Assembly (NCBI GenBank): GCA_028554645.1
Contig: JAQOOI010000079.1
Span: forward strand, 124,001 to 188,000
Direction of reading: 5' to 3'
DNA from: Omphalotus guepiniiformis
Lineage: Eukaryota > Basidiomycota > Agaricomycetes > Agaricales > Omphalotaceae
DNA: 64,000 nucleotides
Under the pieces are notes generated by a model, which saw nothing but the letters and a program-made list of their open reading frames with translations, was not told where the DNA came from and ran no database searches. Positions 1 to 64,000 of the stretch are shown piece after piece. Position 1 is the first letter of the stretch. Every line of letters begins with the position of its first letter. A program made the translations under genes and the position numbers.

Positions 1-495
1 AAAGAACAGCTCTCCATGTGCTCGTCGATGCATCGGAACAATGTTAGGTTAGTCGCATTTCGAGCTCAGAAATTTACTTCATGTTCATCGCTATCTATAT
101 GTCCTTCTGATTTAGTGTTGATTGGTTAGGGTGCTCTCAGCCGTGGTTTGATGCTTTGTTTAGAGCGGGCAACATCGACGTAAGTTCACCCATTGACGAT
201 TTTCTTGGTCAGAAAGCTTAATTATCTAGTATCCAGTGTGCATGTGTGCATGAGCCAACATGAGCACCAGGACAGTGGCGGGATAGCTTTAGCTTTTCGC
301 AGAGAGGCCGCTTTTCTTATAGCGCGACTCAAGATTTGTCGTTGTCGTCGCGGCGCGGCTGTGCTATCCTCTGGGTTAACTCGTTCACATTATTCCTCTT
401 CATTCACATTGGGCTTGAAGGCTAGTTAGAGTATTCAGGTGAGAACCCATCTCACAATTCCATGAGTCTCTAGGTGTTGAATGGTTGCATAACAG
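1..495. other. 5' flank of the first gene, no assignable feature
   Basis: No open frame here resembles a known family. A GT-AG intron could run from about 440 (GTGAGA) to 495 (AACAG) or to 550, so an upstream exon of the next gene may lie here, but I cannot place it. Confidence 0.3.
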
Positions 496-550
496 GAGAA
501 GAAGGTGCAGGTCGATAAAGATGTGTTGGATGGACTCAGGTATGCATGAG

Positions 551-1047
551 GGGCCGTGGGCGCCGACTCTTGGAGGGCTCAAGCGATCATAGATAAATTT
601 CAATCGTTGCTCAGGAAGGATCTTTCAAAAAGTGAAGGAGGTGGCTGGATCTATGGGTATAGAATTGTGAACCATGGAGCAGGCGCCGGCGAGGTGATCA
701 AGGCGGGAAGGAGCGGCGATGTTCGCCGTCGAATGCTTGAATGGAAACGGCAGGACCCTTCACAGGAGCAAGTTTGGTACGACGGGATCGAGAGCGCTCG
801 CTGCCATCGCGTTGAGAGCTTGCTTCATGTGGCTTTAGAAGAGATTTGCGTCGAGCGACCGAGGGCTCAGTGCTTGGATTGTGAGTAAATGTCTTTTTCG
901 TCGACCAGATCACGAACTCAGTGAATTATAGGCGGTCGCCGCCATCGAGAAGTGTTCACGTTCGACGGCGAGAACGTTTGGGAGGACAAGATCGTACCCA
1001 TGATAGAGAGGATCGAAGAGTTGGTTAAATGTGTTCACGGTTCATGA
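551..1047 (+). CDS. T5orf172 / GIY-YIG-like domain protein, 5' end uncertain
   Basis: Two exons joined by a 51-bp intron encode a T5orf172-type (GIY-YIG-fold, Mug113-like) domain. Visible signatures are GWIYGYRIV, a lysine strand VIKAGRSGDVRRRMLEW, a basic helix around the RVESLLHVALEE segment, and a cysteine pair CLDCG followed by HREVFTFDG. The splice restores the CxxCG...HREVF block, which is strong evidence for the intron. The family occurs in many basidiomycetes as single-domain proteins; its role there is not established, although GIY-YIG folds are often nucleases. No in-frame ATG precedes the domain and a TGA stands in frame at 547-549. The true start therefore lies in an upstream exon, or that stop is a disabling mutation. 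The frame ends with TGA at 1045-1047. The call rests on motif pattern only. Confidence 0.6.
881..931 (+). other. spliceosomal intron, 51 bp
   Basis: Donor GTGAGT at 881 and acceptor TATAG ending at 931. Removal joins GAT T to GC and continues the conserved CxxCG...HREVF block in frame, whereas the unspliced frame stops at once. Confidence 0.75.
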
Positions 1048-1552
1048 TCTTTCAATGCTTGCAGTATTTCTTGTTGTTACCCTCGGTGTGTCATTCTACT
1101 AGCATGTATGTGTTGTATTCCATACGGCATGTATTGTCTCATTAAATCTCAACTTCACCCTCGTAATCGCAGGCATCTTTGTCTCAGCTCAGCAAACAGT
1201 GTGCTACGCACACCGGAGAGAGCACCGGATGTAGATGGGAGCGAGGAACCACGGTATGTGTTTTTGTTGTGGTGTGCTGCCGAAGTGAACTGAAGTATGA
1301 CATTAGGTTGAAGAATCCGTTTGATGATCCTACACCTTCGCAAGCTCCGACTATTTTGACTATGCCTGAGTGAGTGGTTGTGTTGGGCTTGTATTTGCAT
1401 CTTTTCACCACAAGGGCAGAACTCTCCGACATGGTGTCTTCCTCCTCTCGACGAGTCACTCAATCTCTGGTAATTATATGAATTCCATCGTAAACATTCC
1501 CCCAACCACCCTCTTTTCGTATATCGCACGTCGAATGAATCCGGAGAACTGA
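1048..1552 (+). other. possible 5' exons of the adenylation gene
   Basis: Short open stretches separated by intron-like GTATGT...TAG, GTGAGT...CAAG and GTAATT boundaries lie at about 1179-1254, 1313-1373 and 1420-1476. They could be N-terminal exons of the AMP-binding gene that follows, but the encoded residues show no motif I recognise. Confidence 0.3.
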
Positions 1553-3302
1553 AGACTATCGGATGGGGAAGAGCAGGGAATGCTGTTAGACGTGCTGCGA
1601 AAATCGTACGAAATCTCGTTGAGGAGGAAGGGTCTGAAGACGAAGAGGGGAAAGGAGGGAAAAAGGTCATTGCTATTCTAACTAATCGTGGTATGTCCCC
1701 TCATTTAACTGTCAATATCTATTCATTTGCGATACAATATTCACGTCAAAAAAAACACAGATACAATAACTCTCATCTTTGGTATCATCCGCGCAGGATA
1801 CATCCCCTTCCCAATATCCCACGTAACTCCCCGCTAATGATCTCCCATCTCTTCTCCCGCACCAAACCTTTTGGGGTCTTTGTCGGCACTAGCAAAGAAG
1901 AACAAGGAATATCGTTCGTCCTACGTGCCGCTTTCGCACCTTTGAGTGGGTAAACTGGGTTTAGGGTTCCCAAAACCCTTGATACTTCATCCTCCTGGGA
2001 AGGAAGATGATGAAGTCGAGCTTGAGTTTGAGCCGGATACGAAAATGGATGATCTTGCTGCGTATATGCATTCGTTGGGTTCGACGGAGTTCCCGAAGCC
2101 TATACCTATCACGCATCAGTTTTTGCATCAACACAAGGAATGTTACCCTGTACGTCGGTTCTTCCTTTTTTGGTTTGTAGCCCGCCTACTGAATATCTCG
2201 TAGGGTTCGGAGACGTCGATTTTTGCGGAATGAGATGTTCATTGACTTCACTGCCTATGTTCCGTGAGTCGTTGCATTTTCCTCCTCATGCACAAACCTT
2301 ATTCCATGGATTTCTTAGACTCTGCTGGAAACGTTCCCTTCACATGGGCGGTGAGTTCTTGTACTTCTACCTACTTCACCTTCTCGTCTACTAACTAACA
2401 CTTTAAATAGCTCGAAGCTGGCCTTACTCATTGACCGTTCTCGCACCGGTATACCCACCACCCTTCCCAACCCTCAAAGTCGCCTTCGAAGGGATGCAGA
2501 GAGTACATCGAGCGCGATTGTCTATAGTATCTCCGTTCATCTCGAGGTACGTCTACCCTTCATGTTCCTCGAATCTTCAACTCAATGTATTTATTTGGGT
2601 CCTCGTAGGAATGGACGAAAGATAAATCCAAAATCGAGTATATGAAAGCAGTCGTACGTCACCTCTTACAACTATCCCTCACGACTCTCATCTAAACGAG
2701 CATGGGTACACTACACTAGATCTATCAAGGCGCCCCACTCACCCGCCGCACTGGCAACAACCTCACCTCAAATGGTGTCCCGCTCGTTCCGATGTACGGT
2801 ATGACGGAGGGTGGTGCAATGAGTTATTTAATCCCCAGTACGTTCCACTCCTAGTTCATCTTTCTCCTAGCAACAGAACTCATGAAACAGTTCTTCTCAA
2901 TAGATCAGAACGCCGAACGGGATTTCGAATACTTCACCTTCTCACCACATTATGGTATGCAATTTATCGAGCAGACACCTGAACAACCTGGGGTGTATGA
3001 GCTTATATGGTGCGTATACTTCTTGATCTCGTTCGAGAAAATAAAACTAATTTTTCTGTTGTTGTGATAGAAAACACTAACACATACACCCGCAATAATC
3101 AACACTGTCATTGATGGACAAGACGGCTACGCTACCTCGGATCTACTAATCCCACACCCTGATCCGACGAAGAAAGGTGAGGCAGTTGGGGCTACGTACG
3201 ATTTTTTAGACGGTGAGTTGATGTTTTTGTTGTTCATCCCTCAGGGTTACTCTTATTTACCCAGCGAACCGGTGGGCAATCGTGAGACGCCGCGTACTTC
3301 AG
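1553..3302 (+). pseudogene. adenylate-forming (AMP-binding, NRPS-like reductase type) gene, frameshifted and truncated
   Basis: Successive short exons encode pieces of an adenylation domain of the basidiomycete NRPS-like / aminoadipate-reductase-like class. Such enzymes activate a carboxylic acid as its adenylate for thioester formation and reduction. Visible pieces in order are: TIGWGRAGNAVRRAAKIV (about 1570), ILTNR joined across an intron (1691-1760) to DTITLIFGIIRAGYIPFPI, HSLGSTEFPKPI (A3-like, about 2070-2110), TLKVAFEGMQ, VPMYGMTEGGAMSYL (A5-like, about 2790-2830), ERDFEYFTFSPHYGM, and DGYATSDLLIPHPDP (about 3120). After PFPI the frame slips at the CCC run 1818-1820: one extra C would give the expected I-S-P-R-N-S-P. 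Homology stops at about 3300, where satellite DNA begins, so the thiolation and reductase domains are absent. The decay could be old or partly a sequence error. Confidence 0.6.
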
Positions 3303-6163
3303 AGAGTAGCTTCTAGCTGCATACAGCCACAAAATGTAGCTTCTACACATAAATACTCACAGATTGTAGCTCCTAGTGACAAATAGCTGCAATTTGTAGG
3401 TCCTAGCCACATAGCTGCAATTTGCTGCAATCTGTAGCTCTTAGCTGCAAATACCCACCAACTGGGTTTGTTTTTGGGTGGCCTCCACTGGAGTATCAAG
3501 TGGGAAATGAATTGGGAGATCACAGTGTGGCTATTTGTAGCTAAGAGCTGCAGTTTTGTGGTGGTGTTAGCTATTTGTATCTTAGAGCTTACTTACATGC
3601 TATAAAATTATTTTTCTGCAATTTGTGAAGAAGAAGTTTTCAGAGACTCTCAAGCCAATTGATTTAAACAGCGCAGGAGCTGAGCTGTTTGCACACAAGC
3701 CAGCCAAGCTGAGCTGTTGGCAACCCTCTAGAAGCTACAATCTGTGAGTATATATAGCTAGAAGCTACAATTTGTAGCTGTGTGCAGCTAGAAGCTACAA
3801 ATTGTAGGTATTTGCAGCTAAGAGCTACAAATAATGGCTATTTGTAGTTAAGAGCTACAATTTGTGCAAAGAGCTGTAAATTGCAGGAAATTACAGCTAT
3901 ATGTAATTTTGTGGCTCTTAGCAGCTAAGAGCTGCAGTTTTGTGGCTGTCTGCAGCTGTTTGTCACTAGGAGCTACAAATGATGCTACAATTTGTAGCTG
4001 TGTGCAGCTAGAAGCTACAAATTGTAGGTATTTGCAAAATGTGGCCATCTGCAGCAAAGGCAAAGAGCTGCAAATTGTGGCTGTCTGCAGCTAAGAGCTC
4101 TGATATGTGGCTATCTGTAGCTAGATATTACAGTTTGTGGCTATTTGTAGCTAGGAGCTGTAATTTAGAGCTATTTATTGCTAGTAACTGCAAGTTGTAG
4201 CTATCTACAGCTAATATCTGCAATTTGTGGCTAGTTGCAGCTAAAAGCTTTAAATTGTGGCTATTTGTAGGAAAGAGCTGCAAATTGTGGCTGTCTGCAG
4301 CTAGGAGCTCTGATATGTGGCTATCTGTAGCTAGATATTACAATTTGTGGCTACTTGTAGCTAGAAGCTGTAATGTAGAGCTATTTATAGCTTAGTGACT
4401 GCAAGTTGTAGCTGTCTACAGCTAAGATCTGCAATTTGTGGCTATTTCCAGTTAAAAGCTGTAAATTGTGGCTAGTTGCAGGAAAGAGCTGCAAATTGTG
4501 GCTCTCTGCAGCTAGGAGCTCTGATTTGTGGCTATCTGTACCTAGATATTACAATGTGTGGCTACTTGTAGCTAGGAGCTGTAATTCAGAACTATTTATA
4601 GCTTAGTAACTGCAATTTGTAGCTGTCTATAGCTAAGATCTGCAATTTGTGGCTATTTCCAGTTAAAAGCTCTAAATTGTGGCTAGTTGCAGCTAAAAGC
4701 TTGAAATTGTGGCTATTTGTAGGAAAGAGCTGCAATTTGTGTCTATCTGTAGCAAAGGCAAAAAGCTGCAAATTGTGGCTGTCTACAGGTAGAAGCTCTG
4801 ATTTGTGGCTATCTGTAGCTAGAAACTACAATTTGTGGCTATTTGCAGCTAGGAGCTATGTGGCTTTTTTGCAGCTAGGAGCTACAATATCTTGCTAGTT
4901 GCAGCAAAGAGCTGCAATCTGGGTCTATTTGCAGCCAAGAGCTTCACATTGTAGCTATCTGCATCTAAGCTGCACTTTATGCTTATTTGTAGCAAAGAGC
5001 TAACTGTAGCTAGAAGCTACAACTTGGCTAGTGTGGCTAGGAGCTACAAATTGTGGATCTTTGGTGGCTATTTGTAGCTAGGAGCTGTCAATTGCAGCTA
5101 TTTGCCACTAGAAGCTGCAAAATGTGGCCATCTGCAGCAAAGGCAAAGAGCTGCAAATTGTGGCTGTCTGCAGCTAAGAGCTCTGATATGTGGCTATCTG
5201 TAGCTAGATATTACAATTTGTGGCTATTTGTAGCTAGGAGCTGTAATTTAGAGCTATTTATTGCTAGTAACTGCAAGTTGTAGCTATCTACAGCTAATAT
5301 CTGCAATTTGTGGCTAGTTGCAGCTAAAAGCTTTAAATTGTGGCTATTTGTAGGAAAGAGCTGCAAATTGTGGCTGTCTGCAGCTAGGAGCTCTGATATG
5401 TGGCTATCTATAGCTAGATATTACAATTTGTGGCTACTTGTAGCTAGGAGCTGTAATGTAGAGCTATTTATAGCTTAGTTACTGCAATTTGTAGCTGTCT
5501 ACAGCTAAGATCTGCAATTTGTGGCTATTTCCAGTTAAAAGCTGTAAATTGTGGCTAGTTACAGCTAAAAGCTTGAAATTGTGGCTATTTGTAGGAAAGA
5601 GCTGCAATTTGTGTCTATTCAATAGCCATACTATTTGCAGCCATTTGCAGCTAAGTAGTATCAGATAGTTGTAAAAAGCCAAATTTAATACAAATAGCTA
5701 CTGCTAGCTGTGAATAGCCACAAAATATTGCTTCTAGCTATGTACAGTCATCAATTGTCAATTACAGTTATCTCTAGCTAGAAGCTACACTAATTAGCTA
5801 TTTGCAGCTAACAATGACTTTGCAGATAGGAGCAAGAACTTGTGGCTAGAAGTGATGTTTTGGAGCTATGTATAGCTAGCAGCCACAGTGTATGGCTATT
5901 TGTAGATAGGGCTGTAATTTGAATCTCTTTATAGCTAGTTGCTACAATGTATAGCTATCTATAGCTAAGATTCACAAATTGTGACTATTTGTAGCAAAGA
6001 GCTACAGATTGTGTCTATTTACAGCAAAGTGCTACAAATGACCGCTGTTTGCTACTAGATGCTGCAAACTGTGGAAAATGTGGCTTTTTTGCAGCTAGGA
6101 GCTACAATCTCTAGCTAGTTGCAGCAAAGAGCCTGGGTCTATTTGCAATCAAGAGCTTCACAC
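3303..6163 (+). repeat. 30-bp monomer satellite, block 1 (mostly plus orientation)
   Basis: Degenerate tandem copies of a 30-bp unit of the form TGTGGCTATTTGTAGCTAGG followed by AGCTGnAATT. Between about 4100 and 4525 the variant with CTCTGAT recurs at 210-211 bp, so monomers are grouped into seven-unit higher-order repeats; the roughly 330-bp stretch at 4030-4360 recurs nearly unchanged at 5115-5445. Short opposite-orientation pieces lie at 3303-3470 and about 5680-5740. Non-satellite stretches lie at about 3470-3530 and 3600-3720. The period is a multiple of 3, so open frames with a 10-residue repeat arise by chance and are not genes. Confidence 0.9.
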
Positions 6164-7650
6164 AGCTCCTAGCTACAAATAGCCACAAATTGTAGTTTCC
6201 AGCTACAGACAGCCACAAATCAGAGCTCCTACCTGTAGACAGCCACAATTTGCAGCTTTTTGCCTTTGCTGCAGATAGACACAAATTGCAGCCCTTCCTA
6301 CAAATAGCCACAATTTCAAGCTTTTAGCTGCAACTAGCCACAATTCAGATCTTTTTGCTACAAATAGCTGCAATTTGCAGATCTCATCTGTAGACAGCTA
6401 CAAATTGCAGTCACTAGCTATAAATAGCTCCAAATTATAGCTCCTAGCTGCAAATAGCCACAAATTGTAGTTTCTAGCTACAGATAGCCACAAATCAGAG
6501 CTCCTACCTGCAGACAGCCACAATTTGCAACTTTTTGCCTTTGCTGCAGAGAGACCTAAATTGCAGCTTCTGGCTACAGATAGCCACAATCTGTAGCTCT
6601 TTGCTGCAAAGAGCCCCAATCTGCAGCTTCTAGCTGCAAACAGACCCAAATTGCAGCTCTTAGATGCAAAAAGACACAGAGTGCAGCTCCTAGCTGTACA
6701 AATTACAGCTCTGTGCAACAAATAGCCACAATTTGCAGCTAGCAGCTGCACACAGCCCAGTTTTGCAGTTCTTAGCTGGAAATAGATGCACATAGTACCT
6801 TCTTGCTACAAATAGCCACAATTTTAGCTCTGGCTTCACATTATAGCTATAAAGAGCCAGGTATTGTAGTTTCTAGCTACAAATAGTTACAATTTAGGGC
6901 TGCTAGGTATAGACAAGCCACACAAATTTGTAGCTCTTCACTGCATATAACTACCCACAACTTGTAGCTTCTAGGTGCAAATTGACCCAAATTGCAGCTC
7001 TTTGGAATAACCAGCCACAAATTTCAGCTTCTAGCTGCAGACAGCCACATTTTGCAGTGTCTATTGGCAAATAGCTGCAATTTACAGCCCCTAGCTACAA
7101 ATTCCCACAATTTCTATAGTATGTGAGCCTAGAAGTGTTATAGACTAAATATTCATGGATTGTAGGTCTTAGCAAACAGCCACAAAACTGCAGCTCTTTG
7201 CTGCAAATACCCACAGTTTACAGCTCTTTACTGCAATTAGCCACTATTTGCAGCCTACAAATAGCCACAATTTCAAGCTTTTAGCTGCAACTAGCCACAA
7301 TTTAGAGCTTTTAACTGGAAATAGCCACAAATTGCAGATCTTAGCTGTAGACAGCTACAAATTGCAGTTACTAAGCTATAAATAGTTCTGAATTACAGCT
7401 CCTAGCTACAAGTAGCCACACATTGTAATATCTAGGTACAGATAGCCACAAATCAGAGCTCCTAGCTGCAGAGAGCCACAATTTGCAGCTCTTTCCTGCA
7501 ACTAGCCACAATTTACAGCTTTTAACTGGAAATAGCCACAAATTGCAGATCTTAGCTGTAGACAGCTACAAATTGCAGTCACTAAGCTATAAATAGCTCT
7601 ACATTACAGCTTCTAGCTACAAGTAGCCACAAATTGTAATATCTAGCTAC
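6164..7650 (-). repeat. 30-bp monomer satellite, block 2 (inverted)
   Basis: The same 30-bp family in the opposite orientation (AGCTCCTAGCTACAAATAGC type units) begins abruptly after GAGCTTCACA at about 6163. The block runs to the Ty3 insertion point at 7650 and resumes at 13917. Confidence 0.9.
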
Positions 7651-8102
7651 TGTCAGCGACTCGAGTTATAAACTCAAATAACCAAACACAATGATCTTAG
7701 TTTCACACGAGTAAGAGAAAAGCAGAAAGTGGAATTGAGAAAAGAGACGATACAAGGAAGTATGCTAAGTACAAGTCTAAACTCGAGGAGTTATTGACAA
7801 GATCGAAGCTAAAGGAATATCTACCTAAGCGGACTTGTTATATACGTAAATAAAACCCTAAACCCTGGGCTATAACCCTTGACTAATCCACCGTGTGTCT
7901 ACCATGAGTTTGATCGCCTCAAGTGTTTCATTAATGATCGTGATCGCCTTGAGGTCTACATGCTTGATCTCGATCATCATGCTACCTACGTGTGTATTTA
8001 ATATAACCCTAGATCTATAACTTAAGATGCTATCTACTGATAATAAAAGTGTCTATATGTACAAACAATGAGATAAGATGAAAAAAGAAAACATTCGTAA
8101 CA
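7651..8102 (-). repeat. Ty3 element 3' LTR
   Basis: 452 bp, beginning TGTCAGCGAC and ending CGTAACA on the plus strand, so the element-sense ends are TGTTACG...CTGACA. It matches the other LTR over its full length by eye. Confidence 0.95.
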
Positions 8103-8115
8103 TGACCCCCTCTTT
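8103..8115 (-). promoter_or_regulatory. Ty3 polypurine tract (plus-strand primer)
   Basis: Element-sense AAAGAGGGGGTCA lies directly against the 3' LTR start and overlaps the pol stop codon. This is the expected place and composition for plus-strand priming. Confidence 0.7.
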
Positions 8116-11100
8116 AGGGACGATGTCCCCATCGTCCTAACTTTACTGCTAATGCTTCTGTCGGCATCTTCTTCGTTTCTACTACTTCCGTACATGCTTC
8201 AGGGATAGGTCGTAACAATGATGTCGGGAATAAGGAAATTGGGACCTCAATCTTTCTTAACTGAGGTGGTCGTGGTTTAGTGGGGAATTTTTTATGGAAC
8301 TCTTCGATTGCTTCTTTTGCGTTTGCAAGGTTTGCTAATGGTTCCCATGTTTGTTCGTGCCGCGAGTATCCCTTCCATTGGACTTTGTATCCAAATCTCC
8401 CTCCCCTATATTTCCCTGAATCTACTATCTCTTCCACTTCGAACTCCGGTTCTTCTCCTTCTATCACTGGTGGCGGATTATCATTCTTAGGCTGCTCAGG
8501 GAATTCAGGCGGATGATAGGGTGACAGTAGAACTTCGTTAAAGACTGGATGTATCCTCTTCCAAGTCTTCGGTATCTTTAGTTGATACGACGTCGCTCCA
8601 ACTTTCTTTATGACTTCAAAAGGACCAAATCGTTTATCATCCAACTTCTTCATTGGTCGATCAGAAGTCAGGTTTGTCGCTTCAAGCCATACTTTGTCAT
8701 TAGGCTTATATTCAACTGATGGTTTCCTCTTCTTGTCATAATACCGAGTCATGTCTTCCTTTGCCTTCTTAAGTGCTGCCCCTACTTCGTCCCTGATCTT
8801 GATCATCTTATCGGCAAATTCCTGTGCTGTGGGATTTGTCGACAGAGTTCTTGGAGCTGTTCCCTTATACGGATGTCGTCCCATATCCGCATAGAACGGA
8901 GTGACACCCGTCGCTGAGTGTATTCTGTCATTCAACACAAACTCTGCTGTTGGTAACCATTCATGCCAGTCGTTCTGATGTTGATTGATGAATAACCGGA
9001 GATAATGTTCAATCTCTTGGTTCATCCGTTCCGTCTGTCCATTCGTCTGTGGGTGATATGCCGTTGTGAAACTCCCCTGAATGCCTAATAACCGGTATAG
9101 TTCCTTCATGAATCGGGAATGATATTGAGGTCCCCGATCATGAATAATCTTTCTCGGTAATCCATGTATAGGAAAGATTTTGTCCCTATAGATTCTGGCC
9201 ATTCCTTCAGACGTTAACGACATGTGTGTGGGTACCAAACGTGTTCGTTTGGTGAAATGGTCCACAGTCACACTTATGGCATTAAAACCTCCAGCTTCCG
9301 GTAGTTCTCCGATCAGATCCGTTCCTATGACTTCCCAGGGACCTTGTGGAACATTGTTTGTGACTAGTGTTCCCGTTGGTTTGGTTCGATGAATCTTAGT
9401 GGCCTGACACTTTTCACACCCTTTAACGTATTTCCGTACATCCTGAGTGATTCCCGGCCACCAATAGTTTCTCGTCACCAATTCCATGGTTTTGAACTGC
9501 CCTGGATGTCCCGTCAGAACGGTATCATGATGTAGTCCGATGATCTTTCCCCGTAACCTATTATCAATAGGCACGTAAATCCTATCCTGCCACGTCACAA
9601 TTCCTTCCTCTGACTCAACCCAATCCTTCTCTTTTCCTTCTAAAGCCTTATTCACTAGATTATCCCGCACTTTTGACTTTTTCTTGATAAGATCTAAGAT
9701 CTCGTCCTCGGGCATCTCTAGTCTGTTGATCGAAAAAAGTTCCGGCTTTAAAAGTACCACATCCTCATTGTCTTTCTCCCCCGTCTCATGATTGGCCATC
9801 CTGGACAATGCATCTGGCTTTCCCATTGACTTTCCGGGTTTATGAATCAACGTAAAGTCGTATTCGGACAATTCAGTGATCCATCGGGCTTGTCGGCGAT
9901 TCAATTTCTGAGGCTTTTTGAAATACTGAAGATTTTGATGATCTGTATAGATCTCAAATGACTCTTCTGCACCCATCAGATACTGTCTCCAATCTGCTAA
10001 GGAATCCATAATGGCCATCATTTCCTTATCATAGATCTCATAATTACGTTCCGTTTCGTTTAGAGATCTAGATCTGAACGCAATAGGCCACCATTTTCCA
10101 TCTATCTTTTGTGATAAGACAGCTCCGTTCGCATAATCTGATGAATCTGCCTCGACTCTGAATTGTCCATGATCACGGGGTATGGTTAGAACTACTTCTT
10201 CGGCAATTCTACTTTTGAGTTCTTCGAATGCCTGCTGTTGTTGCTCTGTCCATTCCCACTTTGAATTCCCAGTCAGTGATGACAATGGTTTTGCCACTTG
10301 ACTAAATCCTCGGATAAATCGTCGGTAGAAGTTGCAGAAACCCAAGAAGGACTGTACTTCCTTCTTGTTTCCTGGTATTTTCCATTCTTTTACCGCTTTG
10401 ACTTTCTTTGGATCCATCTGCACTTGTCCATTTCCTACAAACACTCCAAGGTACTCAACATTACTGGTCTCGAATTCGCACTTTTCAGGTCTAAGATATA
10501 ACTTGTGTTGTCGTAATATATCTAACACCTGTTTTACAATTGACTCGTGCTCTTCGATTGTATTTGTGAAAATCAAGATATCGTCTAAGTACACCATGAC
10601 GTGACCTTCGTTGATCAAATCCCTTAAGATATGATTCATAAACGCTTGGAAGGTCGCCGGAGAATTTGTAAGACCAAAGAACATAACCGTTGGTTCAAAG
10701 AGCCCCCGATTAGTCCTAAATGCCGCCTTCCACTCATCGCCTTCTTTGATCCGGATATTATTGTATCCCCATCGAACATCCATTTTCGAAAATACTTTCG
10801 AATCCTTCAGTTTATCAATGAGTTCTTGAATGAGCGGCAACGGGTATTTGTTCTTTATCGTTGCTTCATTCAATTTTCGATAATCCTGGACAGGTCGAAG
10901 TTTCCCATCTTTCTTTGCCACAAAGAAGAATGGTGAGGCCATCGGTGACTTTGATGGTCTAATTCGTCCAGATTTCAGATTTTCCTTAATGAACTCATCT
11001 AAAACTTTCTGTTCCGAAGGATTTAATGGATAGACCTTGCAATCTACTGGCGTAAAGTCTGGCTTCAGTTCAATTGCATGGTCCCAGGGTCTTCGTTCGG

Positions 11101-12208
11101 GTAAATTTTGGAAATCGGCTTCATCAAAAACATCCTTGTACTCATTGACGTACTTGTCTGCTTTTGACTCAGTCTTTTTGCCTTTTCCAAAGTTCATACT
11201 CCGAAGATATCCGTCCCAATTCAGGTAAAACAACCGATCCCCTTCTTCCAGTTCTCGGACTTCAGCGTCGGATTCAGGTTTTAGGTAATACGGTATGTAA
11301 CCACACCTCTTAGGACATCGATCAAATTTTAAGGTTGAGTCATTCCAATCTATATTGGGGTTATGACGTCTTAACCAATCGAGTCCTAGGAATATGTCCG
11401 TTTTGCCTAAATTTGTAACAGCAAGTTCAATGCGTTCCGCATGATCTCCCATTACTAATCTGACTTCTATGAATCCTTCAATTGAACCGTCCTCGTTTAA
11501 GGTACCATCAGCATTGTATACCGGCATCTTTACTGGTAATCTCTTAACAGTTAAGCCATGTCGCTCTACGAATTCTTTATTGACGCAAGAACCCGTTGCT
11601 CCACTGTCAAGTAATGCCGATGTTTCTATCTGCTTGCCACTTTCGATGTCATCGATTGTAACAGACAGCTTGAGATCTCTGCCTTTAGTTCCTTTTACGA
11701 ACCGCAAGTTTTTCTTGAGTGACTTTACGGCTGTGACGGCTTCGCTAATGTCCAATGACCGGATCTGGGCAACCGTTTCTTCCGATGCTTCCCTGGCCCG
11801 ACAGGTTGGCATCCATGCTCTCAAAATTCCCACTGCTCGTTCTGACTCATCCTCCCTTACTCTCTGCACTATCCATTCTGGTGAATTCGGCGGATAACGT
11901 TCTCTCACAGGTTTTGAATCGGACTTTGTAGATACTGACGCAAATTTATTCTCAGGATGATTAAATACAAAGTGAAAATTGCTGTCCTTGTGATCTACAC
12001 TAGACTGTTCCGATTCTAACTCAGAAGGACCTGTATTCACTTCTGAGCCCTGACAAAACCCGTATCCGATTTCAACCAGTTCAAGAACCAGCTCGGTGGC
12101 TGTTCTTCTTTCTTCTCTTCCTCCTGTACGTTCACCTGCCTCACTCTCTGACCCCGCTTTGCTGGACAATCCCGCGAGATATGCCCCCTCTGTCCACAAT
12201 TGAAACAC
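8114..12208 (-). CDS. pol: Ty3 Pol polyprotein (protease-RT-RNase H-integrase-chromodomain)
   Basis: Open frame of 1364 codons. The first 50 or so residues are probably not translated in this frame, because Pol is entered by frameshift at 12055-12061. Positions in this frame: aspartic protease DSGATG at 201-206; reverse transcriptase with KLRPVQDYRKLN (436-447) and YLDD at 540-543; RNase H with EADSSDYANGA near 686-696 and TDHQNL at 755-760; integrase zinc region with H893/H901 and CEKC at 931-934; catalytic D964, D1024 and E1060 with D-35-E spacing; C-terminal chromodomain about 1250-1305 with YKVQWKGY and WEP. All catalytic residues are present. The product would make cDNA in cytoplasmic particles and integrate it in the nucleus, with the chromodomain reading heterochromatin marks. 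It looks functional. Confidence 0.95.
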   Translation of the reverse strand: MFQLWTEGAYLAGLSSKAGSESEAGERTGGREERRTATELVLELVEIGYGFCQGSEVNTGPSELESEQSSVDHKDSNFHFVFNHPENKFASVSTKSDSKPVRERYPPNSPEWIVQRVREDESERAVGILRAWMPTCRAREASEETVAQIRSLDISEAVTAVKSLKKNLRFVKGTKGRDLKLSVTIDDIESGKQIETSALLDSGATGSCVNKEFVERHGLTVKRLPVKMPVYNADGTLNEDGSIEGFIEVRLVMGDHAERIELAVTNLGKTDIFLGLDWLRRHNPNIDWNDSTLKFDRCPKRCGYIPYYLKPESDAEVRELEEGDRLFYLNWDGYLRSMNFGKGKKTESKADKYVNEYKDVFDEADFQNLPERRPWDHAIELKPDFTPVDCKVYPLNPSEQKVLDEFIKENLKSGRIRPSKSPMASPFFFVAKKDGKLRPVQDYRKLNEATIKNKYPLPLIQELIDKLKDSKVFSKMDVRWGYNNIRIKEGDEWKAAFRTNRGLFEPTVMFFGLTNSPATFQAFMNHILRDLINEGHVMVYLDDILIFTNTIEEHESIVKQVLDILRQHKLYLRPEKCEFETSNVEYLGVFVGNGQVQMDPKKVKAVKEWKIPGNKKEVQSFLGFCNFYRRFIRGFSQVAKPLSSLTGNSKWEWTEQQQQAFEELKSRIAEEVVLTIPRDHGQFRVEADSSDYANGAVLSQKIDGKWWPIAFRSRSLNETERNYEIYDKEMMAIMDSLADWRQYLMGAEESFEIYTDHQNLQYFKKPQKLNRRQARWITELSEYDFTLIHKPGKSMGKPDALSRMANHETGEKDNEDVVLLKPELFSINRLEMPEDEILDLIKKKSKVRDNLVNKALEGKEKDWVESEEGIVTWQDRIYVPIDNRLRGKIIGLHHDTVLTGHPGQFKTMELVTRNYWWPGITQDVRKYVKGCEKCQATKIHRTKPTGTLVTNNVPQGPWEVIGTDLIGELPEAGGFNAISVTVDHFTKRTRLVPTHMSLTSEGMARIYRDKIFPIHGLPRKIIHDRGPQYHSRFMKELYRLLGIQGSFTTAYHPQTNGQTERMNQEIEHYLRLFINQHQNDWHEWLPTAEFVLNDRIHSATGVTPFYADMGRHPYKGTAPRTLSTNPTAQEFADKMIKIRDEVGAALKKAKEDMTRYYDKKRKPSVEYKPNDKVWLEATNLTSDRPMKKLDDKRFGPFEVIKKVGATSYQLKIPKTWKRIHPVFNEVLLSPYHPPEFPEQPKNDNPPPVIEGEEPEFEVEEIVDSGKYRGGRFGYKVQWKGYSRHEQTWEPLANLANAKEAIEEFHKKFPTKPRPPQLRKIEVPISLFPTSLLRPIPEACTEVVETKKMPTEALAVKLGRWGHRP

Positions 12209-12930
12209 TGCCCATTCCTTCGGGCCGCGTCAATGTCCATGGGTTTACCTATACCCCCAAAGGTTGTTCCTGTGGCGTCTCTCCGATCACCACTTCCTGC
12301 CGCATTTTGCGGACTTTCTCTTCTTGGCGTAAATGCTGGTCGGTTCTGATTCTGATTCTTGCGCCATTCCTGACGCCTTCTCCATAGTTGATCAATCTTG
12401 ATCACTACGTCCTTCCATTCATCGTACACTTTGGGCAACTCGTCCCTCGTGTAGATGGCATCAATAGTTTTCTCGTTAATGCCCTTCTCAATGAGCCGCA
12501 CCACATACGGGTCATCCTTCTTGTAATCTGCCTCCGTCAACAGTATCTCCAACTCCTGGAAATACTCCTCCGCCGTTCCCGCTCCCTGCTTCAACAACTC
12601 CACCTTCTCCTGCGCTGTCCTCTGCAGACCGGAATCTAGGAACGCCTTGTTCAAGGCTTGCTTGAATTGCGCCCAGTCCTTCTGCCACTTCTCGTTGTCT
12701 TGGTCAAAATGGGTATTGTAGTAATTATTGACCCATCCGTCTACAAGCTTTCCATTCATGAAAGAGATCGCAACATCGATCCTTTCATCATCTGTTGTGA
12801 TACCGTTTTTCTTATCACGGATATAGGTAAAGAGTCTCCGTCGCCAATTCTTGAACTCAGATTTGACGCCGGTGAAGTTGTCGGGTTTGTTGAGGAGTGA
12901 TTTTCCTCGCGAGGTTTCGGTTTCAGACAT
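12037..12930 (-). CDS. gag: Ty3 Gag with CCHC zinc knuckle
   Basis: 297-residue capsid/nucleocapsid protein of the retrotransposon. The central region (about 50-185) has the helical capsid pattern, including VDGWVNNYY and EYFQELEILL. A single CCHC knuckle is at C242-C245-H250-C255 (CFNCGQRGHISRDC), and a highly charged tail follows. It would form the particle and package element RNA. The ATG at 12930 lies 535 nt downstream of the 5' LTR. The frame overlaps pol by 172 nt, with pol in the -1 frame. There are no disruptions. Confidence 0.93.
   Translation of the reverse strand: MSETETSRGKSLLNKPDNFTGVKSEFKNWRRRLFTYIRDKKNGITTDDERIDVAISFMNGKLVDGWVNNYYNTHFDQDNEKWQKDWAQFKQALNKAFLDSGLQRTAQEKVELLKQGAGTAEEYFQELEILLTEADYKKDDPYVVRLIEKGINEKTIDAIYTRDELPKVYDEWKDVVIKIDQLWRRRQEWRKNQNQNRPAFTPRRESPQNAAGSGDRRDATGTTFGGIGKPMDIDAARRNGQCFNCGQRGHISRDCPAKRGQRVRQVNVQEEEKKEEQPPSWFLNWLKSDTGFVRAQK
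12055..12061 (-). promoter_or_regulatory. -1 programmed frameshift heptamer of Gag-Pol
   Basis: Element-sense GGGTTTT is read in the Gag frame as G GGT TTT, the X XXY YYZ arrangement of eukaryotic -1 slippery sites, 15 nt before the Gag TGA. A one-base back-slip enters the Pol frame (continuing CQGSEVN). No other canonical heptamer stood out in the overlap. I have not tested for a downstream RNA structure. Confidence 0.7.
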
Positions 12931-13450
12931 TCTGGTAGGAGTAGAAGGTCGGGTAGAATAAGGAGATGATGCAAGAGATTTGTAGGAAGGTGTGATGGGT
13001 GATGGAATGGTGGTTTCTTCGAAGAGACTGCTAAAGTTCCCCCAAGATTCCGTAATGGTAGAGTTTACTTCGGTCCGTCAGTAACCTCACGAAGAGATTT
13101 CGGGACCTTTTCTGCCTCTAATAGACGAGTTCCTAATCTGTGCTTGCTTGCTGAGTAAACCTGGGCGTGCCTTTCTAGGAGTGCACCTCGTTCCCCAAGC
13201 GCAAAGTCCCCTCCCCGAAGGTTGGTTATCAGACGATGCTTTCTGCTGCCAGTACCGAGTCGGACTCAACGTTACTCGTTTGTACTATAGGCGCAATTAC
13301 TCTAATGGAGCACAGATTCCTAATTCGGACGGAAACCCGAATATCAAAGGGAGAAAATGAAGTAAGCGTGTGAAGGGTCAAGAGAAACTTACTTGCTACT
13401 GAAATAGCAACAAGAAGGTGATTTGAATTGTGTTGGTCGGGTGAGTTGTG

Positions 13451-13464
13451 TAGCTTCGATCTTA
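13451..13464 (-). promoter_or_regulatory. Ty3 primer-binding site with self-priming match
   Basis: Directly internal to the 5' LTR, element-sense TAAGATCGAAGCTA. Thirteen of these bases are the exact reverse complement of TAGCTTCGATCTT inside the same LTR (13613-13625). This is the arrangement of Tf1/sushi-type self-primed elements, where the RNA 5' end folds onto the primer site. Confidence 0.7.
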
Positions 13465-13916
13465 TGTCAGCGACTCGAGTTATAAACTCAAATAACCAAA
13501 CACAATGATCTTAGTTTCACACGAGTAAGAGAAAAGCAGAAAGTGGAATTGAGAAAAGAGACGATACAAGGAAGTATGCTAAGTACAAGTCTAAACTCGA
13601 GGAGTTATTGACAAGATCGAAGCTAAAGGAATATCTACCTAAGCGGACTTGTTATATACGTAAATAAAACCCTAAACCCTGGGCTATAACCCTTGACTAA
13701 TCCACCGTGTGTCTACCATGAGTTTGATCGCCTCAAGTGTTTCATTAATGATCGTGATCGCCTTGAGGTCTACATGCTTGATCTCGATCATCATGCTACC
13801 TACGTGTGTATTTAATATAACCCTAGATCTATAACTTAAGATGCTATCTACTGATAATAAAAGTGTCTATATGTACAAACAATGAGATAAGATGAAAAAA
13901 GAAAACATTCGTAACA
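13465..13916 (-). repeat. Ty3 element 5' LTR
   Basis: 452 bp, identical by eye to 7651-8102. If self-priming holds, the transcript should begin near 13625, giving U3 of about 291 bp (13916-13626) and R-U5 of about 161 bp. Confidence 0.95.
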
Positions 13917-14215
13917 GCTACAGATAGCCACATATCAGAGCTCCTAGCTGCAGACAGCCACAATTTGCAGCTCTTTCCTACAAATAGCCACAATTTAAAG
14001 CTTTTAGCTGCAACTAGCCACAAATTGCAGATATTAGCTGTAGATAGCTACAACTTGCAGTTACTAGCAATAAATAGCTCTAAATTACAGCTCCTAGCTA
14101 CAAATAGCCACAAATTGTAATATCTAGCTACAGCTACAGATAGCCACATATCAGAGCTCTTAGCTGCAGACAGCCACAATTTGCAGCTCTTTGCCTTTGC
14201 TGCAGATGGCCACAT
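13917..14215 (-). repeat. 30-bp satellite, inverted block resumed after Ty3
   Basis: Continuation of the 6164-7650 block. It is close to the reverse complement of the 4030-4360 / 5115-5445 segment, including the AAAGGCAAAGAGC variant, which shows inverted higher-order copies. Confidence 0.88.
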
Positions 14216-14830
14216 TTTGCAGCTGATAGCTACAAATTTTGGCTGTCTGCAGCTAAGAGCTGAAAATGGTGAATATCTGTAGTTAAAAGCTAACTGTTTG
14301 TGATTATCTGCAGCTAGAAGATTGGGGCTCTTTGCAGCAAAGAGCTACAGATTGTGGCTGTCTGCAGCCAGAAGCTGCAATTTAGGTCAATCTGCAGCAA
14401 AGGCAAAAAGTTGCAAATTGTGGCTGTCTGCAGCTAGGAGCTCTGATTTGTGGCTATCTGTAGCTAGAAACTACAATTTGTGGTTATTTGTAGCTAGGAG
14501 CTGTAGTTTAGAGCTATTTATAGCTTAGTGACTGCAATTTGTAGCTGTCTACAGCTAAGATCTGCAATTTGTGGCTATTTCCAGCTCAAAGCTTTAAATT
14601 GTGGCTAGTTGCAGCTAAAAGCTTGAAATTGTGGCTATTTGTAGGAAAAAGCTGCAGTTTATGTCTATTTGCAGCTAAAAGCTTCAAATTGTGGCTATTT
14701 GCAGAAACCAGCTGCAATCTTGTGCCTATTTGGTAGCTTTACTATTTGCAGCTAAGTAGTAGCCCCAATTTGTGGCTGTCTGCAGCTGGGAACTACAATT
14801 TGCCTAAGAGCTTCACACTGTGAACTTACA
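14216..14830 (+). repeat. 30-bp satellite, plus block
   Basis: Orientation flips back at about 14215, within TTTTGCAGCTGATAGC. The 30-bp units then run to about 14830 and decay into unrelated sequence. Confidence 0.88.
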
Positions 14831-15370
14831 GCCAAGAGATATGTTGTTTCTGAAAGAATCAAGTCTTAGTAGTGGGCTCAACAATGAGAATCAAAGACAA
14901 AGATTGAGATGATAGACAAGGAATGTGAGACTAAGACTGAGATGAAAGAATAGAGACATAAGAACAATTTATTTAGCCAATGCCCTCAAATGCTTTGTAA
15001 CAATAATACACTACATAACTTTGGAATACATTATTAAACCCCTGATGCTTAGACTCTCAATCTCTTAATGTCCTGTAAAACAAGTTTGAAACTTTGCAGT
15101 CATGCAGAGATGGATTTATGCTGAGTGGTGAATCATTTTTTCTTTTGCTATGCTCATTTAGCCCTCAATGCCACCTGTCTCATGATCAGCCTTCTAAACT
15201 AAGCATACAACTATTTCTGCCAGATCTAGGTATGCCAAATCAGGTGTTAAACCGATATTTCAGTTTCAGCACATGAGATTGGCTATTGAGTCAATCACAT
15301 ACATCAGCCCAGGCCCTGCCACCTAATTCAAATCCCAATGCAGGTCAGTTCTCCATCAAAACACTAAGAC
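14831..15370. other. non-satellite island between satellite blocks
   Basis: About 540 bp of ordinary AT-rich sequence with no tandem structure and no open frame that looks coding. I see no gene, LTR or tRNA in it. Confidence 0.5.
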
Positions 15371-18248
15371 CTACAATTTGATTATGTGTGGCTAAGAGCT
15401 ACAATCCACGGATATTTAGTCTATAATATGTCTAAGGCCTCACATACTATAGCAATTGTGGACATTTGTAGCTAGGAGCCACAAAGAGTTGCAGATTGTG
15501 GCAAATAGCTGCACAATGTGGCTATTTGCCACTAGAAGCTGCAAAATGTGGCTGTCTGCAGCTAGAAGCTGAAATTTGTGGCTGGTTGTTCCAAAGAGCT
15601 GCAAATGCTGGCTATTTGAGGCTAGAAGCTGCAATTTGGGCCTATTTGCAGCACAGAGCTATAAACTGTAGCTCTTTGCACCTAGACAATGTGTGGCTTG
15701 TCTGCATCTATCAGCTCTAAATTGTGGCTATTTGTAGCTAGAAACTACAATATGTAGCTCTTTGTAGCTATAATGTGAAGCTAGAGCAAAACATTGTGGC
15801 CATTTGTAGCAAGAAGATACTATGTCTGTCTATTTCTCGCTGCTAGCTGCAAATTGCAGCTATTTGTTGCACAGCACAGAGCTGTAATTTGTACAGCTAG
15901 GAGCTGCACTTTGTATCTTTTTGGATCTAACAGCTGCAAATTGTGGCTATTTGCCACAACTGCTTCTATTGTGGCTCTTTGTAGCTAAGAAGTGCAAATT
16001 GTATCTGTTTGCAGCTAATAGCTACAAATGTCTGCAGCTAGGAGCTGAAAACAATGGAAATCTGCAGCCAAAAGCTGAAATTTTGTGGCTATTTATAGCA
16101 AAAAGCTACAAATTGTAGCTGTTTGCCACTAGAGATTGCAAATTGTCACATTCTGCATCTAGGAGCTACATTTGATACCTATTTGCAGCAAACAGCAGCA
16201 ATTTGTGGCTATTTGCAGCTAACAGTGACTTTGCAGATAGGAGCAAGAATTTGTGGTTAGAAGTGATGTTTTGAAGCTATGTACAGCTAGGAGCCACAGT
16301 GTATGGCTATTTGTAGATAGGGGCTGTACTTTGAATCTCTTTATAGCTAGTTGCTACAATGTATAGCTGTCTATAGCTAAGATTTTCAGATTGTGACTAT
16401 TTGTAGCAAAGAGCTACAGATTGTGTCTATTTACAGCAAAGTGCTACAAATGATTGCTGTTTGCCACTAGGTGCTGCAAACTGTGGAAAATGTGGCTTTT
16501 TTGCAGCTAGGAGCTACAATATCTAGCTAGTTGCAGCAAAGAGCTGCAATCTGGGTCTATTTGCAGCCAAGAGCTTCACATTGTGGCTATCTGCATCTAA
16601 GCTGCACTTTGTGATTATTTGTAGCAAAGAGCTAACTGTAGCTAGAAGCTACAATTTGGCTAGTGTAGCTAGGAGCTACAAATTGTGGATCTTTGGTGGC
16701 TATTTGTAGCTAGGAGCTGTCAATTGCAGCTATTTGCCACTAGAAGCTGCAAAATGTGGCCATCTGCAGCTAGAAGCTGCAATTTGGGTCCATCTGCAGC
16801 AAAGGCAAAGAGCTGCAAATTGTGGCTGTCTGCAGCTAGGAGCTCTGATATGTGGTGCTAGATATTACAATTTGTGGCTATTTGTAGCTAGAAGCTGTAC
16901 TTTAGAGCTATTTATAGCTAGTGACTGCAAGTTGTAGCTATCTACAGCTAAGATCTGCAATTTGTGGCTATTTCCAGTTAAAAGCTCTAAATTGTGGCTA
17001 GTTGCAGCTAAAAGCTTGAAATTGTGGCTATTTGTAGGAAAGAGCTGCAATTTGTGGCTGTCTGCAGCTAGAAGTTCTGATATGTGGCTATCTGTAGCTA
17101 GAAGCTACAATTTGTGGCTATTTGTAGCTAGAAGCTGTAATTTAGAGCTATTTATAGCTAGTGACTGCAAGTTGTAGCTGTCTACAGCTAAGATCTGCAA
17201 TTTGTGGCTAGTTGCAGCTGAAAGCTTTAAATTGTGGCTATTTGTAGGAAAGAGCTGCAAATTGTGGCTCCCTGCAGCTAGGAGCTCTGATTTGTGGCTA
17301 TCTGTAGCTAGATATTACAATGTGTGGCTACTTGTAGCTAGGAGCTGTAATTTAGAACTATTTATAGCTTAGTAACTGCAATTTGTAGCTGTCTACAGCT
17401 AAGATCTTTCAAATTGTGGCTATTTGTATGTAGCAAAAAGCTCTGAATTGCGGCTAATTGTAGCTAAAAGCTTGACATTGTGGCTATTTGTAGGAAAGAG
17501 CTGCAAATTGTGGCTGTCTGCAGCTAGGAGCTCTGATTTGTGGCTATCTGTAGCTAGAAATTACAATTTGTGGCTATCTGTAGCTAGAAATTACAATTTG
17601 TGGCTATTTGTAGCTAGAAGCTGTAATTTAGAGCTATTTATAGCTAGTGACTGCAAGTTGTAGCTGTCTACAGCTAAGGTGTGATTTGTGTATGTTTGCA
17701 GCTGATAGCTACAAATTTTGACTGTCTGCAGCTAAGAGCTGAAAATGGTGAACATCTGTAGTTAAAAGCTAACTATTTGTGATTATCTGCAGCTAGAAGC
17801 TGCACTTTGGGTCTGTTTGCTGCTAGAAGCTGCAGATTGTGGCTTTTTGCAGCAAAGAGCTCCAGATTGTGGCTGTCTGCAGCTAGAAGCTGCAATTTAG
17901 ATCCATCTGCAGCAAAGGAAAAACACTGCAAATTGTGGCTGTCTGCAGCTAGGAGCCCTGATTTGTGGCTATCTGTAGCTAGGAACTACAATTTGTGGCT
18001 ATTTGTAGCTAGGAGCTGTAATTTTGAGCTATTTATAGCTTAGTGACTGCAATTTGTAGCTGCCTACAGCTAAGATCTGCAATTTGTGGCTATTTCTAGC
18101 TAAAAGCTCTAAATTGTGGCTAGTTGCAGCTAAAAGCTTGAAATTGTGGCTATTTGTAGGGAAAAGCTGCAGTTTGTGTCTATTTGATAGCCATACTAAG
18201 TAGCTACAACTTGTGGCTGTCTGCAGCTAGGAACTACAATTTGACTAA
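15371..18248 (+). repeat. 30-bp satellite, long plus block
   Basis: Continuous degenerate 30-bp units, again with higher-order variants (GCTCTGAT units near 16850, 17070, 17287 and 17530). The segment at 16200-16700 parallels 5790-6150, so kilobase-scale duplication is also present. Confidence 0.9.
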
Positions 18249-18492
18249 CAGCTACACAATATAAAGCAGGAATATGCTGAAGACATGCAAGAGTTATGTT
18301 GATAGGCATTAGAATATCTTCACAGATATGTGCTGCAGGCATGCAAGAGTTATGTTGATAGGCATTAGAATATCTTTATAGACATGCACTGAAGACATGC
18401 AGAAGATACTATGAAAGGCATCAGAATATCTTCACAAAGATGTGCTATAGACATGCTAGAGATATGTTGAAGACATCAGAATATCTTCATCA
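18249..18492 (-). repeat. 55-bp satellite, inverted arm
   Basis: About four to five degenerate units with the core GGCATTAGAATATCTTCA and GACATGCAAGAG, in the opposite orientation to the main array that follows. Confidence 0.85.
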
Positions 18493-20510
18493 CCCACATC
18501 TTTGTGAAGATATTCTGATGACTTTAACATATTTCTAGCATGTCTACAGCACATCTTTGTGAAGATATTCTAACACCTTCAACATATCTCTGTGAAGATA
18601 ATCTGAGATCTTTCAAAATATCTTCTGCATGTCTTCAGCACATGTCTGTGAAGATATTCTAATGCCTATCAACATAACTCTTGCATGCCTGCATATCTCT
18701 GTGAAGATATTCTAATGCCTTCAACATATCTTCTGCATGTCTTCAGCACATGTCTGTGAAGATATTCTAATGCCCATCAACATATCTCATGAATGTCTGC
18801 AGCACATCTCTGTGAAGATATTATAATGCCTTCAACATATCTATAGAATGTCTTCAGCACATCTTTGCAAAGACATGCTAATGCCTTTCATAATATCTTC
18901 TGTGTGTCTTCAGCACATCTTTGTGAAGATATGTAAATCTCATCTGCATTCCTTTAGCAAATCCATGTGAAGGTATGATAAAACATATCTATAGAATGTC
19001 TTTAGCACATCTTGGTGAAGATATGCTATCCTCATGTGCACCTTTAGCACATCTCTGTGAGATATGCTAATGTGTTTCAAAATATCTCTTGCATGTCTTC
19101 AGCACATGTCTGTGAAGATATTCTAATGCCTATCAACATAACTCTTGCATGCCTTCAGCAGTGAAGATATGCCATTCTCATTCACATGTCTTTAGCACAT
19201 CTCTCTGAGATATGCTAATGTGTTTCAAAATATCTCTTGCATGTCTTCAGCACATCTCTGTGAAGATATGCTGCCTCTCAAAATATCTCTTGCATGTCTT
19301 CAGCACATGTCTGTGAAGATATTCTAATGCCTATCAACATAACTCTTGCATGCCTGCAGCATATCTCTGTGAAGATATTCTAATGCCTTCAACACATCTA
19401 TGGAATGTCTTCAGCACATCTCTATGAAGATATGCTAATGCCTTTCATAATATCTTCTGCATGTCTTAAGCACAAGTCTGTGAAGATATTCTAATGCCCA
19501 TCAACATCACTCTTGAATGTCTGTAGCACATCTCTGTGAAGATATTCTAATGCCTTCAACATATCTATAGAATGTCTTCAGCATATCTTTGCAAAGATAT
19601 GCTATTCTCATTCACATGCCTTTAGCACATCTCTGTGAAGATATGCTAATGCCTTTCAAAATATCTCTTACCTGTCTTCAGCACATGTCTGAAGATATTC
19701 TAATGCCTATCAACATAACTCTTGCATGCCTGCAGCATATGTCTGTGAAGATATTCTAATGCCTTCAACATATTTACAGAATGTCTTCAGCACATCTCTG
19801 TGAAGGTATGCTATTCTCATCCACATGTCTTTAGCACATCTCTGTGAGATATGCTAATGTGTCTCAAATATCTCTTGCTTGTCTTCAGCACATGTCTGTG
19901 AAGATATTCTAATGCCTATCAACATAACTCTTGCATGCCTTCAGCACATCTCTGTGAAGATATGCCATTCTCATCTATATATGCCTTCAGCATGATTCTG
20001 ACATATATATTCAATTCATCTGTTATAACTTTCAGCCCATCTCTGTGAAGCTAATGTCATTACCATGTATCTGCCAAATGTTCAGCATATCTCTGTGAGA
20101 GAATGAAAATTCTATCTGCAAGTCTTCAACATATCTTGGGAGTGCTGAGGACATGTAGATGGGATTTATGTATCTTCACACAAATATGCTATTTGTATGC
20201 TGCCATGCTAATCTAATTCATGTCAAGGGAGGTTTTGAATCTTCATAAGTCCTGCATAATAATAGCATATAGTCACTGTGAGTTATGATAAAATTTATTT
20301 CTCATATCTTTTGCATAAATCTTTGTGTAGTTATGAAAGAGATATGGTGTGACAATGTGTCACATCCTTGACTTAGAATATATCCCTCTGAGAGCTATGA
20401 TGATGATATACTGAAGTTTTGTTTTTCCTAAATTTTTGTAACTTTAACATAAATCTCAAGAATTATGCTAAAATCTCTCAGAGTAAATATTGCATAAATC
20501 TTGCATAACT
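18493..20510 (+). repeat. 55-bp satellite, main array
   Basis: Tandem units of about 55-58 bp with the cores GTGAAGATATTCTAATGCC, CAACATATCTC and GCATGTCTTCAGCACATCTC. They degrade after about 20000 and end where an open reading frame begins near 20510. Units vary in length and none encodes a continuous peptide. Confidence 0.88.
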
Positions 20511-22476
20511 CTCATGGAGTTATGCTTTACCGGGCCCAGTGCAATCATTGGAGGACAACAGGGTGGAGTGGGCCCGTGATTTCTTTTTTGTCCACACACT
20601 CCGGGGTACCAAAGGAGGTTCCAGGCATCGGCGCGGGTCTGCACAGGCCACATTAGAGGGGTTCCTAACCCAATGCGACATTCCGATAGGTGTAACACAG
20701 TCGTCCGGGGAGTGGTGGATAGATATTGGCCTCAAAATTTCCAGTCGTAGGGGTGACTGCCTTCATTGGGCGACATCCGCACACTTCCGTATCGTCCAGG
20801 AGCTGCTTCAGATCTCTGAAGAGAACGCCAGCCGTATCACCAGTCTGGGTAGCTCCAAATACAACCGGGACATTGCTAGCCATCTCATGGCTGTATCAGG
20901 CTGTAGGATTGAGCCTGGTCAACGTGCCGCGAGCCCCTTCGAAGCTTGCTACTTCCAGATGTACACTACGGATAAAGCGGTGACTTATAACCCAGAGGGT
21001 CGCCATCATGGGAAGGCAATTACCATCAGTGCTGCAATGGGGAATATGCAGCCTCCCGTCTTCATTGAGGGACTTTTCAATGCCTACACAGCAGCTCTTA
21101 AGGAGAGTCCATACAACGCCCGTGTGGAAGCTCGTGTGCCTATGGTGCATGCCACAACGGCTTTCATGTACTTCTCCATCCCAGTCCTTCGTCAATCCCT
21201 TTTGATGGTCAGGAAGTCTGAATGGTGGTATGTTATCATATCCTCTATTCAAATTTTCCATCTAACCAATGATAACCTATGCAGGAATTTTCAAGCGTAT
21301 CGGGTGTCTGCTATCAGGCACATCCTCATGAGTCAAGTGTCCGGCCAGCCAGAGTTCCGGGTACACCCAGCCACCCTTCTTCTCACTGCTGCTTGCGTTT
21401 GGCTAATCAATGGGCTACATTCATGCCCTGATGATGGTTCCGCAGCACGCAATCTCATGCGAGCAGTGTTACCCCTCACAAATGCGGCAGAGCCCGACTC
21501 ATTCACCTTGCTGCATCCAAGGAGTGGTGGGAATGCCCAGGAGGAGGGGGAAGAGAGCGATGAGGAGCTGTATGCAGTGCCCTATTGTCCCTTTGGAGCC
21601 ATCTTCCTGCACTGTGTAGTTATTGATGTTGACGTCCCATGCATGAGGAAGGGTGGCTTTTATTTGTCCTCCTCCGCCTTCCGGTTCATCTTTGATGGCA
21701 CAGAACAGGAAATCAGGGACCGATATGCATCTATAGGGATTCTTTCCAAGAATTCCACAGCTACGCACCGTATCTCCACCAACAAGCTTTTCAAGACATC
21801 TCTTGTGCCACCTAATCCCTCTGGTGCCATTCTCTTCAATCTCGAGGCCAAGGGCCATGCACTCCCCCCTCCAGCCGTGGATGCAGGTTCAGATGAGGAG
21901 CCAGATTCTGCTGGGGAGGCAGGAGAGCCTCAGACTGAGGGGCTTGATCAACATCTATCAGATATTTACCGTCAATTTCTGGTCGACGTAGTCATGAAGA
22001 CTCCCAACCCCAAGAGTGCCTCCTTACCCTCATATTTCAAGCTCACCAAGGATCAACGCCTGGCAGTCACTGAGGAGGCTTACCAAAATGACTGTCTCTC
22101 AGATCTTTGGCGTGCTTGCAGTTGGAAGGTTGGATCACCAGGGGAGTTTGATACTGTGTTCAGTCACCTCTTCCCAGTGAAGGGTCACGAAACGTCCTCA
22201 AAGGCCCAGAACTATTCTCAGTGCCGCTATTATATCATGTGGAAGACTATGTGCAGGGATGCCACTCAGAAGGCGGTGGAGGATGCCCGCCGAGCCATTC
22301 GTAGGAGGCTTTTGAGATTTTTTTGGCTTCCACATGCCGCTCAAGATAAGATGTGGACCACTTCATCCAAGGGTACTGGGTTCACCCACTTTCCTCCTGG
22401 TTCATCAGGGCCATCACCACGTATCTTATGTTGTGGATATCCAAATGTCAGAGTCGCTGAAGAAGTAGTCCAGTAG
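20509..22476 (+). CDS. unknown protein, 5'-truncated at the satellite edge
   Basis: A long open frame of about 650 codons without an in-frame ATG at its start; the first residues are read from a GTG at 20539 and a TAA stands at 20506, so the gene begins at the satellite junction without its own start. The sequence is protein-like, with many Trp and Cys residues (WWIDIGL near residue 59, CGYPN near the end), an acidic Glu/Asp linker near residues 335-345 and another near 450-470. It resembles high-copy hypothetical proteins I recall from Agaricomycetes, but I recognise no domain or catalytic motif. A 57-bp in-frame intron (21228-21284) probably lies inside. The lack of stops suggests recent origin or selection. 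Function unknown. Confidence 0.6.
   Translation, partial: LSWSYALPGPVQSLEDNRVEWARDFFFVHTLRGTKGGSRHRRGSAQATLEGFLTQCDIPIGVTQSSGEWWIDIGLKISSRRGDCLHWATSAHFRIVQELLQISEENASRITSLGSSKYNRDIASHLMAVSGCRIEPGQRAASPFEACYFQMYTTDKAVTYNPEGRHHGKAITISAAMGNMQPPVFIEGLFNAYTAALKESPYNARVEARVPMVHATTAFMYFSIPVLRQSLLMVRKSEWWYVIISSIQIFHLTNDNLCRNFQAYRVSAIRHILMSQVSGQPEFRVHPATLLLTAACVWLINGLHSCPDDGSAARNLMRAVLPLTNAAEPDSFTLLHPRSGGNAQEEGEESDEELYAVPYCPFGAIFLHCVVIDVDVPCMRKGGFYLSSSAFRFIFDGTEQEIRDRYASIGILSKNSTATHRISTNKLFKTSLVPPNPSGAILFNLEAKGHALPPPAVDAGSDEEPDSAGEAGEPQTEGLDQHLSDIYRQFLVDVVMKTPNPKSASLPSYFKLTKDQRLAVTEEAYQNDCLSDLWRACSWKVGSPGEFDTVFSHLFPVKGHETSSKAQNYSQCRYYIMWKTMCRDATQKAVEDARRAIRRRLLRFFWLPHAAQDKMWTTSSKGTGFTHFPPGSSGPSPRILCCGYPNVRVAEEVVQ
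21228..21284 (+). other. probable 57-bp intron that is open in frame
   Basis: Donor GTATGT, branch-like CTAAC at 21262-21266 and acceptor TATGCAG. Its length is 19 codons with no stop, so the unspliced frame stays open. Splicing joins SEWW to NFQAYRV. The intronic residues are hydrophobic and less gene-like than the flanks. Confidence 0.65.
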
Positions 22477-22497
22477 TACATCTTTGTTAACAACCTT

Positions 22498-22805
22498 CCA
22501 AAATACAATTTCGTTTTCTGCCTAGCAGTATGTGGGATGAACACTTCATCTACGACAAAGTCTTGTGTGTGTCATGTCTTTCCGCACTTTTCTCCAAATG
22601 TCAGAATCTTCCAAAATACAATTTCGTTTTCTGCCTAGCAGTAGGTGGGATGAACGCTTTGTCTACGACGAAGTCTTGTGCATCATGTCTTTCCGCACTT
22701 TTCTCCTGGCACAATGTCGGATATGTTTCAAAAACAGTTTCTTTTTCTGCGTAGCAGTATGTGGGATGAGTGCTTTTGTCTATGACAAAGTCTCATGTTT
22801 CAAAT
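22498..22805 (+). repeat. 115-bp tandem triplication downstream of the unknown gene
   Basis: Two and a half copies of a 113-117-bp unit (cores AAATACAATTTCG, CTAGCAGTATGTGGGATGA, CATGTCTTTCCGCAC). The copies are clearly diverged. It begins about 20 bp after the stop codon, so it may lie in the 3' UTR. Confidence 0.85.
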
Positions 22806-22810
22806 AGCAA

Positions 22811-22892
22811 GTGGCCCTGTAGAGAAGTGGTCTATGTGCAGATTAGATTGATAGCGCTCAATCTGTGGACAGGTTTGAGTCCTGTATGGGTC
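22811..22892 (+). tRNA. degenerate tRNA-like sequence
   Basis: TGGCCC at the 5' side can pair with GGGTCA at the 3' side. TAGA/TCTA forms a D-type stem around GAAGTGG. AGATTGA/TCAATCT forms a central stem. ACAGG/CCTGT closes a seven-base TTTGAGT loop like a T arm, with a B-box-like GGTTTGAGTCC. The spacing is not canonical, so this is more likely a tRNA relic or SINE head than a working tRNA. Confidence 0.35.
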
Positions 22893-23530
22893 AATAGCAT
22901 GCGCGTCATGAGGGTTGCTTCAATAACACGTTTGCTTTAATTTTTTCATAGTAAATACAAATACTATCTCTTTGAAACTCAAGTGAAAGTGTGCAAAGTG
23001 CAACATATATTGATAGTAGAAGAGTCTCATTGTAAGTTTCTATCTGTGATCTTACAGTAGCAATCTAAAAAAATTTACATGCTGATTATAAGTGATTTTA
23101 ATATGAAGTTATCCAAGTAGCCTGAAAGAAGTCCATACAATTCAATCAACTTAGACTGTAGATTTCACCATCTGATTTCATAAAAGAAATGCTTGACCAA
23201 ATAACATTGTTCAATTGTAGAGCTCAGAAAAAAAGATCAGTCCTTATGAGCAGCCAAAACAAGGTGATGCAAATGCAATAAACAACTGATCCACAGAAAT
23301 TTGCACATCCTGAATTCATTTTATTCACTCTGGTCTGTCAGACTCTACTCACTCCGTGCACCCTAATCTGTCAGACCCTACTTGAACCCTACTCACTTCA
23401 CTCTGTCACACCCTACTTGCACATTATGCACTCTAGTCTCTCAGACCCTACTCAGACCCTACTCATCCTACCTTTCAGACCCTATACTAGTCTCTAATAA
23501 CCCAACTTCGCTCATCCGAAAAAAAATTCA
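22893..23530. other. AT-rich spacer with a short pyrimidine repeat
   Basis: No gene seen. From 23325 to 23500 a loose tandem motif CAGACCCTACTC recurs about every 20-40 bp. Confidence 0.4.
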
Positions 23531-24971
23531 GGTAGGAGAGGAAGTCGAAGTAATTGGTGGACAATATATTCACCATCATGGCCTCGTCCTGGAGAGCAAG
23601 AACTGGGTTGTTGAAATCCAGGAAGGACTTTCAACTGAGGTGAGGTAGCCTGCTGACACATGAACCTTTCTTCTGACTTGATAGCAGCCTGTCACTGTTC
23701 ACGTCAACACTGTTCGAAAAGTAGGCAACCTAGTGATGAAGCAGACAGCATTGCCAATTGCAGTGCCGAAAGACCAGAATTGGATTAAGCCATACGGCGA
23801 GGATGGCTCAATCCAACCAGCTCAGGCCAAGACACCAGCAACACCAAGACCGCCCTGAATTGGATTGGAGGTCACTTTGACCAGGCACGCAGGCCACAAG
23901 GGCGAGGTCGGATATGTGAAAGACGTGAACATGCATCACGAGGGTGATAGCGGAATCCAACTCGATGTGTGCCTCGACACATTTGGATATTCCTCTGGAT
24001 CCCCCCTTGTAAAGGTCAATTACGACCATGTTTGCCACTGCAGGTAAGCATACTGTGCAATTAACCCAGCGCTGGACGAACACACTGACCTTGGAAAAGC
24101 TCGGGAACGTTTCCGGATGATTTTCTACCTCGAACGGCTGTACAACGTAGCTTTTACACATTCAACGAAGACTACGAGCAGATATATGAGGACTCCAAGA
24201 GAACGGCAATAACACTGGTCAACCAGGCCACAGCAGTCGGATGGTCCACCAAAGACTGGATCATGATCATTGATAATACCAACTGCGCTGCCAAGCAGGC
24301 CACAAACGCTGACTCGGCAAGACCTCATTTGCCCACCCCTATGCCAGACATGCTCGACACCCTCGACACTGTTCGCAAGGGAGGCCCAGCGTGGGATCCA
24401 GACAGTGCTGTCCCTCAAGCTGTGTGGGATCCGGAGTACATCCCAGCCTCCACTCTCGAGCCCCGGATGTTCAATGGCCCTGACTATCACTGGATAACCG
24501 ATCCACACCTGCAGGCCGGTTTGGACGGGATGGAAGTCAAGGTGGCAGTCTCGGATGGAGAGTGCTTGGAGACAAATGTCTTTGTGCGACTCAAATTGGA
24601 GAACGACAACGTCCTGGTGAAATGTACTAAATTGAGGCCATTTAATGTGACATTTATCCTGAACCCAAAACTCATTGAAGAGTTGCACAATCGGCCAGAT
24701 CCATGGAACGAACGGAGTCTGATGGTTGTCATTGCTGGTCCGCACATGGGTAAGCTGGTCTGACGAGCATACCACCAGGCCAAGAACCCAGCGGAAAAGA
24801 AAACAAGGGACAACTCGCTCATTATTGTCCGACCATTTGCTATTGGCTATTGAGGGGGAGACACAGAGTCTTCTCGACGGAACGCTCATCTTCAACCAGG
24901 CGGAACTGGCACTGGTGAAGGAGTCAAAAACACTCAAGAAGCATGGCAATGATTTGATGTCCGAAATCTGA
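23531..24971 (+). pseudogene. KOW-motif (SPT5-like) repetitive gene, disrupted
   Basis: Pieces of a gene with KOW-like motifs: GEEVEVIGGQYIHHHGLVLE (about 23535-23595) and GLEVTLTRHAGHKGEVGYVK (about 23861-23920), which resemble the KOW repeats of the transcription elongation factor SPT5. A clean 166-codon frame at 24263-24763 follows (WDPEYIPASTLEPRMF, then GMEVKVAV and VIAGPHMGKLV, another KOW-like strand). A TGA lies in frame just before GLEVTL (about 23855), and later pieces lie in different frames; some breaks may be unrecognised introns. I recall multi-copy SPT5-like genes of this shape in Agaricomycetes. It is a gene relic here, and its role is unknown. Confidence 0.5.
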
Positions 24972-25157
24972 CTCAACTATCATAATGGAGTGTGGAAGCT
25001 GAGTGATGGGTCGCCGTAGATGGAACAATATGCTGTTGAATTTACTCCATTGTATATAATAGCCAGGATACATAGTATATAATAGAGTTACACTACATGC
25101 CAATGGATGAATATTGGCTGGATTACGCCACAGCTGGAATGAGCGTAGTGGTACCCC

Positions 25158-25950
25158 TTTTTTTTTTTAATTCATTTCATTGTGCTGAGGCCAATTTGTA
25201 GCCTATGATGCACAGCAGCTATCTGAATGAGTACATAGATGTGTAACAACTGTTGATATGTGAACGTTCATATATGATGTATATCGGCACATCTCCGAGA
25301 GTCGGGTATCCTTCCAATGCCGGGTCCTAATTATCCAGAATTGAGGATCATCTCGCAGCCACCACTTCTGTGTATACCCCCAGCCTACTGTCCCAAATCT
25401 TGATCTCCCGGCATATCCTGCTTGGTAACCATCACCTTCCCCATATAGAACTTCATGCCCGCCCCGACTAACAGTGCTGCCTACTAAGGCCACAGTGCAT
25501 AACCCCCTATTATTCTAAACCTGAAACCGCTCTTCCCATTTTTCGGGTCCCAATTCGGGTCACTGGTTATTGCGGGCACCACTCCACCCAGTGACCAAGG
25601 CGTCATGGATCAAGTATTCGGAATTGGCAATAGTGAGCATGCTGGACCTGATACAATCAAATGCGGGTTAATAACGGGATGACAGCTCCGAGTATGATGA
25701 TGGGCAGGGTAATTAAGAAGTGTGGAAAGATGTTCCTGATAGGTACTGCCCTTCTGGGCCCAGTTTGTTTTGTATGGTGGGACTCTTAGGCGAGAATCGT
25801 TGTTGTGGTAGAAGCCCAGAGTGTCTAAGGTGTTTTCTCTGGGTTGCGAGGGTGGGGGATTGAAACCCCGTTGGCTCAGATGTCATCAACCTGTGGGAAC
25901 AGGATGGTCTGAGCCAGAGTGAATGGTACCACTACACCATCCCACCCCTT
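25158..25950 (-). mobile_element. long SINE-like retroposon with tRNA-type head and poly(A) tail
   Basis: On the minus strand the segment starts with a tRNA-like head (25947 down to 25850) and ends in 11 A (plus-strand T run 25158-25168). It is flanked by a 12-14-bp direct repeat TAGTGGTACCCC(TT) at 25146-25159 and 25951-25964. Head, A-tail and target duplication are the marks of a LINE-mobilised SINE. At about 793 bp it is long for a SINE, and the body shows no open frame I recognise. It could also be two nested events. Confidence 0.55.
25850..25947 (-). tRNA. tRNA-like head of the SINE-like element
   Basis: Acceptor halves GGGTGGG and CCCACCC pair perfectly. The T arm is GGGG around TTTCAATC with CCCC, containing a B-box-like sequence. 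The A-box-like GGTGTAGTGGTACC follows the acceptor. A long stem TGGCTCAGA/TCTGAGCCA with a 27-nt loop replaces the normal anticodon arm, as in an intron-bearing or expanded arm. It is probably a Pol III promoter head, not a translating tRNA. Confidence 0.5.
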
Positions 25951-25964
25951 TAGTGGTACCCCTT

Positions 25965-26445
25965 GAAAGTGTCTGGCCTCTTCGCGGCTCAAGAGACAAG
26001 TAACTGCTACAACACAGTGGAACCAACAGACGCGTGTCATTTACAGTTGTTGCAAAAACGCACAATGTGACAAGCTGGAGTGAAGGGGAAGATGTGTGGG
26101 AGAGGTGCGTTGGCGAATATTTGCTGCTGTGCAGGGAACTAACTCAATGGGGTATGTTCAGAAGGTGCAGGGATGTCGTGGGCAAGCCCTGAAGTAAAAT
26201 TCAGGTTGCGGAGGGCTCAAATAACAGTGTTTCGTAGGTGTAAAATTCTCGTAGCTGCACATCAAAAATAACATTTGTTCGGGAAAATAGGTGCACCTGG
26301 CATTGTCAAATCTAATTTCAATTGTGTTTGAAATTGAAGCAGAGGAAGGGAGCCGTTGGGTTCATTGGGACTGGAGTTGATTTCTCAGCCTTGGGACTGA
26401 AGGGTCCGGGAACACCTCTGAAAGCTGAAAAGTGGGAATTTCCAG

Positions 26446-26448
<3 letters not shown>
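25965..26448. other. intergenic spacer
   Basis: No convincing gene or repeat seen. Confidence 0.4.

Positions 26449-26530
<82 letters not shown>
26449..26530 (+). repeat. 82-bp poly-G tract
   Basis: 33 G (26449-26481), one A at 26482, then 48 G (26483-26530). Predicted proline- or glycine-rich frames across it are artefacts of the homopolymer. It could fold into G-quadruplexes, or be a sequencing or assembly artefact. Confidence 0.9.
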
Positions 26531-26531
<1 letters not shown>

Positions 26532-26937
26532 GGGCTTCACGCACATGCTTGAGGCCCTGATCTTGGGACTGAGACGCCATGTGTGTGCCCGCACCTGCCT
26601 GATCATTCAGGGGAGGGAACGGGGTTGTAGAGCCACAAGTTGTTAGGGGCAGCACGCTTGCAAGGACCCACGTCCCATGTACTGTGATTGTGAATGTTGG
26701 AAAAAAATAGAGCGCGTTGAAACAATGTTCACTTCCTGGTGCCAGACGACAATGGCACCACAAGGACAACATCCATTTGAAGATTTGCAAATCACAAGTC
26801 CATTTCGTGTGGGTATCGCAGGGTTGGATATCTGTCCTTTGTTGTTGAGCCCTCCTCAGTTAACCCAGACACAGCGCTGCTAGATAAAAGTCGCATTGAT
26901 AGGAGGCTGACGTGCTCTCTTTCTTCAACCCTTCAAA
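26531..26937. other. spacer upstream of helicase A
   Basis: No supported feature; possibly 5' flank of the zinc-finger exon that follows. Confidence 0.35.
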
Positions 26938-28323
26938 ATGAGTGTCCATTGTGGCTACTGTGAAGCATATTACAGCAAAAACCACCAGACTGACTGGCAT
27001 GCCAATGCATACACCATGAAGGCTTGCATGAGCCTGGTCAACAGGGTGGACTTGACGTCTCAAATGCCATCCACCATCCTTCGTCGAGAAATGGACGGGA
27101 GGATCACAGATACGGGCATTCTGCGATGCATTTGAAATAAGTGCATGCGGGCTTTCGACAGTCGCAGAGACTACTGTGAGCACTCCAGACTGGATCATGA
27201 CGCAAAGTTGAGCCTGTACAAAGTAAGTCTTGAATCTGTGGCAGGTGCTTGCATGGCTGACTTCGCTGGCTAGCTGAGAAGCATCCCTGCCGCTTTCCTG
27301 AGTGAGGAGCCCACGGACGGCACGCCAGCCCAGGGAAGTTTGTCATTGCAGCCAGACGGTGGGCCTTCTGGGTTCAAGGATTCTAGTCCCTTGTCATCAG
27401 TGAATGGTGATTCGGAGGTGAGGATGGTATTCTTTCATTGGGGATAGTTATCTGACAAAAGTTGCAGGAGGAGCAAATTCAGGAAGACAAAGTTAGGGAG
27501 TGGTCTGAGTGGGAAGTCGGTACCTCTGGTGGTGGAGCCAGGGACAGGGATGATTTTGAGTGGGAGGTAGGTGACAGGATGACCTGCTACAAGCCAACAG
27601 CTGACTCAAGACATACAGGGCAGTGTGGAGGAGAAGGCAGGGAAGATGGCCAGCTCAAACCCACAGGTGCGTGGCCAGATCTTCTGCTGCAAAGGAACAG
27701 CTAACTCAAAACATACAGGTGGGCCTTGAGACTTACACGCCTGGGGATCCTGCGAACATGCCAAACTCGCAAGCGGAGGTGAGTGACACGACCAAGTGTA
27801 CTCCCACCAATGGCTGACTGGAAGGTACAGAGTGAAGTTGAGACATCCGTGGCAGAGGAAGTTGCGTACATCACAAGCTCAATGGCAGGGGGCAGTGACG
27901 GGGTTGTCAACTCCACACTGACAACTAAGTCGATCTAGCAGAGGGAAGTCGACGCATCACGGGAAGGTGGGCAAGTGCAGAGGAACGGAGCAGAGGTATG
28001 CATCTACATTTTTCATTACCCCCCAAAGCACTACCTGACTTTTGAGGGTTACCAAGGACGACGGTGGTGTCAATTCTCTAGGCACCCAAAGTGCGTTGTT
28101 GTTGTTGTTGTCGTCGCTGTTGTTGTCATCCGGACTGTATCGGCCGACTGTTTCTGAAGCTGAACTGCCTGAGGTCAACAGGGCACTGCTTGGGATCTCG
28201 TTTGTCGTAGTACCCGCATACAGGACACTACACTGCATCACCTGTGAACATGCCGTGCTGCCGGACAGTGTCGAATGACACGTAAAGGCGAAGCATAGCG
28301 TAAAGTCAAAGGATCCTCATCTC

Positions 28324-29864
28324 ATGACAGTGCTGGCAGTTATCTCAACTCTAAAGACGGAGGACAAGCTGGTAACGTCGGTGGCACACGTGGAGCACCC
28401 CGCTCAGTTTAGTCCTCCCCTTCCACATTTGAAGATAGTGAGGAATGGGTTGGCTTGCAAGTCGTGTGACTATTGCGTGCCACAGTTGTCGTCCATGAAG
28501 AAACATCAACTACAGTTCCATGCACTTTACAGGATGATGGACGAGCGAGAGTGTTATTATTCAGGGGAGTTGCAAAACTTCTTCCCAGAGAGACAGAATT
28601 ACTTTCAAGTCGCAGCAAACCTGGCTGCAGATCCCCCTGGAACAATGTTCACAACTTATATGGTGCAAGTCATGAAGTCATTCACAGCTGGCCCGCCAAC
28701 TGTCCTCCCTCCTCAGGGCCCCAAGGAAATCACCCCCTTCCACTGCATGATGGGATGGTACTCCTATCTGGGAGATTACATTGCCTCCAAAAAATCAATT
28801 GAATTGTTAATGCAGCTGAAGGCCCTTCCCAATGTGATGAACGGCTCAACGCTGGGCTTGGGACGTGTGCGTGACGTGACGATGTATTACCTGGACGACA
28901 TTAGGAAACAGGCACAACAATTGTCTTTTGGGGTCAGAAAGACATTGATGGAATTTCCAAGGTGCGGTTTGATGTTTGTATGCTACAGCAATCAGGAGTC
29001 TCACCCATGCATTGATTCTTCCTGTATAGGCAGCCAAATACAACAGCTTGGCGCGTTCATGAGGAAGATGAGACACTGAGGCATTACTCTGTTCCGTTGC
29101 AGGTACTGGTGTGCGCTCTCATCCGGAGTGTGGATCCCATGACCTCGTACGCAGGGTTCACTTTTCTGCTGACTCAGCAGACATATGGGGTAGAGGCGGG
29201 GCATTTGCCTTACATGACGTCTGACGATCTCCAGAAATTCGCAATGATATCAGAGTGCTGGTGGGAGATCTGGGGTTTCCGGGAGGGGTACCCCGCAATG
29301 TTGCCCAGGGTACAACGATGGCGTCTGCGTGGTGCAAGCAGCTCTCATGCTCAAGCACAAGAAGCTTCTGACCAGGAGCGCACAGATGTTGGGTTTCAGT
29401 CAGAGAATGTTGTAGCGCAGCTGGTCGCACACATGACAGACCAGCTGGCCCAAATGGAGCAGCAGATCAACACCCAGACCCAGGCCACCATGATTCAAGT
29501 TTTGAGCGAGGGAATTGCGTCTGGGGCCCTCAACAGGCTTAACATCTCATCCTTATGGCAACGAGGGATTTTGACTACCAATGGAACTAGTGATGTGGCT
29601 TCTTTCTGCCTGCCTGAGGAGGAGAGCTGGGCTGAGGTTCAATACCACCCATCGCTAAAGGATATGACAGCTTTGCTGACATGTATCTACCCTGCTGCTT
29701 CGAAGCCTGAATTCAGAAGTCAGTCTCAACACCAGCTGTGTGAGGCTTCTCTTTTGAACAGGCACAATGTTGTGGCTGTTCTGCCTACGGGTGGGGGGAA
29801 AAGCATTGCTTGCCATGGCTGGCACCTGCCATGGCAAGCGTGGAAAAGGTCACTTTGGTGGTAG
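28324..29864 (+). pseudogene. helicase A, OrsD zinc finger to Walker A (spliced segment)
   Basis: Open from 28324 to 28961, intron 28962-29029 (GTGCGG...TATAG, 68 bp), then open from 29030 to 29864. Splicing joins LMEFPR to QPNTTAW and restores HEEDETLRHYSVPLQ, while the unspliced frame ends in TGA at 29077. The frame leaves homology after GGGKSIA, where TGCCA seems duplicated, so the rest of the ATPase core lies in another frame. Confidence 0.6.
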
Positions 29865-30058
29865 TGCCTCACTGGTCCTTGCTCGCCCATCATTTGGAGG
29901 AGCCCCAGAAACTCGGCATCAAGTGTTTTCAGTGGACCACCGCACACAACAGTGAGCTACCAGCCTGGGTGATCTTGGTCTTTTTGGCAATGGAGTCTTT
30001 CACCAGTGTGGCTTTCGCAACATGAGTCCTGATTACCCTCCTTTTTTTCTGACTAAGG

Positions 30059-30961
30059 ATGGCCAGGCTGTACAAAGTCCAAAAGGATCGCATTGTCAGA
30101 TTGGTGGTGGATGAGATCCATGAGGCCCTCACTGCACTATCCTATCGCGAGGCAGCACTACACCTGCCTAAAATGGCTGAGCTCACAGTGCAGAAAGTGC
30201 TTCTGTCCGCAACGTTGCCGAGGAGCATGCAGCCAGTGCTCGAGAACAGGCTGGGTTTACTTGGGGACCTGCAATACATCCACACCGAAGTTCCTCAGCT
30301 TCATCTCCGCTACCACGTGGTCCAGTTGGAGAGTTGCAGAACGGATATGAACACCTTGGCCCGGGAAGTCATTGGATACCTCAATGCAAAGGTACTCACA
30401 GTGGGGGAACAGGGCATTGTGTTCACCCCACAGAAGGAGGATGCTGAGGAGTTGGGAGTTTTCACCAATGGATGCACACATAGTGACTTGGACAGGGAAA
30501 CAAGAACAGAAATCAAGCGGGCCTGGTTGGAGGGCAAGACACCCTGGATAACAGCGACAACCTGTCTCACACATGGTGTCAACAATTCCCGAGTTGCTGC
30601 CGTCGTCTTTGCTGGTACCTTGTATGGCTTACTCAACTTTCTACAGGGCGCCGGATGTGTGCGCGTTCCCAAAAAGGGGACGGTGATCTTGCTCGCCTTT
30701 TCAGAGGGAAAATCATTGATTAGGGGATGGGATGCTGCGAAGGACCCTGAGTGCACGCACGGCGACAAATTGCTCTTGAGCAGGAACAACGTTTGTCGCC
30801 GGAAAACCATTTCAGGATTGACTGATGGAAAAGAGAAATTGTGTGCGGACTACATGAAAGAAGGATTGGAGACTGAGTTGTGCGATGTATGTGGGGGTCC
30901 ATCAGAGTTGTTGGACGCAATTGAAGAGCTCCTACCAGATATGGGATCTGCATGTATATGA
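30059..30961 (+). pseudogene. helicase A, second RecA-like lobe
   Basis: A 300-codon frame with VVDEIHEAL, VLLSATLP, GIVFTPQKEDAEEL, ATTCLTHGVN and FLQGAGCVRVPKKG, i.e. helicase motifs II to VI in order. It ends with the CDVCGG cysteine pair and a stop after SACI. Confidence 0.6.
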
Positions 30962-31950
30962 CCAGCACATATCCCCTCCACTTCTGCACCAGGAATTTGG
31001 AAGGGGAAGATGAAAGCTGTAGAGTGTGTGCCCACTCCTGAGGAGGACGAGGCAATGTTCAACGCGATGGGACTCAGTGATGACTTCCTTGCTGTGCTTC
31101 CTAGCTGTGTGTTCGAGGGAGGGACCACACTGAGTGATCTCTGAAGCGAGGACACTCCACACCGGCTGGTAGCTTGTCCGATGAGCTCCCCCCCAGCAAA
31201 GCCCCGTGTTTGCAAAGCAACACACCCACTGCTGTCAGGGCACTTGCTCCAGCCTATGTGGCAGGTGCTTCTATCTCCATTTCCATCTCCGCACAGCTCG
31301 ACGCACTTGCAATGCAAAGCATGCAAACCCGCACTGAGATAGCATTCAAGGTGGCAGAAGTAACCAGCAGGTGCTGCATAATCTGTGTCATTCTCCATGG
31401 CACCCTAGTGGCTTCCGGTCAGAAGCATGTAGCTTTCGTGCATTGCAGGCCTCCCAAAATCTTCACGCAGGCTCCATTCGAGTGGTTCAACTTCAAGCGC
31501 GAGCTTAAAGCCAACGTCAACACCATGGAGAACTACTGCAACCAGTATGGCCTGCCCAGATCGCTTTACTGGCGACATCCTGCATTTCCAAAGGGCAATA
31601 GATGCCCTTACAATGATCTGTGTGTGCACACACTGTGGTACATCCGACATGTGACTGCACTGATGGAGGAGGCGGCGCGCCTGCCGGAATTCAAAGAGTT
31701 GCACATGACCATGAGGCAGAAGGATTTTGTAAACTGGTGCAATGCGGCACCCAGAAAGAGTTGACATTACAATGGCTTGGAATTGGTGATTTGGTTTTTT
31801 AGCAGAGAGAGGCTGGACGAGTTCACAGGAGGCCAGAATTAGTAGGCAGCGGCATTTTGGGTGAAGTCAGGGGGAAGTGTCAGGGGGAAGGGAAGGCGCA
31901 CTACTCGCACATGTCCCAGTATTATACCTTTTTTTGTGTGTTAGGTTAGT

Positions 31951-32090
31951 TGTCTTTCAACTCGTTGTTCATTACCATATATATACTTCGTGTTTGACTT
32001 AAGATACATGTATTCTTCATTGTCTTTCAACTTGTCGTTCATTACCATATATATACTTCATATTTTACTTAAGATACACATATTCTTCGG
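31951..32090 (+). repeat. 70-bp tandem duplication
   Basis: Two copies of a 70-bp AT-rich unit starting TGTCTTTCAACT at 31951 and 32021, with about 90 percent identity by eye. Confidence 0.85.
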
Positions 32091-32389
32091 CAAAACCGAG
32101 TAGTTATCAAACCCTTGAACTGAGTCAACAAGCGAAGGTACAGAACTCACATACACAATACAGAGTACTAGTGGTCGGCATTAAATACAGTCCTTTGATA
32201 GTGGATGGGTCTCAGAGCTGACAAGAAGTGTTCACCTGAATTCCTCAGAACGACGGCTGTCTGCATATCTCGAGAACGACACTTTATAAAAAGGACATCA
32301 CTACGCACCCACTTTGGCTACAATGGCAAATCACATTGTGCACCCTTCCTCAAACCATAGCACACCGGGAGTACACCATTATGCATCAC

Positions 32390-33090
32390 TTATGTTTTAA
32401 CTTGGCAATTGCATTGCACACGGGTGAGTAAATCCACTTGTTTTCTCCACGGCGTATTTTAGTTGATGACAGTCATCTGGGTGCAGATTCTAGTAGCACA
32501 GTTGGGAAGTCCTTCCCCTTAGCCTGATGAATACAATTGTGGGTTAACCGGTTGCATTACCTTTTCTTGCCGTTGAACTAGTTTTACATCTGAGATAACA
32601 ACACAGAACTCGGGTGTCTGTTCCTAGTTTCTTGCAGCTGAAAACTTGCTTCGTCTTCCACAACCAATATGTTTGTGTGTTCCGTGAATTAGGTTAGAGT
32701 CATTGCTTATGCCGTCAACTAGATTCTTAGGTGAGTAGTCAATCTTAGCACTTTTAAGCGCTCATCAATGTTGATCCTCTCTTCTGACATCTTCTTAGCT
32801 TACCGCTCGAGGGCTCCTGCACAACCCATAGGCTTGTGTGTTCTCTTGATTACATGATTGTTACTTATGTTGGCAAACAGGTTCTTCCGTGAGTTTTATG
32901 TTCAATGTCAATATCACTATCAACTGACATTCACATTTATCACCTTGCGCCACATCATTAGACTCTGCTTTTGCACAACCAACACCATCATGTGTTCTGT
33001 TACCTGGCCCGTTAGTTATGTTGTCCGTGATGTTCTGAGGTGAGTATCTCCATTGCTTGCTGATGTTCTCAATCTCAATCCTGACAATCC
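32390..33090 (+). repeat. degenerate 150-160-bp tandem repeat
   Basis: Four or five weakly similar units share the order of GTGTGTTCTnTTGATTA, TTACTTATGTTG and GTTCTTnnGTGAGT, near 32550, 32700, 32850 and 33010. They are clearly old copies. Confidence 0.5.
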
Positions 33091-33715
33091 TTCATTGTGT
33101 ACTCAAGATAATCTTCAGACAGACCATGACTTCCTCATACGCCGCTACACACACGAGCTCATGGAAACACGCAATGCAACGACCAATATCAGCAGCCGAC
33201 AGGCCTGGGTGGCTTTATGCCTTCCAGATCGGAACATCAGGTTCGCTGTTTAAGATCGCATGGACAGTAAATTTGAGACGTTGTTAGAGGGAGTGGAGAC
33301 GTCAATGCAGGGGACAAAGACAGCGCTGGTACGAGGGAGTACCAGTTCGCTATAGTATTTGAGCGGGTGCGTACAGACTTTACATCATGCTGAATCATCT
33401 CACAGGGGAGTTGTCCTGGTATCAGAACGGCTGGTGCACATCCTATTGCAACGATTGTGCCGACATAGACCAAGACTTTGCTTTCATTGTGAGTTCTTTC
33501 GGTTCTTTCCTGATCCATCCTGAGTTCTGTCAGGCGGACGACAACACCAGGAGATTTTCCTGTTCGCGGGACAACCAAAAGATGCTTGGAGGTTGATTCA
33601 TTGGGCCATGACATTTGTGGCAGGCTTATAAGGTACAATGTTTCTATTGTCTATATTCACAGTCATCTTACATCATGTTTGTATCTATTGATTCTCAAGG
33701 CAATATAAGCAAGGG
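33091..33715. other. spacer with possible decayed coding
   Basis: Short open stretches such as RQAWVALCLPDRNIRF (about 33195-33245) look protein-like but are broken and unrecognised. Confidence 0.3.
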
Positions 33716-33716
33716 G

Positions 33717-33794
33717 GATGAGGACAATGAGGACAATGAGGACAATGAGGACAATGAGGACAATGAGGAGTATGAGGACAATGAGGACAACCTG
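33717..33794 (+). repeat. GAGGACAAT minisatellite
   Basis: Seven to eight copies of a 9-bp unit (one variant GAGGAGTAT), followed by a short TA repeat. Confidence 0.9.
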
Positions 33795-33968
33795 TAGATA
33801 TATATATACATAGCTCTAATTATCACTTCTGTAAAATAGCTATAAGGCAGAGTGAATACAGCCTCCCCTCTACAATATCAATGCTGTTGCTCATATTCAA
33901 GGCATGTGCACTCCAGGTGACTGGTTTTGAATCACAAAGGATGCTTGCAACCTTCTTCTCCTGAGAAG

Positions 33969-34232
33969 TGTTGGGAATCAAGAGCTCCATGTAAACAAGG
34001 CCAATTTAATGGCAGCAATTTGCTTACGGTTAAGTGATCACATAACAAAGTAGGGGAAATGTATTGGCATGAGCTGGGATTGAACCAGCGACACCCAGCA
34101 CACATAACTGGTGCTCTAACCAACTGAGCTATCATGCCATTGGTAGAGTATGGAGGTTAGTCCATCTCGTTATGAGTGGTGTTAACACTCAATGGTGGGA
34201 TTAGCACCAGGTCTTCTATTGCTCATTCAACA
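33969..34232 (-). mobile_element. tRNA-bearing LTR-like element, copy 1 (264 bp)
   Basis: Element-sense ends TGTTGAATGAGC...TTCCCAACA, flanked by AGAAG at 33964-33968 and 34233-34237. The TG...CA ends and exact 5-bp duplication are LTR/integrase marks. A tRNA cloverleaf occupies the middle. There is no second LTR, no open frame and no poly(A) tail. Confidence 0.8.
34065..34138 (-). tRNA. tRNA cloverleaf inside copy 1 (anticodon position TGT, base 33 is A)
   Basis: 7-bp acceptor GGCATGA/TCATGCC, D stem GCTC/GAGC, anticodon stem CCAGT/GCTGG, five-base variable region and T arm GCTGG-TTCAATC-CCAGC all pair. The loop TATGTGT puts TGT at 34-36, but A instead of the universal T at 33, so translation activity is doubtful while the Pol III A and B boxes look intact. 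Confidence 0.7.
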
Positions 34233-34274
34233 AGAAGGTTATATCATCCATTTTACTTAGTCTAGATCTGCCTC

Positions 34275-34672
34275 ACAACTTTTCATCAATAAATGTGAAG
34301 TATCTGTATCCACTAGGAGAATACACACCAACATCATGGAGATCAGAATGAATAAGCCCCAACATATCAGCTCTGGTGTGTGAGTGAAATGGATGTGCAT
34401 GCATCTTGCCAGCCAGACAAGGTTCACATACAGGGTCTGGAAGCCCTCTGCCAAATTATCCCTCAACATGCACAATATAAGTGCCTGTGCCACAGCTTCA
34501 GATTCAGAGGTAGAATTCTTGTCAAACAGAGGCTTTCAGACTTATATATAGTATGTCCATTTAAGTATCCAACATTATTTGCAGTGGGTAGTAAAGAGAA
34601 TAGGACTGTTCTATCAAATTTCATTGTATCAGACCAAATATGTGCATAAAAGCCTTTATGTTTTTCTGGCCT
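34275..34672 (-). pseudogene. copia pol fragment (pre-integrase and integrase start)
   Basis: Collinear with about 52742-53178 of the intact copia element, with several small deletions and frame breaks. It ends at the shared AAAGCCTTTATGTTTT motif. Confidence 0.75.
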
Positions 34673-35669
34673 GGACACAGGATATCAATGAAGGCTGCAA
34701 AAGATTGTGAAGGCAATATTCAACTTCATGGACCACTGTTAAATGTCGCAAGATTACAGCAGCAGTGAATGTCAAAACAATATAGATACAAGCTTGCTGT
34801 CTCATGTTTTGAGGTCTTCAGTGGACACCAATGATTGCAAGCAATGGGCTAGCATCATAGTTGGCCATACAACTAGTCTGCATCTTCACTTTGTGTCCAT
34901 GCTCACAGGCACAATGTGATAAGGCCACATTTGGTAGCTGGGCTTGATCTTCCAGAGGACATCATATTTCTTCTGGGATAACATTGATACTTCAAAGAAT
35001 ACTATTCCTCTGCCACATACAGTCTCTTGAGGGTCTCTCTTCTGCTGAAAATGCTGCTTCGTACCTTGGAAAGGTTCAATATGTCTTGTCAGCTGGGATG
35101 ACTATGCAGTGTATTCAAGCTACTAGGCTGCTTATGGGAGGGTTTTATCTGTAATTCTTGATCAAACTTACCAGTCTGATAACACTTACAAAGGCTGTTG
35201 GACATCATATCTATGTGGACTCTCTGGATCAATAGTAGTGATGTTAGTGATCTTAGTATGTTAGTGATGTTAGTAGTGATGTTAGTGTTGTTGTTGTAAG
35301 TAGTGTTAGTTATTACCTTGCCTGAAAGGTCTCTTCCATTCATTGATTCACACCGGCATTGTTTTTTCCAGAGGTGTCATCACTCCTCTGACCCCCCAGT
35401 ACTATTTACCTTCCTCACAAGTCAGTTTTTGGTGAAAGATTTAGATTATTGGATCACAAGCAAGCTATTAACTATATTGTTCAAGGAAAGAAAGCATGAG
35501 GTCCCAAACAAAACTTTACAAGAGTTGAAAGTGTCCATTATTCATTTTTTACTGCTTCAAAAATTTCCCAAAAAAAAGTAGTTACTGTTGGATAAGCAAT
35601 GGAAGACCTGGTGCTAACCTAGCTAGATTGTAGCAATAAGAGTGTTGGTGGCTTAGCCAGGAAATATAT
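34673..35669. other. about 1-kb segment splitting a copia fragment
   Basis: Lies between two copies of AAAGCCTTTATGTTTT (near 34657 and 35671), as a 16-bp target duplication would appear. It contains a GTTAGTGAT-rich stretch (35235-35310), a block shared with 38660-38850, and a fragment of the tRNA-bearing element at 35587-35620. Confidence 0.5.
35587..35620 (+). mobile_element. 5' fragment of the tRNA-bearing LTR-like element
   Basis: TGTTGGATAAGCAATGGAAG and the following GACCTGGTGCTAACC match the element's first 34 bases with two changes; homology then stops. Confidence 0.65.
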
Positions 35670-35776
35670 CCCTGAAAGCCTTTATGTTTTGTCAGGTACA
35701 GAACAGAAAGCAGATTAGTTTTAAGTGAAGATACATGCAGTACTCTACTACACTCAAAATCCCTAGATACTTTTTT
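35670..35776 (-). pseudogene. copia pol fragment, continuation
   Basis: Matches about 53167-53273 of the intact copia element (SRVLHVxSLKxNLLSVLYLTKHKG). It ends at CCCTAGATACTTTT. Confidence 0.75.
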
Positions 35777-36175
35777 GATGACCAAACTCCTACCTTCTTG
35801 TCCTCTCCTGGTCATTTTCCAAATAGATGACATCCCACAGTCTAGTACTGATCTACAAGCTACGAAACCCCCACTACTATCACTCACTCACGCACACCAG
35901 ACTTCATGTTTGAGTTCCTGTTTGAGTTGGACTTCAAGCCTACCAGTGGGTTAGGGATTATGATGTCACTTTAAAAACCAAAATCATTGGCTTTTTTTTC
36001 ATTGACACCAGGACTGAAGGGCATCAGACACTTTATTTCTCCATGCAATCAACAGTCTACCAAGTATGGATTGTTGTAAGATACATACATATTCCAGCAT
36101 GTGATGACATTAATTTGGTGTGTTCAAGTGCAGTGTCCTATTCCATCCTTGACATATGAATGGTGTTGCCAGTTC

Positions 36176-36917
36176 TCAAAGCCCCAGATGTTGATGAGCA
36201 ACAAACAGGTCATATAGAGCAGCAGATTCCCTATTCACCCCTGCGTCAAGGACACCATAATTGGCCATGCTCATATCTCCGCTATCCTTTATGGTTTTGA
36301 AGATGGAGATCCGTAAGGTAGCCAGCATGCAGTCAATACTTTCATTGAACAGAAGATTTTGCACAACATACGTCTCCAAATCAGTCAGAGCCTCACAAAC
36401 ACCACTGGCTATGTCCTGGAAACAGAGTATTTTCCCAAAAACCTTGATGGCACCATCTTCTGCCACTATCATGAGAACAGGTCTTGTTGTTTTTTTGACT
36501 ATTTTTGTGACTTGGTGCATCCAGGTGATGTTGAACATTTGAGAAGGGTTTCACAGTATTTTCTAGGAGGAATGTCCTGTGAAAATGTCAGAACCAACTG
36601 TGCTGCGTGTTAGCACAGATACATGCTACCAGGCTAGCAGCTGACCTGAATTTGGTCTTGTCCTCTTTTTGACCTTTCACAGCCTGAGCACCAGTTAAAG
36701 CCTTGGCACTGCTCAAAGGCTCAAAGCCACCCTCACTGTCACTGGGGAACTCTGAAAGGCTATAGGCATCCCACCTTGAACACGGATGCAAAGCTCCTCA
36801 AAACACTGATGGAAGCTGGCAAGCTGAATGTAGAACTGCATCTTTGATAGGATAGGGGGAATATCAAAGACATTGGTCAGGCCACCATCTTTCCCATTCA
36901 GCCATATGGCAGCCAAG
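36176..36917 (-). pseudogene. decayed unknown gene, part downstream of element copy 2
   Basis: Minus-strand open pieces such as GGLTNVFDIPPILSKMQFYIQLASF (about 36800-36880) and ALTDLETYVVQNLLFNESIDCMLATLRISIF (36290-36400) look like real protein sequence in shifting frames. The family is not recognised. It seems to continue the coding interrupted by the tRNA-bearing element at 36918-37181. Confidence 0.4.
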
Positions 36918-37181
36918 TGTTGGGAATCAAGAGCTCCAAGTAAACAAGGCCAAATTAATGGCAGCAACTTGCTTACGGTCAAGTGACCACATAACAAAGT
37001 AGGGGAAATGTATTGGCATAAGCTGGGATTGAACCAGCGACACCCAGCACACATAACTGGTGCTCTAACCAACTGAGCTATCATGCCATTGGTAGAGTAT
37101 GGAGGTTAGTCCATCTCACTATGAGTGGTGTTAACACTCAATGGTGGGGTTAGCACCAGGTCTTCTATTGCTCATCCAACA
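36918..37181 (-). mobile_element. tRNA-bearing LTR-like element, copy 2 (264 bp)
   Basis: Element-sense TGTTGGATGAGC...TTCCCAACA, flanked by CCAAG at 36913-36917 and 37182-37186. It has the same length as copy 1 and is inserted into decayed coding sequence. Confidence 0.82.
37014..37087 (-). tRNA. tRNA cloverleaf inside copy 2
   Basis: As in copy 1, with one acceptor change (TTATGCC for TCATGCC, leaving a G-T pair). Loop TATGTGT. Confidence 0.68.
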
Positions 37182-37186
37182 CCAAG

Positions 37187-39694
37187 AACACAGAAAGGGG
37201 AGATTTACATCATCAAGAATAAGGTCATCATAACCCTCTTCATCAGGGAAACAGAGGGCACTGAGGACCACCTCTGGCTGGAATTCCCTACAGCTTAGAT
37301 GCTTTTGTAGCATTGATAGGGATTGCCTCTGATGTTCAGTGAAATAAATCAACTCCTGCTTACCATCCTTGGAGTAAACAGGATAAATCAACTCCTGGCC
37401 ATCCTTGGAGTAAACAGGCCCAAGATAAATTGGGTCTGCAAAGAGTAGTAAAGCGTCCTGGGTGTAGGCAGCACTGAGAGGGTGAATATGCGGGCTGCCT
37501 ATGAGAGCATCCAAGAAGGGTATCAATACCTTATTAGCAGTAGAGTGAAGAGATGACCTACATGCTGACTGTGCTCATCAGTATTAGCTGCACACTGGGA
37601 TGTACCCTCAATACTGCCTTGCAGTCAGCATCTAATAAGCACTTCAATTCCTTCTTTCTCCTTTGCCTAGGAATTTGAAAGGCATGAAATACCTGTTTAG
37701 GATTAAAGGAGGTGAGGAAAGAAATGGGTAATTTCTTGGCCCTGATTGTCAGAGCAAGCAAGGGAAGCCATTTCTCTTCCCGTTTGCGGAGAATATCACT
37801 GCTGGTTATATCAGAAGGTTCAGCCCCTTGTTTTGGCTTTGATTTTGAGCCTGAACACTGCTTAACAGGCTGGGTTACCTCATAGAAGTTTGTCAGATGT
37901 GTGTGGAACTCCGAAAAGATTGTACTGTGAAATACAAATCCTCTTTATTGGAGTGCTTGGGGCATTTATAATGCCGCAAGAAATTATATGTGCTTTGCAG
38001 GCCCAGCCAGGCTGAATGTGAATGCCATTCACAGGCTCTCCTGAATTATCTGTAGAGAATTTGGATTCCAAACTCTGGTTGCTGGTGTTGGCACCAACAC
38101 TCAACTGATCGACTGAGCAAGCCCCACTGCAGCATGCCAGGGCTTGCCTCCAAAATTCAACAGCCTGGTTTTGGACCGTGTCTGAGGTCCATCCTGGGGC
38201 GTTGTCAGCGGCTGGCTTCCAGCTCCACCTGCAGGAGAGTTGGGGGCTGGCTCAGACCACCGGAGCTGGGTGGGAACTCAGTGGTGTTGTCTCTGAAGTG
38301 GGTACTCCTGGTTGGTCCTGGCTTCCCTGCCCATGTGTATCCCTGCCACCACTGCGTTCTCCAGCAACGAGTATTGATCCACAAATCCCTGAAGGCCTTG
38401 GCTACTGCGACAGCTTCAGGCCAGTAGGGCCTCTGCTGTCTTGGAGCTGGTCAAAGTCAAGGTGGTTGCGAGTACAGTTCAGTATTTGGTCATACTTCAT
38501 TGGCCAGTCATGGTCCTCCAAATTGTGCATTGTATTGACCAGGAAGGCGGATGGTGTCACATGGGACACCACAGGAGAGAGAGGGTGCCCCATGGGTATC
38601 AAGGAAGCAGTAGATAGAAAGCAGTAGATACTCATGTGCCTTATGTGCTGTTTATCCTGGTGATCAGAGATAGTAGTGATGTTAGTTAGTGTGGTTGTTG
38701 TAAGTAGTGTTAAGTAGTGTTAAGTGTTAGTTATTACCTTGCCTGCGAGGTCTCAAGCAAAACTTTACAAGATTCCCAATTGCACTTTTTGAGTTGAAAG
38801 TGTTCATCATTCATTTTCTACTGCGTCAAAAATTTTCCGAAAAATATTTATTGACTGTGATTCTTCAATCACTATAGTACACGTTACAGGTTACATGATG
38901 TGGATTGTGATAGAACACGTCTCTATGACTATTACAATGATTACCTCCCCAAACTTCTTGACCATGATGACACACTCATTTGAATCTTTGACAACAGTGT
39001 CTTTCCCACTGCTGCCTTCAACTTTGATCCACAAACAGAGACCATCCCCACATCAACTACGCAAACCTTCCTTCTGGCCTGTGCTTCATCTGGGCGCTAG
39101 GTAGTTGAAAAGCAGCTGAGGTGTGTGATTGGGTAAAACCTGGTTGGCTAGCCTCAACATCATGACCTCCTGCTCAAAGTTCTCATCTGTAGTGAGCTTG
39201 CCCACTATCCTAGCTATTATACTGAGTGCCACAATCTTTGAGGCTTCATTGACCACAACAATAAACTGCAGTCTCAGCACAAAAAGAGGCAGCCTGGGGA
39301 AAGCAACAGGAGCTGCCTGACCAGCTTCATAGGAGTGCATTTGGAAGGTTCAACCTTCTGCAGCAGAAAAGTGGGAAAGAAAGGAAGAGATGAAATTAAG
39401 GTCGTGTTGACCACAGTGGAGCCAGCTCTTTCTCTGAAGCCCTAGGGTCTTCAAACACTTCTCTTTATATACATGGTATCTCTGCTGCTTGAGGTCTTCC
39501 AATGCATCAAGAAGCAAGAACAGCATGTACTCCACGTAATCAAACTGTGAGGCAGACTGATACCAGGACAGCTCTCTCTCATTGTTTTTCAAAAAGATGA
39601 GACAGTTTTTGTCCAGATATACTCCAAAACCGGCTCCAGACTGGTGCATCTGTGCTGCTATCTGTAGGAGACAAGACTGGGATGTTAAACACAA
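37187..39694 (-). pseudogene. decayed unknown gene(s), minus strand
   Basis: A chain of minus-strand open pieces in different frames: 39694-39350 (AQMHQSGAGFGVYLDKNCLIF), 39340-39086 (FVVVNEASKIVALSIIARIVG type helix), 38635-38402, 38104-37880, 37761-37558 and 37526-37187 (HQRQSLSMLQKHLSCREF, then FPDEEGYDDLILDDVNLPF). They look like one or two long, broken genes with introns. I find no motif naming a family. Confidence 0.4.
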
Positions 39695-41960
39695 GTAGTG
39701 ATGTATTCATATCTAGTCACACTTCACTCTGAGTCAGCCCCCCACCCCCAAATACAACTTGAACACCGCAAAGGATATCTACTGCCTGGACTGTGAGAAA
39801 TGGTTCAACATCACGGAATTAGAGGCAAGTGAAAACCGGGTATTTACAGCTTCGGAAGTTGAGGGGTTGGGGGCAGGGGTGAAAGCCCACAGGTCCATAT
39901 GGTCCTGATATCTTGAGTTACTCATGGCTATCCTCAGGAAGCCTATGCCTCAGAGAGATGGTGATGAGCTGCCAGATGGGTCAGCCTGGCCAGTCTTGAC
40001 TTGTGCCTGGGCTCCTGGCAGCCTTCTCCTCAATGATACAAGAGTCACATCCAATGTGACTTCTTGTTTCAATGTCGTCACCTCTGTCCTTGAGAGTTGG
40101 GTCTGTCCAGATTGCAGGAGTGATATCTAGTGACACTTTGTAGATATCTTCACATAGTACATCGACAATTACATTATTTTTTTTCCATCTTATCAATCAC
40201 CCAATATAAAGTTGGGCACACCTTTTTTTGAATCAGTATTGATAGTGGCAGTCAGTTATGGTGATTCAAGGACTGATGCAAGCACCAATTCAGAGGATCA
40301 GAATTGTGTGTCAAACCGTGTGAAGTATGTATCGAGAATGAGAACTGTATCAAGTTAGTATTGGGACTTAGCATATCCCAAATTTACCTAGATAGTTGCT
40401 AGTATTCACTTTACCGGATCTACCATGATGGAGAATGGTGTTCGACTAGACAAGGTCGCAAGGTGGGCTAGTATCTCCAGAGAGTGGCATGACAGCACTT
40501 TCACAGAGAAAGAAAAAGAGGAGGGGAAGCACAACTTCAACCATCTATCACAGGAACTATGAACCAGCCCTTACCAATAAGTTTTAGCAAGAAACCTGTG
40601 TTGAAGAATGGATGCTCTCTGAACATTATGATGTCATTGATGCTGTCACTGTACTTGGTAGGTTCCAATTGTGCACACCTCACTAATCATCTAGCAAACA
40701 GATTTTGCAAGAGCACATTTGTTTGAGAATGACCACCCTTGCACACCGATTGCCAGTTTGTCTGGCAGGATCTAATAACAGACTCTATGGCCAAAGGTGC
40801 TGTAGAGACTGAGCATGTGAGGTTGGAACTTGCATTGAAGCATAATCAGTCAAGGTCTACAAGAGCTAAGGGAAGGCAGTACACTGCACATCTCAAGAAA
40901 AACTAGTTAGATTAAAGCAACACAGAGTTTATAGATTGTGCTGTAAGGTCCTTAAACTGTGAGTGAATATCTCCTGATGTAGCTCAACATTCCAAATGCA
41001 CTACAATAATGGTTTGTGGAGATCACCTGAACAGTGGTGTTGGTGGATAGTAATAACTATATAGCAATGTCAGTGTGAATCATACTTATAGTTCATTTAA
41101 ATTACCTCTATGTCAGACTGGTATCATTTACCAAAACCCACTTGTGAAATTCTTCAATATGGGTCATAGTTGATGGGATTCTGTTTTGAACCCATAGCAG
41201 AACTGATCCCATTGACTAATCTTTCTATTTAGCTACTGACCCCTCCTCAAAGTAATGTGATATCAGTAGTTACCCTGTTTTCAATTCAGTAGAGCCTTTC
41301 CATAGCTCAGGATTGGCTTTTGCTAGCTTTGAGGTTTCTAGGCATGTTCTGAAAACAACTGTTTTGTTTGACCACATAGACATAAACATGTATATACCCA
41401 GAATAATGATTGCTCATGGGAACACCAGAAAGATGCATCTTCTGGATCCATCAAAGTGTTCTGTTCAGAGGCCTCTAGCATAGCCTCTAATATGTTGACT
41501 TCATGCTGTATTATATCTTTTATAGTGGTATCTGGTGGATGAGTAGACTGCCATTTGAATTAAATCAGCACTGGGTGGTTTTGAGTGACACTTGAGTTGA
41601 ATCTGAATAGCATAATGTTGTAAGATCCTATGTCTGAGAAAATAAAATATTTTCTTCAGATTGCTAATAGCAATCAGACCAATTCCTCCACTCAGCCTTC
41701 ATTGAAGGAGAATCTAATTAATCCCATTTGACACTTCAAAAAGACCAAAAATCTTTGTGCTACAGATGAAGGGCATGTCAGGCTGCATGGACAGTGCTTC
41801 ACACTCCATAAGAGTGGATTATTTATTTTTTTGCAATGAAGGTTGTCAACACGTGCATTGAATGCTCAATGCCTATAAACTTTTTTTCTCACCAACAGAG
41901 TTAATCCAGCTCAGTAGGAGGAAGGTGGACAATCTTTTAACAGAAGATGTTGGAAACTTA
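39695..41960. other. spacer without supported features
   Basis: No open frame, LTR, tRNA or tandem repeat that I can support. Confidence 0.4.
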
Positions 41961-41964
41961 TCCA

Positions 41965-42225
41965 TGTAGCTGTATATGTATCTAATTTCTTTCATGCAGT
42001 ATAGCTAAGTGTGTGCAACTCATTCTTTCCTTCCATGAGGGAAAGTTTCTGTGAATCACTGTAAGTAGCTGTATGTTGATGTACATGCATCCAATTTCTT
42101 TCATGCAGTATAGCTAAGTGTGTGCAACTCATTCTGTCCTTCCACGAGGGAAAGTTTCTGTGTATAACTGTAGGTAGCTGTATATCAATGTACGTGCATC
42201 CAATTTCTTTCATATATCAATGTTT
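41965..42225 (+). repeat. 100-109-bp tandem repeat
   Basis: Two and a half units, starting GTAGCTGTAT at 41965, 42065 and 42174, each with AATTTCTTTCATGCAGTATA and GAGGGAAAGTTTCTGTG. Confidence 0.85.
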
Positions 42226-42236
42226 ATAGAAGCATG

Positions 42237-42720
42237 TGTAAGAATCTAAGACAATGCACTACCAGTGATACACAGATCAGACACAATGAATAGAGTTCAA
42301 TTACAGTTCACTGAGGTCACTAAAGCATTGTAATAGTAGCTTAATGTGCAAGAATTGCTGTCCAAGTGTCTTAGATTTCTCCAGACATGTAAGGATTTAC
42401 ATATTGTTTGGTCCTGTTGTGTCAGGCCACGCATGAGGCGTGAAAATGAGTGTCCACTTTGTGCGTGCTCTAAACACTCCAGAATGACCCTACATACATG
42501 GTATAACTATCTACAATAGGTATTAAAGTCATTACTATAGTATTATATGTACTTGAAGGACTTTCTAATGATATGTACAGTATTTGTATAGTATCTACAA
42601 GTGTTCTAGCACTTCATTCAACACAGCCCCCTGATAGAACACTTGTGTAATGGAGGTGCTCTATTGATGAAGTGTGTCATCACATATCCCTCAACCTCTT
42701 CACTTTCCTCACCTTCTTCA
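42237..42720 (-). mobile_element. copia LTR with a 97-nt extension (copy A)
   Basis: A 387-bp copia LTR (42237-42623) followed by exactly 97 nt of the copia 3' internal region (42624-42720). It ends at CTTCTTCA, the same point as copy B at 57513. The flanks do not show a 5-bp duplication (GCATG versus CTCTA), so one side may have been rearranged. Confidence 0.75.
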
Positions 42721-42951
42721 CTCTATTCATCCCCTACTGTAGTTCTCTATCTATCTGTAGTTTCCTATCCATCCCCTACTGTGTTTATCCATCCAGCCCC
42801 TATCCCAAATTTTGATTCAGCCCCTACCCAGACCCTAAGTATCTTATCCCTAAGTTGTTGGGAATCAAGAGCTCCATGTAAACAAGGCCAAATTAATGGC
42901 AGCAACTTGCTTACGGTCAAGTGACCACATAACAAAGTAGGGGAAATATGT

Positions 42952-43026
42952 TGGCATGAGCTGGGATTGAACCAGCGACTCCCAGCACAACATAACTGGT
43001 GCTCTAACCAACTGAGCTATCATGCC
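42952..43026 (-). tRNA. tRNA cloverleaf inside copy 3
   Basis: Same stems as copy 1. One extra T makes the anticodon loop eight bases (TATGTTGT). Confidence 0.6.
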
Positions 43027-43048
43027 ATTGGTAGAGTATGGAGGTTAG

Positions 43049-43438
43049 TGTTAGAATCTAAGACAATGCACTACCAGTGATACACTGATCAGACACAATG
43101 AATAGAGTTCAATTACAGTTCACTGAGATCACTAAAGCGTTGTAATAGTAGCTTAATGCACAAGAATTGCTTTCCAAGTGTCTTAGATTTCTCCAGACAT
43201 GTAAGGATTTACATATTGTTTGGTCCTGTTGTGTCAGGCCGCGCATGAGGCGTGAAAATGAGTGTCCACATTTTCGCGCGCGCTCTAAACACTCCAGAAT
43301 GACCCTACATACATGGTATAACTATCTACAATAGGTATTAAAGTCATTAGTATAGTATTATATGTACTTGAAGGACTTTCTAATGATATGTACAGTATTT
43401 GTATAGTATCTACAAGTGTTCTAGCACTTCATTCAACA
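43049..43438 (-). mobile_element. copia solo LTR, 390 bp
   Basis: TGTTAGAATC...TTCAACA, matching the intact copia LTRs over their length with very few differences. Flanked by GTTAG at 43044-43048 and 43439-43443. It is the product of LTR-LTR recombination. Confidence 0.92.
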
Positions 43439-43520
43439 GTTAGTCCATCTCGCTATGAGTGGTGTTAACACTCAATGGTGGGGTTAGCACCAGGTCTTCT
43501 ATTGCTCATCCAACATAAGT

Positions 43521-44175
43521 GCTCATAAGCAAGACTTCCATTGTGTGTCGCAAGCTGACCTGTTTTGATCTCTCCTGAAATGGCTGGGTGAGGAGGAGGT
43601 GCCTAAGTTGTTGAATTGGCTGTTCTCCAAGTTGGCAGGGAGGGGCAACTGCTTCGTCTGAAAGCTAAGTCCTCTGGAGGGAAGTGGATATCCTACTTTG
43701 AAGGGAATGTTGGATGAGCTGAGGGACAACCACCTCATAAGCATGGTGGGCAACCGTGCGGGTGCAGGTCCTGGTCGCTGAAGGCGCTGGAGGCCTGGAA
43801 GAGTAAGGGATGGCTGGCAATCTAGACCACAGACCAGCAACCAGCACAGATAATGATGGATATGGCCACCAGAGGCCAGACGGCGCCTGGGTGCATAGCC
43901 ACATATCCAGCTGAGGGGATATGAAATTTTTTTTTGTAAAATATTTGCTATCACTGTATGGTCTAACAATAGAGCATCCTTTCCATTTTTCTTCTTTGTT
44001 TGATGCACCATCCTGAGGTTTGAGAGGTAGCAGTGGAATGGGAGTTGATGTTTGAGTTCCAGTTTGAGTTTGAGTTGGAGTTGGAGTTGGAGGTGGAGTT
44101 GGAGTTGGAGGTGGAGTTGAATTTCACAATTGCTTGCAACCAGCACACTGTATTGATCTCGCAACTTTATGATTG
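43521..44175. other. spacer with a GTTGGA hexanucleotide microsatellite
   Basis: A GAGTTGGAGTTGGAGGTGGA-type repeat lies at 44035-44120. Open frames over it on the minus strand are low complexity and probably not coding. Confidence 0.5.
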
Positions 44176-44180
44176 GTTTG

Positions 44181-44394
44181 TGTTGGATGAGCAATAGAAG
44201 ACCTGTTGCTAATCCCACCATTGAGGCATGATAGCTCAGTTGGTTAGAGCACCAGTTATGTGTGCTGGGTGTTGCTGGTTCAATCCCGGCTCATGCCAAT
44301 ACATTTCCCCTACTTTGTTATGTGGTCACTTGACCGTAAGCAAGTTGCTGCCATTAATTTGGCCTTGTTTACATGGAGCTCTTGATTCCCAACA
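44181..44394 (+). mobile_element. tRNA-bearing LTR-like element, copy 4 (214 bp, internal deletion)
   Basis: TGTTGGATGAGCAATAG...TTCCCAACA flanked by GTTTG at 44176-44180 and 44395-44399. It lacks about 50 bp between CCATTGAG and the tRNA start, but keeps both ends and the cloverleaf. Confidence 0.82.
44225..44298 (+). tRNA. tRNA cloverleaf inside copy 4
   Basis: All stems conserved; changes are GTGTT in the variable region and CCGGC in the T stem (a G-T pair). Loop TATGTGT. Confidence 0.7.
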
Positions 44395-44399
44395 GTTTG

Positions 44400-44935
44400 G
44401 AGATGTGAGTTGGGACCATTTCCAACCAATGTTGGCCATCAGCCAGGGCCCACACTCTTGATTTAGCAGAGGCAGCAGATGTAGGGAAATCATATTTTGG
44501 AAAGGGGGATCCAATATCCATGGTGAGCTTGCTATGATTAATATACCTGGCCTCAATGACAACTGTTAACGTGTGTTGAAAATCACCAGAGTACATTGAG
44601 GTTCCATTGCCAGTCCTCTGATATAGTTCTTTCTGAGCTGATTGTGTGGGGTGATCAATCCCATAGTGCAGCTCAATTCCAGGGACTTCTCCATGGAAGT
44701 TAAGTGTGTCCCAAGGCATTGATGTGAAACCACAGACGCAGTCTTGAACAAGTTCATACACCTCTGCCTCCTTGTTGGATGGTCCACAAGCCCTCTAGCA
44801 TTTTCAGCAGCTTGCAGTGCATTCTCCTCAATGGATATAAAGATTAGTGTCAACAAGTAACATTGTAGAATAACATACTGCCTTGTCAGCCTTTTTAAGG
44901 CAAGCTTCTCAGCCTTGATAGTGTTGGTCTGTCCC
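44400..44935 (-). pseudogene. decayed unknown coding fragment
   Basis: Minus-strand open pieces in two frames, e.g. EENALQAAENARGLVDHPTRRQ and HYGIDHPTQSAQKELYQRTG. Protein-like but unrecognised. Confidence 0.35.
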
Positions 44936-45095
44936 ACATACATCACATCAATCCTATAACTCAAGTGTCATCCAAGATCATTCAGTGCTGATTTAATTCA
45001 AATCTCACCTAGTGATTGGGTTCATTGATAGATTTAGTGATGTCAGATTTAACTCACGTGTCACATGAAATTACTCAATGTATGATGTAATGATG
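44936..45095 (+). repeat. small outlier of the AT-rich 55-bp satellite
   Basis: Near-identical to about 48250-48440 (cores GATTTAACTCAnGTGTCAC, GAAATTACTCAATG and TTGATAGATTTAGTGATGTC). Confidence 0.8.
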
Positions 45096-45100
45096 CCCAA

Positions 45101-45295
45101 GGCCATCGCCCTAATCCCAGTGCGGACACCGTCACAGCAGCTGAGCTGGTGGACTTAGTGGTCACCGCGGGTCAGCGAAGACTTGAAGGCAGGCTGTACC
45201 TTATTGGTATGAAGGATGCCGCCATTGCAATCCATGAGTACTTGTTATTGACAGAACAGCTATACAACCCTCACCTTCCCTGCAAGAAACCATAG
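45101..45295 (+). pseudogene. short coding-like fragment
   Basis: An open frame of about 63 codons containing DTVTAAELVDLVVTAGQRRL and MKDAAIAIHEYLLLTEQLY ends in TAG. The composition is protein-like and GC-richer than the flanks. No family recognised. Confidence 0.35.
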
Positions 45296-45489
45296 TTTAT
45301 TATTTTCTGTGTTTTCTATATAAATATACTTGGTTTGACCAATTTGTGGAATAAGTAATCCTCCTGACAGAGGCGCAAGCAGAGCCTGATTGATCAAACC
45401 AGCATCAATCTCCTGGTTTTGAGCTATGATTGTTGCTGTGGCATTGGTGGCATGCCAATGAGCATTTTGATCTTCTCTTCCTGCACTCT

Positions 45490-46311
45490 GTGCAAGCCTG
45501 TTGGTACACCCATGGATCCAGGAGCTGCTCTGTCAACTGCATAGTGTCCAAAGACTGCTGAAGGAAAGGAAGAGATGGCCAAAATCCCATATATTAGTGC
45601 TGTTGGCTCCTTGTTGTATCTTGCTACTACCAGGCGTCCTGACATTGCATACACAGCTAGTGTATTGGCACAATTCAATTTAAATCCTGGCATGGCTCAC
45701 TGGGTTGCAGTAAAGCATGCATTTAGATATCTGAAGGGAACAATGGACATGAAGCTTGAATATGGTCCTGATCCCTGCCAGCCAGACCCCTAGGCTGAAG
45801 AAGTGCATCATCAGGGGGCTGTGAAGAAGTTGAGGAAAGTGAAGAGGTTGAGGGATATGTGATGACACACTTCATCAATAGAGCACCTCCATTACACAAG
45901 TGTTCTATCAGGGGGCTGTGTTGAATGAAGTGCTAGAACACTTGTAGATACTATACAAATACTGTACATATCATTAGAAAGTCCCTCAAGTACATATAAT
46001 ACTATAGTAATGACTTGAATACCTATTGTAGATAGTTATACCATGTATGTAGGGTCATTCTGAAGTGTTTAGAGTGCACGCAAAAATGTGGACACTCATT
46101 ATTTTCACACCTCATGCGTGGCCTAACACAATAGGACCAAACAATATGTAAATCCTTACATGTCTGGAAAAATCTAAGATACTTGGAAAGCAATTCTTGT
46201 GCATTAAGCTACTATTACAACACTTTAGTGATCTCAGTGAACTGTAATTGAACTCTATTCATTGTGTCTGATCAGTGTATCACTGGTAGTGCATTGTCTT
46301 AGATTCTAACA
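45490..46311 (+). mobile_element. internally deleted copia remnant with 3' LTR
   Basis: Pol residues from PVGTPMDPGAA to GPDPCQPD (45490-45790; in-frame TAG at about 45540) are fused directly to the 3' untranslated end of the element (45791-45918), then a 393-bp LTR (45919-46311). The RNase H C-terminal half is deleted, with the junction at CAGACCCCTAGG. Confidence 0.85.
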
Positions 46312-46555
46312 GAAACTCCACCATAGTACAGAATATGGATTTCTTGGGAAATTTTCAAATGACTGAGCAAGACAGTAATTTAAATGTGCAAGTCATTTGG
46401 AAATATGAATTGCATAAAAGACTTGAGCCTGGAGTGCTAGTGTACAATGTGTGCTTGCAGAGAGAGAATCAGGGAAGGATACCACTGAAACAGTTCATAA
46501 AACCAGTGCAAGAACATTAAGTCACTCAAAGACTTGCCTCTTTTTTCAGACAGTC

Positions 46556-46736
46556 CTCTTGCTGCTTGGAAGACACACAAGAGACATGTTAAGGAGATGC
46601 AGGAGATATGTTGAAGGCATTAGCATATCTTCACAGAGATATGCTTTAGTAAAGACATGCAAGAGACCTTCACATAGATATGGAAAGACATGCAAGAGAA
46701 GCATGTTACAGAGATGTGGTGAAGAAATGGAAAAGA
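46556..46736 (-). repeat. outlier of the 55-bp satellite (18.2-20.5 kb family)
   Basis: Three degenerate units with GAGATATGTTGAAGGCATTA, GCATATCTTCACAGAGATATG and GACATGCAAGAG. Confidence 0.75.
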
Positions 46737-46803
46737 TGTTAGAATGTAAGACAATGCACTACCAGTGATACACTGATCAAACACAATGAATAGAGTTCAA
46801 TTA
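46737..46803 (-). mobile_element. copia LTR fragment, 67 bp
   Basis: TGTTAGAATGTAAGACAATG... matches the LTR edge, then stops at TTCAATTA. Confidence 0.8.
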
Positions 46804-48244
46804 TCTGGAGGCAGAGTGGTGGTGGAGGGGAAGATGGTCTGTGAGTGGAGTGCCTTGCTGCTATAACCAGTGTAAATAGCAATAATTGTACCAGTTGCTT
46901 TTATATCCACACAGGGTTCCTGCTCACAGTTGTGCCCATTGGTTGTACATTGCTTGCCAGGAGTGGATGCATAGCTCCCTGCCTGAGATCTGACCAAAAC
47001 CCCAAACCTGCACAACCCTGTTCATTTATTTGTGAGCTGGTTCCACTCCAGCTCACCCCAAACAGTTTGCTCCTCACCAGTGTGGTGTCTCTGCCTCCCT
47101 TACCTTCGTCTCCCCATTATACTCCCAATTCCTTGCTCAGACAAATAAACAATATCTACAGGTGCATACCGCTCTGGCACCAGGTCCCCCACTCTCCTCG
47201 TTGAGACAATACTCCACTTGGACCGAGAGAGCATACGCAACATTTGTGGACTGTTTGTGGCCATTAAAATAACAAGAGTGGAGCAGAGGGAGGAAGGGCT
47301 TCAGTCAGTAACCATTCTCTTATGTAAAGAGTCCCTTGAGCTTGTTGGACATGTCCCCTTCTAAACCTGATCCTGGTGCCTACTGTTTATTCAGAGTTCC
47401 CATGCTCATCTTATAACAAGCTGGAAAAAAAGGTGTGGTCCCTGCCTTTTTTTTCCCCCACCGTCATCAACATGGCCAGGTCACAATATCAGAGACCCAT
47501 CTCTTGCAGAATGGGCCCTGTTTGCTTTCTCTTTGATTTTCAATGTTATTCTCAACTTGATGCTCTTTGCAAGGGCTCTTCATCCTTATTGGGATGTGCA
47601 AGGCAAGGTCAAGTGCATTTACAATGTTAGAAGAGTTCAAGGAGATTTTTTTAAAAAAGCAGCAAGACAGTCAGGAAGATTTTAGCAAGCAAGGCGGGAA
47701 TGGCAGGAATGTTGGGAGAACTGGTGAGAGATGGGTACCCCAAGGATCTGGGTTTTTATACCCAACACTTTAGGGTAGGCTTGTTTTCTGTTGGGGGAAA
47801 CTGACAGGTTTTCACACATACAACATGTTGCCCCAAATTTGCATGTGGCCTGCATAGCAAATTGCTATATTCCACCCCCTTCCCAAGGATATTTTCATTC
47901 AGCATCTCTTAGCTCTAGGTGCACACAACCCAAGCCCCATTGTAATGTTATGTAATCAAAAGCGGTGTGGATGTTGATAGAGTGATAATGGAAGTTCAAA
48001 GTAAGAGGGGAAAGATAAATCAGGTCAGGAAGTGTGCTTTATATATGAACTTATGCAAATATGTACATACAGTGATCTGATCCTGCTTGCAATGAGGCAG
48101 ACTATTATGTAAGCATACTGAGTCTTGACATGCCAAAAGCACAGTACAGATGTGTTATATTAAGTCAAATCTAAGATAAAATCATCAGTCAATCAATTTG
48201 TCAGTCCTAACATGCTTTAACCTTGGAATCACAGTGCTACCATG
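46804..48244. other. spacer without supported genes
   Basis: A minus-strand stretch at 46800-47015 with several cysteines (CTTNGHNCEQEPCVD) is weakly protein-like. Otherwise nothing assignable. Confidence 0.35.
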
Positions 48245-49612
48245 CTCCACATACATCACATCAATCCTATAACATCATGCTATTCAGATTCAACTCAATT
48301 GTCACACAAGATCATCCAGTGCTGATTTAAATCAAATCTCACATAAAATCATTCAGTGCTTGATAGTTTGGGTTCATTGATAGATTTAGTGATGTCAGAT
48401 TTAACTCAAGTGTCACATGAAATTACTCAATGTTTGATATAATGATCTGAGATTTAACTCAAATGTCATTTAAAATCAGCTTAGTGCTTGAATCAAAAAT
48501 TTTAACTCAAATCTGACATGAAATCACTGAGTGCTTAAATCAGGAATTTTAACTCAAACCTGACTTAAAATCACTGAGTGGTTGATATAATGATGTGGAG
48601 TTTAACTTGAATGTCACTTCAGATTACTTACTGGGTGGAATAGTGATCATCTGATAGTGATGTGAGATCCAACCCAAGTGTCACACAAGAGTACTCAGTG
48701 CTTCAAAACAGAATGAAAGTATTAACTCAAATGTCACTTTAGGAGGTCTCAGTGATTGATATGGAATATGTCTGAGATCTTACTTATCATCACTGCTTGA
48801 ATTAGTGATTGAGATAAGTGCTCAAGTTGATATAATGATGTGTTTGGCACTCAAATGTTACTTAAAATCACTTAGTGCTTGATATAGGAAATCTGACTCA
48901 AATCTGACACTCAGTGCTTAGTATAGTAATGTGAAATTCAACTAACACTCACTTAAGATCACTCAATGCTTGATGTACTGATTGAGCCCATTGCTTGATA
49001 TAGTGATGTGAGATTTAACTCCACATTAAATCATTCAATGTTTGATATGAAGATATGTCTGAAATCTTACTTGTAATCACTGCATGCAATAATGATTGGG
49101 CTAAGTGCTTGATATAATAATGTGTCTTTGACTCAAAATATTACTTAGAATCATGTAGTGCTTTAAAGTCTGAGACCTTACTTATCATCACTGCTTGAAT
49201 TAGTGATTGAGCTGAGTGCTTGATATAATGATGTCTTTTGCACTTAAATGTTACTTAAAATCACTAAGTGCTTGACATAGGAAATGTGACTTAAAATTCT
49301 TGAGTACTTGATATAGTGACTGAGCTCATGGCTTGATCTAGTGTAATGTGAGATTCAACTCCACATACAATGATTCAATGTTTGATATGGGGATATGTCT
49401 GAAATCTCAAATGTAATCACTGCTTGAAAGAGTTATTGAGCTAAGTGTTTGATATAATAATGTGAGTCTTTCACTCAAATGTTACTTAGATTTAAGTAGT
49501 GCTTCAAAAAGTGATGTGAAATTTAACTCATATCTGACATAAAAATCGATTATTTATTGCATGATATAGTGATATGAGTGTACTTACCTATAACATGTTG
49601 ACATGTTGATAT
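48245..49612 (+). repeat. AT-rich 55-bp satellite (third family)
   Basis: Degenerate units of about 50-60 bp with GTGAnATTTAACTCAAATGT, ACTTAAAATCACTnAGTGC and TTGATATAGTGATG. The intact copia element is inserted at its edge. Confidence 0.75.
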
Positions 49613-49617
49613 GTTTT

Positions 49618-50007
49618 TGTTAGAATCTAAGACAATGCACTACCAGTGATACACTGATCAGACACAATGAATAGAGTTCAATTACAGTTCACTGAGATCA
49701 CTAAAGCGTTGTAATAGTAGCTTAATGCACAAGAATTGCTTTCCAAGTGTCTTAGATTTCTCCAGACATGTAAGGATTTACATATTGTTTGGTCCTGTTG
49801 TGTCAGGCCGCGCATGAGGCGTGAAAATGAGGGTCCACATTTTCGCGCGCGCTCTAAACACTCCAGAATGACCCTACATACATGGTATAACTATCTACAA
49901 TAGGTATTAAAGTCATTAGTATAGTATTATATGTACTTGAAGGACTTTCTAATGATATGTACAGTATTTGTATAGTATCTACAAGTGTTCTAGCACTTCA
50001 TTCAACA
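49618..50007 (-). repeat. copia 3' LTR
   Basis: 390 bp. Element-sense ends TGTTGAATGA...GATTCTAACA. Contains a CGCGCGCG core. Confidence 0.95.
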
Positions 50008-50016
50008 CAGCCCCCT
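50008..50016 (-). promoter_or_regulatory. copia polypurine tract 1
   Basis: Element-sense AGGGGGCTG directly before the LTR start TGTTGAAT; the normal plus-strand primer position. Confidence 0.75.
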
Positions 50017-50104
50017 GATAGAACACTTGTGTAATGGAGGTGCTCTATTGATGAAGTGTGTCATCACATATCCCTCAACCTCTGCACTTTCCTCAACTTC
50101 TTCA

Positions 50105-50113
50105 CAGCCCCCT
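50105..50113 (-). promoter_or_regulatory. copia polypurine tract 2 (duplicate, 97 nt upstream)
   Basis: Element-sense ATCAGGGGGCTG followed by TGAAGAAG, repeating the tract-plus-TG layout of tract 1. Two other insertions in the window begin exactly at this TGAAGAAG. Confidence 0.7.
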
Positions 50114-50132
50114 GATGATGCACTTCTTCAAC

Positions 50133-53100
50133 CTAGGGGTTCTGTATTATGTGCAATCCCATCATCTCCCTCAACTTCTCCACCTTGGGCTTACTGAGAG
50201 GCTTGGTGAGCAAATCAGCTGCATTCTCATCAGTAGGTAGATATTCAGGAGCCATGACCTTGTATTCAACTTGGTCTCTCAGCCAGTAGTAATGCCGGTC
50301 AAGATGCTTCATCCTCCCATGATGCTCAGGATTCTTAGCAACCTTGATTGTGGATTGATTGTCCATTAGCAACCTGGCTGGCTGAGGTGTCTGGTATCCC
50401 AAATCTTGTAACAGGCTGTTCATGGCACAAATCTCCTTGCCAGCAGCAACACCTGCCACATATTCTGCCTCTGTAGAGGAGAGTGTTACAAAGGGCTGTA
50501 GCTTACTGCTCCAACTAACCACACCTGATCCTAGTTTGACCATATACCCACTAGTGGACTTTGAGTTGTCCCTGTTACCACCAAAGTCTGCATCACAGTA
50601 TGTAACAAATAGATCTGGCTGGCAGGGATCAGGACCATATTCAAGCTTCATGTCCATTGTTCCCTTCAGATATCTGAATGCATGTTTTACTGCAACCCAG
50701 TGTGCCATGCCAGGATTTGAATTGAACCGTGCCAATACACTAGCTGTGTATGCAATATCAGGACGGCTGGTGGTAGCAAGATACAACAAGGAGCCAACAG
50801 CACTAATATATGGAATTCTGGCCATCTCTTCCTTTCCTTCAGCAGTCTTTGGACACTGTGCAGTTGACAGAGCAGCTCCTGGATCCATGGGTGTACCAAC
50901 AGGTCTACAATCAGACATTCCAAACTCATTAAGTTTGTTGACAATATATTGTTTCTGACCCATATACAATTTTCTCTCCTTTCTATTTCTTGTGATTTCT
51001 ATTCCCAGCAGATATGATGTAGGACCCAGGTCACGGAGTTTGAAGTGCTTTGCTAGCTCTGCCACAAAGTGGTCCAAAGATGCCTCTGACTTGGAAGCAA
51101 GAGTGATGTCATCCACAAAGACAGGTACAAAAACCTTAATGTCATCTTTCTGATAGACATATAGGTTTGGATCAGATTGGGTGCGACTAAAGCCCATTGA
51201 TTGTAACACTCCTGCAAGCTTCTCACCCCAAAGTCTGGGTGACTGCTTTAACCCATACAGGGACTTGTTCAGCCTGCAGACAAATCTAGGACCACGCTCC
51301 TTGAACCCTTCTGGCTGTGTCATGAAGATCTCTGTATCAATGTCACTATTGATGAATGCATGAGAGATATCCACAGAGCGCAAATGCAAGTCCTCAATGG
51401 CAGCCAGAGCAAGAATAGTGCGGATTGTAGTCTGTCTCATAGTAGATGAGAATGTCTCTAGATAGTCAAAGCCAGGTCTTTGGCTGAATCCTTTGGCAAC
51501 AAGTCTAGCCTTGAACCTTTCAATGGATCCATCAGCCTTGTGCTTTATCTTGAATACCCATTTAGATCCAATTGCTCTCTTATCTGGTGGAAGTTCCACA
51601 ACATCCCAAGTGCCATTGGTGAGGTGTGCATTCATTTCCTCCATCATGGCCTCCTGCCACTGTCTGGCATTAGGTCCTTCCATAGCCTGCTTGAATGTCA
51701 ATGGCTCTGGACCATTGTCAGTCATGGTGTGGGCTTCCTCCATATTATCATCATCATCTGGCACATCTGCATCCTTGTTTCGCTTGGGAGCAGGGAGGTT
51801 CACTTTCCACCATTCACCAGGAGCCTGTCTCTTCCGCTCAGACCTACGGAAAGCAATTGGTCTATTATCTACAAGGACATCCTCAGGTGGTTCAATCTGT
51901 TCCTCCTCTGCAGAACTATCATTGTCATCAGCAGGTTCATTATTCTGCTCAGGGCCAGTATTGTCTTGTTCTGTAGAGGACTCATGGTCAGGTTCAGGTA
52001 ATGCAGGGTCATCTGACTCAGAGTCAGAGTCAGAGTGAGGATTATCATCAAGAGGAACATAGGACGTATTGGGTGGTGTACTAGTTGAAGGTTTGGAAGG
52101 TGAAGGTTTGGAAGGTGGTTGTGAAGATCCAACTTTATAAGTGTACCTCTCATCAAAGTCAGCTCTCTCACTGATCACAACCTTCTTGGTGACAGGATTC
52201 CAAAACCTCCATCCCTTCACACCATCTGGATACCCAATGAAGATACACTTTTCCATATGAGAACCCAAGTGTTTCCTCTTATCCTTCTGAACATGCACAT
52301 ATGCAACACAACCCCAGACCCTCAGATGATCCACCTTTGGTTTCCTCTTGTACCATCCCTCATAGGGAGTGCAGTTTGGTACAGCAGATGTAGGGCAACG
52401 ATTCCACACATGAACAAGTGCAGCCAGGCACTCTACCCAAAATGACTTTGGTAAACCAGACTCTTCTAGCATTGCAACAATCCTTTCCTCCATCACTCTA
52501 TTTGCTCTTTCAGCAACACCATTCTGTTGAGGCCTATTTCTGACAGTGTATTGACGCTCTATTCCACAGCTGTCCAGAAATGCAATGAACTCCTTTGATA
52601 TGTACTCTCCACCTTTATCACATCTAAAGATTTTGATTTTCTCTCCAGTGGTGTTCTCAGCCCAAGCTTTGTACTTCTTGAATGCATCAAATGCATCACT
52701 CTTCTTCTTCAGAGGAAGTGCTGCACGGAAACGCCACTTGTCATCAATGAATGTGATCCAGTATCTGTATCCACTAGGAGAATGTACACCAACATCATGG
52801 AGATCAGAATGAATGAGGCCCAACACAGTATCAGCTCTGGTGTGTGAGGAATGAAATGGATGTGCATGCATCTTGCCAGCCAGACAAGGTTCACAAACAG
52901 GATCTGGCTTTGCATTAGAGTCTAGTTTCAAGCCCTCTGCCAAATTATCCCTCAACATGCGCAATATATCATCGTGCCCATGATGACAGAAGCGCCTGTG
53001 CCACAGCTTCAGATCCAGAGGTAGAGTTGTTGTCAAACAGAGGCTTTCAGACTTATCTATAGTATGTCCATTCAAGTATCCCACATTATTTGCAGTAACA

Positions 53101-54278
53101 CGCGCAGTAAAAAGAATAGGACCATTTCTATCAAATTCCATTCTATCAGACCAAATATGTACATGAAAGCCTTTATGTTTTGTTAAGTACAGAACAGAAA
53201 GCAGATTATTTTTAAGTGAAGGTACATGCAGTACTCTACTAAATTCAACATCCCTAGATACTTTTCCATCAATGATTGGTCTAAACACAACATTTCCTAC
53301 ACCTTCAGAATATATAATTCTATCATCAGCCAATTTAATAGGTACTCTATAGGGGGTATAATTCCTAATCCAATGGCGATGTGGTGTCATATGAGAAGTG
53401 GCCCCCGTGTCTGTATTCCAATCAAGTATGTCAGAAGATGAAGTATCATTAGAAGAGAATGTACTTGCACTGCCAGCACTTTCAACAACATCTTCCTCTT
53501 TCACTTCAGCCTTATTGGCCTGATATCTCCCATTCCCACTCTTTCCTTCATTCCTTGCTTTCAAGGTGGGACATTCAGCCTTCCAATGCCCTTCCTTCTT
53601 GCAGTAATGACAGAACCCCTTCTTCCAATTAGGCTTGATATAGCCTTGTGCTTTGGCAGCAGCATTGGCCTTGTTAACCTGCTCTGCCTGTCTTTTCAGA
53701 TTTTGTTCTTCAGCAATGAAGTACTGAAGAATCTTGTCCTTGTCCAATGTGTCCAATAGCAGCAAGTTTGCAGTGAGGTTAGATTCTGGGGGCAATGCAC
53801 GGACTAAGGCCAAAGCCTGCAGCTCTGCATCAAGTTTCTCCAAGGTATATTCCTTGTCTCTGAGATTCCTAATGGTGAAGACTGCATTTTCAATCCTTGT
53901 CCCCAGATCAACTAAACTCTCATCCTCCTCCTTTGTGATGCTGAACAGAGCATCATAGGCATTGAAGCGTGCACCTGGTGTCCTGGACACATGCACTCTT
54001 TCTAGAGCTGACCACATGCCAACAGGATCACCACCAGCAAGATAGGACTTGACATGAACCTTCTGATCTTGTTCCAGAGAAAGGTAAATGTCACCAGCAG
54101 CTTTACTGGCTTTAATCTCCCAATTGGCCAGAGGTGAGCCTTCAGTAGGCTTTGACTCTGCACCAGAGACCAATCTCCAATAGCCCATACGCATCAACCA
54201 AGCCATCATATCTCCACTCCATTCAGGATAGTTGGAGTTATTGAGAGGTTTAAATTTTGGTGTGTCTGAAGAAGACAT
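50133..54278 (-). CDS. copia Gag-Pol polyprotein
   Basis: One frame of 1381 codons in copia order. Gag includes NYPEWSGDMMAWL near the N-terminus; CCHC knuckle C223-C226-H231-C236; aspartic protease DTGA at 290-293; pre-integrase His/Cys group around 427-465 (LWHRRFCHHGH...CEPC); integrase catalytic D492, D554 and E590 (D-35-E); an acidic and Ser/Pro-rich linker at about 715-800; reverse transcriptase at about 890-1110 with RLVAKGFSQRPG and FVDD at 1054-1057 (the copia form of YxDD); RNase H from TYCDADFGG (about 1227) through LSSTEAEY (about 1268). Start ATG at 54278 and a TAG-type stop near 50133. All catalytic residues are present and no frameshift is needed. Such single-frame elements usually regulate the Gag:Pol ratio by splicing or protein turnover. 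Confidence 0.95.
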   Translation of the reverse strand: MSSSDTPKFKPLNNSNYPEWSGDMMAWLMRMGYWRLVSGAESKPTEGSPLANWEIKASKAAGDIYLSLEQDQKVHVKSYLAGGDPVGMWSALERVHVSRTPGARFNAYDALFSITKEEDESLVDLGTRIENAVFTIRNLRDKEYTLEKLDAELQALALVRALPPESNLTANLLLLDTLDKDKILQYFIAEEQNLKRQAEQVNKANAAAKAQGYIKPNWKKGFCHYCKKEGHWKAECPTLKARNEGKSGNGRYQANKAEVKEEDVVESAGSASTFSSNDTSSSDILDWNTDTGATSHMTPHRHWIRNYTPYRVPIKLADDRIIYSEGVGNVVFRPIIDGKVSRDVEFSRVLHVPSLKNNLLSVLYLTKHKGFHVHIWSDRMEFDRNGPILFTARVTANNVGYLNGHTIDKSESLCLTTTLPLDLKLWHRRFCHHGHDDILRMLRDNLAEGLKLDSNAKPDPVCEPCLAGKMHAHPFHSSHTRADTVLGLIHSDLHDVGVHSPSGYRYWITFIDDKWRFRAALPLKKKSDAFDAFKKYKAWAENTTGEKIKIFRCDKGGEYISKEFIAFLDSCGIERQYTVRNRPQQNGVAERANRVMEERIVAMLEESGLPKSFWVECLAALVHVWNRCPTSAVPNCTPYEGWYKRKPKVDHLRVWGCVAYVHVQKDKRKHLGSHMEKCIFIGYPDGVKGWRFWNPVTKKVVISERADFDERYTYKVGSSQPPSKPSPSKPSTSTPPNTSYVPLDDNPHSDSDSESDDPALPEPDHESSTEQDNTGPEQNNEPADDNDSSAEEEQIEPPEDVLVDNRPIAFRRSERKRQAPGEWWKVNLPAPKRNKDADVPDDDDNMEEAHTMTDNGPEPLTFKQAMEGPNARQWQEAMMEEMNAHLTNGTWDVVELPPDKRAIGSKWVFKIKHKADGSIERFKARLVAKGFSQRPGFDYLETFSSTMRQTTIRTILALAAIEDLHLRSVDISHAFINSDIDTEIFMTQPEGFKERGPRFVCRLNKSLYGLKQSPRLWGEKLAGVLQSMGFSRTQSDPNLYVYQKDDIKVFVPVFVDDITLASKSEASLDHFVAELAKHFKLRDLGPTSYLLGIEITRNRKERKLYMGQKQYIVNKLNEFGMSDCRPVGTPMDPGAALSTAQCPKTAEGKEEMARIPYISAVGSLLYLATTSRPDIAYTASVLARFNSNPGMAHWVAVKHAFRYLKGTMDMKLEYGPDPCQPDLFVTYCDADFGGNRDNSKSTSGYMVKLGSGVVSWSSKLQPFVTLSSTEAEYVAGVAAGKEICAMNSLLQDLGYQTPQPARLLMDNQSTIKVAKNPEHHGRMKHLDRHYYWLRDQVEYKVMAPEYLPTDENAADLLTKPLSKPKVEKLREMMGLHIIQNP

Positions 54279-54525
54279 AATTGTGAAGGAAGAATGAATG
54301 TGTTTGTGTGAATGTGTTCCAATAACCCAAGTGATTGTGTCCAGTCAATTAATGAACTGGTAACAATGAATGACAGTAAATGCCACAAATCCAATAGAGC
54401 CAACAATATTTTGTACAGTCAATAGATTGACTTGTAAGGGGTTTCAATAATTGACAATAAATGTCACAGAGCCAACAATAGCAATTGAGCAAGATCAATC
54501 AGTTCTGTTCAAGTTTTAAAGGCCG

Positions 54526-54537
54526 GGGCCCATAACC
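54526..54537 (-). promoter_or_regulatory. copia primer-binding site, half-tRNA type
   Basis: Element-sense GGTTATGGGCCC directly follows the 5' LTR. It is complementary to the anticodon arm of eukaryotic initiator tRNA-Met (GGGCCCAUAACC), as in Drosophila copia, where a cleaved half-tRNA primes. Confidence 0.7.
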
Positions 54538-54927
54538 TGTTAGAATCTAAGACAATGCACTACCAGTGATACACTGATCAGACACAATGAATAGAGTTCA
54601 ATTACAGTTCACTGAGATCACTAAAGCGTTGTAATAGTAGCTTAATGCACAAGAATTGCTTTCCAAGTGTCTTAGATTTCTCCAGACATGTAAGGATTTA
54701 CATATTGTTTGGTCCTGTTGTGTCAGGCCGCGCATGAGGCGTGAAAATGAGGGTCCACATTTTCGCGCGCGCTCTAAACACTCCAGAATGACCCTACATA
54801 CATGGTATAACTATCTACAATAGGTATTAAAGTCATTAGTATAGTATTATATGTACTTGAAGGACTTTCTAATGATATGTACAGTATTTGTATAGTATCT
54901 ACAAGTGTTCTAGCACTTCATTCAACA
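54538..54927 (-). repeat. copia 5' LTR
   Basis: 390 bp, identical by eye to 49618-50007. Confidence 0.95.
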
Positions 54928-54987
54928 GTTTTTGCATGCTGACATGTCAACATGTTTATTATGGCTCATAATGATCAGGATATATTA

Positions 54988-57900
54988 TTAGGCCCTGGTG
55001 TCGGAGTGTATCACTCCATTGAACCAACAATTGGTGCACCCTGCTGTCAAGATACATTTCAGTAAACTTTTTACCATCTTCAAGTCATTTGTGCTCACTT
55101 GGTATGCTTCATTGAGAATCTTGGCATCCAGCTCTACAGAGAGGGGTACCATGGTGTCAGAAACGGCTACCATATGTTTGTCATATCTGGCGGGGTCAGG
55201 TAAAACATTGGCAAACAGTTCCTGAAAGTGGCGAGTCAGATTTATGTCAAAAGGCAGGATCTGAGCTTACATTGGTCATATGTTTGCAATTGAAGCAGAG
55301 TTCTGCATTGAAGGAGACACAAGAGTGGGCTTCTCTGTCCAATGGTTCAAATGCAAGGCAAACACATGCCGTGGTTTGCAAAAATGTCTACATTGCAATC
55401 CTGTATGGTCCCCATCCTCTTGTGGACGAAGTGGTGGGGGTAGCAAATGCCATACACTATGGCAAACGGCGGGGGCATTGTCCCTTCCTGCATGACCAGA
55501 CTCTTGGATAAAGCTTATCAATTCCGCCAGGTTCACTTCAAACACATATCAGACAGCATCATAGTCAACCCCCTGTCCAAATGCCTGAGTTGCTACAACC
55601 CACTGGTCCTGAACTGCTTTGCCTTGCCTCCATGAGCGTTCGGCCTCAGTTTTGGTCTCTTTATTCCTTTCTGCATCCTCATCGTCGATCTGGCTAATGT
55701 AATAATGAAATCCGAATTCAAAAGCTATTGTCTTCGCCTCTGCCTTTGTGCGCGTGAATATGAGACCTCGGTCACCAATCAACATGCCTGTCTGAGCTTC
55801 ATGCACTAGGTGTTTTAGTTGGTGCAAGATGTTGGTCCCAGATACAAGCCTTTCAACAATGTACTTGATATTCGGCCTTCCAGTATAGCATCAAATTTCA
55901 TCTACGAGGTTCAGACCTGATATTTGCATCATTTTGAGCATACGAGGTATTGATTGGGGCATGAGAGAGCCAGAAAGGAATGTAAAGGGAACACCGGACC
56001 TTGTGAGTTGGTGAAAGAGTTTGAAACAAGGATGGAACGTGCTGTCTGTCAGAATCTTGTGGCATTTGTCAATGAATAATCTCATCAGTCTATCCTTGAC
56101 TGCATTTGAAGACATCCATTGGATGAAGGTGTTCTTGCCCGCAAGGTGGGCAGGTACAAGGATCAGTTGCAAATGGTGAAGTTCAAGTCTGGGGATACCC
56201 CATATACCACTGCGTATTCCTGACTCGAGCAAGTGGTGTTGGAGGTTATGGGTCAGAGCATTGAGCGGACTAATGACAATGAAGAGGTGTTCAGGAAAAA
56301 GCTGAGTGGCACCAAAAAACGCAAGGGACTTTCCACCGCCGGTCTCAATGACACTGATGACATGAGAACTGCTGTGAACACTGTTGACGAGTTCTGCTTG
56401 TTCAGGGCTTTTGAATCAGGGCTTTTGGCCGTCTTGTGAACACATGATGAGGTTGAGGGTTGTCAAGACTTTGGGATGTGCTGATATTGGAGAACTGAGA
56501 TGTGATCAGGGTGTCAAGATTGACATTTGTTCAGCTAGATCCATGAACAGCCTAGAGGTTTGTGAGTACAGGATATTCTTCAGTGCTTTGATTCATACCT
56601 TGTGCTCAAGACTTTCCTGTTTCTTGTGAAGCGCAGGGTGCAACTGATTGATGACAGAATTGCATCTCATTGACACTCGCTGCATATTGGCAATCACATC
56701 TGTTGCAAGAAATGTTGTGCTGTTGCAGACCTCCAAGCCATGATGTGATTGACCCATCTCAACTGAATGGCCGAAACTTTCGTGTGCCCAGCTGTTGTTG
56801 AAATCTTTGTCGTCAATGTCAAGGAATGATAAGTGAGTAAGGGTGATGAGCATGCACAACATGAGCTGTCGGAAGTCTCGTAAACAGATGTCATAGCGCC
56901 AAGAGTAGCGCTAAATTGGGCACTTTTCATTGATGTACCAGAAATGACAAACACTTCATAGAGATATTGGTGGGCATTGGTCTTTTGCATTCCGATGAAC
57001 CAACAGATGTGGGCAGCAGTGTAATATACAACACTGATAACAAGAATCAACAATATGTTGACTTTGTGAGCAGGCGTGCGAGCAATAGTCTTGCCAGCTC
57101 CAGTTATAGATTGGGTTTTGATATATTCGGTGATGATGGTCAGCAGACCATTGATGATGAACACATTGCAATGATGTCGAGGATGATTTGAGTACAGGAG
57201 GTGTTCCATTTCCGTCCCTCGGGCACCTCCACCCCAGGTACACACCACATAGTACAACTCTCGGACAATGTCATCAACCTTTGCCAACCATTCCATCAAT
57301 GCTCCTACAGACCATGGTGAGCTTTAGTAATTCTATAAAAGATAATAAATTGAGTGTTTACCATGATGTGGAATGATCTTAGAATCAACAAATGTAAAAA
57401 GGACGAGATCCTTGAGCAGGTGGTATATAGTAGGTGGGATTGGAGAAGTTGAAAATTGTTCTGCTCATTTTCAAGAAAAAAAATAACAACACTGGAATTC
57501 GTGTGGACAATCTGAAGAAGTTGAGGAAAGTGCAGAGGTTGAGGGATATGTGATGACACACTTCATCAATAGAGCACCTCCATTACACAAGTGTTCTATC
57601 AGGGGGCTGTGTTGAATGAAGTGCTAGAACACTTGTAGATACTATACAAATACTGTACATATCATTAGAAAGTCCTTCAAGTACATATAATACTATACTA
57701 ATGACTTTAATACCTATTGTAGATAGTTATACCATGTATGTAGGGTCATTCTGGAGTGTTTAGAGCGCGCGCGAAAATGTGGACACTCATTTTCACGCCT
57801 CATGCGCGGCCTGACACAACAGGACCAAACAATATGTAAATCCTTACATGTCTGGAGAAATCTAAGACACTTGGAAAGCAATTCTTGTGCATTAAGCTAC

Positions 57901-60183
57901 TATTACAACGCTTTAGTGATCTCAGTGAACTGTAATTGAACTCTATTCATTGTGTCTGATCAGTGTATCACTGGTAGTGCATTGTCTTAGATTCTAACAC
58001 AATCTCGAAACCACTGTGCCTGAAATGAAGGTTCAGGGGTCATTCCCACATCAATGTGTTCCAAGATGTCTGCATATTCACAGCCTCAGAATACCAAATG
58101 AACAGCTTTTTTAACAGACAGAATAGATGCCAAGACACTGTCAACAAAGTCCTAGGCCTGTCGTCAATAGTCAAGACAGTATGGTCGAAATTCCAGTTGA
58201 ACCTTGCAATGCCTGGCTGGTTGTACACAAGTGTGGAGAAGAATTTCATATTCTGCCGTAGGGTTGTGAAAAGGACAGAGTTGATGTCTGTGAGGAAGAA
58301 TCGAACCCTTTCTTTATATGCTTTTTGTCCGTCTCTGTTGTATTCTTCCAGTGTGTGCAAGATTTCATGAGCACCTGTAGCCCTGAATGACCACTGCGCT
58401 TTGGCGATGCTAGGTGTCACTTGGTTTGCCTTGGAGAAGGTTCCGTAGTCGCCCTTAACATGGAAGGCAATGAGAAACCGAGTGAATGGGCAGTTGCGCT
58501 TGTCTCACAGGAATTCTTCACTTGGTTGAGACAGCAATGACCAAATGCAGCAGTGTATTTCATGCAATGTCAGCTGCGGATAGCTTGTGTCGTGCAGATG
58601 ACTTAACAGTAGTCGCAGGTTGAACTCAGTGTTGGGATAGATGGCTACTGGGAACTTTTCAATGGGGTGTTCCATATTTCGAGCTATAAAGCATAGAAAT
58701 TGTGTGACAAAGTCGGAATCAGCATTTATAGTCCCACGTTCCTGCGGTTGTCGAAAGGGTTTATCCTTGAGGTCTTTTCTGTGCAAGGTCAACACATGGT
58801 TAAATTTCAAGATCAAGCACATACAGAGGATCAGAAGATAGAAGGTATCTTCGTGTTAGAACACTAAGAGATGGTAACTGTTCCACTACTTCTGTGTAGT
58901 AGTTATGAACCAGTATCCGGAGGCGTTCAAGGACTGGTTCATGTTGTTTGTTCAGTGGGAATGCGGAGCGTTGCAAATGGCTCATATCTACCCCGTGGAT
59001 GAGCTCGTCAAATCTTGCCTGTGAAAATACTGGATTCTTCTCCCTTGAGTTGTCAGAAACAGTATAGATTTCACTGGGGTTAAAGAGATCACATTCATTG
59101 ACAAGTTGTTGGATGACCTCTGCATGGGCTCCCCCATTCATGTAAGATTCCAACACGACTTCAACATGCGTGCGTAGCTTGCGTAAAGAGGAGAGCAGAT
59201 GTGCAGCAACATTTGTACAGGGACATTGTGTCATAGGGATGTCAGAGTGGTGTTTGTGAAAGTGTTCATTAAGATACTTTTTGATGCTGGTGATGGTTCA
59301 GCACTCATGTACTCCACATTTCCACCCATTTACAATCTGGACACCAGGAATAGGGGCTATAGAGCCAACTGGTACCTCAATAGGATTGTCAGCGCCTGCT
59401 GCAGATAGGCAATCTTGTATGACTTGTTTTTTGGGTAGGCGTAATTCAATGGGCGTGTATTTGAATTTGAAGTGAAGAGCTTGTTGATGTTGATGCATGA
59501 GTGCAAAGGATACGGGTATTGCACATTCAGTGCAGATACTGAGACAGTAAACAGGATCTACAAGGATATTGAACTGGGACAACACCTGGAGCACATCAGA
59601 AGATCAAATGCTGTCGAAGGGCATGGGATTTCCAGGGTCGTTCTCTTCTTCTTCTGACTCAGGATACGGGGCTTCATCTAATTCTGCTGCCTCGTCTTCT
59701 GATTTCTCAGCACCTCTTTCCCTCTGCTTTCCCTGGCTAAATGAGACTGAATTGATGGTGGGTTCCATCAGAACATCATGCATAGGAGAGACCTCGAGAT
59801 TCTCGCTGGATATTATATTGCAAGGCTTGAAAATATTTCCAGTTATATTGGGGAGATAGTTTGAGGTGGGGTTGGGGATCTCTGATAAAGTGGGAATGTG
59901 GGTACTGCAAGGGGAGAAGTTGGAGAAAGTGGGGATATGCGCATCAGATGAGGAGAGGTTGCGGAAGGCAGGTATATGCACATCAGAAGAGCGTAAGTTG
60001 CTCATAGAGAATGTATGCATAGCAGGGGAGGGGACAGAGCTTGCCAGAGTGCTTGGTTGAACGTCCAGACACATGCCATCAACAGCCTTTCCTGGATCCT
60101 TCTTTTCCTTCAAAGGTTCAGCCACATAGGGGGGAGAAGAGTTGGCTGGTGCAATGACATCGGGAAAGGGATTGTCGCGTGGT
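54988..60183 (-). pseudogene. RecQ-like helicase B with OrsD-type zinc finger, decayed and interrupted
   Basis: Reading down the minus strand: an acidic N-terminus with three short repeats of the form SSDVHIPAFRN (59900-60010); OrsD-like C2H2 (CLSICTECAIPVSFALMHQH, about 59480-59545) with GWKCGVHEC; long conserved-looking middle parts at 59234-58040 and 57299-56940 (VVCTWGGGARGTEMEHLLYS, then KTQSITGAGKTIAR); motif I IETGGGKSLAF (about 56320-56350); a DEAH-box-like DKCH (about 56065); FLSGSLMP (about 55975); GLIFTRTKAEA (about 55755); VVATQAFGQGVDY (about 55565) and QESGHAGRD (about 55490); a Cys tail ends near 54988 (GCTNCWFNG). In-frame TGA codons lie at about 59604, 55891 and 55546, and DKCH lacks the catalytic acid pair. 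An extended copia LTR sits at 57513-57999. It cannot make an active helicase. Confidence 0.65.
57513..57999 (+). mobile_element. copia LTR with a 97-nt extension (copy B), with target duplication
   Basis: 97 nt of the copia 3' internal region (57513-57609, starting TGAAGAAG) precede a full 390-bp LTR (57610-57999). The whole 487-bp unit is flanked by CAATC at 57508-57512 and 58000-58004. The inserted DNA therefore began at the duplicate polypurine tract, not at the normal LTR edge. Confidence 0.88.
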
Positions 60184-60714
60184 CCCAGATGTGGATTAGT
60201 GTTTTTGCAGAGTTGATATAACTTTTAATAACTATATCTTGAATGAAGCTCAGTCCCGCAAGGACACGGAATCTTTCGGTCCTCTCATCATTGAACAGCT
60301 ATGCTAGAGCCTGTTGAGATGCATTAGGGCAATTCAGTAGACTATGATATGTGATGGCTGCAATACCATTGAGAAGCAAGTTATGTGTGCCAGTCGAGTG
60401 GTAATTCTTGTCATGGGCCCTGTTTGTCCACCCAGATTTTGGTTCAATGCAACCTGCTCTGGCACAAGTGTAACTGCATGTAAGAGGGGCATATTCAAAT
60501 CAGTATTTATACAGGTACCAGGGTTGCAGGACTTACACCATTTTTCTCAGAGACTGTGCACTGGAGAAGTGTCAGCAGACGATAGTGGGACACTGTAGCC
60601 AAACTGCAACAGCTAAAAGATGCTCAAAGCTTCATTGGTTTCCATTGACTCTACCAAAAAGCACTTACATGTGATTTGCTTTAAGTTCTAGATGAGGCCT
60701 CGTCCTGATGACCC
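60184..60714. other. 5' flank of helicase B
   Basis: Part of the N-terminal coding may continue upstream of 60183, but a stop appears near 60225. No other feature seen. Confidence 0.35.
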
Positions 60715-60875
60715 TTGCTATAGTGGTTACCATATCCAGTAGTACCAACATTTGTGATCATCATGTAAGCAAGATCCCTAACCCTATAGTTGCCCCTAAC
60801 CCAAGTGGTTACCATATCTAGTAGTACCGGAATTTGTGGTCATTATGTAAGCCAGAGCCCTAACCTTATGTGTTG
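60715..60875 (+). repeat. 82-bp duplication with CCCTAACC motifs
   Basis: Two units, each with GTGGTTACCATATCnAGTAGTACC (60723 and 60805), then TGTAAGC and CCCTAACC. Confidence 0.8.
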
Positions 60876-61075
60876 TCAATCTCTAACTTGGCAACCTAAT
60901 CCAACCGGATAACCCCTCCTAACCTACTCTGGCCATTTTAGGGGACTATATCCCTGATTCCCTAAACCTAACCCCCTGACCTAACCTGTCTCCTGACCTA
61001 ACCTAACCCCTAACCTCCTAACTGGGGCTTGCTGCGCAAGCCTACCCCTAACCTAAACAGGACATAACCTTGCAA
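60876..61075 (+). repeat. degenerate CCTAAC-rich, telomere-like stretch
   Basis: Many imperfect CTAACC / CCTAACCC motifs in one orientation (e.g. CCTGACCTAACCTAACCCC at about 60993-61012). They look like a decayed form of the CCCTAA telomere repeat, without any perfect array. Confidence 0.45.
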
Positions 61076-62150
61076 ACTCGGCTTGGCTGGCTTACTCCCA
61101 ATCAGTTTGGCTCAGCTGGCCCATTTCCAAATGGCTCGGTTTGCAGCTCCAGAGCCGTTTGAGGGTTTCTGTCAAGTGTGGGTCTAAGAAATATAGAATG
61201 GGATATATTGGCTCTATGGCATATATCATGACTTGAAAGCACAATGGGAACTGGAGAGGTGAAGTGTACAGCTCATAGCCGCAAAGCAGTTGTAAATGGC
61301 TTAACAAGCCGAAAGGAACGGTCAGCTCGCAGCTTGATCACCCGACTGAGCGGAGCAGCTCTGCCTTTAGCAGCTTGGCTGCCGGCCAAGATATTGCCCG
61401 TTGCCACACAGCCAAAATTCCGCCACTCGCTAAGCAGGGAAAGAATGGCATCTGCAGCGATGAGCAGGGCAGGCATTTCCAAGCGCTGTCCCTGAGGGAT
61501 GCTCACGGGCTATACAAGGCTGGCAATGTAATTTTTGGTCATATGTGTGCAGGGGATGGGAGGATGTGGCCTGTGCAATAGAGAAGGAGGGCCTGCTCAG
61601 ACCTGCCTGACTATTTGGCCCACATCCTGGGAGGTAATACACATGGAGGGATGGGAAACATATCATCCTCAAGAGGACATGCTAGAGAACATTTCTCATC
61701 ACTAGTATGAGGTGCTCGGAGGAGGTCCTGAGAGGATGTGGATGAAAAGCTGGGAGGTGGCTGTTAGGGCTAACAGCTGTGGGCATAACTGGTAGGGTTA
61801 CAGGGCTACTTGTTGATCTTAGAAGGTGCAGTGAGCGTGATAGTCAAGCTGTGTTTGCAAAAGTGTTGCATCCATGGAAGATGATAGGCGCTCCAAATTG
61901 CAAGGTATTTCATTTGAATTATTTGATTTTTAGTTGAAAAGTCATGATAATCATTGCTTCCCCTGTCTGACAGCATCACATACTCGACAAGAAATGCTCA
62001 CCAGTCCCAAGGATTAATAGGAAAGGAACCCAAACCTGAGTTTATACCTTGAGGCGTTGGGCTCATGACAGGTGGACATGCTGGCGTGACTTAATGGGCC
62101 CACGAACTCGAGTTGAAACCTCAACGTGGTGCACATAGTTTGACGAGGCT
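61076..62150. other. spacer without recognised genes
   Basis: A GC-richer block (61240-61510) is open in more than one frame but carries no motif that I recognise. Confidence 0.35.
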
Positions 62151-62456
62151 TTGGACCCGCTGCTTCCAAACATGGGAGCTGGGCGCTACTGCCTCGAGAG
62201 CAGCGCAGTGAAATGGTACCAAGGCTTTTCATGTTACCTTACAATGCTCGAGAAGCTCAACACCGCAGAGAAAGAGGTGCAAAAGCTGGTTCAAGAGATA
62301 TTAGACGCTAATATCTATGCAGAGTTTTACCCAATGGGATGGGTATCTGGATACCATGTTCACTCAGTACCAATTGACTACGCTTCTGCATACACTACCC
62401 ATCTATCCTTGGAGAAATCTCTCTTGACAAAATCGCTAGGCTCGAGTGAGGCATAG
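62151..62456 (+). CDS. possible coding fragment, unknown
   Basis: An open frame of about 100 codons with a helical stretch LTMLEKLNTAEKEVQKLVQE. It may be an exon of a larger gene; no start context, neighbours or family support it. Confidence 0.25.
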   Translation: MDPLLPNMGAGRYCLESSAVKWYQGFSCYLTMLEKLNTAEKEVQKLVQEILDANIYAEFYPMGWVSGYHVHSVPIDYASAYTTHLSLEKSLLTKSLGSSEA

Positions 62457-63525
62457 CATCCATGTTCTGAGCATGAGGCCAGTGAGGCCAGTGTGCTTTG
62501 TTGCCACTGGATTTCTGCCCCGATGCGGTGAATGTAGACACCCAGCTTGCGCGCTTCTGCTGCTGAAGCCTGGCTGGCTTTTTCACGGAGGCCATGCAAC
62601 TGGACACTTGTAAAAGCTATTTTCGAAAGTAGAAGGTAGAGTGGATAAGTACCTGGCATTGGTATTCAATCATCGGACTTAATTCTCATCGCTTTGAATT
62701 TGCAGAATAACCTGCTTTGTGTTTGCACGCAGCTGCTATTCCTTGATATCAGCTTATCTCAAGTAGTCCATCAAACAGGTTGTAGAGGCAAGTGCGGTCT
62801 GTTCAACTACACATCAGCTTCACCAGCCCTGTGCAGCCAGGGAGCAATCAGCTGTTAGAGAAGCTGGAGGTTCCTTCCTTCTAGTCCACATTAAGCTTCG
62901 GGAACCTTCGCAGGGCTCTTGTGTGACTATTCCTGGAAGGGATCAATGAATCAGTCTGGCGTCCATCTGGACCCCCAGATTCTCAAGCAATGAATGTGAG
63001 AAAAGGTTGACAAATTGTCAGTTCTGAAACCTTGTTTCTCGCTGTGGTGTTCAGACGTGCTGGCGACCAGCCGTCTCACCACCCCGCTGAGGTATGATAT
63101 GTGCTTGAGCCGACGCCACTGATGATGCTGGTGGCCAGAAGGGGCGAAAGGGTGATGAGTGATGAAGAAAAAAACACAGGGAACTAAATTTGTTAGTATC
63201 AGTGAGGGAGTCTGAAGTATTGTGCCTCGTCCTCCTCAGTGCACGCTCGATATGTGCTGCTCTTTGCTGGAAAAAGCAAGTTGCAAATGGCCATCGTATA
63301 TCACATTGAATATCAGCGACCTTTCGTTGCAGTTGGACATGCTCCCCATGCGTCGCGAAAGACACTTACCATACCAAATATCTGGCAACACTTGCCCGCG
63401 CCAACCTTTGGGACAGGTTTGTGCACGGTGATGAGAATGAAACAGGGAAATGAACTGCTAAAGGGCTAATGAACAAAAACCCAAAAACAACCAAAACAAC
63501 CAAGTCACTCGAAAGGTGTGAGTCT
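62457..63525. other. spacer without supported features
   Basis: Short overlapping open frames only; nothing recognised. Confidence 0.35.
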
Positions 63526-64000
63526 GAGGGGGCGTTGTCAAAGGTTCCGCACGACCAAACTTATGGCTTCTTTATCAGAACTTTATATCTTTATCACAAG
63601 AACTTTATAGTTGAGCTTTTAAAATGCACTAAGGCAAAAAGTAGCACAAGATGGTTTTGAACAAGACAGGTGTTCACTGCACAATCACAACCAATTGACC
63701 ACAAGATCAAACAACCAATTCCAATAACACAACCAGTTCAATTCAACCAACAATGATCTTTATACAATATCGCAATAAACACTGGACTATAAACAGACCA
63801 AGGCAACTTTATGTTTTTGATAGGATTTCCCTTCACAGGCACGATTCACGTTATAAAGACAATCCCCAGTGACCCTGTGACTCTATGGTACTCTCCTGGA
63901 TTTTCTCTCTCCAAGTTACTGCCCTTTTATACATGCCAGTCCAAAATTAATAAAAACGGAAATTATAGCTAAACTGTCCTGTTTTATATATATACCTATA
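63526..64000 (+). mobile_element. possible LTR edge running off the window
   Basis: A polypurine-like GAGGGGGCG (63526-63534) is followed by TGTCAAAGGTTCCGC at 63536, the usual layout of a 3' LTR start. AT-rich sequence with a TTTTATA motif near 63927 follows. The other end lies outside the window. Confidence 0.35.

Follow-up and report, generated by a model that had tools for sequence, protein, structure and literature searches.

Introduction

Miniature LTR retrotransposons (TRIMs) whose LTR includes a Pol III gene sequence are known from plants and fungi. Cassandra of plants bears 5S rRNA at this place, and Helenus, which was named by Kojima in 2024, also from fungi, and compared with Cassandra in the same paper, bears a tRNA-like sequence in both LTRs (PMC10886601). 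According to the consulted part of that paper, Helenus elements range from 311 to 1263 bp and have A and B boxes, a tract, a 5-bp target-site duplication (TSD), and solo LTRs; a primer site for the 3' end of initiator tRNA-Met (iMet) and a tRNA-Thr/His-like sequence are described for some fungal families. The same part presents Pol III transcription of Helenus as proposed but unproven and links Helenus to Copia by primer-site similarity. In our literature search on Helenus TRIMs and TRIMp3, this paper was the sole relevant match.

Two further systems concern LTR retrotransposons in centromeres. GlCEN427, a Copia element of Ganoderma leucocontextum with a 427-bp LTR, was reported only from the predicted centromere of each chromosome, with 1-8 copies per chromosome (PMC10817607); the main text of that paper does not mention a TRIM. 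In einkorn wheat, RLG_Cereba and RLG_Quinta are described as autonomous and non-autonomous partners that have LTR, primer-site, and tract motifs in common and reside in the same centromeres (PMC11302176).

Here, we analyzed repeats in a 64,000-nucleotide stretch of Omphalotus guepiniiformis DNA (the window). We are highly confident that they belong to a TRIM of the Helenus type, a non-coding element whose two LTRs both bear a tRNA-like sequence; we termed it Helenus-1. An earlier reading of the window, made from the sequence only, could not say whether such an element had been described under another name. The tRNA-in-LTR kind has indeed been named Helenus by Kojima (PMC10886601). Because the kind was already published, it is not new and its tRNA-in-LTR design is not a discovery; Helenus-1 joins it as a new member.

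Results

The Helenus-1 copies of the window and their tRNA-like sequences are as follows.

33969..34232, minus strand: Helenus-1 solo LTR copy 1, 264 bp, TSD AGAAG
34065..34138, minus strand: tRNA-like sequence of copy 1, with box A and box B (ARAGORN, Rfam)
35586..35619, plus strand: fragment of the Helenus-1 LTR start, 34 nt, 94% identity
36918..37181, minus strand: Helenus-1 solo LTR copy 2, 264 bp, TSD CCAAG
37014..37087, minus strand: tRNA-like sequence of copy 2 (ARAGORN, Rfam)
42856..43515, minus strand: Helenus-1 solo LTR copy 3, interrupted by a Copia A solo LTR, TSD TAAGT
42952..43026, minus strand: tRNA-like sequence of copy 3, anticodon loop with one additional base (ARAGORN, Rfam)
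44181..44394, plus strand: Helenus-1 solo LTR copy 4, with about 50 bp missing on the upstream side of the tRNA, TSD GTTTG
44225..44298, plus strand: tRNA-like sequence of copy 4 (ARAGORN, Rfam)

The sequence-only reading had described four units with TGTTG...CAACA ends and 5-bp flanks, each holding a cloverleaf. The flanks proved identical on both sides in all four, and ARAGORN recovered a tRNA in every unit, with Rfam RF00005 scores of 54.9-58.3 bits, well above the cut-off of 29. ARAGORN called three of them Thr(TGT) and one His(ATG); the tRNA of copy 4 lies on the plus strand, those of the other three copies on the minus strand. No 5S rRNA match reached the Rfam gathering score in window positions 33800-44700, where RF00005 was the only match. 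A tRNA is expected to have U at position 33. In the RF00005 alignments, this anticodon-loop position is A in copies 1, 2, and 4, and the loop of copy 3 contains the extra base; these sequences are thus tRNA-like rather than ordinary tRNA-Thr genes. Other copies in the genome are up to 97% identical to copy 1 over 264 bp, which rules out chance.

The same reading had suggested a small tRNA-carrying LTR element, a fungal analogue of Cassandra, and a search for direct-repeat pairs around a short internal domain. Nine such pairs, with primer site and tract, were found in the host genome, backing the suggestion. These full-length elements of 584 bp consist of a 264-bp LTR, a 56-bp internal domain, and another 264-bp LTR, and in all nine the two LTRs are direct and the short internal domain is non-coding. 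The primer site TGGTAGCAGT follows the 5' LTR and the tract TTGGGGGGCTG precedes the 3' LTR in 9/9 elements. All 16 nucleotides of the primer site pair with the 3' end (plus CCA) of the host genome's tRNA-iMet, 14 by Watson-Crick and two by G-U pairs. The tract is rich in G, and CT separates its G run from the LTR, an arrangement also seen in Copia A, the retrotransposon described below. ARAGORN detected a tRNA in both LTRs of all nine elements; box B is present in both LTRs, and the 5' LTR, at least, also has box A. The two LTRs of an element differ at only 0-1 sites, and this near-identity points to recent movement.

An exact 5-bp TSD flanks eight of the nine full-length elements, all four copies in the window, and 12 of another 20 LTR matches, a check that left out 9 truncated rows of 52; none of those 20 had a TSD of another length in the range of 3-11, and TSDs of varying length were not seen among the nine full-length elements either. 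The remaining full-length copy and the other 8 of the 20 matches lack an exact TSD, some of them with intact-looking ends. We considered whether one copy without a TSD (C27:70612) is an end-to-end co-integrate with the neighbouring Copia A, and rejected it: the sequence beyond its far end comes from inside a Copia LTR, and the two elements are not enclosed by a common duplication. With 40 of 59 first-look candidates scored, the genome-wide set may lack some copies, as may the Copia A LTR and Gypsy sets below; its 52 rows were merged into 41 loci. Some loci on different contigs appear to stem from the same insertion event (L004/L037/L040, L035/L038, and L036/L039).

The window also contains a full-length copy of Copia A, the element whose solo LTR interrupts copy 3.

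49618..54927, minus strand: complete Copia A element, candidate helper, with LTRs of 390 bp at 54538-54927 and 49618-50007, TSD AAAAC
50133..54278, minus strand: Copia A polyprotein, open, 1381 aa (gag, integrase, RVT_2)
54524..54537, minus strand: primer site of Copia A, a 14-nt complement of the tRNA-iMet anticodon arm
43049..43438, minus strand: Copia A solo LTR, 390 bp, inside Helenus-1 copy 3, TSD GTTAG

The TSDs of the Copia A copies in the window are 5 bp as well. Its protein is up to 63% identical to its best matches (120 listed), and relatives among the matches listed include Sparassis, Mycena, Agrocybe, Meripilus, Phanerochaete, and Sanghuangporus, all of which we take to be agaricomycetes. 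Helenus-1 and Copia A have 13 nt in common that span the tract and the LTR start (two overlapping 12-mers). They have also inserted into each other, as a Copia A LTR lies in Helenus-1 copy 3 and a Helenus-1 copy (L002) in a Copia A LTR. Their primer sites differ, with Helenus-1 matching the 3' end of iMet and Copia A its anticodon arm; primer-site similarity therefore does not link the two.

Helenus-1 and Copia A occupy 19 common clusters, one per contig, where other Copia and Gypsy elements are rare. Of 31 Copia A RT loci (11 of 42 rows, shorter than 370 bp, were dropped), 27 had a Helenus-1 locus within 50 kb, as did 38 of 40 Copia A LTRs (40 scored of 152 candidates; 9 partial rows of 49 dropped). 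Conversely, 39 of the 41 Helenus-1 loci were within 50 kb of Copia A pieces. The corresponding count for other Copia RT was 4/53, where 99 rows gave 53 loci after removing Copia A, merging pieces, and leaving out one weak row; a recount including the weak row (33 Copia A rows, 66 other rows) gave 54 other Copia loci, again with four nearby. For Gypsy it was 1/40, with 40 scored of 91 candidates. As neither other Copia (4/54) nor the scored Gypsy elements gather there, the clusters do not simply collect any retrotransposon. Such near-exclusive occurrence of Helenus-1 in Copia A clusters looks new.

The genome also contains a second Helenus family, which provides an internal contrast: it is dispersed, with 0/5 within 50 kb of the clusters. 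Its primer site is also the iMet 3' end, its LTRs carry the tRNA-like sequence in sense orientation like those of Helenus-1, and TTTT directly follows the tRNA-like part. In two pattern searches, no autonomous element turned up whose primer site is the iMet 3' end: the exact matches (13/13 and 4/4) all belonged to the two Helenus families. Allowing up to one mismatch gave 37 matches versus 61 in a reversed-pattern control, and one-mismatch matches outside Helenus in the second search were at control level (14 versus 13); inspection covered 17 of the 37. Elements with a gap before the primer site would escape these patterns.

Discussion

Paired LTRs, primer site, tract, and TSD together define Helenus-1 as a TRIM whose LTR carries a tRNA, and the four window units are solo LTRs of it, the leftover ends of the 584-bp element. 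A tRNA-derived SINE moved by a LINE would also be a short repeat with tRNA-like A and B boxes, but TSDs of 5 bp only, TG...CA ends, the absence of an A-tail, and the direct LTR pairs that flank a primer site and tract leave this origin a negligible probability. We regard a DNA transposon or MITE with a captured tRNA as equally far-fetched: it would be short and non-coding with a TSD of fixed length, whereas the pairs here are direct rather than inverted and enclose a primer site and tract. Nine paired copies with these features argue decisively against both origins, which were dropped when the paired-LTR copies appeared. Helenus-1 shares the structural Helenus features outlined in the Introduction, and its length falls within the published size range; its internal domain of 56 bp compares with one of 85 bp remarked as short (PMC10886601). 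This comparison is with the published description of the Helenus families. With Cassandra, as described in the same paper, it shares the TRIM structure and a Pol III gene sequence within the LTR, albeit a tRNA instead of 5S rRNA.

Which element moves Helenus-1? Copia A is the likely helper, picked out by shared landing sites and by the identity of tract and LTR start, an addition to the published picture. Alternatively, another LTR retrotransposon with an iMet-3' primer site could move it; in that case, survival in gene-poor DNA, not shared integrase targeting, would account for the common clusters. The different primer sites of Helenus-1 and Copia A would fit such a helper, as would a Puccinia Copia reported to rely on the 3' end of iMet (PMC10886601). 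Counting against our reading, too, are the second Helenus family, whose iMet-3' primer site goes with a location outside the clusters, and the copies that lack an exact TSD. However, the exact iMet-3' matches within the two Helenus families, the control-level one-mismatch matches (17/37 inspected), and the scarcity of other Copia (4/54) and Gypsy (1/40, scored of 91) near the clusters make it rather unlikely. If Copia A is the helper, its primer site being on the same tRNA at another position, a TRIM and its helper may have different primer sites.

In the life cycle that we propose, the A and B boxes of the 5' LTR would start Pol III transcription just upstream of the tRNA-like part, and the RNA would read through the internal domain and 3' LTR. 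Copia proteins would package this RNA, and full-length initiator tRNA-Met would prime reverse transcription at the primer site. Copia A integrase would insert the cDNA, with LTR start, tract, and landing sites common to both elements, and LTR-LTR recombination would leave the solo LTRs seen in the window. As reverse transcription needs only a second copy of R, an RNA that runs on into flanking DNA would be functional too, and the LTR would not need a terminator. Judging from its sequence, we consider Pol III transcription from the internal boxes quite probable. The sequence-only reading had based read-through on the missing run of four T. Sense-strand TTTT is indeed absent from 9/9 full-length elements, but this is weak evidence, and we downgraded it as proof: when the 320-nt unit was shuffled by dinucleotides 2000 times, 233 of the resulting sequences were also free of TTTT. 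Transcription by Pol II from the LTR, with the tRNA-like part as a relic or in another role such as RNA packaging, would agree with the non-significant conservation of the boxes (variable sites 1/23 versus 43/241 elsewhere, p = 0.14) and with TTTT right behind the tRNA-like part in the second family. Nevertheless, two distinct LTR families in one genome carry the tRNA-like sequence in sense orientation, and the TTTT-free Helenus-1 copies weakly point the same way, making Pol II transcription improbable.

These parts can tentatively be joined into one possible reading: the clusters may be centromeres, Copia A may target them, and Helenus-1 may hijack the Copia A integrase and in this way seed the centromeres of a fungus that forms mushrooms with tRNA-like Pol III promoters; the dispersed second family would use another helper. 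If true, the seeded promoters could affect centromeric chromatin or its boundaries, and the landing site would follow the helper, not the tRNA. Helenus-1 and Copia A would then be a fungal counterpart of the wheat Cereba/Quinta pair with a Pol III promoter in play. The code RLG denotes Gypsy; Cereba and Quinta are Gypsy elements, whereas the partner of Helenus-1 is a Copia. Moreover, the non-autonomous Quinta contributes GAG and Helenus-1 is non-coding, the wheat pair shares a primer-site motif that Helenus-1 and Copia A do not, and the consulted part of PMC11302176 mentions no Pol III sequence, whereas Helenus-1 carries a tRNA-like one. Copia A resembles GlCEN427 by description, the latter being a Copia LTR element reported only in the predicted centromere of each chromosome (consulted part of PMC10817607), versus one cluster per contig, whose centromere identity is putative. 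Restriction to clusters with a Copia partner in the same cluster is a feature of Helenus-1 absent from the consulted part of PMC10886601. Finally, any count of tRNA genes in such genomes takes in LTR copies, a warning also given by Kojima (PMC10886601).

The Helenus-1 element and its copies

The four window units that the sequence-only reading had described were confirmed in the window sequence in their coordinates, ends and flanks, and the cloverleaf it had placed in each was recovered by ARAGORN in all four and also by Rfam, with tRNA scores of 54.9-58.3 bits (cut-off, 29 bits). These copies are solo LTRs of Helenus-1, a 584-bp TRIM family, and the strand of the tRNA sets the sense strand of each:

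33969-34232, minus strand, copy 1
36918-37181, minus strand, copy 2
42856-43515, minus strand, copy 3, split by a solo LTR of a Copia (390 bp) that is itself flanked by the duplication GTTAG
44181-44394, plus strand, copy 4, about 50 bp lost

We searched the 42.5-Mb genome that contains the window, in 80 contigs; among the matches listed, 52 rows merged to 41 Helenus-1 loci on 16 contigs. Eighteen of these rows formed nine direct-orientation pairs of 264-bp copies spaced by 56 bp, each pair measuring 584 bp, and an exact 5-bp duplication flanked eight of the nine. The paired LTRs were identical in seven elements and differed at one site in two, and the full-length copies shared 97.3-100% identity. 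In the sense orientation, the internal domain begins with TGGTAGCAGTAATTTG (TGGTAGCAGTTATTTG in one copy) and ends with TTGGGGGGCTG. In the one copy tested, the primer site paired over all 16 positions with this genome's initiator tRNA-Met, at its 3' end plus CCA, through 14 Watson-Crick and two G-U pairs. Paired direct LTRs, duplications, primer site and polypurine tract together identify an LTR retrotransposon. The small tRNA-carrying LTR element proposed from the sequence was thus borne out, and the proposed check for direct repeats around a short internal domain returned all nine pairs with primer site and tract.

Among 20 further LTR matches, a set without nine truncated or short rows, 12 carried an exact 5-bp duplication, and no other duplication length between 3 and 11 bp was seen. 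Of the remaining eight, some had shortened or changed ends and others had ends that look intact (L028, L035, L038). Three sets of rows with common flanks probably each represent one insertion in several contigs.

The tRNA-like part contains box A (TAGCTCAGTTGG) and box B (GGTTCAATCCC), judged by their consensus forms. Over 38 LTR copies, variable sites numbered 0/12 in box A, 1/11 in box B and 43/241 elsewhere, a lower variation of the boxes that was not significant. Ordinary tRNAs have U33 in the anticodon loop. Since the Rfam alignments place no U33 in that of Helenus-1, an ordinary decoding role of the tRNA-like part seems unlikely.

The window element is real and belongs to a kind already named. 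Kojima (2024; PMC10886601) uses the name Helenus for TRIMs whose LTRs include a tRNA-like sequence, and five structural features of that kind recur in Helenus-1: direct LTRs around a short non-coding domain, a tRNA-like part with boxes, a primer site, a polypurine tract and a 5-bp target duplication.

Shared clusters with one Copia lineage

The part worth following is that Helenus-1 shares clusters with one Copia lineage, Copia A, represented in the window by a complete element with an open polyprotein frame of 1381 aa:

49618-54927, minus strand, Copia A, duplication AAAAC

Of 31 reverse transcriptase (RT) pieces of Copia A, 27 had a Helenus-1 locus at a distance of 50 kb or less, compared with 4/53 other Copia RT loci (4/54 on recount). 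This contrast gave Fisher p = 1e-13, with loci within a cluster not independent. Of the Copia A LTRs, 38/40 lay that close to Helenus-1; for the Gypsy chromovirus found in the window, the count was 1/40 among scored copies. The Copia A pieces farther away were on C57 (two), C74 and C68. Two Helenus-1 loci (C35, C51) had no counted Copia A piece inside 50 kb; a 40-aa piece on C35 (L078) was left out of the count. Single linkage at 100 kb placed one cluster on each of 19 contigs, three of these clusters having a single member; some large contigs (C17, C22, C63) showed no cluster among scored copies. In a small, non-random sample, GC was 0.424 (0.394-0.456) at 10 cluster loci and 0.474 (0.456-0.503) at 14 loci elsewhere, a set that excludes L072 because it is less than 50 kb from Helenus-1. 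The pattern resembles that of GlCEN427, a Ganoderma leucocontextum Copia reported only from predicted centromeres (PMC10817607).

Copia A and Helenus-1 also have in common GGGGGCTGTGTTG, two overlapping 12-mers spanning the tract and LTR start. Their primer sites differ: Copia A has a 14-nt complement of the anticodon arm of that initiator tRNA. At ≤1 mismatch this site had 49 matches in the genome and its reversed pattern had none; 24 of the 49 fall within 50 kb of Helenus-1. Because the other 25 lie outside Helenus-1 clusters, other Copia lineages probably use the anticodon-arm site as well. Kojima ties helper to TRIM by primer-site similarity and once by internal sequence (PMC10886601). For Helenus-1 the primer-site link is absent, and common landing sites with the tract/LTR-start identity instead make Copia A a candidate helper.

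A second Helenus-type family

The primer-site search also yielded four copies of a second element, with 175-bp LTRs, a 119-bp internal domain, a primer site of the initiator-3' type (TGGTAGCAGCAA) and the tract ATGGGGGTG. Its LTR has a tRNA-Pro(GGG)-like part followed by TTTT.

All four copies have target duplications (CAGAG, CAGAG, CTTTT and GCAAC), and their LTR pairs differ at 0, 1, 0 and 0 sites.

Second-family loci (L051, L052, L054, L062 and a single LTR)
C14:382444-382912
C14:508084-508552
C22:205972-206440
C78:1719478-1719946
C42:96903-97076, single LTR match (ninth), 93%

None of the five loci lay within 50 kb of Helenus-1.

Other features of the window

Additional Copia A pieces, inverted or diverged (45497-46316 versus 49613-50903; 42237-42621; 57612-57999), form a nested or rearranged Copia array. 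The Gypsy chromovirus (8114-12930) has a chromodomain and a separate gag frame, and its genome copies are dispersed. Adjoining ORFs at 28324-31764 with weak OrsD and Helicase_C matches may be what is left of a mobile element. A degenerate 30-bp repeat, present in both orientations, forms large arrays at 3300-7700 and 13880-18300, the largest reported family having 123 copies, and another array, at 18489-19982, repeats about every 55 bp.
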